From the NCBI GenBank assembly GCA_017883025.1, contig JADGOH010000079.1:1-44987 (forward strand): a stretch of DNA of 44,987 nt, written 5' to 3'. This stretch comes from Acidimicrobiales bacterium. GTDB taxonomy: Bacteria; Actinomycetota; Acidimicrobiia; Acidimicrobiales; RAAP-2. Below, in pieces: positions 1 through 44,987 of the stretch. The notes below the pieces were generated by a model. That model saw nothing but the letters and a program-made list of their open reading frames with translations. It was not told where the DNA came from and did not search any database. Made by a program: the position numbers and the translations under genes. Numbering within the stretch: the stretch's first letter is position 1; the number at the start of each line of letters is the position of its first letter.

Positions 1-537
1 GCCGTCGACGCGCTGGTGCAGGTTGCCGCCTTCGAGAACGCCTGGGGCGGCCTCTACGACATGAAGTTCGAGGACTGGCGGGCTGCCTTCGAGACGAACG
101 TGCTCGGCGCCATCAACGTGATCCGGCCCGCCGCCGCGGCCATGAAGGAGGGCGGGGGCGGCGCCGTCGTCCTCATCGGCTCACAGTCGATGTTCGCGCC
201 CCAGATGCCCCAGGGCGGCTACGCCGCCTCCAAGAGCGCGCTGCTGTCGGCCATGTACTACCTGTGCGACGAGCTGGGACCCGACAACATCCGCTGCAAC
301 ATGGTCATTCCCTCGTGGATGTGGGGGCCGCCGGTGGAGATGCTCATGAACTGGCGGGCGAAGAACGAGGACAAGACGGTCGAGCAGGCCCTGGACGACG
401 TCGTCGGCACGTTCCCGCTGCGCCGGATGACCGAGGACGGCGAGGTCGCCGACGTGGTCGCCTTCTTCGCGTCCGACCGAGCCAAAGCCGTCACCGGCCA
501 GTACCTGCTGGTGAACTCCGGGGAGATGTTCCGGTGA
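1..537 (+). CDS. SDR-family oxidoreductase, 5' end cut by window edge
   Basis: The frame is open to base 1, so the true start and the Rossmann TGxxxGxG motif lie outside the window; about 80 residues are missing compared with a usual ~260-residue classical SDR. The visible part has the substrate-loop serine (LIGSQS) and the active-site YxxxK (GGYAASKSA), followed by the usual C-terminal end (ADVVAFFASDRAKAVTGQYLLV). It is likely an NAD(P)-dependent alcohol or ketone dehydrogenase. The next gene starts with a GTG that overlaps this stop codon (GTGA), so the two are translationally coupled and probably act in one pathway. The substrate cannot be read from the sequence. Confidence 0.9.
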   Translation, partial: AVDALVQVAAFENAWGGLYDMKFEDWRAAFETNVLGAINVIRPAAAAMKEGGGGAVVLIGSQSMFAPQMPQGGYAASKSALLSAMYYLCDELGPDNIRCNMVIPSWMWGPPVEMLMNWRAKNEDKTVEQALDDVVGTFPLRRMTEDGEVADVVAFFASDRAKAVTGQYLLVNSGEMFR

Positions 538-1610
538 GGGCCCCCAAGCGCGTCGTCGTGTGGGGTACCGGGTTCGTCGGCAAGATGGTCATCCCGGAGA
601 TCCTCCGCCACCCGAATTTCGAACTCGTCGGCGTGGGCGTCTCGAACCCGGACAAGGTCGGGGCCGACGTCGGCACGATCTGCGGGATCGACCCGGTCGG
701 CACGACCGCCACCGACGACATCGACGCCCTCATCGGCCTCGCCCCCGACGCCCTGGTCCACTACGGGCCGACGGCGGCCAAGGCCGACGACAACATCCGC
801 CAGATGGGCGCCTTCCTGCGGGCCGGCATCGACGTGTGCTCGACGGCCATGACCCCGTGGGTGTGGCCGCACATGACGCAGAATCCCCCGTCGTGGGTCG
901 ACCCGATCACCGAGGCGTGCGCCGAGGGCGGTGCGTCGTGCTTCACCACCGGCATCGACCCCGGGTTCGCCAACGACCTCTTCCCGATGACCCTCATGGG
1001 CCTGTGCAGCGAGGTCCGCCAGGTGCGGGCCCTCGAGATCCTGGACTACATCAACTACGAAGGCGACTACGAGGTCGAGATGGGCATCGGCATGCCACCG
1101 GACTACACCCCGATGCTCGAGCACACCGAGATCCTCGCCATGTCCTGGGGCGGCACCGTCCCGATGATGGCCCACGCGGTGGGGGTGGAGCTCGAGGCCA
1201 TCACCTCGACGTGGGAGAAGTGGGTGACCCCGGTGGCCGTTACCACGGCGAAGGGCGTCATCGAGCCCGGCAACGTCGCCGCCATCCGGTTCACCATCAA
1301 CGGCATCGTCGGCGGCGAGCCCCGCATCTGCCTGGAGCACATCAACCGGGTCGGCCAGGACGCCGCCCCCGACTGGCCCCGGGGCAACGAGAACGACGTG
1401 TACCGGGTGGTCGTCGAGGGGACCCCGACCATCACCCAGGAGACGGCCTTCCGGTTCACCGACGGCAGCGGGCGCGACGCAGCCGCTGCGGGCTGCCTGG
1501 CCACCGGGCTCCGGGCCCTCAACGCCGTGCCCTACGTGAACGAGCTTCCCGCCGGATGGGTCACCGCACTCGACCTGCCCCTCATCCCCGGCGTCGGCAC
1601 CATCCGCTGA
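534..1610 (+). CDS. DapB-like NAD(P)-dependent dehydrogenase
   Basis: This 358-residue protein begins at a GTG overlapping the preceding stop by 4 nt; longer upstream reading frames run through the SDR gene and are not credible. Residues 11-16 are GTGFVG, a Rossmann GxGxxG placed as in dihydrodipicolinate-reductase-like proteins (family of 2,4-diaminopentanoate dehydrogenase and mycobacterial DapB-like proteins). True DapB is much shorter (~250 residues), so a lysine-biosynthetic role is unlikely. Its place between an SDR and a SnoaL-like protein suggests catabolism of a lipid or ring-containing substrate; that is inference. Confidence 0.85.
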   Translation: MRAPKRVVVWGTGFVGKMVIPEILRHPNFELVGVGVSNPDKVGADVGTICGIDPVGTTATDDIDALIGLAPDALVHYGPTAAKADDNIRQMGAFLRAGIDVCSTAMTPWVWPHMTQNPPSWVDPITEACAEGGASCFTTGIDPGFANDLFPMTLMGLCSEVRQVRALEILDYINYEGDYEVEMGIGMPPDYTPMLEHTEILAMSWGGTVPMMAHAVGVELEAITSTWEKWVTPVAVTTAKGVIEPGNVAAIRFTINGIVGGEPRICLEHINRVGQDAAPDWPRGNENDVYRVVVEGTPTITQETAFRFTDGSGRDAAAAGCLATGLRALNAVPYVNELPAGWVTALDLPLIPGVGTIR

Positions 1611-1680
1611 CGTCGGGCGCCGCCCCCTTCCGCCACACGACGCACCCACCCACCACGAACCCAAGACCCAGGAGCACGCC

Positions 1681-2178
1681 ATGACCCCCGAGGACCTCGT
1701 CGAGATCGAGCTGATCAAGCGCCTCAAGTACCGCTACCTCCGGAGCATCGACCAGAAGCTGTGGGACGAGCTCGAGACGTGCTTCGTGCCAGAGGCCACC
1801 GCCCGCTACGGCGGCGGGCTCTACGAATTCTCGAGCCGGGACGACATCATGGCGTTCTGCCGCGAGTCGATGGGGGCGACCACCTTCCTGAGCAGCCACC
1901 GGTGCCATCACCCCGAGATCGACCTGATCGGCGACGACGAGGCGACGGGCACGTGGGCGCTCGAGGACACGGTGATCCTCACCGACTTCCAGCTGAACAT
2001 CCAGGGCGCGGCCTTCTACGAGGACCGCTACGTCAAGCGGGACGGCGAGTGGAAGATCCTCCACACGGGCTACAAGCGCTCCTTCGAGGAGCTCGTGCCC
2101 CGGGCCTCGATCGAGGGGATCCGCCTGACCGCCGAGTGGTGGGCCACCGACGGCCGCTCCACCCTCGGCTCGACGTAA
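1681..2178 (+). CDS. SnoaL-like / NTF2-fold protein
   Basis: This 165-residue protein has the pattern of SnoaL_4-type proteins: an N-terminal helix with 'IKRLKYRYLRSID', a strand with 'FVPEATARYGGG', and a C-terminal sheet ending 'YVKRDGEWKILHTGYKR'. Members of this fold are small isomerases, hydratases or ring-hydroxylating-dioxygenase beta-like proteins acting on polyketide or steroid-like substrates. A good Shine-Dalgarno sequence (AGGAG near 1670) precedes the ATG. It follows the dehydrogenase after 70 nt on the same strand and probably belongs to the same transcription unit. The specific reaction is unknown. Confidence 0.85.
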   Translation: MTPEDLVEIELIKRLKYRYLRSIDQKLWDELETCFVPEATARYGGGLYEFSSRDDIMAFCRESMGATTFLSSHRCHHPEIDLIGDDEATGTWALEDTVILTDFQLNIQGAAFYEDRYVKRDGEWKILHTGYKRSFEELVPRASIEGIRLTAEWWATDGRSTLGST

Positions 2179-2336
2179 GGTCGGCGGCCGGCGCGGCGCT
2201 GTCCTCGACAGTCACGAACCGGTTGCGCCGTCCGGACGGCTCCCGGCATCCTGCTCGCCGCCACCCGGCACCGGCTACCGTTCGATCCGGTGGCGGCGCT
2301 GGTGGCGTCCACGCAATCCGAACGCAGGTGGCGGCG

Positions 2337-4166
2337 ATGGCACACGACGGAGCAGCGGCGCCGGATCCGACCCCGGTGCGGACGACGCCGGACTGGGCGT
2401 TCGAGGGTGCCTACGCCCTGCTGCTCCTCGTGGCCGTCCTGGTCGTGCTGTCGCCCGTGCTGCGCCGTGCCGGGTGGCCGCTCAATGCGGGCTCGACGGC
2501 TCCGCTCCTCCTGGTGCAGATCTACGCAGCCCACTTCCGCCACCTCGACATGTTCCCGGTCTGGTCGAGCACCGACGCATTCGGCCTCGGCTCGCCGATC
2601 CTGCTCTTCAACCACCGGACCTTCTACTACCTCGCAGGCCTGGTCCTCGTGGGAACAGGCGTCAGCCTCAAGTCGGCGGTCGTCATCACCCTGGCGGCGT
2701 TCCTCGTCGTCGGGGCCTACGGGATGCGACGGGCCATCGGGATCGTCACCGACAGCCGGGTGATCCGGACCGTGGGATCGCTCGGCTTCCTGTTCACGAA
2801 TTACGCATTCACCGACTGGCTCGACCCCCGGGGCGACCTGGCCGAATTCTCGGCGATGATGCTCGTCCCGTGGCTCCTCGTCTGGTGCCTGGACCTCGTC
2901 TCGACCGGACGTGCGTCGTTCCTGCTCGTCCCGGTGGTGGTCCTGCTCGTCAACACCCACAGTGCCGTCGCACTGTTCTCCGTGTTCGCCATCGGCATCG
3001 CACTGGCGGTGCACGTGGGCGGGTCGGGCTGGTCGGGGCTGCGCGCCCTGGCGCCCCGACTCGGCCTGCTCGCAGTGGCCACCACGGTCCTGGTCGCCCC
3101 GCTCCTCGTCGCCGAGTACCGATTCCTGGGACAGTACGACCCACAGACCAAGAGCACGGCATTCGGATACGAGGTCTCCCAGCAGTTCGTCGGGATTGCC
3201 TCCTACCTCTACGACGGCAGCCACCGATGGCTGTTCCCCGACCCGCGCTACTTCGTACAGATCGACTTCGCCATCTGGATTCCCCTCGGGCTTGCGCTGG
3301 TCGTGCTCGTCATCCGCCGGGTCCGACGCGAGCGGCCCGGCCGGGACCTGCGCCATGTCCGCCGACTCCGCGACCCGACCACCGCGTTCCTGGTGGCGAG
3401 CGTCACCTTCTTCCTGGCGCTACAGCTGAGGGAGTCCCTGTTCGTCTACCGACTGGTCACGCCGCTCCAGGTGATCAGTTTCCCGTGGCGGATGCTCTCG
3501 TTCATCACACCGCTCGGCATCCTGCTGGTGGCCGTGGCGGCAGATCGGGCCGTCCACCGCTACCGGGTGCACCGGTCGGTCCAGTGGGTCGTGTCGGCAG
3601 GGTGGCTGGCGTCGCTGGCCCTCCTGTCACCCGTCGTCGCCGGCGTCGGCTACAACTACGGGCTGCTCGGTGCCGGAGCGGGGCAGTTCACCACGATGCA
3701 GGTGTTCGCCGCCCCCGCCCGGATCGACAACAACACCTTCCACGGGTTCTTCACCGGCTCCGGGACGGGCGAGCTCTACGCCCCGTTCCTGCCCAAGGTG
3801 GTGGAGGCCCGTGGGGCCGAGCTGAACAGCGACAGCACGCTGTACCGGACGATCAACGCGCACCCACCTGGCGGCCAGTCGCTCAGTCACGTGCCGTGCA
3901 CGGTCAGCGGACCCCCCAGGGCGCCGTTCGAGACGTTGGCGCTCGAGTACACGGTCACGTGTGCGGGAGCGACGCGCCTCGCGCTTCCGGTCAGCATCAA
4001 CCCGTCGTCCACCGTGTACGTCAGGGGATCGGACGCCAGGCTCCGGAGGATCCCCTACTTCGCGGTGCCGGGTGACCCCCGGATGGTGATCGACGTCCGG
4101 GGGCCGGGCACCGAGTCGGTGGTCGTCCACCTCCCGACGCTGTGGGGCGTCCTGTCCGGGTCCTGA
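2337..4166 (+). CDS. Large polytopic membrane protein, PTPS-related / GT-C-like
   Basis: This 609-residue protein has about ten hydrophobic segments starting with 'YALLLLVAVLVVLSPVL' and a soluble C-terminal third. The segment 'LDMFPVWSSTDAFGLGSPILLF' resembles the periplasmic loop of PTPS-related membrane proteins (named after 6-pyruvoyl-tetrahydropterin synthase), which have GT-C glycosyltransferase-like architecture and use lipid-linked sugars. The ATG at 2337 is preceded by GCAGG. A TANNNT box (TACCGT, 2276-2281) would give a leader of about 50 nt. It stands alone, with no polysaccharide genes next to it, so the donor and acceptor are unknown. The open frame extends upstream to 1761 through the previous gene, but that part is not coding-like. 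Confidence 0.75.
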   Translation: MAHDGAAAPDPTPVRTTPDWAFEGAYALLLLVAVLVVLSPVLRRAGWPLNAGSTAPLLLVQIYAAHFRHLDMFPVWSSTDAFGLGSPILLFNHRTFYYLAGLVLVGTGVSLKSAVVITLAAFLVVGAYGMRRAIGIVTDSRVIRTVGSLGFLFTNYAFTDWLDPRGDLAEFSAMMLVPWLLVWCLDLVSTGRASFLLVPVVVLLVNTHSAVALFSVFAIGIALAVHVGGSGWSGLRALAPRLGLLAVATTVLVAPLLVAEYRFLGQYDPQTKSTAFGYEVSQQFVGIASYLYDGSHRWLFPDPRYFVQIDFAIWIPLGLALVVLVIRRVRRERPGRDLRHVRRLRDPTTAFLVASVTFFLALQLRESLFVYRLVTPLQVISFPWRMLSFITPLGILLVAVAADRAVHRYRVHRSVQWVVSAGWLASLALLSPVVAGVGYNYGLLGAGAGQFTTMQVFAAPARIDNNTFHGFFTGSGTGELYAPFLPKVVEARGAELNSDSTLYRTINAHPPGGQSLSHVPCTVSGPPRAPFETLALEYTVTCAGATRLALPVSINPSSTVYVRGSDARLRRIPYFAVPGDPRMVIDVRGPGTESVVVHLPTLWGVLSGS

Positions 4167-4172
4167 GGACCC
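4158..4172. repeat. Perfect palindrome with a stop codon as its loop
   Basis: GGGTCC-TGA-GGACCC has 6-bp arms. The 3-nt centre is the TGA stop of the membrane protein gene. It sits between two convergent genes whose stops are only 17 nt apart, so it may act as a short bidirectional terminator stem; there is no T-run. Confidence 0.5.
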
Positions 4173-4183
4173 ACAGCCACGGG

Positions 4184-4939
4184 TTACGACAGTGTGGCCC
4201 CGTCCATGCGGAGGTCGGCCCCGTTCATGTGGGTCGCCTCGTCGGAGGCGATGAAGGCGATGGCGGCGGCGATCCCCTCGGGAGTCCCGAACGGGCCGAG
4301 CGGGGTCACCCGGCGCAGCAGTTTCGGGTTGGCGCCCTCGGGCAGCGAGAACGACAGGGTGATGGGCGTGTCGATCGCCCCCGGACTGACACTGTTGCAC
4401 CGCAGCCCCTGCTCCGCGTACTCGACCGCGAGCTCCCGGGTCATGGCCAGCACGCCGCCCTTGGTCGCCGAGTAGGCGACGGCCCACGGCTGGCCGGCGT
4501 GTGAGGCGGTGGACGCCAGGTTGACGATGTTTCCCTTGCTGGCGAGCAGGTGCGGGATCGACTCACGGCACATCAGGAACGTGCCGGTGAGGTTGACGGC
4601 GAGCAGCCGGTTCCACTCCTCGAGGGTGACCTCGTGGGCGTGGCTGAACGACAGGACGCCGGCCACGTTGGCCAGGACGTCGAGCGTGCCGAGTGTCGCC
4701 AGGGCACCCGACATGATGGCGCGGACGCCCTCCTCGGTCGACACGTCGCCGACCAGGGCGGTCACCGAGCCGGTGAGACCGTCGGCCTCGGCCGCCACGA
4801 AGGCAAGGGCCTCGGCGTTGACGTCGACGGCCACGACCGCCGCCCCTTCCTCGGCCAGTCGCAGCGCGGTGCAGCGTCCGATACCCGACGCCCCACCGGT
4901 CACGAGTGCCGAGCGTCCCTTGAATCGATCCATCGTCAT
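4184..4939 (-). CDS. Classical SDR-family oxidoreductase
   Basis: This 251-residue protein has the full classical SDR set: TGGASGIG cofactor motif near residue 13, 'NVAG' in place of NNAG, the catalytic serine in 'NIVNLASTASH', and the YSATKGG YxxxK site. It is likely NAD(P)-dependent with an unknown alcohol substrate. I place the start at 4939 (MTMDRF) because a TACAGT box lies exactly 6 nt upstream (4946-4951), the leaderless arrangement seen repeatedly in this window; the frame is open further upstream but reads as low-complexity Arg/Ala. The gene is convergent with the membrane protein gene. Confidence 0.9.
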   Translation of the reverse strand: MTMDRFKGRSALVTGGASGIGRCTALRLAEEGAAVVAVDVNAEALAFVAAEADGLTGSVTALVGDVSTEEGVRAIMSGALATLGTLDVLANVAGVLSFSHAHEVTLEEWNRLLAVNLTGTFLMCRESIPHLLASKGNIVNLASTASHAGQPWAVAYSATKGGVLAMTRELAVEYAEQGLRCNSVSPGAIDTPITLSFSLPEGANPKLLRRVTPLGPFGTPEGIAAAIAFIASDEATHMNGADLRMDGATLS

Positions 4940-4945
4940 GGCGGC

Positions 4946-4951
4946 ACTGTA
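4946..4951 (-). promoter_or_regulatory. Candidate leaderless -10 box (TACAGT)
   Basis: TANNNT hexamer on the minus strand, 6 nt before the ATG at 4939. This spacing puts the transcription start at or next to the start codon. No clear -35 is visible. Confidence 0.5.
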
Positions 4952-5079
4952 GGACGGATCCCGGGGTCGGCACAGCGCCTGGGCCGCAGCTCGGGGCCGG
5001 CACAGCGGTGGCACGCGAGCCGCGCGGCGACCGTGGTCGTGGCGCGATGCTGCCCGCCGACCCGACCGCATCGAGGAGG

Positions 5080-5625
5080 CCGCCGTTCCCGCCGCACTCG
5101 TCGACGGCGTCGACCTGTCCTACGAGCTGACCGGTTCCGGTCCCCGCGTCCTGCACTCCAACGGGTCGGGGGCCACACTCGAGGGCTCGCATCCGCAGGT
5201 GTCGCTCATCGGACGCGGTGTCGAACCCCTCGCCTTCGACCAGCGGGGGCTCGGGGCGAGCGGCCGCGCCCCCGGGACCCAACGGGATGGCCCGATTGGC
5301 GGCCGACGCCGCGGCACTGCTGGACGCAGTCGGGTGGGACACCGCGGCGGTCGTCGGCGTGAGCTCCGGGGGCATGGTGGCCCGTGAACTGGCCGTCAAC
5401 GTCCCGCACCGAGTGGAACGGTTGGCCCTCCCGTGCACGTCGGCCGGGGCCAGGTCCTCGAGCTCGTGCGGCGAGGAGGACGCTCCGCCGGCGAACTCCG
5501 AGACCATGGCGTCACGGGTCCCGGGAGCGGACCTCCACGTCTACGAGGGCGGCCACGCATCCTTCGTCCAGGGCCGCTCGGCGCCCCCCGACCTCGGCGC
5601 CTTGCTCGCGCCCCGTCGGTCGTGA
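5080..5625 (+). pseudogene. Decayed alpha/beta-hydrolase (frameshift plus internal deletion)
   Basis: The first part reads in one frame: 'LVDGVDLSYELTGSGP', then 'VEPLAFDQRGLGASGRA' near 5220-5265. The rest continues in the +1 frame from about 5270: 'LAADAAALLDAVGWD', the nucleophile elbow GVSSGG, and 'ARELAVNVPHRVERLAL'. After 'CTSAGA' (~5455) it jumps directly to 'PPANSETMASRVPGADLHV' and 'YEGGHASFVQ', the region around the catalytic histidine. Roughly 100 residues, including the lid and the strand leading to the catalytic acid, are missing compared with a usual ~260-280-residue hydrolase. One frameshift and one internal deletion make it a pseudogene. No convincing start codon is visible. 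Confidence 0.8.
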
Positions 5626-5693
5626 GCAAGCAGCGGCGCCCGGTCCCCCGCACCTGCCGCACGTCGTCATGCGGGGACCCGGGGTACTGCCGG

Positions 5694-5699
5694 TAAGGT
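5694..5699 (+). promoter_or_regulatory. Candidate leaderless -10 box (TAAGGT) of heliorhodopsin gene
   Basis: TAAGGT lies 7 nt before the ATG at 5707. The same bases could be read as a weak AAGG ribosome-binding site with 8-nt spacing, so the sequence alone does not separate leaderless from leadered initiation. Confidence 0.45.
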
Positions 5700-5706
5700 G
5701 CCGCCC

Positions 5707-6501
5707 ATGCAGGTGCCGACGTCCACCGGGGCCACGACCGCCCTTCCGGGACCGGTCGCCCGCCTGCGGAGCTACAACCTGGTGGCCGCCGCGGCCCACC
5801 TGGTCCAATGCGTCCTCATCCTGGTCCTGGCCAACGACTTCGCCCTCCCCGTCACGGCCAGTTACATGACCGGCCCACCCGGAGGCCACGAGCCACGCGA
5901 CGTCGTCACCCTGTTCGACCTCCGCACCGCCTGGATCGTCGCCGCGTTCTTCTTCTGCTCGGCGATCGCCCACCTCGCCGTGGCCGGACCCGGGTGGACG
6001 CGCTACACGACCGACCTCGCCCGCTCCCGGAACCCCTACCGGTGGATCGAGTACTCGGTCAGCTCGTCGCTGATGATCGTGGTGATCGCCCAGCTGGCCG
6101 GCATCGCCGACGTGGCCGCGCTGATCGCCCTGGTCGGGGTCAACGCGTCGATGATCGCCTTCGGCTGGCTCCAGGAGCGCTATGAGACGCCGGGTGGCGG
6201 CTGGTGGCCCTTCGTCCTCGGATGCGGTGCCGGAATCACCCCGTGGATCGCCATCGGCGTGTACCTCCTCGGCCCGGGCAGCAGTGCCCACCCGCCGGGT
6301 TTCGTCTACGCCATCTTCTTCTCCCTCTTCGTCTTCTTCAACACCTTTGCCGTCAACCAGTACCTCCAGTACGCGCAGGTCGGCCCGTGGCGCGACTACC
6401 TGGTGGGCGAGCGGGCATACATCACGCTCAGCCTCGTGGCCAAGTCACTGCTCGCATGGCAGATCTTCGCCTCGACGCTGGCATCGCAGCCGGCGAACTG
6501 A
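5707..6501 (+). CDS. Heliorhodopsin (retinal-binding 7-TM photoreceptor)
   Basis: This 264-residue, seven-helix protein carries the heliorhodopsin signatures throughout. 'LANDFALPVT' (residues 41-50) and 'GPPGG' follow helix A. 'YRWIEYSVSSS' (111-121) holds the Schiff-base counterion, Glu115, in place of the Asp of type-1 pumps. Next come 'GVNASMIAFGWLQE' and 'PGFVYAIFFSLFVFFN', and 'LSLVAKSLLAWQIF' (241-254) contains the retinal lysine, Lys246. His31 and His89 match the two cavity histidines known in heliorhodopsin 48C12. Heliorhodopsins sit inverted in the membrane and have long photocycles; most are thought to be sensors or enzyme regulators, with function still debated. A GTG at 5698 is possible, but ATG 5707 has the better upstream context. 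No retinal synthesis genes (crtY, blh) are in the window. Confidence 0.96.
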   Translation: MQVPTSTGATTALPGPVARLRSYNLVAAAAHLVQCVLILVLANDFALPVTASYMTGPPGGHEPRDVVTLFDLRTAWIVAAFFFCSAIAHLAVAGPGWTRYTTDLARSRNPYRWIEYSVSSSLMIVVIAQLAGIADVAALIALVGVNASMIAFGWLQERYETPGGGWWPFVLGCGAGITPWIAIGVYLLGPGSSAHPPGFVYAIFFSLFVFFNTFAVNQYLQYAQVGPWRDYLVGERAYITLSLVAKSLLAWQIFASTLASQPAN

Positions 6502-6506
6502 CCCCG

Positions 6507-7667
6507 GTGCCGACGGAACCACCCGCAGGCGACGCCGGCATCCCCGTGTCGGGCCACTGCGCCGAGCAGTTCGCCCCCGTGCGCCAGGAGTTCGTCCGGA
6601 ACTTCGTCGAACGGGGCGAGGTCGGGGCCGGCGTCACCGTGCTGGTCGGGGGCGAGGTCGTCGTCGACCTGGCCGGTGGGTGGGCCGACGCGGAGCACAC
6701 CATTGCGTGGCGCGGCGACACGCTGGTGGACGTCTACTCGGTCGGCAAGGCGGTCGTGGCGCTGCTCGTCCTGCAGCTCGTCGACGACGGCGTACTCGGT
6801 CTCGACGACCCCGTGGCCTCCGTGTGGCCCGAGTTCGCCGCCGAGGGCAAGGGCGCGGCCACCGTCCGCCACGCGCTGTGCCACCGGGCCGGTGTGCCGG
6901 CCATCCGGCGGCCGTTGACCAACGACGACCTGTGGGACTTCGCCACCATGACCGACGCGCTGGCCGCCACCGAGCCCTGGTGGGAGCCCGGGACCCGGCA
7001 CGCCTACCACACCAACACCTACGGCCACCTGGTCGGCGGGCTCGTCCACCGGGCGACGGGCGAGCTGCCGGGGACGCGGCTGCGCCCGTTGGCTGAGCTC
7101 GTCGGGGCCGACATCCACTTCGGAGTGCCCGACGCCGAGCAGGGGCGCTGCGCCGAGGTCCTGTGGGCGCTCGGCGGATCCCCGCCCGTGGTCGACACCC
7201 GCGCCCTCACCGGCGACGCACTGATGGTCCAGCTCAGCTACTTCAACCCGCCCGGATACTCGTCGTGGGGCGTGGTCAACACCCGGGAGTGGCGGAGCAC
7301 CCAGATCCCCTCCACCAACGGCCACGCCACCGCCAACGGCGTCGCCCGCGTCTACCAGGGCCTGCTCGAACCCGGGCTCCTGGTGTCGCCGGACCTCCTG
7401 GCCGTGGCGACATCGCCCCAGTCGGTCGGCTTCTGCCCGGTCCTCGGCGAGGAGGTCACGTTCGGACTGGGGTTCAAGCCCACCTCGGCCCGGCGGCCCT
7501 TCGGCCCGAACCCGTCGAGTTTCGGCCATTTCGGCACCGGCGGTGCAGTGGGATTTGCCGACCCCACCGCCGGCGTCGCCTTCGGGTACGCCATGAACCA
7601 CGTGATCCCCCGGTGGCAGAGCAGCCGGAACCGGGCGCTCATCGAGGCCCTCTACCGCTGCCTCTAG
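6507..7667 (+). CDS. Serine beta-lactamase-fold hydrolase (class C / EstB-like)
   Basis: This 386-residue protein (GTG start at 6507; GTG 6546 is an alternative) begins 5 nt after the heliorhodopsin stop. It has SVGK as SxxK (Ser78, Lys81), Tyr167 in 'YHTNTYG' at the YxN position, and 'HFGTGGAVGF' (His341) in place of KTG. This set is typical of actinobacterial class C-like esterases and peptidases rather than true antibiotic-resistance enzymes. No signal peptide is visible, so it is probably cytoplasmic. The likely activity is ester or amide hydrolysis through an acyl-serine. The tight spacing implies co-transcription with the photoreceptor gene. Confidence 0.88.
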   Translation: MPTEPPAGDAGIPVSGHCAEQFAPVRQEFVRNFVERGEVGAGVTVLVGGEVVVDLAGGWADAEHTIAWRGDTLVDVYSVGKAVVALLVLQLVDDGVLGLDDPVASVWPEFAAEGKGAATVRHALCHRAGVPAIRRPLTNDDLWDFATMTDALAATEPWWEPGTRHAYHTNTYGHLVGGLVHRATGELPGTRLRPLAELVGADIHFGVPDAEQGRCAEVLWALGGSPPVVDTRALTGDALMVQLSYFNPPGYSSWGVVNTREWRSTQIPSTNGHATANGVARVYQGLLEPGLLVSPDLLAVATSPQSVGFCPVLGEEVTFGLGFKPTSARRPFGPNPSSFGHFGTGGAVGFADPTAGVAFGYAMNHVIPRWQSSRNRALIEALYRCL

Positions 7668-7764
7668 GTCCCGACCGCCGCCTCCCGCTCCCGCCCGGGT
7701 CCGGCGGTGGTGTGGGCGGTGACGCACCCGTCTGACAGTCTGTGCGCGTGAGCGGCGCACGGGC

Positions 7765-8931
7765 ATGAGGATCCTCCACACCAGCGACTGGCACATCGGC
7801 CGGCGGTTCGAGCGCGAGTCACTCGAGGCGGACCAGCGCGCCTTCCTCCATTGGCTCGCGGACGTCGTCGCCGGCGAGCGTGTGGACCTGGTGCTCGTCG
7901 CCGGTGACGTCTACGACCGTTCGCAGCCCGCTGAGGACGCCGTGGCCCTGCTCGACGAGGGGCTCGACGGGCTGCGGGCGACCGGCGCCCAGGTGGCTCT
8001 GATCCCGGGGAACCACGACAGCGCCCGTCGACTCGGCTTCGGCGCCGGCCGCCAGGCGCTCGGCGGCGTCCACGTGTTCGCCGACGACCAGCGTCCCCCG
8101 GTGCCCTGGGTGTTCGCGATCCGGGACGAGCGGGTCGCCATCCTGGCCGTGCCCTTCCTCGACCCCTACGGGGTGCCCGCACCCCGCCAGGCACCCGACG
8201 GATCGCCCCGCAGCCGCACCCACGAACACGTTCTGGTTGACGCCGTCGAGTCCGGTCGCGGCCTGCTCGACCCCGACGACCCGGTGCCCACCATCTGCGT
8301 GGCCCACGCCTACGTGTCCGGGGCCGAGGAGTCGGACTCCGAACGGTCCCTGTCGGTCGGCGGCACCGACCGGGTCGACCCGTCGGTCCTCGCCGGGTTC
8401 GACTACGTGGCACTCGGCCACCTCCACCGCCCCCAACGGATCGGGGGCGACGACGCATTCGCCTACTCCGGCTCGCCGCTCCCCTACTCCTTCAGCGAGG
8501 ACCAGCCGAAGTCGGTGCGGCTCCTCGAGTTCGACGCCCGGGGCCTCACCGGGGTCCGCACGCTGCCGGTCCCCGTCGGGCGGCCGGTGGTCACGATCAC
8601 CGGCACCCTCGACGAGTTGCTCACCGACGCGTCCCACGATCGATGGCTGGGCCACTGGGTCGCCGCCCGGCTGACCGACGAGACCGTCCGGACCCAGCCG
8701 ATGGAACGGCTCCGCGAGCGGTTCCCCCACGCGGTCAACCTCCGCTACGTCCCGTCCGGCGACGGGTCCGCCGTCGCCTACGGGGCCGACGGGCCGGTGC
8801 TCGAGGAGCAGCCGAACGAGGAGGTGATCGTCGAGTTCCTGACCGAGCTGCGGGGTCGCCCGCCCGTCGACTCCGAACGGGCCCTGGTCCGCGATGCGCT
8901 CAACTCGACCCTCGGGACCGTCGACCGGTGA
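7765..8931 (+). CDS. sbcD: Nuclease SbcCD subunit D
   Basis: This 388-residue protein starts 'MRILHTSDWHIGR' and carries the calcineurin-like metallophosphoesterase motifs of the Mre11/SbcD family: DWH (Asp8, His10), GDVYD, GNHDSA, 'VAHAYV' and 'LGHLHRPQ'. With SbcC it forms the ATP-dependent exo/endonuclease that trims DNA ends and cleaves hairpins and cruciforms. Its stop overlaps the sbcC start by 4 nt (GTGA), the usual coupling for this pair. Confidence 0.97.
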   Translation: MRILHTSDWHIGRRFERESLEADQRAFLHWLADVVAGERVDLVLVAGDVYDRSQPAEDAVALLDEGLDGLRATGAQVALIPGNHDSARRLGFGAGRQALGGVHVFADDQRPPVPWVFAIRDERVAILAVPFLDPYGVPAPRQAPDGSPRSRTHEHVLVDAVESGRGLLDPDDPVPTICVAHAYVSGAEESDSERSLSVGGTDRVDPSVLAGFDYVALGHLHRPQRIGGDDAFAYSGSPLPYSFSEDQPKSVRLLEFDARGLTGVRTLPVPVGRPVVTITGTLDELLTDASHDRWLGHWVAARLTDETVRTQPMERLRERFPHAVNLRYVPSGDGSAVAYGADGPVLEEQPNEEVIVEFLTELRGRPPVDSERALVRDALNSTLGTVDR

Positions 8932-11900
8932 AGCCGCTCACGCTGCGGCTCGAGGCCTTCGGCTCCTACGCCGGCGTCCTCGAGGTCGACTTCGCCCGCC
9001 TGGGCCGCCACGGGGTCTTCTCCATCACCGGTCCCACGGGTGCCGGCAAGTCGACCATCTTCGACGCCATCGTCTACGCCCTGTACGACGACCTGCCCGG
9101 CTTCCGGACGGACAGCCATGTCCGGAGCCAGTACGCCGACGAGGGGACGCCCACATCGGTCACCCTCACCTTCGAGGCCGACGGGAAGGAGTGGGTCGTC
9201 GAGCGGTCACCGTCCCAGCCGCGTCCCCGCAAGCGGGGTGGCGGCCCGCCGGTCACCGACGACTCCCGGGTCACGCTGGCCGAATCGGGCACCGACGGGG
9301 GTGGGCTCACCCGCAAGCAGGCGGTGGCCGAAGAGCTCCTCCGCCTGGTCGGCCTGACCAAGGACCAGTTCGAGCAGGTGGTGCTGATCCCCCAGGGCAA
9401 GTTCGAGGAGGTCCTGAAGGCCGACACCAAGGACCGGGCCGAACTGCTCGGACGCCTTTTCCCCGTCGACGTCTTCCGACGGACGACCGACGCGCTCCGA
9501 GAGGTCGCCACCGCCCGGCGGACCGGCTACGAGGGGCTGCACGCCTCCGGCGCCGCTCTGGTCGAGCAGATCCGGAGTGACCTGGTGGAGGCACTGGGGA
9601 GGGCCCCCGACGCCGTGCCCGTGCCGTCGCCCCAGGACCCGTCACTCACCAGCGAAGGCTTCGACCCGGCCCGGCTCGACGAGCACCGGGCCGTGCTCGA
9701 CCAGGTCGCCGACGCCGTGGGGTCCGCCCGGGAGGCGGCCGGAGCCGACCTCGAGGCCGCCCGGTCCCGTCGGGTCGACGCCGAGGGCCAGGCCGACCGG
9801 TGGGACCGCTGGCAGGCGGATCGACGGGCCGCCCGGGACTTCCCCGACCAGGTGGAGGCCGACCGGCGCGCGTCCCGGGCAGTGGACCGGGCCCGCACCG
9901 TGGACCGGATGGGACCCGCTCTCCAGCAGTGGCGTTCGGCCACCGAGACGTTGACCCGAGCCGCCGCTGACGAGGAACGGCTACGGGCAGTGCTCGAGGG
10001 CGCCTGGGTCGACGGGTACGACCGGGCCGCACTGGACCGCGCCGCGGACACGACCGCACTGGCCGCCCGGGTCGCCGCCGACGCCGACGTGCTGGAGGTG
10101 GCCGACCGGGCCCATGCCGGGCTCGTCCGACGGGGTGCCGACCTCGACGCTGCCGAGTCGGCCCTGGCAGCACGCCGGGAAGCGGTCGACGCCGCGGTCG
10201 CGGCACTCGAAGACGCCGAGGCCCGGATCGCCTCCACACGGGCGTCGGCCGACGGCGCCACGACCCGGGCGGCGGGCCGGGGAGATGCCCAGGTCCGGGC
10301 CCACGGGCTCGAGGAGGCGGCCCGGGCGGCCGGGCGGCGCGACCAGGCGCTGGGCGATGTCGCCCGGCTGCGCGGCGCGCTCGCCGCGGCCACCGGTGCC
10401 GAGGACGAGGCGGCGGAGCGGGTCATCGCCCTGCGCACGGCCTGGCGGGCCGGGCTCGCCGGACGACTGGCCGAGGCCCTGGTCGCCGGCGACCCCTGCC
10501 CCACGTGCGGGTCGACCGACCATCCGGCCCCTGCCCGTGCCACGGACGACGCCCCGACCGATGAGGCACTGGCCGAGGCGGAGGATGCGCTGCGGGCCAG
10601 GGTCGAGGCGTCCCAGGCCGTCAAGCTCGAGCTCGCCGCCGCCGAGGCCACCGCCGAGGCGGCCGCCGACGCCACCTCCGGGGACCTGGCCGAGCTCACG
10701 GCCGAGCTCGCCGCCGCCCGGAGTGTGCTGGCCGCCCACGAGGCCGCCGAGGCCGAGGGCGTGCGCCTTCGCCAGGAGCTCGACACCCTCGAACGGGTCC
10801 AGATCGAGGACCGGGCCGCCGCGATCCGGGCGTCCGAGGCCCTCCAGATCGACCGGGCCGCACTCGGCGAACGCCGCGCCGGGTGGACGGCAGATCGAGA
10901 TGCCTTCGTGGCCGTGCACGGGGCCCTGGCGTCGACGGCGGCCGCCGCACGTGCCCGGCACGACCTGGCCGAGGGGTTGGACCGGCTCGGCGCCGTGCTG
11001 CAGGCGGCCCACGAGGCGACCGCGGCACTGGGCCAGGGCCTGACCGCGCTCGGCCCCACCCTCGCCGAGTTCGGGGTCGACGACCCGGCCGAACTCGAGC
11101 AGTGGGCCCGACCAGCCGACGCCGTCGACGAGGAGGCCCGGACGCTGGAGGGACGGGCCCGCCAGCGCCATGAGGTCGAGACCCGCCTGCGCCAGTACGA
11201 GGAGTCCGCGGGACCGGCCGATCGCCCCGATCCCGCTCCGCTCGCCGTGGTCGAGCAGGCGGCGGGCGCTCGGTACGAGGACCTGGTCGGCCGCCACGCC
11301 GTGGTGACGTCCCGGATCGAGTCCATCGACGGCGCCCGGGCCGCACTGACGACCCGGACCGGCGAGGTCGAGTCGGCCCGGCGCCTGAAGGAGGAGGCCG
11401 AGACCCTGTACGCCGCCTGTGCCGGGCTCGGCGCCGGAGCCGTCGGCTCCCGGGTGTCCCTCCACAACTGGGTCCTCGCCTACTACCTGCGCCAGGTGCT
11501 CGCCCAGGCCAACGTCCGCCTCGACGCCATGACCGCCGGCCGGTACACCCTGGGACTCGACCGCGAGTCCACCGACGGCCGCAAGGCATCCGGGCTCGAC
11601 CTCTCGGTCCTCGATGCCGAGACGGGCCAGCACCGGCCGGCCACCACCCTCTCGGGCGGTGAGACCTTCATGGCCGCGCTCGCGCTGGCCCTCGGGCTGG
11701 CCGACGTGGTGGCCGCCGGCTCCAACTACGCCATCGGCGCCCTGTTCGTCGACGAAGGGTTCGGGTCGCTGGACGGCGAGTCGCTCGACACGGTGATCGA
11801 CGTGCTCCGGTCGCTCCAGGACGGCGGCCGCATGGTGGGCGTGATCAGCCACGTCCAGGACCTGAAGGACGCCCTGCCCAATGGCATCGCCATCGCGCCG

Positions 11901-11945
11901 ACCAATCATGGCTCGGTCGCCACCATCCACTACCCGGACCCATGA
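8928..11945 (+). CDS. sbcC: Nuclease SbcCD subunit C (SMC-like ATPase)
   Basis: This 1005-residue protein has Walker A GPTGAGKS at 35-42, a long Ala/Glu/Arg-rich coiled coil, and the zinc-hook CPTC (Cys524, Cys527) close to mid-length. A second coiled coil, the ABC signature LSGGE near 908 and Walker B 'LFVDEGFGSLD' near 938 follow. This is the complete Rad50/SbcC layout. The ATPase heads clamp SbcD on DNA and the hook joins two coiled-coil arms. The GTG start at 8928 gives 'VKPLTLRLEAFGSYA', the expected N-terminus; the longer open frame upstream is the shadow of sbcD. The stop overlaps the next gene's ATG (ATGA). Confidence 0.97.
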   Translation: MKPLTLRLEAFGSYAGVLEVDFARLGRHGVFSITGPTGAGKSTIFDAIVYALYDDLPGFRTDSHVRSQYADEGTPTSVTLTFEADGKEWVVERSPSQPRPRKRGGGPPVTDDSRVTLAESGTDGGGLTRKQAVAEELLRLVGLTKDQFEQVVLIPQGKFEEVLKADTKDRAELLGRLFPVDVFRRTTDALREVATARRTGYEGLHASGAALVEQIRSDLVEALGRAPDAVPVPSPQDPSLTSEGFDPARLDEHRAVLDQVADAVGSAREAAGADLEAARSRRVDAEGQADRWDRWQADRRAARDFPDQVEADRRASRAVDRARTVDRMGPALQQWRSATETLTRAAADEERLRAVLEGAWVDGYDRAALDRAADTTALAARVAADADVLEVADRAHAGLVRRGADLDAAESALAARREAVDAAVAALEDAEARIASTRASADGATTRAAGRGDAQVRAHGLEEAARAAGRRDQALGDVARLRGALAAATGAEDEAAERVIALRTAWRAGLAGRLAEALVAGDPCPTCGSTDHPAPARATDDAPTDEALAEAEDALRARVEASQAVKLELAAAEATAEAAADATSGDLAELTAELAAARSVLAAHEAAEAEGVRLRQELDTLERVQIEDRAAAIRASEALQIDRAALGERRAGWTADRDAFVAVHGALASTAAAARARHDLAEGLDRLGAVLQAAHEATAALGQGLTALGPTLAEFGVDDPAELEQWARPADAVDEEARTLEGRARQRHEVETRLRQYEESAGPADRPDPAPLAVVEQAAGARYEDLVGRHAVVTSRIESIDGARAALTTRTGEVESARRLKEEAETLYAACAGLGAGAVGSRVSLHNWVLAYYLRQVLAQANVRLDAMTAGRYTLGLDRESTDGRKASGLDLSVLDAETGQHRPATTLSGGETFMAALALALGLADVVAAGSNYAIGALFVDEGFGSLDGESLDTVIDVLRSLQDGGRMVGVISHVQDLKDALPNGIAIAPTNHGSVATIHYPDP

Positions 11946-12661
11946 GCACCGCCGTCCGGGTGTTCCGTTCACGTCGGCTGGTCGCTCCCCTGGCGCTCGT
12001 CCTGCTGTCGGCCTGCGGGGCCGCGACGAGCACCCAGCCGCAGCGGTCGCCGGGCTCCACCGCACCGGTGCCGGCCACGACCGCGCATCCGTCGTCCGCG
12101 GCCACGGCGTCCACGACGTCCACGTCGCCGGTCATCGAGACCGCACCCCCGGCGCCGGGTCCCGTCGTCGGGCCGGGGACCCAGGCCAGGTACACGGTCG
12201 AGCCACAACCGACACCGGGGACGTGCCACTACCGGTGGGTCGGCGCCGACCCGCTGCCGGACCCGTCGTGCACCCCGGGCGCCACGAACCCCGGCGTCAC
12301 CCCGGACGACCTCGGCGCGACCATCTGCGCAAGCGGGTGGACGGCGACGGTGCGTCCCCCGACCAGCGTCACCAGCCCCGAGAAGGCCGGGTCTGCGGCC
12401 GCCTACGGCTACACCGGTCCGTCCGCCACCGCCGAGTACGACCACCTGGTGCCACTCGAACTGGGGGGCGACCCGAACGACCCCGCCAACCTGTGGCTGG
12501 AGCCGAACGACCGGCCGGGCGCCACCTCGTTCGCCAACGGCAAGGACGGTCTGGAGAACCGGCTCCGCACGCTCGTGTGCGCCGGGCGGCTGCCACTGGC
12601 CGAGGCCCAGCGGGCCATCGCCACGGACTGGGCGGCGGCCCTGCAACATTACGGGGCCTAG
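11942..12661 (+). CDS. Lipoprotein with HNH-like DH...N motif, coupled to sbcC
   Basis: This 239-residue protein has an N-terminal Arg-rich stretch, a hydrophobic core and the lipobox LSAC around residue 25, then about 60 residues of Ser/Thr/Pro/Ala linker. The C-terminal half has four cysteines and the block 'EYDHLVPLELGG' followed by 'NDPANLWLEPN', then 'KDGLENRLRTLVC' and 'AQRAIATDW'. The D-H ... N arrangement resembles the beta-beta-alpha metal (HNH) nuclease core, and this block recurs in actinobacterial secreted proteins as far as I recall. It may be a secreted, membrane-anchored nuclease; that is inference. Its ATG overlaps the sbcC stop by 4 nt, so it is translated from the sbcDC message. 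Confidence 0.7.
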   Translation: MSTAVRVFRSRRLVAPLALVLLSACGAATSTQPQRSPGSTAPVPATTAHPSSAATASTTSTSPVIETAPPAPGPVVGPGTQARYTVEPQPTPGTCHYRWVGADPLPDPSCTPGATNPGVTPDDLGATICASGWTATVRPPTSVTSPEKAGSAAAYGYTGPSATAEYDHLVPLELGGDPNDPANLWLEPNDRPGATSFANGKDGLENRLRTLVCAGRLPLAEAQRAIATDWAAALQHYGA

Positions 12662-12708
12662 TCGTCCCGACGCCGAAGGCGCCTGGGAATCGTCTCGCCC
12701 GAGGACAG

Positions 12709-12722
12709 GTTGTGTACAAAAC
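12709..12722. promoter_or_regulatory. Candidate TetR operator palindrome
   Basis: GTTGTGTACAAAAC is a 12-of-14 match to its own reverse complement, centred on TGTACA. It lies 20 nt upstream of the TetR-family start codon and just before a TAGGGT box (12727-12732), so a bound dimer would block the promoter. Autoregulation is inferred. Confidence 0.5.
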
Positions 12723-12741
12723 CCGGTAGGGTGCAGTCGTC

Positions 12742-13365
12742 ATGGCCATCACGAGAGCACCCGAAACCGCCCCGGCCGCCAAGCGGCGCCTGCCCATCCA
12801 GATCGCCAACGAGGCGAAGATGATCAAGGCGACCATCGACCTCCTACGGGACCACCAGGTCGACGAGATCACCAGCAGGATGATCGCCGAGGAGTCGGGA
12901 ACGGCCACCAACTACATCTCGCGGTACTTCGGCGGACGGGACGGTCTGCTGCTGGCCGTCGCCGGCGAGTTGAGCCACCGGATCAGCGACCTGGTCCGCT
13001 CCGAGGAGTCGGTCCTCGAGATCGACCGGCCCGGCAACTACGTGACCCGGATCATGGGGATCCCCGAGGTCGAGATGTGGTTCAAGGTCTACCGCTACCT
13101 GTCGGGCCGCAAACTGCCCAGCATCCAGCACCACGGCAAGCCGGCCATCGTCGCCGCCGTCGAGGACGCCATCTCCCTGATCTTCGGCCTCGAAGGGGCA
13201 TACCTCCCGGTCTGCGCCAACATCTTCCTGACCTACCTCATGGGCAACGCCGCGTTCGGCCCCTTCCTCGGGACCACGGACGAACAGGCCGAGGCGTCCC
13301 TCGAGGCGATGGGCACCATCGTCACCTTGCTGGTCCAGCACTCCCGGAACGAGTCGCCGGCCTGA
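12742..13365 (+). CDS. TetR-family transcriptional regulator
   Basis: This 207-residue protein has an N-terminal helix-turn-helix at about residues 25-70 ('MIKATIDLLRDHQVDEITSR', then 'IAEESGTATNYISRYFGGRDGLLLAV'), where 'YISRYFGGRDGLL' matches the TetR recognition helix and following turn. The C-terminal ligand domain is all-helical and gives no ligand hint. It follows the lipoprotein gene after 80 nt with its own candidate promoter and operator. No adjacent gene is an obvious single target. Confidence 0.92.
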   Translation: MAITRAPETAPAAKRRLPIQIANEAKMIKATIDLLRDHQVDEITSRMIAEESGTATNYISRYFGGRDGLLLAVAGELSHRISDLVRSEESVLEIDRPGNYVTRIMGIPEVEMWFKVYRYLSGRKLPSIQHHGKPAIVAAVEDAISLIFGLEGAYLPVCANIFLTYLMGNAAFGPFLGTTDEQAEASLEAMGTIVTLLVQHSRNESPA

Positions 13366-13416
13366 ACCTGGCTGCCTGACCGTCCGGTCAGGGCCGCCGC
13401 TGGGCCCACCCGTGGT

Positions 13417-13584
13417 TCACGAGGCCCGGAGCAGGTGCAGCTGGGAGTCCGACCAGTACCGGTCGCACGACCGGCAGCGCCAACTCGTCGCCGACCCGGC
13501 GACCAGGCGGGGGTAGACGACCAGCTTGGGCACGCCCTGCGCGGCACAGTAGGGACACGTCCGGAACGCCTCGGAATCACTCAC
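13417..13584 (-). CDS. Small zinc-ribbon protein
   Basis: This 55-residue protein has two CxxC knuckles, CPYC near the N-terminus and CRSC about 30 residues later, followed by 'DRYWSD', the pattern of a rubredoxin-like zinc ribbon. I choose the GTG at 13584 because AGGAAGG lies 8 nt upstream on the minus strand; a GTG 24 nt further up (13608) has no such site. The gene lies between two (+) genes. Its role is unknown; single zinc ribbons of this size often bind nucleic acid or a partner protein. Confidence 0.6.
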   Translation of the reverse strand: MSDSEAFRTCPYCAAQGVPKLVVYPRLVAGSATSWRCRSCDRYWSDSQLHLLRAS

Positions 13585-13731
13585 TGGGTACACCTTCCTG
13601 TCCGACACCCGACCCTGTGAGGATCGGCACCCGGGGCCAAACCTTGAGCGACGCGTGCCATGCCACCCGGGGACGTCGCCGACCTTCTACCCTGCACGGC
13701 GGGGAAGCACCACCGGCAAGGGGGATCAGGC

Positions 13732-15243
13732 ATGGGACAGGCACGCACACGGCTGGGCGGTATCGTCGCGGCGCTGGCCCTGGCCGCCGGGGTGATCGGG
13801 GCCGGGGGCGTGCTCGCTCCCCTGGCCGGCGCTGCCTCGTCACAGCCCGCCTTCTACACGTACCAGGCCCCGGGCGGTGCGGCCACGGCCGGCAAGCGGG
13901 TCATCGCCCTGACGTTCGACGACGGCCCGGGCCCCTACACGGCGCAGGTCCTGTCGGTCCTCCGGCAGTACAACGTACCGGCCACGTTCTTCGAGGTCGG
14001 GTACGAGGTGGCGGCCACACCTCAGGTCTCGAAGATGGTGAGCGACGCCGGCTACCCGGTCGAGAACCACACCTGGAGCCATGCGGACCTCGCCACCCTG
14101 CCCGTGTCGCAGTACCCGTACCAGATCGACCAGACCCAGAACGTGATCACCTCGGCCACCGGGATCACACCGAACTGCGTGCGACCGCCCTACGACGCGT
14201 TCAACGGCACCACGCTCGACCAACTGGCCGGCCGGGGCCTCACGACGATGAGCTACTCGATCGACTCGGACGACTACCAGCGACCCGGAGTATCGGCCAT
14301 CGTGAACAACGTGGTCGGCGCGGCGTTCCCCGGAGCAGTCGCCGGGCTCCATGACGGCGGGGGCGACCGGAGCCAGACCGTGGCGGCCCTGCCGGCGATC
14401 ATCACCGACCTCGAGGCTCGGGGCTACTCGTTCGTGTCGGTGTGCGGTTCGGCGGCGCCGCCCCCGCCGCGGCCCCAGACGAGCGCCGTGTACGGCTACG
14501 GCACGGCCAACGGGTCGCCGACCGCGGTGACCTCCACCGTGCCGTTGACCGGGATGGCTGACGACCCGTCGACGGGCGGCTACCGGTTGACGGCCGGCGA
14601 CGGTGCCGTGTTCGCCTTCGACGGCGCCGTGTTCGACGGGTCGCTCCCGGGGATCGGGGTGACTCCGGTCAAACCGGTGGTCGGGATCGCCTCCACGCCG
14701 GATGGCGGGGGGTATTGGCTGGTCGCGTCCGACGGCGGGGTATTCACCTTCGGTGACGCCGCGTTCCACGGTTCGATGGGCGGGACCCCGCTCAACCGCC
14801 CGGTGGTGGCGCTGACACCGACGGCGGATGGCGGCGGCTACTGGGAAGTGGCGTCCGACGGTGGTGTCTTCGCGTTCGGCGACGCCGTGTTCCGGGGCTC
14901 CATGGGTGGGTCCCACCTCAACCAGCCCATGGTCGGGATCAGCACGACCCCCGACGGCGGTGGCTACTGGATGGTGGCGACCGACGGCGGCGTGTTCAGC
15001 TTCGGCGACGCAACGTTCCAGGGCTCGATGGGCGGCCTGCCCCTCAACAGCCCGGTGGTGGGCCTGGCCACCGACCCGGGCACCGGCGGCTACTGGATGC
15101 TGGGTGCCGACGGTGGGGTCTTCAGCTTCGACGCGCCGTTCCTCGGCTCACGCGGGTCCGCCGGCGGGCCCGACCGCTTCTTCGCCATCAGCGCCACCGA
15201 CCATGGGCGGGGCTACCTGCTCGCCGCCCAACACGACGCCTGA
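13732..15243 (+). CDS. Secreted polysaccharide deacetylase with C-terminal beta-propeller-like repeats
   Basis: This 503-residue protein has a signal peptide (MGQARTR..., hydrophobic 'IVAALALAAGVIGAGGVLAPLAGAA') and then a NodB homology domain of about 200 residues. The domain carries TFDDGP (metal Asp), 'HTWSH' (HxxxH zinc site), 'RPPYDAF' and 'LHDGG' (catalytic His). It would remove N-acetyl (or O-acetyl) groups from peptidoglycan or an extracellular glycan. After a Pro-rich hinge, five tandem ~42-residue repeats and a half repeat form a likely beta-propeller. The ATG at 13732 follows AAGGGGGATCAGG. A TACCCT box at 13688-13693 could be its -10. Confidence 0.93.
   Translation: MGQARTRLGGIVAALALAAGVIGAGGVLAPLAGAASSQPAFYTYQAPGGAATAGKRVIALTFDDGPGPYTAQVLSVLRQYNVPATFFEVGYEVAATPQVSKMVSDAGYPVENHTWSHADLATLPVSQYPYQIDQTQNVITSATGITPNCVRPPYDAFNGTTLDQLAGRGLTTMSYSIDSDDYQRPGVSAIVNNVVGAAFPGAVAGLHDGGGDRSQTVAALPAIITDLEARGYSFVSVCGSAAPPPPRPQTSAVYGYGTANGSPTAVTSTVPLTGMADDPSTGGYRLTAGDGAVFAFDGAVFDGSLPGIGVTPVKPVVGIASTPDGGGYWLVASDGGVFTFGDAAFHGSMGGTPLNRPVVALTPTADGGGYWEVASDGGVFAFGDAVFRGSMGGSHLNQPMVGISTTPDGGGYWMVATDGGVFSFGDATFQGSMGGLPLNSPVVGLATDPGTGGYWMLGADGGVFSFDAPFLGSRGSAGGPDRFFAISATDHGRGYLLAAQHDA
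14542..15174 (+). repeat. Five tandem ~126-nt coding repeats in the deacetylase gene
   Basis: The first unit (14542-14670) is 129 nt and divergent; the next four are exactly 126 nt each, starting at 14671, 14797, 14923 and 15049. Each encodes a pattern like 'PVVGIA.TPDGGGYW' - 'VASDGGVF.FGDA.F' - 'GSMGG..LN'. A partial sixth unit ('FFAISATDHGRGYLLAA') ends the protein. Units 3 and 4 look most alike, suggesting duplication of the unit. Confidence 0.9.
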
Positions 15244-15284
15244 GGTCCGCTCCGGTGGTCGGGCCCGGATTGGGCCCGGGAGGG

Positions 15285-15785
15285 TCAGCGGCGTCCGGCG
15301 CAGTACTCGGCCATCGCCACCGCCTCGAGCTCGAAGTGGCGGGTGAAGCCGCCGAAGATCGCCTTCTCGGCGGCGCCCGACACCAGCGGCACCCTTACCT
15401 CGAGCCGGCCTGTCACGGTCTCGATCGTGGCACCGTGCCCGTCGTCCTCGAGCGTGAGCGTACCGTCACACCGCAGCATGCCCACGTAGTGGTCGGGGAC
15501 GACCACGAGCCTGCCGGCGTAGGTGCCGGTGTCGTAGGTGGTGTCGATGACCCAGGTCAGCTTGTCGACGTCGACCACCATGGCGGCCGGGCCCGAGAGC
15601 GTCCCGTCGAACGCGTAGCGCACCGAAGTGTGGATGGCCCCGGCATCCTCGGACACCGACAGGAGCTCGGGCGCCCGGACGGCGGTGGCCGCCTCGCCCA
15701 GGTGCGCGTAGTAGTCGGGATCGGCCAGGGCGCGCAGCACCTCGTCCCGCGTGGCGGCGATGGTCTCGGTGACGGTGAACTGCAC
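15285..15785 (-). CDS. DUF2505 / SRPBCC-fold protein
   Basis: This 166-residue protein begins 'MQFTVTETIAATRDEVLRALADPDYY', the typical start of actinobacterial DUF2505 proteins in the START/SRPBCC superfamily (hydrophobic ligand cavity). The rest ('YVGMLRCDGTLTLED', 'RLEVRVPLVSGAAEKAI', 'HFELEAVAMAEY') matches the family to its end. The start is GTG, preceded by GAGGGGAGC. Function in this family is unknown. It is convergent with the deacetylase gene. The 253 nt on its upstream side hold nothing I recognise. Confidence 0.85.
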   Translation of the reverse strand: MQFTVTETIAATRDEVLRALADPDYYAHLGEAATAVRAPELLSVSEDAGAIHTSVRYAFDGTLSGPAAMVVDVDKLTWVIDTTYDTGTYAGRLVVVPDHYVGMLRCDGTLTLEDDGHGATIETVTGRLEVRVPLVSGAAEKAIFGGFTRHFELEAVAMAEYCAGRR

Positions 15786-16038
15786 GGCGCTCCCCTCGGC
15801 GGTGGTCCGCCGGACAGCGTACGACCGGGAACCGCCTCGGGTGGTGACCGGTCGGCTGGAACGGCGTCCGTCCCGTGTCGGGGCACCGGGAGTCCTTCTG
15901 GACGGCCACCGGCGAAACGAGAATGTTGATCAGTATCGCCCCGGTGTCCAGGAAGTGGTTCCCCGAGGGCGACTGGTCCACAGGGGGTGCGTCCCGATCT
16001 CGACCGGCGACGCAGTGATCCGTACCCGGTGGAACGGC

Positions 16039-16665
16039 TCAGGCGAGCACGTTGCAGACCGTCGGACCCGGACGGCCCGACAGGGCGAGGGCGAGGGCGA
16101 TCGGGTCCGCCCGGTCGGCCAGTGCCAGCAGGATCCCGTTCACGAGTGCAAGGGCGTCGCCCGGCGCGTCCAGCTCCAGCCCGCAGGCGACCTGCAGTTC
16201 GAACGTGTGCAGTACGAGCTCGGTGACCCGGGTCCCGAGGTAGTCGACGAACCGCAGCGACCCGGCGAAGTGGACCACGACTTCGTCGTTGCCGGTCGAT
16301 GCGACCCGGGCGAGTGCTGTCGCCGCCGCCTCCCGGGCCCAGGCCACGATGTCGACCGGGGCCTCGGCTGCGGCGGTCACCGCCCGCTGCCTGATCCCGG
16401 CGTGGATGTCCTCGAGCGCGAATGCGGACCGGAAGTAGGTGGCTGCGTCGGGCAGGAGCGACTCGGGCACCGGGGCCCCTGAGTCGAGGAGGTCGGAGAT
16501 CACGACCATGCCCCGCACCACGTGGGCCGCGAGCTCACGCACCGTCCACTCGTCCGAGCCGGGCAGCGCCCACTGGCCCGGTCCGATCGAAGCCACGGTG
16601 TGCAGGAACCCGGCGACGGAGGACTCGAAGGCGGCACGGGTGACGGCTGAGCCGGAAGTGGGCAC
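16039..16665 (-). CDS. Maleylpyruvate isomerase-family (DinB-fold) protein
   Basis: This 208-residue protein carries the N-terminal motif of the actinobacterial MDMPI/TIGR03083 group ('WALPGSDEWTVRELAAHVVRG'), where the His is one of the metal ligands of mycothiol-dependent isomerases. The C-terminal half ('YLGTRVTELVLHTFELQVACGL') has the second conserved helix. Many members are mycothiol-dependent enzymes of unknown substrate. I place the start at the GTG 16665 rather than ATG 16713, because the extra 16 residues look like intergenic translation. It is divergent from the epoxide hydrolase. Confidence 0.82.
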   Translation of the reverse strand: MPTSGSAVTRAAFESSVAGFLHTVASIGPGQWALPGSDEWTVRELAAHVVRGMVVISDLLDSGAPVPESLLPDAATYFRSAFALEDIHAGIRQRAVTAAAEAPVDIVAWAREAAATALARVASTGNDEVVVHFAGSLRFVDYLGTRVTELVLHTFELQVACGLELDAPGDALALVNGILLALADRADPIALALALSGRPGPTVCNVLA

Positions 16666-16754
16666 GGAACCAGTCTGGCGACCGTCACCGCGGTCGGCAA
16701 GGGGCGCACCCATCGCGGGACGCGCCCCGGAGGCGCGCCTCGCGAACCCGGTCC

Positions 16755-16760
16755 TACAGT
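16755..16760 (+). promoter_or_regulatory. Candidate leaderless -10 box (TACAGT)
   Basis: TACAGT is separated by 6 nt from the ATG of the epoxide hydrolase at 16767; there is no Shine-Dalgarno sequence in between, which favours leaderless initiation. Confidence 0.55.
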
Positions 16761-16766
16761 GACCCC

Positions 16767-17906
16767 ATGAGCGACACCGTCCGACCGTTCCGGATCGAGG
16801 TCCCCGAGGCCGATCTCACCGACCTGCGCGACCGCCTGGCGCGTGCCCGATGGCCCGAGCCCGAGACGGTGGACGACTGGTCCCAGGGCATCCCGCTGGC
16901 CTACACCCGTGAGCTCTGCGACTACTGGGCGACGCAGTACGACTGGCGGGCCACCGAGGCACGGCTCAACCGACTCCCCCAGTTCGTCACCGAGCTCGAC
17001 GGCCTGGACATCCACTACCTGCACGTCCGGTCGCCGCACCACGGTGCGCTACCGATCGTCCTCACCCACGGCTGGCCCGGGTCGCTGGTCGAATTCGAGA
17101 AGGTGATCGGGCCGCTGACCGACCCGGTGGCCCACGGGGGCGAGGCCGCCGACGCCTTCCACGTGATCGTGCCGTCGCTGCCGGGCTACGGCTTCAGCGG
17201 CAAGCCCACGAACACCGGGTGGACCGTCGCCCGCACCGCCGCCGCGTGGGCGACCCTGATGGACCGCCTCGGCTACGGGCGCTACGGCGCCCAGGGCGGC
17301 GACTGGGGGGCGATGGTCACCGCCACTCTCGGTCACCTCGACCCCGAGCACGTCGCCGGCATCCACCTCAACATGCCGATGGCCGCCCCCGGCGGCCTCG
17401 ACGTGTCCGACCTCACCCCTGCCGAGCAGGCCGCCCTCGAGTCCTTCGCTGACCATCGCCGGTGGGGCACCGGCTACTCCAAGGAGCAGTCGACCCGCCC
17501 CCAGACCGTGGGCTACGGCCTGGTCGACTCGCCGGTGGGGCAGGCCGCGTGGATCGTCGAGAAGTTCTGGGCCTGGACCGACTGCGACGGGCACCCCGAG
17601 CACGTACTCACCAGGGACGAGCTGCTGGACAACGTGATGCTGTACTGGCTGCCGGCGGCGGCCGCGTCGTCGGCCCGCCTCTACTGGGAGAGCTTCGTGC
17701 GACCGGGCTTCGACCTCGTGACGGTGCCCACCGGGTGCTCGATCTTCCCGAAGGAGATCATGCGCATGTCCCGGCGCTGGGCCGCCTCACGGTTCACCGA
17801 CATCGTGTACTGGAACGAGCTCGACCGGGGTGGCCACTTCGCCGCCTTCGAGCAGCCGGCGACGTTCGTGGACGAGGTCCGCGCCTTCTTCCAGCTGGTG
17901 CGCTGA
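16767..17906 (+). CDS. Epoxide hydrolase (EH_N plus alpha/beta-hydrolase)
   Basis: This 379-residue protein begins with the epoxide hydrolase N-terminal domain ('PFRIEVPEADLTDLRDRLA', residues 7-25) that wraps around the core. The alpha/beta-hydrolase domain shows the HGWPGS oxyanion motif (His101 onward), the nucleophile Asp179 in GGDWGA, a lid tyrosine in 'SARLYWES', and the catalytic His357 in 'RGGHFAAFE'. The Asp nucleophile marks a microsomal-type epoxide hydrolase that adds water to an epoxide through a covalent ester. The substrate is unknown; juvenile-hormone-like, limonene-like and xenobiotic epoxides are all possible. Its stop is 3 nt from the convergent stop of the next gene. Confidence 0.94.
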   Translation: MSDTVRPFRIEVPEADLTDLRDRLARARWPEPETVDDWSQGIPLAYTRELCDYWATQYDWRATEARLNRLPQFVTELDGLDIHYLHVRSPHHGALPIVLTHGWPGSLVEFEKVIGPLTDPVAHGGEAADAFHVIVPSLPGYGFSGKPTNTGWTVARTAAAWATLMDRLGYGRYGAQGGDWGAMVTATLGHLDPEHVAGIHLNMPMAAPGGLDVSDLTPAEQAALESFADHRRWGTGYSKEQSTRPQTVGYGLVDSPVGQAAWIVEKFWAWTDCDGHPEHVLTRDELLDNVMLYWLPAAAASSARLYWESFVRPGFDLVTVPTGCSIFPKEIMRMSRRWAASRFTDIVYWNELDRGGHFAAFEQPATFVDEVRAFFQLVR

Positions 17907-17909
17907 ACC

Positions 17910-19670
17910 TCAGGCGACCGAGCCCCGGACCAGCCGGCCCGACCGCACGCCGGTGTCGGAGTCGTGGCGGCGGGTGACCGCACCGGCGACCAGCGTCGCC
18001 AGGTAGCCCTCCGCAGGCTGGAGGATCCGGCCCGCCCCGGTGGGGAGGTCGTGGCGGAGCACCGGCGGGAGGATGCGGAGGGCCTCCAGGTCGATGACGT
18101 TGACGTCGGCCCGCTTGCCCAACTCGAGCGTGCCGCGGTCGGCGAATCCGTAGAGCTCGGCATTGGCGCCGCTGAGCTTGTGGACCAGGAGCTCCACCGG
18201 CAGGCGTTCACCGGCCGTGCGGTCCCGGGCCCAATGGGTCAGGTGGAAGGTCGATGCCGAGCAGTCCGAGATCATGCTCACGTGAGCCCCGGCGTCACCC
18301 AGTCCGGTGACCGTGTTCGGGTCGAGCAGCATCTCGCGGCAGACGTCGAGGTTCCCGTTGACGTAGTTGGACCCGAGCAGCATGTAGAACGCCCGGCCGT
18401 CGTCGGCCAGCAGCAGGTCGTACATGTACTCGACCGGGTCGACGCCGGCGGCGTTCGCCCGCATCCACACCGAGTCGTCCAGGCTCGGCTCGTAGTCGAC
18501 CGGGTCGGTGAGCGGGAAGGTGATCGGAAGTGCCTGGGCGAACAGCTCGACGATCATGCCGCTGAAGTCCACCTCGCCCTCGGCGGCGGCCGACTCCTCC
18601 AGGATGGCCCGGCGGACCTCGGGTCGGCGCATTTCGGCCACGCGCTCGGCCAGTGGCAGGTCGGCGATCTTGCGGTACGTGGGTCGCCCCATGAAGAGGT
18701 GATAGGTGTCGAGGTTGGTCATGACGGTGACGGACCTCGGAATGATCTGCGGGCGCAGCTGCGCGCCACCGCGGTTCGCCTCGGCGGCGGCGTCGAGCAC
18801 GAGGCGCCAGTGCTCGGGGGCGTCCCACAACTGGGCCACGGTGAACGTGACGGGCCGGCCGCTGGCATGCGCCGCAGCCTCCAGCAGCGGCATCTCGTCG
18901 ATCTGCTCTACCCGCTCGCCGCCCAACCGCTCGAGGGGGCCGATGGTCCCGGCCACGATGGCCTCGAATACCCCGTGGCCGGCCGAGCCCAGAGCACGGG
19001 CGAAGGCCAGCACCTCCTCGTCGGGGGCGAAGGTACCGGGAACCGGGCGTCCGGACCGTGCCTTGTGGCCGATGGTGCGCGACGTGGTGAAGCCGACGGC
19101 GCCGGCGGCCATCGCCTCGCCGACGATGGCCGCCATGGCGACGATGTCCTCTGCCGTGGCGTCCTCATTGGCCGCGCCCCGTTCCCCCATGACGTAGAAG
19201 CGCACGGCCCCGTGGGCCACCTGGGCGGCGACGTCGACCGCGAAGCGGCCCCGGTCGAGCACGTCGAGATACTCGGGAAAGGTCTCCCAGGTCCCCCACG
19301 GCATGCCCACGCTGAGGGCAGACCCGGGGATGTCCTCCACGCCTTCCATCAGGTCGATGAGCGCGTCGTGATCGGCCGGGCGGACCGGCGCGAACCCCAC
19401 GCCACAGTTGCCCATCACCAGGGTGGTGACCCCGTTGGAGGCCGACGGCTCCAGCGCGTCGTCCCAGGTGACCTGGCCGTCGTAGTGGGTGTGCACATCG
19501 ACCCAGCCCGGCGTGACCAGTGCCCCGTCGGCATCGATCGCCTGGGTCGCCTGTTCGGACACGTCGCCGATCGCCACGATGCGGCCGTCCCGGACCCCCA
19601 CGTCGGCGGTGTAGGCCCCGGCCCCGGTGCCGTCGACCACCGTGCCGCCCTTGATGACCAGATCGAGCAT
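17910..19670 (-). CDS. D-aminoacylase-like amidohydrolase
   Basis: This 586-residue protein starts 'MLDLVIKGGTVVDGTG', the beta-sandwich start of urease-superfamily amidohydrolases. It continues with the metal motif 'DVHTHYDGQ' (HxH), 'GVTTLVMGNCGVGFAP' and 'TGLGDAGAHVSMISD' near the C-terminus. This pattern matches the N-acyl-D-amino-acid deacylase group, very common in Acidimicrobiia and mycobacteria, where many members have unknown amide or lactam substrates. ATG 19670 follows GAGGAG. A TACCGT box at 19748-19753 would give a ~70-nt leader that contains a hairpin (19723-19743). Confidence 0.92.
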   Translation of the reverse strand: MLDLVIKGGTVVDGTGAGAYTADVGVRDGRIVAIGDVSEQATQAIDADGALVTPGWVDVHTHYDGQVTWDDALEPSASNGVTTLVMGNCGVGFAPVRPADHDALIDLMEGVEDIPGSALSVGMPWGTWETFPEYLDVLDRGRFAVDVAAQVAHGAVRFYVMGERGAANEDATAEDIVAMAAIVGEAMAAGAVGFTTSRTIGHKARSGRPVPGTFAPDEEVLAFARALGSAGHGVFEAIVAGTIGPLERLGGERVEQIDEMPLLEAAAHASGRPVTFTVAQLWDAPEHWRLVLDAAAEANRGGAQLRPQIIPRSVTVMTNLDTYHLFMGRPTYRKIADLPLAERVAEMRRPEVRRAILEESAAAEGEVDFSGMIVELFAQALPITFPLTDPVDYEPSLDDSVWMRANAAGVDPVEYMYDLLLADDGRAFYMLLGSNYVNGNLDVCREMLLDPNTVTGLGDAGAHVSMISDCSASTFHLTHWARDRTAGERLPVELLVHKLSGANAELYGFADRGTLELGKRADVNVIDLEALRILPPVLRHDLPTGAGRILQPAEGYLATLVAGAVTRRHDSDTGVRSGRLVRGSVA

Positions 19671-19722
19671 GTGCCGCTCCTCGCGTCTCCCCGCGGCGAC
19701 CGGTCGGCCGCCTCCCCCGGGG

Positions 19723-19743
19723 GCACGGACGTCGCGTCCGTGC
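19723..19743. repeat. Inverted repeat in the 5' leader of the amidohydrolase gene
   Basis: Arms GCACGGACG / CGTCCGTGC (9 bp, perfect) around a TCG loop. It lies between the candidate -10 box and the start codon of the minus-strand amidohydrolase, about 55 nt before the ATG. It could be an operator or an mRNA hairpin. Confidence 0.55.
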
Positions 19744-19885
19744 ATCCACGGTAGACCGACCCGCGCCCCCGTGCCCGGAAGCCACCATGCGGGAGCGCCC
19801 AGCTGGCAGACTCTCGGCGGACGGAGGGGGCGCTGCCTCCCGTCGGACACGAGCAGGTCGCCGAGCGGGGAGAGTGCCAGGTCCC

Positions 19886-20656
19886 ATGGAGTCGTCGCCG
19901 ACACCGATCAGGTTCGCCGCTGTGCACCACGCGCGCACCGGCTACGGCCGTGCCACCGCGCTCTGGGCCACCGGCGGACGTCACCACGTCGAGGACGACT
20001 GGTGGATCGCCCTCAGCCGGACCCCCTACGTGGACTACAACATGGCGCTCCTCCACGGCGACACGGCGGCCCAGGTCGCATCGCAGGTGCTCGACGAAGT
20101 CACCGCCGCCAACGTGCCGGCCGTGGTGATGCTGGCCGGGGCCGGCCTGGCTGCGGCCGAGGTACTGCGCGACTCCGGCTGGGTGTGCACCGGGACACTG
20201 CCCTTCATGGCCCGCGACAACGGGCCCGCCGAGCTCGACCCGCACTTCCGGCAGCTGGAGCGGCACGACCTGGCCGACGCCCGCCGCCTCGCCGGGCTGG
20301 CGTTCGGGATCCCGGACGAGGTGGGGGCGATCCTCTTCGCCGAAGACGCGCTGGGACGCGAGGGCGCCCGGCTGTGGGGCGTCTTCGACGACGGGGAACT
20401 GCGGTGCTGCTCGGCCAGCGTGTGGGTCGGCGACGAGTACTCGGTCGGCTGGGGGCTGTCGACGGCGCCCGAGCACCGGCGGAGCGGTTACGCCCGCCGG
20501 CTGATGCGATCGAGCGCGGCCCGGCGCCTCGCCGGAGGGCCGCCCGTGGCGCTCCTCGTGGCCACTCCGGCGGGACGGCCGCTGTACGAGCAGGAGGGAT
20601 ACGTCACCCTCGAGCACTGGCAGATCTGGTCGAGGGCGCGCTGGGTGCTGCGGTAA
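19886..20656 (+). CDS. GNAT-family N-acetyltransferase
   Basis: This 256-residue protein has the acetyl-CoA binding region of GNAT proteins near residues 185-205 ('WGLSTAPEHRRSGYARRLM', the Q/RxxGxG/A loop variant RRSGYA), followed by 'ALLVATPAGRPLYEQEGYV', the conserved motif B end. The N-terminal half resembles a degenerate second GNAT fold. It would transfer an acetyl group to an unknown amine. The ATG at 19886 is chosen because the longer upstream frame is Arg-rich and falls in the divergent promoter region. Confidence 0.85.
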   Translation: MESSPTPIRFAAVHHARTGYGRATALWATGGRHHVEDDWWIALSRTPYVDYNMALLHGDTAAQVASQVLDEVTAANVPAVVMLAGAGLAAAEVLRDSGWVCTGTLPFMARDNGPAELDPHFRQLERHDLADARRLAGLAFGIPDEVGAILFAEDALGREGARLWGVFDDGELRCCSASVWVGDEYSVGWGLSTAPEHRRSGYARRLMRSSAARRLAGGPPVALLVATPAGRPLYEQEGYVTLEHWQIWSRARWVLR

Positions 20657-20688
20657 CCGGTTCGTTCCGGGGGTCCGACAACACCTAT

Positions 20689-20949
20689 TTACAACCTGGT
20701 ACCCTGTGCGGTGTCGCCAGCCCGTTGAGCACGGTCCCGCCACCCTGCTCCGGGCCGGCGGCAACTGTCGGCGACGAGCGCGAGCAGTTCCGGCTCGGGC
20801 AGCGGCCGGGCCAGGTGGTACCCCTGGAGCAGGTCAACGCCGTGGGCGAGCAGCCTCGACCGCAGCGCTTCGTCCTCGACCCCCTCGGCCACCACGGTCA
20901 GCCCGAGCCGGTGGCCCAGGTCGCACGTCGTGGCCACGGACGGCGAGAG
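20689..20949 (-). pseudogene. EAL-domain C-terminal remnant (c-di-GMP phosphodiesterase)
   Basis: The minus strand reads 'CDLGHRLGLTVVAEGVEDEA' followed by 'LAHGVDLLQGYHLARPLPEPEL', the unmistakable final ~50 residues of an EAL domain, including the 'AEGVE' and 'QGY' motifs. Immediately upstream in this frame there is a stop codon (about 20965), and the ~200 residues with the EAL signature and metal ligands are absent, so the fragment cannot be active. It lies next to an intact GGDEF gene on the opposite strand. The ATG-like start at 20937 is inside the domain and has no ribosome site. Confidence 0.85.
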
Positions 20950-21290
20950 GGCTCAGGAGCTCGAGCAGGCTGTCCAGCGTGGGCCACGACCGCGTCCTCG
21001 GGAACCAGCCCACGTGCGCCTCCTCGGGGGACGAGCGGCGCGTGACCGCGGTGACCCGCCTCGTCGTGCCCTGGTCCTACTCCCACCCGCGCCACGACGC
21101 CGGCTCGTTCAGGCCGATGCCCATTCCCACGCGTTGGTTGGTCACGCCCGAACCTGAAGTCGTGAGGCCCGGCCCCACCCGTCAACGCGGTCACAGCCGA
21201 GGCTGCAGGCGGACCCGGAGCCGTCAAGTTCCCGGCCCGGCAGGTCGATGGAGTGGGGACACTCCTGGCACACGGAGGGCCTCGACGCCC
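20950..21290. other. Intergenic, 341 nt, no gene recognised
   Basis: This is the stretch between the EAL remnant and the GGDEF gene. All frames read as low-complexity or are interrupted by stops. I see no further EAL or GGDEF residues, so the 5' part of the lost gene has been deleted rather than frameshifted. GGAGGG at 21274-21279 is a candidate ribosome site for the next gene. Confidence 0.5.
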
Positions 21291-22397
21291 ATGGACCCGA
21301 CGAAGCACGAACTGATCGCCGACACGATCGGCACGGGGACCGACGTCGACGCGCGTCGGCGCTTCTGGCTCGCCCACATGCTCCTGGGCTTCAGCGTGTT
21401 CCTGTTGGAGACACTCGTGGTGATGCTCTACCTGGCCCTCACCCCCGACGGGCCGCACCGACTCCTCCTGTGGTGGATCGCCGCGTCCTGGCTCGCCTTC
21501 GGCGTCGCCGGCCTTGCCGGCGCCCCGGTCATCGCCACCCGTCCGTGGCGGTCGACGTACTCGGTGACGTGGACGATCGCCTCCACCTACGCCGTCGGGC
21601 TCGTCGCCATCCTCGACAACGGAGTGACCAGCCCGATCCTGCTGCTCCTCTTCCTCCCCCTCGTCTACGGCACGCTGATGTTCTCGCCCTGGTCGGCCGC
21701 GGCGTGCGGCGTGTCGACCGTGCTGTCCCTGTCGATCGTGGCCGCCGTCGATCGGGGGCTGGTGGCCGCCGAGGGCCGCACGTTCATGCTGTTCGCCTCG
21801 CTGGCGGGTGCCGCGGTGCTGTCCGTCACCTCGGCGATCAACCGGAGTCAGGTCGAGCGGCACGAGGCATCCCTCCTGGCCGTCCTCGCCGAGCTGGCCT
21901 CCACCGACGAGCTGACGGGGTGCACGGTGCGGCGGGTGCTGCGCCAGCGGACGGAGCAGGAGATCGAGCGCGCGCTGCGCAGCGGCAGCCCCCTCAGCCT
22001 GCTCATGATCGACGTCGACCAGTTCAAGGCCGTCAACGACAACTACGGGCACGTCGTCGGCGACCAGGTGCTGGCCGCCATCGGCAGGATCCTGATGGCG
22101 AACGTCCGGGCGTTCGACGTGGCCAGCCGGCTCGGCGGCGACGAGTTCGCCCTGCTCCTGCCCGAGACCAATGCCTCGGGCGCGGTCGCGGTCGCCGAAC
22201 GGATCTTCCGGGACCTGGCCAGCGAGGGCGAGGTCCCGGTGACGCTCAGCATCGGCGTGAGCAGCCTGGACCGGTCGCTCCCGACCATGGAGCACCTGTT
22301 CGACGAGGCTGACCTGGCCCTCTACCAGGTCAAACGGGCCGGTCGGGACGCCATCGCCGTGCGCGCCCCGGGCGCACCCGCACCGCTCGCCTGGTGA
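21291..22397 (+). CDS. Membrane-bound diguanylate cyclase (GGDEF)
   Basis: This 368-residue protein has about six N-terminal membrane helices (residues ~28-190, starting 'LLGFSVFLLETLVVMLYLAL'), a short coiled stretch, and a complete GGDEF domain from 'STDELTGC'. The active site GGDEF is at 282-286. The inhibitory I-site RAFD (RxxD) lies five residues before it, so product inhibition should be retained. 'DVDQFKAVND' carries the metal and GTP-binding residues. It would make cyclic di-GMP from two GTP in response to an unknown signal. The 'DELTGC' replaces the usual 'DxLTGL'. Confidence 0.94.
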   Translation: MDPTKHELIADTIGTGTDVDARRRFWLAHMLLGFSVFLLETLVVMLYLALTPDGPHRLLLWWIAASWLAFGVAGLAGAPVIATRPWRSTYSVTWTIASTYAVGLVAILDNGVTSPILLLLFLPLVYGTLMFSPWSAAACGVSTVLSLSIVAAVDRGLVAAEGRTFMLFASLAGAAVLSVTSAINRSQVERHEASLLAVLAELASTDELTGCTVRRVLRQRTEQEIERALRSGSPLSLLMIDVDQFKAVNDNYGHVVGDQVLAAIGRILMANVRAFDVASRLGGDEFALLLPETNASGAVAVAERIFRDLASEGEVPVTLSIGVSSLDRSLPTMEHLFDEADLALYQVKRAGRDAIAVRAPGAPAPLAW

Positions 22398-22470
22398 CCG
22401 CCCGCCACCCGTGCACGGGTGGCGGGGATCGCCACTGGTCATCGCGTCCGTGCCGCAGTAGACCTGTGCC

Positions 22471-24852
22471 GTGCCTGGTGCCGAAACCGACAGGAGCGGC
22501 ATCAGGACCGCGCCCGAGCACGGCCTGACCAAGCTACCGGCGCGCATCGATACCACGCTCGCCACGAGCCTCCCCGAGAGCCGGCGCTACCGGGTCAAGT
22601 GCCTGCTCCTGGGCCCACCGCTGGTGAGCGACGACCTGGCCGGCCAGCGCCTCGGCAAGCCGACGGCGCTCGCCGTCCTCTCCTCGGACGTGATGTCGTC
22701 GTCGGCCTACGCCAGCGAGCAGATGATCCGCACGCTGGTGCCGATCGGGGGCCTGGCGGCGTTCTCCCTGGTGACCCCGTTGACTGCGGCGATCCTCGCC
22801 GTGCTGGCCATCGTCACCATCTGCTACCGGGACGTCGTGAAGTCCTACCCGAAGGCGGGCGGGTCCTACGTCGTCAGCCGCGACAACTTCGGCCCGAACG
22901 TGGCCCAGATCGCCGGCGCCGCACTCCTGATCAGCTACACGATCACCGTGGCCGTGTCAGTGGCGGCCGGGGCGGACGCCATCATCTCGGCCATCCCCTC
23001 CCTGACCAGCTACGCCGTCCCCATGTCCGTGGGGTTCGTCGTGATCCTCGCCTACGGCAACCTGCGGGGCATCCGCGAGGCCGGACGCGTGTTTGCCGTG
23101 CCGACCTACTTCTTCATCGCCAACATGGCTGTGCTGATCGTGGCCGGCCTCGTGAAGGAGGCGACAGCCGGCCTCGGCCACGCCCCGCAGACATCGGGGA
23201 CCATGCCGCTCGGCCACTCGTCCGGGGGGTTGATCCTGGGGATCTCGGCGTTCTTCCTCCTGCGGGCGTTCGCCCAGGGCAGCTCGGCCATGACCGGGAC
23301 CGAGGCGATCTCCAACGGCGTCAGCATCTTCCGGGTGCCCCAGGCGCGCAACGCCCGGACCACGCTCGTCCTGATGAGCTCGATCCTCGGGGTCATGTTC
23401 CTCGGGGTCTCGATCCTCGCCGGGCTCACCCAGGCGCTCCCCTTCGTCTCGGGCACCCCCACCGTGGTCTCCGAGATCGGCCGGCTCGTGTACGGGACCA
23501 GCCCGCTGGGCAACGTGCTCTTCTACATGCTCCAGACGGCGACGGCGCTGATCCTGATCCTGGCGGCCAACACCAGCTTCACCGGGTTCCCGTTCCTGGT
23601 CAGCTTCGTGGCCGAGGACTCCTTCCTGCCGCGGATGCTGACGGTACGCGGGCACCGTCTGGTCTTCTCGAACGGGATCATCGTCCTGGCCACGGCCTCG
23701 GTCGTCCTCCTCCTGGCGACCGGGGCGAAGGTCTCGGCGCTCATCCCCATGTACGCCATCGGGGTATTCACCGGCTTCACCATGGCGGGGGCGGGCATGG
23801 CGCGGCACCACCTGACCCACCGGGACGACCACTGGCGCAAGAGCGTCGCCGTCAATGCCAGCGCCGCGATCGTGTGCGCCGTCATCGTCGTCGTGTTCGC
23901 CATGGCCGAGTTCACCCAGGGGGGCTGGGTCGTCGTCGTGGTCATGCCGCTCATCGTCTACGCACTGGTACGCATGAATCGCCAGTACCGGGCGGAGGAC
24001 GAGGTCCTGGAGGAGGGCGCAGCCGTCCAGGCCTGCGAGGCTGCCATCCTCCGGCGCAACGTCGTCGTGATCCTGGTGGACCGCATCGACCTGGCCAGCG
24101 CCCGGGCCATCCAGTACGCACGGAGCCTCACCCCGGACGACGTGCGCGCCGTCCACTTCAACATCGACGACACCCGCGCCCAGCTCCTCATCGCCCGGTG
24201 GCAGAGCCTCGGCCTGTCGCGACTACCGCTCGACGTGGTCGACTGCCCGGACCGGCGACTGACCCGGGCGTCGCTGGAACTGGCGGCCGAGCTGGCCGAC
24301 GGCCAGACCGAGGTGACGATCCTCCTGCCCCGCCGCTCCTACGGCAAGGCCTGGCGGAGAATCCTCCACGACCAGACCGCCGACCAGATCGTGGAGGTCG
24401 TCAGCCAGGTGTCACACGTGAACGCCACCATCGTGCCGTTCCTCGTCGCCCCAGGGATCGAACACGAGACCGAACTGCTCGAGGAGGCGGCCAGCTACGT
24501 CCGCAAGCCGGTGGTCGTGAAGACGGGGTCGAAGCACCATGCCGACCCCGCCGTTCCGGGAACGACCTCGATCTCGGAGATCCAGTGGCGCAGCAAAGTC
24601 CGTGTGGCCGGGCGGGTGAAGACGCTGCGGGTCCAGCCGTGGGCCCAGGCGCAGAGCCTCGAATGCACCCTGGTCGACCACAGCGGGCACGCGGTGACGC
24701 TCGTCTTCCTCGGGCGCCGGTCGATCGCCGGCATCCGGAACGGCACGTTCCTGGTGGCCGACGGCACAGTGGGCAAACACCAGGACAAGCTCGCCATCAT
24801 CAACCCGTTCTACGAGATCCTGTCGTCCGCCGACCAGTCGGCCCCGCACTGA
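22471..24852 (+). CDS. KimA-like APC permease fused to a C-terminal OB-fold domain
   Basis: This 793-residue protein (GTG start) has an APC-type transporter of about 12 helices over residues ~65-510. The 'ALAVLSSDVMSSSAYASEQ' motif and 'YRDVVKSYPKAGGSYVVSRDN' are typical of the KimA/YdaO potassium-importer group. A cytoplasmic region of ~200 residues follows, with a UspA-like pattern ('VVILVDRIDLASARAIQYA'). The end (about 706-786: 'SKVRVAGRVKTLRVQPWAQA', 'LECTLVDHSGHAVTLVFLGRR') is an OB-fold like the separate actinobacterial protein encoded near K+ transport genes (Rv2694c type, from memory). Likely substrate is K+ or an amino acid. A TAGACC box 6 nt before the GTG is a weak -10. Confidence 0.85.
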   Translation: MPGAETDRSGIRTAPEHGLTKLPARIDTTLATSLPESRRYRVKCLLLGPPLVSDDLAGQRLGKPTALAVLSSDVMSSSAYASEQMIRTLVPIGGLAAFSLVTPLTAAILAVLAIVTICYRDVVKSYPKAGGSYVVSRDNFGPNVAQIAGAALLISYTITVAVSVAAGADAIISAIPSLTSYAVPMSVGFVVILAYGNLRGIREAGRVFAVPTYFFIANMAVLIVAGLVKEATAGLGHAPQTSGTMPLGHSSGGLILGISAFFLLRAFAQGSSAMTGTEAISNGVSIFRVPQARNARTTLVLMSSILGVMFLGVSILAGLTQALPFVSGTPTVVSEIGRLVYGTSPLGNVLFYMLQTATALILILAANTSFTGFPFLVSFVAEDSFLPRMLTVRGHRLVFSNGIIVLATASVVLLLATGAKVSALIPMYAIGVFTGFTMAGAGMARHHLTHRDDHWRKSVAVNASAAIVCAVIVVVFAMAEFTQGGWVVVVVMPLIVYALVRMNRQYRAEDEVLEEGAAVQACEAAILRRNVVVILVDRIDLASARAIQYARSLTPDDVRAVHFNIDDTRAQLLIARWQSLGLSRLPLDVVDCPDRRLTRASLELAAELADGQTEVTILLPRRSYGKAWRRILHDQTADQIVEVVSQVSHVNATIVPFLVAPGIEHETELLEEAASYVRKPVVVKTGSKHHADPAVPGTTSISEIQWRSKVRVAGRVKTLRVQPWAQAQSLECTLVDHSGHAVTLVFLGRRSIAGIRNGTFLVADGTVGKHQDKLAIINPFYEILSSADQSAPH

Positions 24853-24878
24853 CCGTGTGCCCGGGTGGTCCGGACCGG

Positions 24879-26180
24879 GTGGACCGGACGACCGTCCGCC
24901 GTGCCCGACCGAACGGGGCGGACGGAGCGGACAATCGGTGGGCGTCGCCGGGCGGCCCCAAGTTGCTGCCGCTCGTTCTCACGCTCGTGGTGCTCGTCGG
25001 CGCGTCCTGCTCGTCGCCGGCATCCTCGACGAGTGCCACCGTCCCCGTGCGCCCGACCGCCGCCGTGGCCACGGCCTGCGCCACGAACCACCCCGACCGG
25101 TGGATGGGGTGCATCACCACGGCCGATCCGGGGTTCTCGACGACCGCACTGTCGCGGACGGCGATCCCGGGCGCCCATGACAGCGGCACCTTCACCCTCG
25201 AGCCCACCGCCTTCGACACCCAGGCCAACTCGGACTGCACCAACTACAGCCCGGCCTTCGCCTCCGTCCCGAGCCTGGTGACCCGCTGGTCGCAGACCCA
25301 GAGCCTCGACCTCACCCAACAGCTCGACGCCGGTATCCGCTACCTGGACCTCCGGATCGCCTACACGGGTGACCCCACCACCGGGTGGCGGATCGTGCAC
25401 ACCCAGTTCTCGAGCGACCCGCTGGCCACCGACCTGGGCGCCATCGCCTCCTGGGCGCGGGCCCACCCGACCGAGGTCGTCCTGGCCGACGTCCAGCACC
25501 TCTGCTACGACAACGCCCCCGACCGGTCCGCCGAACTCGCCCTGTGGGAGGACTTTGCAGCACTCGGGCCGGTGAGCTACGACCCGGTGGCCGGAGCTCC
25601 GGTGGGACGGGCCACCCTCGGCGGTATCGCCCACCAGGGTGGGGGCGGCCACAACGTCGTCGTGCTGCTGCCCGGCTCGGTCCGGCGCACCGGGGACCTG
25701 CTCCACCGGTACGGGGTCCACGCCTCGTTCGTGACCGCGCCGGGGGCGCAACCGGCCCGACGGGGCCCTTCCCCCACCGTCCCCGAGGCGTACGCCTGGG
25801 CATCGACGGTGTCCCCGTCCTCGCCGTCCGCCTACGACGCCGCCAATGCCGCGCTCGCCACCTTCCCCCTCGCCTACTCGCCCCCGCTCGGGAGCCTCAT
25901 GGGCACCGGCATCTACCAGGCGCAGCTGATCTACAGCCTGAACAGCAGTGACCTGCAGCGCGAGCTGGCGACGTTCCAGACGTTCGGCGGGCTGATCCCC
26001 GTGGGTGCCGGTTCGTCGGGCCAGTCCGGGAACCCGGCCTGGGAGCTCGGACTGTGGGCCGTCCCCTCGGGCCGGGACCGGATCGTCGCCGGGTGGGGCC
26101 ACCGGCTCAACGTGGTGGTGAGCGACGGAATCCAGTACGGCGGCTTCGTCCCCGCCGTCGTGGCCCAGAACGCCGCCTGA
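24879..26180 (+). CDS. Secreted PI-PLC X-domain-like lipoprotein
   Basis: The protein is about 433 residues with a hydrophobic signal ('LLPLVLTLVVLVGASC') whose Cys is a lipobox cysteine. The mature part has the phosphatidylinositol-specific phospholipase C pattern: 'IPGAHDSGTF' (first catalytic His), 'QLDAGIRYLDLRI' (Arg/Asp), 'RIVHTQFSSDP' (second His) and 'EVVLADVQHLCYD'. Such enzymes cleave PI or a related phosphodiester without calcium. The start is uncertain: GTG 24879 is used here, but GTG 24855 or even a TTG just before the signal is possible. It follows the permease by 26 nt and may be co-transcribed. Confidence 0.82.
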   Translation: MDRTTVRRARPNGADGADNRWASPGGPKLLPLVLTLVVLVGASCSSPASSTSATVPVRPTAAVATACATNHPDRWMGCITTADPGFSTTALSRTAIPGAHDSGTFTLEPTAFDTQANSDCTNYSPAFASVPSLVTRWSQTQSLDLTQQLDAGIRYLDLRIAYTGDPTTGWRIVHTQFSSDPLATDLGAIASWARAHPTEVVLADVQHLCYDNAPDRSAELALWEDFAALGPVSYDPVAGAPVGRATLGGIAHQGGGGHNVVVLLPGSVRRTGDLLHRYGVHASFVTAPGAQPARRGPSPTVPEAYAWASTVSPSSPSAYDAANAALATFPLAYSPPLGSLMGTGIYQAQLIYSLNSSDLQRELATFQTFGGLIPVGAGSSGQSGNPAWELGLWAVPSGRDRIVAGWGHRLNVVVSDGIQYGGFVPAVVAQNAA

Positions 26181-26202
26181 CGGGCGACGGGCGACCCAGA
26201 CC

Positions 26203-27399
26203 TCAGGAGTAGGGGCCGGCGGCCGCCCGCACGGCGGACGCGGCCAGGACCGTGGCGGCAATCGGCATGCACGCCTCGTCGATGGCGAACCCGGGGTTGT
26301 GGTGCATCCCACTCGAGCCGTCGGCCCGCCGGGCGCCAACGAAGAAGTAGCTGCCGGGGATGCGGTCCAGGAATTCGGCGACGTCGTCGGACGGTGACAC
26401 CGGCGGAAGGTCCACCACGGCGCCTGCCCCGACGATCTCGGTGGCCGCTGCCCGCACGAGCCCGGTGACCCCGGGGTCGTTGGTGACCGCCGGCGTGCTG
26501 CCCGGGACCGACAGCTCGAACGTGCACCCCGTCTCGTCCGTCAGCTCGGCGAGCAGTGCGTCGAGCCGTGCGAGCGCGGTCCCCGTGTGTGCAGGGGTGA
26601 AGGTCCGCAGCGTCCCGGACAGCGTGGCGTGCGACGGGATGACGTTGGCGGCCGTGCCGGCGCGCAGGACGCCGGCGGTGCAGGCGCAGTGGGTGCCCTC
26701 GAGCTCGAGGCCGTCCACCACGTCCCCGAGCCGCAGGGCAAGTCGGGCAGCCGCCGTCAGCGGATTGGCGGCGTCCTGGTAGGCGGCGCCGTGGCCGCCG
26801 ATCCCGTGCACGTCGACCCGCAGGGCCCGGGCGTCGGACATGGTGATACCGGCGCGGACGCCGACCAACCCGGTCGGGATGACCGACGCGACGTGGCAGC
26901 CCACGACCGCCGAGGCGTCGAGCCCGTCGAGCACGCCGCCCTCGATCATCGCCGTCGCCCCGCCGATGCCCTCCTCGGCCGGCTGGAAGAGGAAGACATA
27001 ACGGCCGGGCAGGTCACCGGCCCGACGGGACAGCGCGGCCGCGGCACCGAGCAGCTGGGCGGTGTGGGCGTCGTGACCGCACGCGTGCATGCGGCCACGT
27101 GATTCGGAGGCGAAGGCCACGTCGGCGGTCTCCTCGATCGGCAGGGCGTCGATGTCGGCCCGAAGGATGACGGTCGCACCGGGACGACCGCCGTCGAGGG
27201 ACCACACCGAGCCGGTCGACGTGGGGCACGGCAGGGGGTCGAGGCCGAGTGACGACGCGACCTCGGCGATGCGCACCGTCGTGCGGGTCTCCTCGAACCC
27301 GAGCTCGGGGTGGCGGTGGAGGTCGCGGCGGAGGTCGACCATGCGGTCGACCTCGGCATCGACGAGCGTGCGGAGCTCGGTACCGGTGGGGACGGCCAT
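26203..27399 (-). CDS. M20D-family amidohydrolase / aminoacylase
   Basis: This 398-residue protein has the M20D metal ligands and motifs in order: 'HRHPELGFEE', 'RADIDALPIEE', 'MHACGHDAHTAQLLG' (Cys and His), 'LFQPAEEG' (catalytic Glu), 'GCHVAS', and 'MHHNPGFAIDE' at the end. Members hydrolyse N-acyl amino acids such as hippurate or IAA-conjugates. The lid domain ('GIGGHGAAYQD') is present. The ATG at 27399 is preceded by TAGGGT at 6 nt, the leaderless arrangement. The gene is convergent with the PI-PLC gene, 22 nt apart. Confidence 0.94.
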   Translation of the reverse strand: MAVPTGTELRTLVDAEVDRMVDLRRDLHRHPELGFEETRTTVRIAEVASSLGLDPLPCPTSTGSVWSLDGGRPGATVILRADIDALPIEETADVAFASESRGRMHACGHDAHTAQLLGAAAALSRRAGDLPGRYVFLFQPAEEGIGGATAMIEGGVLDGLDASAVVGCHVASVIPTGLVGVRAGITMSDARALRVDVHGIGGHGAAYQDAANPLTAAARLALRLGDVVDGLELEGTHCACTAGVLRAGTAANVIPSHATLSGTLRTFTPAHTGTALARLDALLAELTDETGCTFELSVPGSTPAVTNDPGVTGLVRAAATEIVGAGAVVDLPPVSPSDDVAEFLDRIPGSYFFVGARRADGSSGMHHNPGFAIDEACMPIAATVLAASAVRAAAGPYS

Positions 27400-27405
27400 G
27401 TCCAG

Positions 27406-27411
27406 ACCCTA
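27406..27411 (-). promoter_or_regulatory. Candidate leaderless -10 box (TAGGGT)
   Basis: TAGGGT on the minus strand lies 6 nt before the ATG of the M20 gene at 27399, with no Shine-Dalgarno sequence in between. Confidence 0.55.
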
Positions 27412-27436
27412 GGGTCGACGCCGCCCCGGCGCGGGG

Positions 27437-27799
27437 TCAGACGCCCAGCGGCAGAGACAGCTGCCCGGGCCCGGGGTCGGATCCCCCACCGTCCGGGAGG
27501 TCGACCCCCGCTTCGGCGACGAAACCGATGAGGCGCTCCAATGCCAGGACCAGGCGGTACGCCTGGTGCAGGTTGTGCGGAGCGAAGAACAACCCGCTGC
27601 GGGCGGGTGTTGCCCACCGGGGTGCCAGCGCCCCGGCCAGGCCGAGTTCTGCCAGCGCGGCGTTCAGCCGCCCGTGCAAGGCGCGGGCGTCGCACAGGTC
27701 GCGCGGGACGTGACGGACGCCAGCGGGAGGGGGGCCGGGGTCCGGCGCCCGCTCGGACGACGCGGCTCGGGGGACGGCAGGCTCGAGGGCGGTGCTCAC
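27437..27799 (-). CDS. Hypothetical protein, unrecognised
   Basis: This 120-residue protein has a Pro/Ala-rich N-terminus and a helical C-terminal half including 'WATPARSGLFFAPHNLHQAY' and 'RLVLALERLIGFVAEAG', which looks like a real conserved helical bundle. The GTG at 27799 is chosen because TTGGAG lies about 7 nt upstream; the longer form from 27829 lacks a ribosome site. I do not recognise a family. It lies upstream of the M20 gene on the same strand. The upstream gap (27800-28034) has an AT-richer stretch around 27870-27920 that probably holds divergent promoters. Confidence 0.55.
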   Translation of the reverse strand: MSTALEPAVPRAASSERAPDPGPPPAGVRHVPRDLCDARALHGRLNAALAELGLAGALAPRWATPARSGLFFAPHNLHQAYRLVLALERLIGFVAEAGVDLPDGGGSDPGPGQLSLPLGV

Positions 27800-28034
27800 A
27801 GTGCGCTCCAATCGCTCTAGCGGGACCACCGATGCCCTGGGGGCCGGTTGGCTCGGGAGTCGACGAGCTAGGTCTCTCGTCCCGATCTGGATTAGGTCCG
27901 ATCAGTGTAGTCGGCAGTCGGGCGTGTGCCCCGTCACCCGCCGGCCGGGACGGTCCCGCGCCCGTCCGTCCAGGTCGTCCAGTGCGACGACGTGCTCTAC
28001 CATGACGCCCACCGACGAGGAGGGGGACTACACC

Positions 28035-28916
28035 GTGGGAATGCCGAGCGACGTGGGGATCGTGGACACCATGATCGGGTTCCCGCACGACGACATGAAG
28101 GCCGTCTACGCCTTCATCACGCGTCAGACCAAGGACACGCAGTCCAGGGAGGAGTTCGAGTTCCCGGCCGAGTACATGTTCAAGGACGTGCCGGAGAAGG
28201 AACTGCGGGGCAAGGTCGACCCGGTCGCCGTCACCCTCGGGGAGATGGACCTCTGGGGCGTCGAGAAGGGGCTCATCGGCGTCGACGACCCCGGCGGCAC
28301 CGGTGACGAGGCGCTCAAGCGCTACCCCGACCGGTTCATCCCCTCCCTGTCGGTGGACCCCAACGACGGGATGGACGGGATCCGGGCCATGGTCCGCGCG
28401 TACGAGACGTGGGGCATCCGGGCCGTCGGCGTGTTCCCGTCCGGGACCTACCCTCAGGTGGCCATCAACGACAAGAAGATGTACCCGGTCTACGCCAAGG
28501 CCGTGGAGCTGGGCATCCCCGTGTTCTGCTGCGCCGGGGTGCCAGGGCCCCGCCTCAGGTTCGCACCGCAGGAGGTCGCGCTGATCGACGAGGTGATGTA
28601 CGACTTCCCCGACCTGGTGTTCGTCACCCGGCACGGGTGCGAGCCGTGGACCGAACTGGCCATCAAGCTCATGCTCAAGTGGCCGGGCCTCCACTACTCG
28701 ACCAGCGCCTTCGCCCCGAAGTACTACCCGACCGATGTCGTCGACTTCGCCAACACCCGGGGAAGCGACAAGATCATCTACGCCGGCTACTTCCCGATGG
28801 GCCTGTCGCTCGAGCGCATCATGACCGAGATGCGGGACGTCGGCTTCAAGGACCACGTGTGGCCGAAGTTCCTCCGCACCAACGCGCTGCGCGTGCTCGG
28901 ACTCGACGAGTCCTGA
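28035..28916 (+). CDS. Amidohydro_2 family metal-dependent hydrolase
   Basis: This 293-residue protein contains 'YPDRFIPSLSVDPNDGMDGI', 'AYETWGIRAVGVFPSGTYPQ', 'MYPVYAKAVELGIPVFC' and 'FVTRHGCEPW', the TIM-barrel pattern of the Amidohydro_2 (ACMSD-like) family. The N-terminal metal motif DxH is not evident: the start 'DVGIVDTMIGFPHDD' has Asp and His in a changed spacing. A very strong AGGAGGGGG near 28018-28025 is 9 nt from the GTG at 28035, which I take as the start instead of ATG 28002. It precedes a second member of the same family by 25 nt. Confidence 0.85.
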   Translation: MGMPSDVGIVDTMIGFPHDDMKAVYAFITRQTKDTQSREEFEFPAEYMFKDVPEKELRGKVDPVAVTLGEMDLWGVEKGLIGVDDPGGTGDEALKRYPDRFIPSLSVDPNDGMDGIRAMVRAYETWGIRAVGVFPSGTYPQVAINDKKMYPVYAKAVELGIPVFCCAGVPGPRLRFAPQEVALIDEVMYDFPDLVFVTRHGCEPWTELAIKLMLKWPGLHYSTSAFAPKYYPTDVVDFANTRGSDKIIYAGYFPMGLSLERIMTEMRDVGFKDHVWPKFLRTNALRVLGLDES

Positions 28917-28941
28917 GCACGCGACCGACACGGGAGAGCCC

Positions 28942-30126
28942 ATGACCATCGACTTCACGACCTTCGACGCCGACAACCACTACTACGAGGCCACCGACGC
29001 GTTCACCCGGCACCTCGACCCGAAGATGGCCCGCCGGGCCATGCAGTGGGCCGAGGTGGGTGGGCGCCAGCGCCTGCTCGTCGGCGGGAAGATCAACCGC
29101 TTCATCCCCAACCCCACGTTCGACCCGGTGGCCAGGCCGGGTGCCCTGGACGAGTACTTCCGCGGTCGGAACCCGGACGGCAAGGGCATGGCCGCGCTGT
29201 TCGGCGACCTCGAGCCCATCCGCCCCGAGTACCGGGACCGCGACGCCCGGTTGGCGGTCATGGACGCCCAGGGCATCGACGGCTGCTTCCTCTTCCCCAC
29301 CCTGGGGGTCGGGATGGAGGAGGCGCTCGCCGACGATCCCGAAGCTGCGGTCGCCGCTTTCCACGCCTTCAACCGGTGGCTCGACGAGGACTGGGGCTAC
29401 CACTACCAGGAGCGGATCTTCGCGGCGCCGATGATCCCCCTCGTGGACGTCGACGCGGCCGTTGCCGAGGTCGATGAGGTGCTGGACAAGGGGGCACGCA
29501 TCATCTGCATCAAGGGCGGCCCGGCCCACACCCCGAGCGGCCTGGCATCGCCCGCCGACACCCGGTTCGACCCGTTCTGGGGCCGGGTCGACGAGGCCGG
29601 CGTGACCGTCGCCATCCACTCGGGTGACGCCGGGTACGGACGCTACGTCGAGGACTGGGAGGCCCACGGCGAGTTCCGCGCCTTCAGCCACACGCCGCTG
29701 CGGATCGTGCTGAGTGCCGACCGGCCGCCCTACGAGACCATGGCGGCTCTGGTCTGCCAGGGGGTGTTCGACCGCTTCCCCCGGGTACGGGTCGCCAGCA
29801 TCGAGGCCGGGTCGGAATGGGTCCTGCCCCTGGTCAAGAAGCTGAAGAAGGTCTACGGCCAGATGCCCATGGGCTTCGCCTCGGATCCGGTGGAGACCCT
29901 CCGCGAGCACGTGTGGGTCGCCCCCTACTACGAGGACGACCTCGCCGCCGTCAAGGACGCCATGGGTGTCGAGCACCTGCTGTTCGGCTCCGACTGGCCG
30001 CACGCCGAGGGCCCGGCCGAGCCCCGCACGTTCGCCGACGACCTGCGCAGCCAGGGGTTCACCGAGGACGAGGTCCGCATCGTCATGAGCGACAACGGCC
30101 GGCAACTGGTGCAGCCGCTGCCCTGA
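28942..30126 (+). CDS. Amidohydro_2 family metal-dependent hydrolase
   Basis: This 394-residue protein has the start 'FDADNHYYEATDAF' (DxxxH metal site), then 'RLAVMDAQGIDGCFLFPTLG', 'VTVAIHSGDAGYGRY', 'RVASIEAGSEWV', and 'LLFGSDWPHAEG', where the Asp is the catalytic base. This is the typical set of long actinobacterial Amidohydro_2 proteins, often encoded near lipid or sterol catabolism genes. GGGAGAG lies just before the ATG. It is probably co-transcribed with the shorter paralogue upstream, and the two may form a heteromer or successive steps; that is inference. Confidence 0.92.
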   Translation: MTIDFTTFDADNHYYEATDAFTRHLDPKMARRAMQWAEVGGRQRLLVGGKINRFIPNPTFDPVARPGALDEYFRGRNPDGKGMAALFGDLEPIRPEYRDRDARLAVMDAQGIDGCFLFPTLGVGMEEALADDPEAAVAAFHAFNRWLDEDWGYHYQERIFAAPMIPLVDVDAAVAEVDEVLDKGARIICIKGGPAHTPSGLASPADTRFDPFWGRVDEAGVTVAIHSGDAGYGRYVEDWEAHGEFRAFSHTPLRIVLSADRPPYETMAALVCQGVFDRFPRVRVASIEAGSEWVLPLVKKLKKVYGQMPMGFASDPVETLREHVWVAPYYEDDLAAVKDAMGVEHLLFGSDWPHAEGPAEPRTFADDLRSQGFTEDEVRIVMSDNGRQLVQPLP

Positions 30127-30171
30127 CCGTCGACGGACGCCCGGCACCGACTCGTGCTCGCCGCGGCTGCG

Positions 30172-31404
30172 TCAGAGGAACCGTGCCACGTAGGGGGCGA
30201 ACCGTTCGCGCAGCTCGGCGACATCGAGGCCGACGTCCTCGGGCCGGTAGTCGATCGTCCCGAGCCGACCCCGCTGATGCGCGGCCAGGTAGCCGTCGAT
30301 CGACTCCCGGGCCCGGGCGTCGAGCGGCTGGCCGGCGCGATCGTAGACCGACCGCACGGTGCCGACCTCGTCGGCCATGAAATCGTCGAATCGCACATCA
30401 ACCGAGCGGGCGGGGTCCAGCACGTGGTGGTCTCGCACGCAGGCGGTGAGCAGGTCGTCGATGCGATCGGCCCAGTATCGGCCGAGGCCGGGCGCGTCCA
30501 CCCGGTCGGTGTACATCCGGGCGGCGTAGGCGATCATGGTAGCCATCGACACCACGACGTCGACCGGGTCCCGGTGAGTGACCACCGTCGTGGCATCGGG
30601 GAACACCGACGACAGGACCGGGAGCTGCTCGAGGTGCTGGGGCGACTTGAGGACCCAGCGATTCCCACCCCGCGTGAACTGGAGCGCCTGGAGCATCGTC
30701 CGCAGATAGCGGTAGTGGGGTGCCTGGTCGTGGGAGCCGTAGTACGCGCGCCACGCCGGCACGGGTGCCAGCGTCTCGAAGAACATGGTGGAGAAGTCGA
30801 CGGCCAGGAGCTGAATCTCCTCGTGGACATGGTCGGTGGTCATCTCGTGCATGCGGGGCAAGAGCGGCATGGCCTCGTTCATGAACCACACCGCGGCGTC
30901 GGTGCGTGCCCGTCGGGGATCGGGATCGACCCCTGCCTCGGACGGCTTCGGTACGGGCTCGAGGCTCTCCCAGTAGGGCAAGGAGCGGAGCCCCGGGTCG
31001 GCTGCCAGCAGGTTGTGCAGGTGGGTGGTCCCGGTCCGGGGCAGGCCGGCGATCACGATCGGGGGCGCCAGCTCGATCTCGTGGATCTCCGGATGCCGGG
31101 TGAGGAGGTCGGTCAGCAACAGCCGGTTCTTCAGCAGCTGCACCAGCTGGGCGAAGAAGACCACCCGGCCGGCCGGCGTCACCGGGTCCACCTCCCGCAG
31201 CGCGGTGAGCAGCACGTCGAGCCGCTCCTCGTAGTCCCGGGGCCCGAAGTCGGTCAGTCCCGTCTCCTCGATCGCCTGGGCGTGCATCCGGCGGGCGTCG
31301 AGTGGGCACTCGGCGGCCATCGCCCCCATGCCCGCGAGCATCTCGGCGACCTCCGGCGTGAAGGTCGGGTGCGCCAGGTCGTCGATGTGGACCGTGTCCG
31401 TCAT
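30172..31404 (-). CDS. Sulfotransferase-family protein
   Basis: This 410-residue protein shows the PAPS-binding 5'-PSB loop 'IAGLPRTGTTHLHNLL' (residues ~115-130) and the 3'-phosphate site 'VVTHRDPVDVVVS', with 'NRWVLKSPQHLEQL' between them. The family is abundant in mycobacteria and Acidimicrobiia and is assumed to sulfate lipids or sugars with PAPS. ATG 31404 follows GGGGGAAC. A TACGAT box (31474-31479) inside a palindrome gives a plausible promoter and operator. It is divergent from the DUF1214 gene. Confidence 0.93.
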   Translation of the reverse strand: MTDTVHIDDLAHPTFTPEVAEMLAGMGAMAAECPLDARRMHAQAIEETGLTDFGPRDYEERLDVLLTALREVDPVTPAGRVVFFAQLVQLLKNRLLLTDLLTRHPEIHEIELAPPIVIAGLPRTGTTHLHNLLAADPGLRSLPYWESLEPVPKPSEAGVDPDPRRARTDAAVWFMNEAMPLLPRMHEMTTDHVHEEIQLLAVDFSTMFFETLAPVPAWRAYYGSHDQAPHYRYLRTMLQALQFTRGGNRWVLKSPQHLEQLPVLSSVFPDATTVVTHRDPVDVVVSMATMIAYAARMYTDRVDAPGLGRYWADRIDDLLTACVRDHHVLDPARSVDVRFDDFMADEVGTVRSVYDRAGQPLDARARESIDGYLAAHQRGRLGTIDYRPEDVGLDVAELRERFAPYVARFL

Positions 31405-31469
31405 GTGTCGTTCCCCCGAAACGGTCCGCACCTGCCGCGCCGGACCTACACCACAGCCACCGACTGCAT

Positions 31470-31482
31470 GCCTATCGTAGGC
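31470..31482. promoter_or_regulatory. Palindrome over a candidate -10 box in a divergent promoter region
   Basis: GCCTATCGTAGGC has perfect 5-bp arms. On the minus strand it contains TACGAT, a TANNNT box for the sulfotransferase gene. A regulator bound here would cover that promoter. The divergent DUF1214 gene has its own TACGTT box at 31577-31582. Confidence 0.45.
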
Positions 31483-31633
31483 ACCACACACCTCCGGCCG
31501 GATCGGTGACCGGACGGTGTGTCGAGGCACGCGCACACCACACCGTCGCGCTGCCCGCCGCCCACCAGGACTCGGGTACGTTCGACCGGTCGGCCGAGCG
31601 GGCCGCCACATCCATGACCGGAGGATCCTGCGC

Positions 31634-32782
31634 ATGAGCGAAGCGACGTGGGACATGACCAGGGCCTGGCGGGAGCTGCTGGACGGGCTCGCCGAGCTCG
31701 ACGCCCAGTTCCTGGAGGGACCGCGTGCAGTCGGCGACGAGCGGGCCGTGGCCGAGGGCTACCGGATGCTCACCACGGGGTTGTCGGTCGCACTTGACGT
31801 CTACCTCTACACCGATGCCGGTCGCCCCGCGTTCGTCGACGCCAACACGCCATTCCGCCGCGACCGCTCCTGGGGAGGCGACAACACCGACGCCTACTAC
31901 TCGATGGTCACCCTGGACGCCCGGCGCCGCTACCGGGTATCGGGCCAGCGCGGCGACAGCACCTATTTCTCCCTCACCGTCTACAACGAGCCCGGACCGG
32001 GACAGTGGTCCAACCGGATCATCGGGATCGTCAACGACTCCGACCTGGACATCGACGACGACGGTCGGTTCTCGTTCCTGATGGGGCCGTCGCTGCCGGC
32101 CGACTATGCGGGCCCGTTCATCGAGCTTGCCGAGGACACCCACGTGGCGTTCACCCGCGACTACCAACTCGACCCGGCCACCGGCCGACCGGTCACCTGG
32201 CAGATCGAGGCGCTCGATCCGCCGGACCCCATCGCCCGGACCGACGAAGACACCGCCGCGGCCCTGCGCGCCGCGCTGACCTGGGTGCAGACCCTGTTCC
32301 TCACCGTGCCGCTGACCGTGGCGCCCCGCGACGCGCCCCAGTCGCTCGGGCACAACAGCCCGCAGCTGGCCAACGAGTTCGCCGACCCCTATCAGGTGGT
32401 GGATGCCAACTTCGGCTGGTCGGCACGGGACGCCTGCTACGCGTTCTCCAGCTACCGCATCGAGCAGGGCGAGGCGCTCGTGATCACCCACCGGCCGCCG
32501 GAGTGCCGGTTCTGGAACCTGGTGGTGTGGAACCCGTTCCTGGCCACCGAGGTGCTGGGAGACGCGCACACCTCGATCAACAACGGCGCCGCCCGACCGA
32601 ACGCGGACGGCACGGTGACCATCGTGGTCGCCCACGACGACCTGGCTCACCCCAACGCGGTATCCACGGCCGGCCATGTCGACGGCGTCGTGGCGTTCCG
32701 GTGGTTCCTGGCCGACGTCGTCCCCGAACGACCGGTGGTCGACGTGGTAGCGGTGGAGGACGCTCCCACCGACGTCAGCTGA
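31634..32782 (+). CDS. DUF1214-domain protein
   Basis: This 382-residue protein ends with the DUF1214 signature region: 'NFGWSARDACYAFSSYRIEQ', 'ITHRPPECRFWNLVVWNPF', 'SINNGAARPNADGTVTIVVAH'. The middle part 'GDSTYFSLTVYNEP' is typical of the same group. The ATG is preceded by GGAGG at 31619-31623. Function is unknown; members are beta-rich and often found beside sulfotransferases and amidohydrolases in mycobacterial-type genomes. Here it is divergent from a sulfotransferase gene, which fits that co-occurrence. Confidence 0.87.
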   Translation: MSEATWDMTRAWRELLDGLAELDAQFLEGPRAVGDERAVAEGYRMLTTGLSVALDVYLYTDAGRPAFVDANTPFRRDRSWGGDNTDAYYSMVTLDARRRYRVSGQRGDSTYFSLTVYNEPGPGQWSNRIIGIVNDSDLDIDDDGRFSFLMGPSLPADYAGPFIELAEDTHVAFTRDYQLDPATGRPVTWQIEALDPPDPIARTDEDTAAALRAALTWVQTLFLTVPLTVAPRDAPQSLGHNSPQLANEFADPYQVVDANFGWSARDACYAFSSYRIEQGEALVITHRPPECRFWNLVVWNPFLATEVLGDAHTSINNGAARPNADGTVTIVVAHDDLAHPNAVSTAGHVDGVVAFRWFLADVVPERPVVDVVAVEDAPTDVS

Positions 32783-32828
32783 CCCGTCGCCGGTGGTGCC
32801 CCAGGGACGTCAGCCCTGACCGGTCGGA

Positions 32829-34148
32829 TCATTCGCCGGGTGGCGGCGCGATGTACTGGTAGTCGCAGCGGTAGCCGTTGGTCGGGCTCTGCACCGGCGG
32901 GTCGTCGAGCCGCTGGTAGTTGCCGTTCACAATCCGGCCCAGGAGGTAGCAGTTGCTGAGCGTCTTTGCCGCCGGGTTGGTCGGCGCCGCGATGTGGTTG
33001 CCGTCGAACGTCGTGATCTTCGACAGCGCCTGGAGCAGGCTCCCGCGGCTGGGGTTCGACCCAGCGCTCTTCAGGGCCTGGGCGAAGAGCTCGCCGGACA
33101 GCCACCCGTAGAAGGTGAACAGGTCGGGCGTGAACCCGGGCGAGACGGTCTGGACCCAGTGGTTGAACGTCGACACCGCCGGGATGGCCGGTGCGTCCTG
33201 GCCGAGATAGAGGGACTGGTTCTGGTCGAGGAAGTAGCCGTCGACCGCGGACGGCCCCCCGGAGTTCGCTACCAGCGTGGTCGTGTAGGCGGCCGCCCCC
33301 AGTACCACGACCGGGTGGAAGTTCTGCTGGACGAGGTCCTTGAGCAGCGACGACGCATAGTTGGCGGCGAGCTGGTCGACGAGGAGCATCTTGACGCCTG
33401 CCGACTTCATCGCCACCACGTCGGCGGTGAAGTCGGTCTGGGTGACGTCGAATGTCGGCGAGTAGATGACCTTGTACCCGACCTGCTCGAGCGCGTGCTT
33501 CTCCCCCGCCCATGCCGTCTGGGTGGTGGGGAGGTCACCGACGATCGTGCCGACGGCAGTGATGTCGTTCGGAAACTTCTTCTTGAAGTACTGGAGCGGA
33601 CCCTCCTCCCACCCACCGGGCTGCGGGATCGGCGCGTAGACGTTGGGCAGGTTGTTGGTGGCGTGGTCGATGCTCTCGGCGACCTTCGGCATGCCCGGGT
33701 TGGCGGCCAGTGCCTTCTCGCCGAAGTTGTCCTCGAGGGAGAACCCGCCGACCAGGGCGAAGTCGTCGGTGACCGCACTCGTGGTCGTCTGGAGGTTGCC
33801 GGCGCCCGTGAAGTTGTCGTCGAGGCCGTTCACGACGATCCTGCGCCCGTTGACACCCCCGGTCGAGTTGACGTAGGCGGCGTAGGCCTCGGTGCCGACG
33901 GCGGCGCCCTTGAACAGGCCCGCGGACAGGGTGGAGACGTTCGCCACCGTGACCGAGCCCGAGGTCACCCCGGTGTGGTCCGAGAATGCGCTCGACGGGA
34001 TCGACGGGCTGCCACCCGAGCCGCTCCCCCCGCCCGTTGTCGTCGTCGACGCTTTCGACGTGGTCGATGTGCAGGCGGCCATCCCCATGGCCAGCACGAC
34101 GGCCAGAACGACCGCGGCCGGCCGACCCCCCCGGGCGGTGATTCGCAT
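32829..34148 (-). CDS. ABC-type solute-binding lipoprotein (branched-chain amino acid type)
   Basis: This 439-residue protein has a signal peptide with the lipobox MAAC at about residue 26, a Ser/Thr/Gly linker, and a type I periplasmic-binding fold of the Peripla_BP_6 (LivJ-like) family: 'GLFKGAAVGTEAYAAYVNST', 'NGRRIVVNGLDDNFTGAGNL', 'DFALVGGFSLEDNFG'. Ligands of this family include amino acids, amides and aromatic compounds. GGGGGAG precedes the ATG. No permease or ATPase gene is adjacent, so it is an orphan that must use components encoded elsewhere or act as a sensor. Confidence 0.92.
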   Translation of the reverse strand: MRITARGGRPAAVVLAVVLAMGMAACTSTTSKASTTTTGGGSGSGGSPSIPSSAFSDHTGVTSGSVTVANVSTLSAGLFKGAAVGTEAYAAYVNSTGGVNGRRIVVNGLDDNFTGAGNLQTTTSAVTDDFALVGGFSLEDNFGEKALAANPGMPKVAESIDHATNNLPNVYAPIPQPGGWEEGPLQYFKKKFPNDITAVGTIVGDLPTTQTAWAGEKHALEQVGYKVIYSPTFDVTQTDFTADVVAMKSAGVKMLLVDQLAANYASSLLKDLVQQNFHPVVVLGAAAYTTTLVANSGGPSAVDGYFLDQNQSLYLGQDAPAIPAVSTFNHWVQTVSPGFTPDLFTFYGWLSGELFAQALKSAGSNPSRGSLLQALSKITTFDGNHIAAPTNPAAKTLSNCYLLGRIVNGNYQRLDDPPVQSPTNGYRCDYQYIAPPPGE

Positions 34149-34345
34149 GTCTCCCCCTAGTCCGCCCGCCCGAACACGTGCGAGCGGCTTCATCGAACCA
34201 GGTCCCCGGTGACAGGTCAAGGGACAACCAGGCGGGAGCGAGGAGCGGGAGGGGGAAGGACGGAGCAGGGCGGGGGGCAGGGCATACCCGAGCGCCGGTC
34301 CTGCGGCGGCGCTCGCCGACGTCGCGTCGCCAGGTCCCGGTGCAG

Positions 34346-34351
34346 TACGTT
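34346..34351 (+). promoter_or_regulatory. Candidate leaderless -10 box (TACGTT)
   Basis: TACGTT lies 7 nt before the GTG start of the ribonuclease D gene at 34359. There is no clear Shine-Dalgarno sequence. Confidence 0.55.
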
Positions 34352-34358
34352 CCAGGCG

Positions 34359-35558
34359 GTGAGCACCACCGACGGCACACCTGCCCTGATCGCCGAGACC
34401 GATGGGCTGGAGGCGCTCTGCGACGAGCTGGCCGACGAGGAGTTCTACGCCGTCGACACCGAGTTCCACACCGAACGCACCTACTGGCCCAAGTTGGCCC
34501 TCATCCAATTGGGATGGGCGGACCAGGTGGCCCTGGTGGACCCCCTTGCCGTCGATCCCGGACCACTGGGCCGCCTGTTCGCGGGGCCGGGCACCGCCGT
34601 CGCCCATGCCGCCGGGCAGGACCTCGACATCCTCCGAACCGCCTGCGGGGTGGCTCCGGCAACGGTGTTCGACACCCAGGTTGCCGCCGGGTTCCTGGGG
34701 ATGTCCACGCCCTCACTGGCCCGACTGCTCGACCAGGTCCTGGGGATCGAGCTGCCCAAGACCGATCAGCTGTCCGACTGGCTGCATCGGCCCATTCCCC
34801 CCGGTCAGCTGGCGTATGCCGCAGGTGACGTCGCGCACCTGCTGGCCCTCCGCTCTTCCATGGTCGACCTGCTCGAGGAGCGCGGTCGTCTCGCCTGGGC
34901 CATCGAGGAGTGCGCCCAGGTACTGCCCGGCCAGCGGCGCGAGGTGGTGCCCGAGCGGGCCTGGTGGAAGGTGGGGGACGTGCGCAAATTGACCGGCCGG
35001 TCTCGGGGCGTGGCCCAGGAGGTGGCGGCCTGGCGGGAACAGCGGGCTGCCGAGGTCGACCGACCCCGCCGCAGCGTGCTGTCGGACCTCGCGATCCTCA
35101 CGATCGCCCAACGGCCGCCCCGCAACCGTCAAGAGCTCGAGAAGCTCCGGGGCGTGGACACCCGCCACCTGGCCAAGGGCGCGGCCACCGAGATCCTCGA
35201 GGCGGTCCAGCGGGGACGGGCGCTGGAACATGACGACTTGCGGCTCCCCCCTGACGCGGCCGAGTCCCGGGCGTCCCAGGCCGCCGTGGCGGTGTGCGCC
35301 GGACTGGTCCGTCAGATCGCCGACGAGCTGCAGTTCGACCAGAGCCTGCTGGCCGCTCGGGTCGACATCGCCCAGCTGGTGGTCGGGGAACCGAGCAGGC
35401 TCGACCGGGGCTGGCGCGGGGACATCGCCGGCGGCCCCATCCGACGTCTGTTGGCCGGGGAGGTGGCCGCCGCCTTCGATCCCGACGGGCGGCTGGTGCT
35501 CGAAGCACGTTCCCACGTGCCCGACGGAACTACCCCTGGTTCCCGGGCCGCGCCATAG
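34359..35558 (+). CDS. rnd: Ribonuclease D
   Basis: This 399-residue protein has the three DEDDy exonuclease motifs: Exo I 'AVDTEFHTER' (Asp33, Glu35), Exo II 'AHAAGQDLDIL' (Asp88), and Exo III 'YAAGDVAHLL' (Tyr/Asp). An HRDC domain follows around residues 210-300 ('LAILTIAQRPPRNRQELEKL', then RGVD). It is a 3'-5' exoribonuclease that trims tRNA and other structured RNA precursors. The length fits actinobacterial RNase D. The GTG at 34359 is favoured over the long upstream frame by the TANNNT box. Confidence 0.96.
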   Translation: MSTTDGTPALIAETDGLEALCDELADEEFYAVDTEFHTERTYWPKLALIQLGWADQVALVDPLAVDPGPLGRLFAGPGTAVAHAAGQDLDILRTACGVAPATVFDTQVAAGFLGMSTPSLARLLDQVLGIELPKTDQLSDWLHRPIPPGQLAYAAGDVAHLLALRSSMVDLLEERGRLAWAIEECAQVLPGQRREVVPERAWWKVGDVRKLTGRSRGVAQEVAAWREQRAAEVDRPRRSVLSDLAILTIAQRPPRNRQELEKLRGVDTRHLAKGAATEILEAVQRGRALEHDDLRLPPDAAESRASQAAVAVCAGLVRQIADELQFDQSLLAARVDIAQLVVGEPSRLDRGWRGDIAGGPIRRLLAGEVAAAFDPDGRLVLEARSHVPDGTTPGSRAAP

Positions 35559-36041
35559 GAGCTCCGAGGAGCCGGGTGCACCGGGAGCACGCCCGCCGGT
35601 CGAGGCCCCGACAACCGGAGGTCGACCGCTGTCGGCCGCCGCGGCCGGGTGCCGCACCCGGCCGCGGCGGTAGTCTCGATCGGGTGACCTCGGATTCGAG
35701 GAGTTCGGAGCCGGGCGGCGGGACGGAGGAACGGTTCGGGCGCGAGTCTTCTCCCACGGCGATCCCCCGGCGTCTCGGATCGGTGCCGAAGACGTCCGGA
35801 CGTAGTTCGACGCCGACACGGACGCCCAGGGGTCACCACTCGATGCACCTCGGGAACCGTGTGGATCGGCGGAGCCGGTGGAGCCGGACCACCGAACGGG
35901 ACCGAAAGCGCGGCCGCGCATCTCCCGGATAGCCGTGTGCACGCGGACCGGACCGGGGCCAGACGACGCAGCTCGCTGCGCAGGCCGTGACGCCTCCGCT
36001 GCCGGCTCATCCGTGTCCGACTGTCCCACCGGGCGGAATCG
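35559..36041. other. Intergenic, 483 nt, no confident gene
   Basis: The stretch between rnd and the channel-like protein holds a perfect long hairpin (35636-35670) and a TAGTCT box at 35671-35676 placed 7 nt before a GTG at 35684. The frame from that GTG is 82 codons, Ser/Arg-rich, and unlike any protein I know, so I do not call it a gene. The rest shows nothing recognisable. Confidence 0.5.
35636..35670. repeat. Perfect 17-bp inverted repeat with 1-nt centre
   Basis: The left arm is CCGCCGCGGCCGGGTGC and the right arm its exact reverse complement, with a single C in the middle. It lies 78 nt after the rnd stop. No T-run follows, so it may be a GC-rich terminator-like structure, a cruciform-forming site or a protein-binding site. 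By coincidence or not, the window also encodes SbcCD, which cleaves such hairpins. Confidence 0.75.
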
Positions 36042-37217
36042 GTGAACGCGCTCCTGTTCGCGCTCGGGCTGACGATCGTGGTCCTCACCGTGTCCAACGT
36101 CCTCTTCACCCTGGTCCTCCCCCGCCAGCCCTCCGGGATCGAGCGGATGAGCCTGGTCGTGAACCGCACCGTCCGACTGGCGTTCATCGCGCTCTCGCGC
36201 CTGGCGTCGACCTACGAGGGCAAGGACGCGATCCTGGCGCCCACCGCGCCTGTCGCCCTACTGGTCCAACTCCTGTTCTGGGCGGCGACCCTGGTGCTCG
36301 GATTCGGGCTCATGCTGGTGGGAACGACGCACAGCGTTCCCGACGGGCTGCTCCAGGCGCTGACCGCCCTGTTCACGGTCGGGGCCGTCCACGTCGGAGG
36401 ACGGCCTGACGCCGGGATCGACATCGCCGTCGGGGCCGTCTGGGTGGTGACCGTCGCACTCCAGATCGCCTACCTGCCGGCGATCTACAGCTCCTACAAC
36501 CGCCGCGAGGGACTGGTCTCACTCCTCGAGAGTCGGGCCGGCGAGCCGGCATGGGGTCCGGAGCTCCTGATCCGCCACCAGCTGGTGGGCATCACCGACA
36601 CACTGCCGGACCTCTACGCCGCATGGGAGGAGTGGGCGGCAGACGTCGCCGAGAGCCACACCACCTATCCGATCCTGCTGCTCTTCCGGTCCCCCGAGCC
36701 ATGGCTCTCGTGGACGATCGGCCTCCTGGCCGTGCTCGACGCCGGCGCCATGCATCTGTCCCTCGCCCCGGACACGGCCCCCTCCCAGGCGAGGCTGTGC
36801 CTACGGATGGGGTTCACGCTGACGAACCGGGTGGCGGCCTCGCTGGGTTGGGAGGTCGACCCCGACCCCGACCCCGAAGGGCCGATCCAGCTCACCTTCG
36901 AGGAATTCGCGCGAGCGGTCGCACTGCTGGAGGACTGCGGCTTCCCCACGGAGCGGTCCGCCGAGGAGGCGTGGCCGGACTTCCGGGGCTGGAGGGTCAA
37001 CTACGAGCGCGTCGCCTATCGACTGGCCGACCGCATGACCGCCCCGCCCGCTCCGTGGTCCGGGGCACGGCGCCACCTCCGGACCGGGGTGGTCGAGCCC
37101 CGACGGCCACCCCAGCGTCGCCCGGCCGGGGAGTCCGCAGTCGTCGAGCGCCCCTCGTTCGTCAACCCGGCCCGCGGCCGCCATGCCTCCGATGACACGG
37201 ACCAGCCCGGGACCTGA
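36042..37217 (+). CDS. Membrane protein resembling 2-TM ion-channel proteins
   Basis: This 391-residue protein has an N-terminal helix ('LLFALGLTIVVLTVSNVLFTLVL'), a second helix at about 72-95, a re-entrant-like stretch 'SVPDGLLQALTALFTVGAVH', and a further helix ('IDIAVGAVWVVTVALQIAYLP'). This order (TM, pore loop, TM, cytosolic domain) recalls bacterial potassium-channel-like proteins, but the TVGYG-type filter is replaced by 'TVGAVHVGG', so ion selectivity is doubtful. The C-terminal ~200 residues are soluble, charged, and end in a Pro/Arg-rich tail. The GTG start has a weak ribosome site. Confidence 0.65.
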   Translation: MNALLFALGLTIVVLTVSNVLFTLVLPRQPSGIERMSLVVNRTVRLAFIALSRLASTYEGKDAILAPTAPVALLVQLLFWAATLVLGFGLMLVGTTHSVPDGLLQALTALFTVGAVHVGGRPDAGIDIAVGAVWVVTVALQIAYLPAIYSSYNRREGLVSLLESRAGEPAWGPELLIRHQLVGITDTLPDLYAAWEEWAADVAESHTTYPILLLFRSPEPWLSWTIGLLAVLDAGAMHLSLAPDTAPSQARLCLRMGFTLTNRVAASLGWEVDPDPDPEGPIQLTFEEFARAVALLEDCGFPTERSAEEAWPDFRGWRVNYERVAYRLADRMTAPPAPWSGARRHLRTGVVEPRRPPQRRPAGESAVVERPSFVNPARGRHASDDTDQPGT

Positions 37218-37310
37218 TCCTGCGGCTGCAGGCCGTTCCCTCTACACCACCGGTTGTCCCGAACGTCCCCACGGGGGCGGTCGGCCACATCCCGGTTCCC
37301 GGACCGGGAG

Positions 37311-37973
37311 CTACCGGTCCTGCGGGAGATCGATCCGTTCCACCGAACCACCCCGGCCGACGAGGATCGTCCGCACGAGGTCCGGTGGGAACAGGCCGTG
37401 CCCGACCACTCCCGGCGTCCCGTCGAGCATGCCGGCAAGCACTGCCGGGTCCTCGAACTCCCCGGTGAAGTCGGCCAGCACGCCGCCGTCAGGGGTGAGC
37501 GGATCATCACGACGACGGGCAGCGCCGATACGGGCGAGCGTCGAGGCCGCACCGAAGGCCAGGACCTCGAGTGGGACGGGGGCGTGGAGCGCGCCGACCG
37601 GCTTGCTGGAGTCGGCGATCACGACGAAGGCGTCGGCTGCGGCAGCCACCAGCTTCTCTCGGGTGTGGGCGCCTCCTCGCCCCTTCACCAACCACCCGTC
37701 CGGAGCGATCTGGTCGGCTCCGTCGATCGCCAGGTCCAGCCGATCGGACGAGAACGCCTGCACCTGCAGCCCGAGCTCCACGGCGATCTGCCGGGTGCCT
37801 GGCGACGTGGCCACGCATCGGATCGACAGGGCGCGTCGTGCCAGCGCCGGCAACAGGTACGCCACCGTCGTCCCGGTCCCGAGGCCGACGGTCATCGAGT
37901 CCTCGACCAACTCGGCGGCTGCCTCCGCCGCATGTCGCTTTTCCACTTCCCGGTCCGGCTCCACCGACGTCAC
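37311..37973 (-). CDS. rpiA: Ribose-5-phosphate isomerase A
   Basis: This 220-residue protein (GTG at 37973) has the RpiA motifs GLGTGTT (30-36), DGADQ (84-88), KGRGG (97-101) and TREK (104-107), whose Glu is the catalytic base. It interconverts ribose-5-phosphate and ribulose-5-phosphate in the pentose phosphate pathway. Two substitutions stand out: the usual DGADE is DGADQ, and KGGG is KGRG. The start is set by family length; the upstream frame adds 31 unlikely residues. It lies 96 nt downstream of the small ESFPASDP gene on the same strand. Confidence 0.9.
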   Translation of the reverse strand: MTSVEPDREVEKRHAAEAAAELVEDSMTVGLGTGTTVAYLLPALARRALSIRCVATSPGTRQIAVELGLQVQAFSSDRLDLAIDGADQIAPDGWLVKGRGGAHTREKLVAAAADAFVVIADSSKPVGALHAPVPLEVLAFGAASTLARIGAARRRDDPLTPDGGVLADFTGEFEDPAVLAGMLDGTPGVVGHGLFPPDLVRTILVGRGGSVERIDLPQDR

Positions 37974-38069
37974 GGGTGGAGGGGCCCGCCGGGCGTCATG
38001 AACTCGCACGGACGCTCCGCACCGGGGCGCCGCGATCGGACCCTGGCCGACCAGCGGCCCCCACACGGG

Positions 38070-38258
38070 TCACACCGGTGGGGTCGGATCTTCCGGCTCC
38101 CGGTCACCGGACCGGTATGCCGGATCATCATCGGCACCGGCCCACGACGACGCCGGGTCGCTGGCAGGGAACGACTCCTCCTCGGCCTCGTCCACCCTGG
38201 CGTCGAGCGCCTCCGACTCTGCGCCCGGCCGCCTGCCGGGCGCGCTGTCCGTGCTCAT
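38070..38258 (-). CDS. Small acidic 'ESFPASDP' protein
   Basis: This 62-residue acidic protein contains 'DEAEEESFPASDPAS', a short conserved motif that I recall from many small bacterial proteins of unknown function. It has no membrane segment and looks intrinsically disordered. The ATG at 38258 is preceded by TAGCCT at 6 nt, the leaderless pattern; the GAGGAC between could also act as a ribosome site. It probably shares a transcript with rpiA. Confidence 0.75.
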   Translation of the reverse strand: MSTDSAPGRRPGAESEALDARVDEAEEESFPASDPASSWAGADDDPAYRSGDREPEDPTPPV

Positions 38259-38264
38259 GTCCTC

Positions 38265-38270
38265 AGGCTA
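38265..38270 (-). promoter_or_regulatory. Candidate leaderless -10 box (TAGCCT)
   Basis: TAGCCT on the minus strand, 6 nt before the ATG at 38258; it would drive the small protein gene and perhaps rpiA. Confidence 0.5.
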
Positions 38271-38391
38271 GTTGTCCGCCGCCGCGACGGATCCCGCGCT
38301 GACGGGCCCCACCCCGCCCGGTCGCCCCGACGGCGGCATCGGGTGGAGGCGGAGGCGCGTGCAGCGCGCGGCGATCGGTCGGCCGTCCGCT

Positions 38392-39450
38392 TCAGCAGAT
38401 CCGGGGAAGCTGCTCGCCGAGGGGCAGATCGAGGATGCGCCGGGCACCGAATGCGGTCCGGGCCACGACCACACCGGGGTGGTCGGCGGTCACGTCGCCG
38501 ATGACCACCGCGTCGCGCCCGTCGGGGTGTGCGGTCATGGCAGCCATGACGGCGTCCACCGACCGGTCGGGGACGATGGCCACCAGCTTCCCCTCGTTTG
38601 CCACACTTATCGCATCGAGACCCAGGATCGAGCACGCAGCGGCCACCTCGGACGGGACGGGCACGGCGGCCTCGTCGTACTCGATGCCGACGGCACCCGA
38701 CTCGGCGATCTCGCACATCGATGCAGCCAGGCCACCCCGGGTCGGATCCCTCAGCACGTGGAGGTCGCGGCAGGCGTCGAGCATCACGGACACCAGGGCG
38801 GCCAGTGGCGCACAGTCGGAGCGGACCTGGGTACCGAACTCGAGTCCCTCGCGCTGGGACATGACGGCGATCCCGTGCAGGCCGATCGACCCGCTGACGA
38901 TGACCCGGTCCCCGGGTGTGGCGCGGGTGGGACGGATGTCGACGCCCTCGGGGATCAGACCGATGCCGGCGGTGTTGATGTACATGCCGTCGGCCATGCC
39001 GGCGTCGACCACCTTCGTGTCGCCGGTGGCGAGTCGGACCCCGGCCCGCTGGGCCGCCTTGCCGAGCTCGGTGGCCACCCGGCCCAGGACGTCGAGGGGC
39101 AGGCCCTCCTCCAGGATGAAGCCGGTGCTGAGCGCGATGGGCTGCGCTCCGGCCATGGCCACGTCGTTGACGGTGCCGTAGACCGCCAGCTCACCGATCG
39201 AACCGCCGGGGAAGAACAGGGGGCGCACCACATAGGAGTCGGTCGAGAAGGCCAGGCGCTGTCCACCCAGATCGACCGTGGCCGCGTCGTGGAGGACCGC
39301 CGACGGCTCCACCCCGAACGCGGGGAGGAACAGGTGGGTGATCAACTCGGCCGAGAGCCGACCGCCGCCTCCGTGGCCGATCATCACCCGGTCGTGGTCC
39401 CGCAGCGGGAGCGGGCACGACCAGGCAGCCGGGTCCACGGGCTCAGGCAC
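38392..39450 (-). CDS. hypE: Hydrogenase maturation protein HypE
   Basis: This 352-residue protein has the PurM/AIR-synthase-like fold pattern ('[13 protein letters not shown]', '[20 protein letters not shown]', then [12 protein letters not shown]; '[18 protein letters not shown]') and ends in PRIC. The terminal cysteine receives the carbamoyl group from HypF and is dehydrated to thiocyanate, the source of the CN ligands of the [NiFe] site. The GTG start at 39450 overlaps the hypD stop by 8 nt, indicating translational coupling. It is the last hyp gene of the operon. Confidence 0.97.
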
Positions 39451-40573
39451 TGCCCAACTCCACGGGGACCGGATCGCCGACCGCCCGGTCGAGGCGTCGG
39501 TACTGGTAGTACGCGGCGCAGGCACCCTCGCTGGACACCATCGTGGCTCCCAGCGGATGGCGGGGCGAGCACTCCCTGCCGAACGCGGCGCACTCGGTCG
39601 GCTTGATCAGGCCCTGGAGGACCTCACCGCTGCGGCACTGCGCCGACTCCGGGGCATCGACCGCGCCCACGTCGAACCGGACCTCGGCGTCGAAGTCCCG
39701 GTAGCGGCCGCTCAGTCGCCACCCGCTGGCCGGGATCTCGCCGATCCCCCGCCAACGGCGGTCGCACACCTCGAAGACGTCCGCCAGCATCTGCTGGGCG
39801 GGGACGTTCCCCTGCTCGGAGACCACACGCGCATAGGCGTTGTCGAGCTCGGCCGTGCCGGCCTCGAGCTGCAGCACCACCCGGCGGATGCCCTCGAGGA
39901 CGTCGAGCGGCTCGAAGCCGGTGATGACGATCGGGACGTGGTGGGCCTCGACCAGGGGCGGATACTGCCAGGTTCCCATGATCGAACAGACGTGTCCCGC
40001 GGCCAGGAACCCGTCGACCCGATTGGAGGGCGAGGACACGATGGCCTCGATGGCCGGCGGGACCAGGACATGGCTGACCAGCACCGAGAAGTTCCGAATG
40101 CCCCGTTGCCGTGCCTGGTAGACGGCCATGGCGTTGGCCGGGGCGGTGGTCTCGAACCCGATGGCGAAGAACACCACCTCGCGGTCGGGATGGGCCTCGG
40201 CCAGATCCACCGCGTCGAGCGGCGAGTAGACCACCCGCACGTCACCGCCCTCGCTGCGCACGGCGAACAGGTCCTTGTGGCTCCCGGGCACCCGGAGCAT
40301 GTCCCCGAACGAGCAGAAGATCACCTCGGGACGGGCCGCGACGGCCAGCGCCTTGTCGATCATGCCGAGTGGTGTGACGCACACCGGGCAGCCCGGCCCG
40401 TGGATCAGCTCCACGTCGTCGGGCAGGAGCTGGTCGATACCGTTGCGGATGATGGCGTGGGTCTGGCCGCCGCACACCTCCATGATCGCCCAGTGGCGGG
40501 TGGTGATCCGTGCGATCTCGTCGAACAGCCGCTGCGCGAGCGCCGGGTCGCGGAACTCGTCGAGATACTTCAT
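39443..40573 (-). CDS. hypD: Hydrogenase maturation protein HypD
   Basis: This 376-residue protein has all HypD hallmarks: 'MEVCGGQTH' (Cys34), 'GPGCPVC' (Cys62, Cys65), '[12 protein letters not shown]', '[10 protein letters not shown]', and a C-terminal cysteine set ('AQCRSG', '[10 protein letters not shown]', 'EGACAAYY') for its [4Fe-4S] cluster. With HypC it holds the iron while CN and CO are attached. Its ATG overlaps the hypC stop (ATGA). Confidence 0.97.
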
Positions 40574-40848
40574 GCCGGACCGGCCACAGCCGCCGGACGC
40601 CCGTCGACGCCCAGGTTCTCCTCGAGGATGCCCAGCTCCTTGAACATGGCCAGGGTCTCCAGGGCGGAGGCCTCGTCGACCTGGGAGATCGCGAACCCGA
40701 CGTGGACGATCACGTAGTCTCCGCACTCCACCTCGGGAAGGTAGGCCAGGCACACGCTCTTGCGTATGCCGTCGAAGTCGACGGTCGCCATGAGGGTCTG
40801 GCGCTCCTCCCGGATCCCGATGACACGACCTGGCACGGCGAGACACAT
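40570..40848 (-). CDS. hypC: Hydrogenase maturation chaperone HypC
   Basis: This 92-residue protein starts MCLAVPG, where Cys2 (exposed after Met removal) coordinates the Fe(CN)2CO unit together with HypD. The OB-like barrel ('[20 protein letters not shown]', then [13 protein letters not shown]) and the C-terminal helix are complete. It sits 2 nt after the hypF stop and overlaps hypD by 4 nt. Confidence 0.97.
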
Positions 40849-40850
40849 GT

Positions 40851-43265
40851 TCAGACCTCCTGGTGGGCGGCGACCGATGCGGTCGCCCGGATGGGATGGG
40901 CACCGGTGCCGGACGGCGCGCGGGACGCTCCGTCCCGGGCCCGGTGGGCGGCGACGAAGAGCTGGCCCAGGGCCAGTCCACCGTCGTTGGGTGGTACGAG
41001 CCGATTGCTCCGCACGTCGAAACCGGCGTCACGTAGTCGCCGGCGGGCCAGACCGCTGAGCAGTGCGTTCTGCCACACACCGCCGCTGAGCACCACGGTC
41101 GAGGACCCGGACCGTCGCCGGCTGCCCGTGGCGGCGCGTACGACCAGATCGACGACGGCCAGGTGGAACCCGGCGGCCGCCGCCCCGACGGGGGCACCGG
41201 ACCGCATGGCCGCGATCAGCCCGACGAGGACGGGACCGGCCTCGACCACCCCGTTCGGTCCCGACCCGAACCGGAGCGAAGGGGCGGCGTCGAGGTGACC
41301 GGCGGCTGCGTGCTCGAGGTCGATGGCGGCCTGGGCCTCATAGGTGATGTCGTGACGCAGCCCCAGCAGGGAGCTCACCGCGTCGAACAGGCGCCCCATG
41401 CTGGACGTGGGCACGCAGGCCAGGCCGGTCGCCAGCTGACGGTCGAGGACCCCGAGGTCGCTTCGGCGTGCACGGCCGACCGGGGGAAGGTCGTCGCTCC
41501 AGGCGATGCCGGCCGCCCACAGGTGGGCGAGCGCCACGCGCCAGGGATGGAGGACGGCGGCGTCGCCGCCGGGGAGCGGCACGGTGGCGAGGTGCCCGAC
41601 CCGGCGGTAGGCCGACGCCGTCGCCTCCAGGATCTCGCCGCCCCAGATGGTCCCGTCGTCCCCGTAGCCGGTGCCGTCGAAGGCCATCCCGATCACCTCG
41701 GCATCCGGATCGAGACCGTGCTCGGCCATCACCGAGGCGACGTGGGCATGGTGGTGGCCGACCTCGACGACCGAGCCCGCATGGTGCCGTCTGGCCCAGC
41801 GGGAGCCGAGATAGCCCGGATGGGCGTCCACGACCACGATGGCCGGCTCCACCCGGTAGAGCTCACAGAACTGCCGCACGGAGGTCTCGAAGGTCTCGAG
41901 CGTGGTCAGGTTGCCGAGGTCGCCGATGTGCTGGCTCATCCACGCCCGTTCCCCTCCGGCCACGCAGAACGCATTCTTCATCTCGCCCCCCACGGCCAGG
42001 ATGTCGGCACCGGTCGGGGGGATCCTGACGGGCAGCGGGGCATACCCCCGTGCCCGGCGGATCGGCAGGAGTTGCCCGCCGGTGACCCGGACCACCGAGT
42101 CGTCACAGGGGACATGGATCGGGCGGTCGTGGGCCAGCACCCCGTCGATGATGTGGCCGGCCCGCTCCCACACGTCCTCGTCGCGGTAGCAGATGGGTTC
42201 GCCCGAGTGGTTGCTGCTGGTCATGACCAACGGGCCGAGTGACGACTCCGCTGACCCGGACGCACCGATCAGGAGGTGGTGGAGGGGCGCGGACGGCAGC
42301 ATCACGCCGATCAGCGGGTTACCCGGGGCGACGAGCGTGGACAGCGGGGCACCCGGCCGGGCCGTGGCCAGCACGATCGGGCGGGCGGGGGAGGTCAGCT
42401 GGTCGATGTCCTCCGGACCGAGGTCGGCGAGGCGGCAGGCGGCAGCGACGTCGGCGACCATCACCGCGAACGGCTTGTCGAGCCGACCCTTGCGACTGCG
42501 GAGCTCGCCCACCGCCCGGTCCGAGGTGGCGTCGCACGCCAGGTGGTACCCGCCGACCCCCTTCACGGCGACGACGGCGCCGGACCGGAGGGCTGCCCGG
42601 GCTGCGGCCAGTGCCGCGCCACGGGTGGCGACGGCTCCGTCCCGTCTTCCCGGAGGCCCACGGCGGGTCCGGTCGCCGCTCGACTCGAAGGTGAGCGTCG
42701 GCCCGCAGTCGTGACAGCCGATGGGCTGGGCGTGGTAGCGCCGGTCGCCCGGGTCGTCGTATTCGGCCCGACAGGCCGCGCACATCGGGAAACCAGCCAT
42801 CGTGGTACCCGGCCGGTCGTACGGGAGGGATTCGGTGATGGTGAAGCGAGGCCCGCAGTCGGTGCAGGTGATGAACGGGTGGAGGTGTCGCCGGTCCTGT
42901 GGATCCCACAGCTCCTCCAGGCAGGCTGCGCACACGGCCATGTCCGGCGACACCGGGGTCACGGCCCCGGCGCCGGTCCGACTCGCCACGATGGTGAACC
43001 CCCGTCGACCGGTCACCGACGCCGTCGTGCACTCGATCGAGTCGATCACGGCCAGCGGCGGAGCCTGGGACCGCAACCGCACCGGGAAGTCCGCGACGGC
43101 CGAGGCCGGGCCCTCCACCTCGACGAACACACCGTGCACGTCGTTGCCCACGATGCCGTCCAGGCCGAGTTCGGTGGCGAGCCGATGGGCAAAGGGGCGG
43201 AATCCCACGCCCTGGACCACCCCGGTGACCCGGAGGTGCAGCGCCTCCCGGACGTGGGTGGTCAT
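40851..43265 (-). CDS. hypF: Carbamoyltransferase HypF
   Basis: This 804-residue protein has four regions: an acylphosphatase domain ('[16 protein letters not shown]', residues 15-30); two zinc fingers of the HypF CxxC-x18-CxxC type (Cys112/115/134/137 and Cys162/165/184/187); a YrdC-like domain ('[17 protein letters not shown]', '[11 protein letters not shown]'); and a Kae1-like carbamoyltransferase domain ('[11 protein letters not shown]', '[17 protein letters not shown]', '[11 protein letters not shown]'). It uses carbamoyl phosphate and ATP to carbamoylate the HypE cysteine. It is slightly longer than the usual ~750-770 residues. The ATG overlaps the stop of an upstream NHL-type remnant (ATGA), so it was once translationally coupled to that gene. 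Confidence 0.97.
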
Positions 43266-43346
43266 CCGAGGTCCCAGATCATGACCCGGTTGTCGCCCGA
43301 GTCGGCCACGGCCAGACGATCACCGTGCAGGCTGATCCCGAGCATC
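43262..43346 (-). pseudogene. C-terminal remnant of an NHL-repeat-type protein
   Basis: The minus strand reads 'MLGISLHGDRLAVADS' then '[11 protein letters not shown]' and stops, overlapping the hypF start by 4 nt. 'LAVADSGDNRVMIW' is the classic NHL/beta-propeller blade pattern. Only about 25 residues remain; upstream of ~43346 the sequence in this frame becomes the antisense-like shadow of a nitroreductase gene. As I recall, NHL-repeat genes occur in some actinobacterial [NiFe]-hydrogenase clusters, which would fit the neighbour hypF. Confidence 0.65.
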
Positions 43347-43700
43347 AGGCAGCTTCGTGAAGCACGGGCCCACCACACGACCAGCGACTTCGCGGTACCG
43401 GCTGATGACGGGTTCCCGTTGATCGACTGGGACCTCGACGGCGTGGAAGGTCTCAACTCGGCCCTTGCGGATGAGTTCGCCCTTACCGGCAGCACGGAGA
43501 CTACGGACCCATTCGGACTCGCCATAGGGCGAAACCAGATATCGGCTCCCGTCCAGCTCAACGGGGATGACAGGCACCTTGCGGGGCTTACCTGTGCGAC
43601 GGCCGACTGCAGTCAGAGCGGCGCCGCCTCGGCCATTCAGCCTCATGGCCAGTGGATTGGCCAGCCGCCGGGTGAAGGCTGGTGGCTTCAGATAGGCCAT
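43320..43700 (-). CDS. F420-dependent nitroreductase-family (Ddn) protein
   Basis: This 126-residue protein reads 'MAYLKPPAFTRRLANPLAMR', 'ALTAVGRRTGKPRKVPVIPV', 'DGSRYLVSPYGESEWVRSLR' and 'REVAGRVVGPCFTKLPD', the Ddn/deazaflavin-dependent oxidoreductase pattern. 'RRTGKPRKVPV' and 'GESEWVRSLRAAG' bind the F420 tail in the family. The usual ending is about 'LPDPADHPVFRI'; here it is 'LPDARDQPAR' and a stop, so the last few residues appear to come from the adjoining NHL gene DNA. GGGAGACC precedes the ATG. It may still be functional. Confidence 0.88.
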   Translation of the reverse strand: MAYLKPPAFTRRLANPLAMRLNGRGGAALTAVGRRTGKPRKVPVIPVELDGSRYLVSPYGESEWVRSLRAAGKGELIRKGRVETFHAVEVPVDQREPVISRYREVAGRVVGPCFTKLPDARDQPAR

Positions 43701-44182
43701 CGGTGGTCTCCCTTGTTGATCCCCGAGCATCCCGGGCGCTGCTGGATCGCATGGAGCCGGTCGCCCACTCCGCACCTTCTACGATGCCCCCACCTCCTCG
43801 CGCCGACCAGGGCCGAAGGTCTCCAAGGACATCGGTAGCACGCGGCATCGGACCTTCCGGCTCACGACAACAGACCGAGCGGCACTGCCAGTTACCGGGC
43901 GGGTCGTCTTGGCTGGAAACGTCTATCCCGAAGTCGCCGTCCATGGGCGGTTAGCGATCTGCACGCACCTGTCCCTTGAGAACTCGCCGCGAGCCGGTGT
44001 TGGGGGGCACCTTGGATGTCCGGGCATTGGATCTCAAGGTGGCCCCAGCAGTTTCAATGCTGAATGTCCAACCCATGCGTCCGGCGACCCCTGCAATGTC
44101 AGTCGTTGTGCGCTAGGTAGTGTGCAGCGATACGTCGCCTTTGTGCCTCAGTCCGTTGACCTAACGAAAGGTGGGGGGCCGG
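43701..44182. other. Intergenic, 482 nt, lower GC, no gene recognised
   Basis: Open frames exist on both strands, but none gives a recognisable protein. By eye the GC content from about 43940 onwards is clearly lower than in the rest of the window. A candidate promoter (TAGTGT around 44117) and a strong Shine-Dalgarno (GGTGGGGGG near 44170) lie before the acyltransferase remnant. Confidence 0.5.
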
Positions 44183-44427
44183 ATGAGAACGTTCGACGAG
44201 TCCTTCAACCCCGCCGCAATCGTCCCAATTTCCTGCGTCTGGTGCTCGCGGTGGCGGTGATCTTTTCCCATGCCCTCACCCTCGGTGCTATCGGCAGCGA
44301 GAGCCTCATCCGCAAGACGACCTTGGGCACGATCGCCGTCTACGGGTTCTTCGGGATCAGCGGATTCCTGATTGCGGGCGCGGGCATCGTGATGTTGGTG
44401 GCTCGCCGGCCGCTCGTACCCGGTTAG
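44183..44427 (+). pseudogene. Acyltransferase-3 family N-terminal fragment, frameshifted and truncated
   Basis: ATG 44183 gives 'MRTFDESFNP'. The continuation 'RRNRPNFLRLVLAVAVIFSH' then 'ALTLGAIGSES' and 'GTIAVYGFFGISGFLIAG' is in another frame; together they match the start and first two helices of OafA/YrhL-type acyltransferases, including the catalytic-region His in 'FSH'. Adding one C to the 4-C run at 44209-44212 restores the frame. The protein stops about 10 residues after 'SGFLIAG', where ~300 residues should follow, so it is a remnant even if the frameshift is a sequencing error. Confidence 0.78.
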
Positions 44428-44653
44428 CCGGCCGATGGGCCAGCTGGGACGTCCCCTCGACCATCTTCATCCGCTGGCGACACTTCCCCGCGATCAGGTC
44501 TGGAGGCAATCGCAACCGGATCTGCGGGTTTCCCTTCTGCTCCCGGATGCTGCCGTCAGTCGGGCGTCCTCGGTGAACGGGTGACGCTCCATCCCCGACT
44601 TCGTCGGATTTCATGTGGATCCGATGGGGGAAACGGTGCCAGATACAGCAAGA

Positions 44654-44670
44654 ACGCCCCCTTGGGGCGC
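44654..44670 (-). terminator. Likely terminator after tRNA-Glu
   Basis: A hairpin with CGCCCC / GGGGCG arms (44655-44660 and 44664-44669) lies 20 nt downstream of the tRNA-Glu 3' end on the minus strand and is followed there by TTCTTG. The T-tract is short. Confidence 0.6.
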
Positions 44671-44689
44671 TCTCACCTGGACATTCTTC

Positions 44690-44765
44690 TGGCAGTCCCA
44701 ACGGGGTTCGAACCCGTGTTCCCACCTTGAGAGGGTGGTGTCCTAGGCCGCTAGACGATGGGACC
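44690..44765 (-). tRNA. tRNA-Glu (anticodon CTC)
   Basis: The minus strand gives a full cloverleaf: acceptor GGTCCCA paired with TGGGACT (first pair G-U, usual for tRNA-Glu), anticodon stem CCACC/GGTGG with loop CTCTCAA (anticodon CTC), T-arm ACGGG-TTCGAAC-CCCGT, discriminator G and an encoded CCA (44690-44692). It reads GAG codons. Confidence 0.96.
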
Positions 44766-44799
44766 CTGTCGGGCCGCCGAACCCGGCGACCCACTGAGA

Positions 44800-44842
44800 C
44801 GCCCCCGAGGGGGGCGGTGCTGCTCCGTCCCCGAAGGGGCGG
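44800..44842. repeat. Two GC-rich hairpins between the tRNA genes
   Basis: 44800-44816 forms a 7-bp stem (CGCCCCC with GGGGGCG) around a 3-nt loop. 44825-44842 forms a second similar stem (CCGTCCC with GGGGCGG). They lie in the 112-nt spacer between tRNA-Gln and tRNA-Glu and could be processing signals or partial terminators. Confidence 0.55.
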
Positions 44843-44877
44843 TCTTCCACAACTCCCCCGAGAGGTCACTGTGTCTG

Positions 44878-44950
44878 CTCGGGGGGGAGGGATCGAACCT
44901 CCAACCTCCAGATTCAGAGTCTGGCGCTCTGCCGGTTGAGCTACCCCCGA
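44878..44950 (-). tRNA. tRNA-Gln (anticodon CTG)
   Basis: The minus strand folds as a 73-nt cloverleaf: acceptor TCGGGGG with CCCCCGA (U1-A72, typical of tRNA-Gln), D-arm GCTC/GAGC, anticodon stem CCAGA/TCTGG with loop CTCTGAA (anticodon CTG), T-arm GGAGG-TTCGATC-CCTCC and discriminator G. CCA is not encoded, unlike the neighbouring tRNA-Glu. It reads CAG codons. Confidence 0.95.
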
Positions 44951-44987
44951 ATGGGCGAAGCGCCAATTTAGCCGACCTGGGCCACCC

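Follow-up and report, generated by a model that had tools for sequence, protein, structure and literature searches.

An intact heliorhodopsin gene and its esterase-like neighbour in an Acidimicrobiales genome

The DNA analysed here, a stretch of 44,987 nucleotides from an Acidimicrobiales bacterium (the window), encodes a complete and intact heliorhodopsin (HeR), ordinary for the known family, followed on the same strand by a gene for an esterase-like serine hydrolase. Taken together, the data give about an even chance to an explanation in which a canonical HeR, provided with scavenged retinal or with retinal cleaved from a precursor, shares a short transcript with the esterase gene and modulates the esterase in response to light. 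The genes and elements of the locus are the following:

5095..5625, + strand: decayed alpha/beta hydrolase gene (its start is approximate), with a frame change and the middle part missing relative to the intact copies of relatives (Pfam piece at 5218-5622)
5694..5699, + strand: TAAGGT, a -10-like element ending 7 nt 5' of ATG 5707; possible leaderless start
5707..6501, + strand: heliorhodopsin gene, ATG to TGA, 264 aa (profiles, alignment and model)
6507..7667, + strand: serine hydrolase of PF00144, esterase-like, chosen start GTG 6507 (Pfam, NCBIfam and PDB matches)
7765..8931, + strand: exonuclease subunit SbcD, next downstream of the esterase (Pfam and NCBIfam)
8928..11945, + strand: SbcC-like gene, named by its place after SbcD and by sequence alone

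The sequence-only reading had placed the protein encoded at 5707-6501 among the heliorhodopsins, and this assignment is confirmed. In the Pfam profile search PF18761 scored 328.2 bits (cut-off 26.7, E = 3.5e-98) and was the sole family at E ≤ 0.01, and NF038020 of NCBIfam reached 322.4 bits against a cut-off of 100. All sequence matches in the PDB at E < 0.01 were heliorhodopsins, including 48C12 HeR (E = 2.8e-77) and the HeR of entry 6is6 (E = 2.3e-57). The AlphaFold model, built from 38 sequences (pLDDT 90.4), superposes on 48C12 with an rmsd of 1.3-1.4 Å, and the ten best Foldseek matches of the model were all HeRs (E 2.0e-17 to 1.2e-21), compared with E = 2.2e-4 for the best non-HeR rhodopsin. 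The fold match implies that the N-terminus would be located in the cytoplasm, i.e. a predicted inverted topology. Two objections had been foreseen, namely that a type-1 rhodopsin or other 7-TM profile might match better and that the retinal lysine might lie outside helix G. Neither was substantiated, as only heliorhodopsin scored and Lys246 sits within the last helix of the model (231-259). Membership of the type-1 rhodopsins or of another 7-TM family was consequently rejected on the concordant Pfam, NCBIfam and Foldseek results; the type-1 profile PF01036 was unmatched in the window HeR at E ≤ 0.01, and five other HeRs of the same GTDB family displayed weak PF01036 matches, below the cut-off.

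Residue conservation was assessed on 118 distinct HeR loci gathered by similarity to the window HeR. A length filter removed one of these from the alignment and the tree, which thus hold 117 proteins, those longer than 300 aa being trimmed to their last 300. Glu115 and Lys246, earlier described as an intact counterion and retinal lysine, are invariant in this set (117/117 each, the window HeR included). His31 is retained in 111/117 (the rest being four gaps and two Leu) and His89 in 115/117 (the rest two Leu), so that the designation of both histidines as HeR signatures holds up as well; their counterparts in 48C12 are presumably H23 and H80. The residue of 48C12 with which Glu115 aligns is E107 in helix 3, which we take to be the counterion. 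Glu107 has been described as a proton acceptor (PMC9726877). Conversely, the NDFALPVT stretch, previously listed as a family signature, is a lineage motif: N43 is found in 58/117 HeRs, D44 in 28/117, P48 in 89/117 and V49 in 100/117, and the corresponding stretch of 48C12 reads NDFALPMT. The structural alignment with 48C12, from an uncultured freshwater actinobacterium (6su3, 6su4, 6uh3), gave 50-52% identity, with the counterion, the retinal lysine, the two histidines and NDFALP all aligned.

For the four genomes of the genus that carry HeR at the locus, six pairwise comparisons yielded dN/dS values of 0.12-0.25 for the HeR gene (NG86; dS 0.68-1.07), which shows that the gene is maintained and excludes a chance open reading frame. 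The corresponding values for the esterase gene were 0.21-0.24, and both genes are under purifying selection. An alternative, longer HeR reading frame begins at GTG 5698; the position of TAAGGT 7 nt ahead of ATG 5707 favours the ATG as the start, short of proof. A leaderless promoter as a peculiarity of HeR genes was considered and rejected, since the frequency of the -10-like element scarcely differs between HeR genes (22/89) and other genes (137/668). A scan for sigma-70 consensus promoters and terminators found none.

The start of the downstream gene, GTG 6507, was chosen by hand and lies 5 bp past the HeR stop, whereas the start called by script, ATG 6456, overlaps the HeR gene by 46 bp. 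The product scored 210 bits with PF00144 (cut-off 27) and matched carboxylesterases in the PDB over its full length (8j5v, 2.3e-75; 5gmx, 2.2e-67). Its SVGK stretch, presumably the SxxK serine motif, aligns with the stretch that holds the serine in solved esterases, and the GTGG region is aligned too, the structures compared being 8j5v, 5gmx, 5gkv, 7y3z and 3zyt. Beta-lactamase-fold esterases of this kind are called family VIII carboxylesterases. Unlike the solved enzymes, the window gene adjoins an HeR gene, and its product is a putative esterase. The score with the NCBIfam LipL model was 170 bits against a cut-off of 650. The 25 NCBIfam models listed all stayed below their cut-offs (25.3 bits against 415 for the class C beta-lactamase model NF033085, and 31.5 against 860 for the top-scoring class C family), and a role in antibiotic resistance is thus unsupported.

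The HeR–esterase pair occurs at 4 of the 118 distinct HeR loci, six of which have less than 1 kb of downstream sequence, and all four belong to one genus (the window, G016, G017 and G019). The same search gave one weak esterase match (33%) at a further locus, L123, away from the HeR. The intergenic gaps determined by script are 14 bp in G016, 25 bp in G019 and 56 bp in G017, short enough to suggest one transcript. The earlier notion of a defined neighbour gene stands as far as the esterase is syntenic in four genomes of one genus; the pairing is nevertheless dispensable, as two relatives have this locus without HeR. In these, G008 (L157) and one of the G009 copies (L155), an intact alpha/beta hydrolase gene overlaps the start of the esterase gene by the 4 bp GTGA, and the same overlap is seen at the DNA level in the second G009 copy (L156). 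The G009 copies are found on two contigs, one covering the left and one the right flank, and may come from two strains or from a single locus that was split. In G008 the interval from the esterase to the following shared gene gave no match to sbcD or sbcC, hence conservation of the right flank is incomplete. The alpha/beta hydrolase of the four HeR carriers is intact upstream in G017, broken in the window and was not found beside the HeR in G016 and G019, which have a divergent gene, probably for a membrane transporter, upstream of HeR. Esterases at 68-70% identity are present without HeR also in G007, G011 and G013, showing that the esterase does not need HeR. The HeR gene is, in sum, a presence/absence gene inside a shared block.

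In the GTDB family HeR is carried by 50 of 172 genomes, and in the genus by 5 of 14. The fifth one in the genus, that of G018, forms a separate lineage, at a different locus and without the esterase pair. The proposed placement of the protein in a heliorhodopsin tree was carried out and put it among Acidimicrobiaceae HeRs: the window HeR groups with those of G016 and G019 (support 100/99), then with that of G017 (100/95), inside a clade of 44 sequences (100/99) that comprises most, though not all, of the family's HeRs. Among named relatives, the nearest are metagenome bins of uncultured Acidimicrobiaceae (L035, L036, L048). The HeR, RPE65 and esterase trees conflict on the branching among the window genome (G000), G016 and G019, and the genes on the left flank in G000 share 90-95% identity with those of the HeR-less G008 and G009 versus 81-85% with those of the HeR-bearing G017. 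In combination, these observations indicate that descent alone does not explain which genomes carry HeR. The esterase tree requires two changes in HeR gain or loss; the RPE65 tree does not settle the branching of the six-genome clade (G000, G008, G009, G016, G017 and G019), and rpoB was unusable because it is missing from G000 and fragmentary in G008. The G000 assembly comprises 2.5 Mb in 178 contigs, of which the window is C114, and is 71.65% complete. A mobile or viral origin of the HeR was rejected: a search of 50,697 phage records yielded no match at E 1e-5, peptide patterns of the window HeR, whose reach is close relatives, retrieved no relative from viral contigs, and two plasmid records matched at about 42%.

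Whether the host makes retinal had been left to a genome search, and the answer obtained is partial. The genome of the window (71.65% complete) gave no match to phytoene synthase (PSY, PF00494), to BCD (PF15461) or, at E ≤ 0.001, to PF01036, and PSY and BCD, the two families of the retinal pathway covered by the search, as well as type-1 rhodopsin were equally without match in 14/14 genomes of the genus. Among the 172 family genomes PSY was detected in 32, BCD in none and type-1 rhodopsin over the cut-off in three, all of which also carry HeR. No positive control rang for BCD in the own genome or the family; in a set of 21 genomes from which HeR loci had come (again including three genus members) BCD was found once over the cut-off and once more below it, which shows that the search is able to detect it. 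PSY is rarer in HeR carriers (3/50) than in non-carriers (29/122; Fisher p = 0.005, kinship uncorrected). RPE65-family oxygenases, a family that includes lignostilbene oxygenases, are present in 14/14 genomes of the genus and over the cut-off in 50/172 of the family, where their association with HeR is not significant (19/50 versus 31/122, p = 0.14), and 29/50 HeR carriers lack both PSY and any RPE65-family gene that passes the cut-off.

Three RPE65-family genes occur in G000, at C150:122-1429, C141:46410-47702 and C111:21353-22639 (L170-L172), and the product of L172 has a twin-arginine-like, lipoprotein-like leader as judged by eye. L170 is nearest to the NCBIfam model for 8'-apo-carotenoid 13,14-cleaving enzymes (451 bits, cut-off 675), and its PDB matches are a carotenoid 9,10-dioxygenase and an apocarotenoid-15,15'-oxygenase, with lignostilbene oxygenases matching too. 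The 13,14-cleaving model is one for which we infer that MtCCO (Rv0654) of M. tuberculosis stands, an enzyme reported to cleave carotenoids at C15-C15' and C13-C14 (PMC5133782). HeR carriers without retinal synthesis genes have been described for Ca. Actinomarinales (PMC7771536). As PSY and BCD went unmatched and RPE65-family genes are present in all 14 genomes, the genus probably scavenges retinal or obtains it by cleaving carotenoids from outside. Given this constellation, the supply of retinal in the genus lends itself to testing.

HeRs as a family respond to light with a slow, sensory-type photocycle. In the mechanism we favour, all-trans retinal would be bound at Lys246 with Glu115 as its counterion, and would either be imported or arise when an RPE65-family oxygenase cleaves carotenoids or apocarotenoids that the cell has taken up. 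The HeR gene probably opens a short transcript that continues into the esterase gene, the arrangement being observed and co-transcription presumed. The cytoplasmic loops of HeR could then contact the esterase and render it light-modulated, by analogy with HeRs encoded beside glutamine synthetase (PMC9529153) or an ABC transporter (PMC11109279) and with an HeR–photolyase pair (PMC9769723). On this analogy, light modulation of the esterase would be the likeliest output. The AbHeR–glutamine synthetase and OcHeR–OmrDE ABC transporter pairs share with the present locus a co-directional HeR and a possible partner gene, and differ in that the candidate partner here is a PF00144 esterase. 48C12 likewise has a glutamine synthetase gene nearby (PMC9529153), as opposed to the esterase gene beside the window HeR. 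The roles of HeRs are being established one partner at a time on the basis of neighbouring genes, and the ten neighbour groups that PMC11109279 names include alpha/beta hydrolases and not the beta-lactamase family, i.e. not the PF00144 type. The papers found to name both heliorhodopsin and beta-lactamase, supplementary tables aside, did not include PMC11109279, PMC8612252 or PMC9529153; in one of them bla is a resistance marker.

An HeR of the same canonical kind could also sit beside the esterase by accident, lying between two formerly coupled hydrolase genes and sending any signal elsewhere. We consider this a serious possibility, falling a little under an even chance. The GTGA overlap of the two hydrolase genes in HeR-less congeners points in this direction, as do the highly varied HeR neighbourhoods over the 118 loci and the confinement of the pair to a single genus, 114/118 loci being without it. 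Given that the esterase is also found in relatives lacking HeR and that HeR neighbours elsewhere are so varied, an incidental position is almost as likely as a partner role. However, the order of HeR and esterase has been held in four genomes while the upstream hydrolase was intact in one, broken in one and not found in two, and the short gaps suggest a single transcript, although four genomes are few and drift could account for the pattern. On a further, rather unlikely reading, HeR entered a unit of two hydrolase genes and recruited the esterase as a partner under light control, the original hydrolase decaying in most carriers. If true, the HeR-less relatives with the overlapping gene pair would provide a natural with/without comparison for partner recruitment by HeRs; in any case, close relatives with and without HeR at one locus constitute a genetic contrast.

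Departures from canonical HeR behaviour appear far less probable. Ion transport driven or gated by light, which has been reported for the viral V2HeR3, is hard to reconcile with a nearest solved relative that is the bacterial 48C12 HeR and with the position of the window HeR among Acidimicrobiaceae HeRs, and bacterial HeRs are described as devoid of ion pumping (PMC11109279); we regard it as highly improbable. Similarly, a retinal-free opsin with a light-independent role in this host would agree with a genus that has no PSY or BCD match, with the scarcity of PSY in HeR carriers and with the 29 carriers in which neither PSY nor an RPE65-family gene passed the cut-off. Such a role would not require the lysine and the counterion, which are invariant all the same, and RPE65-family genes are found throughout the genus; the odds of this reading are accordingly very slim.

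Some additional features were recorded at other HeR loci and elsewhere in the window. A putative NAD-dependent epimerase-like gene is located near other Acidimicrobiaceae HeRs in a nine-locus cluster (L017, L019, L024, L030 and L117 being among the loci with this gene), and is the next gene downstream in six. The HeR of G018 (L115) is followed at a distance of 55 bp by a gene that by eye resembles those of aquaporin-type channels. Within the window, no Pfam family matched seven hand-picked reading frames located from 32650 to 40714, and their frames may be wrong. A HypF carbamoyltransferase is encoded at 40854-43265 on the - strand, a tRNA Glu (CTC) and a tRNA Gln (CTG) at 44690-44765 and 44877-44950, both on the - strand, and a GGDEF diguanylate cyclase at 20706-22394 on the + strand, about 14 kb from the HeR gene.
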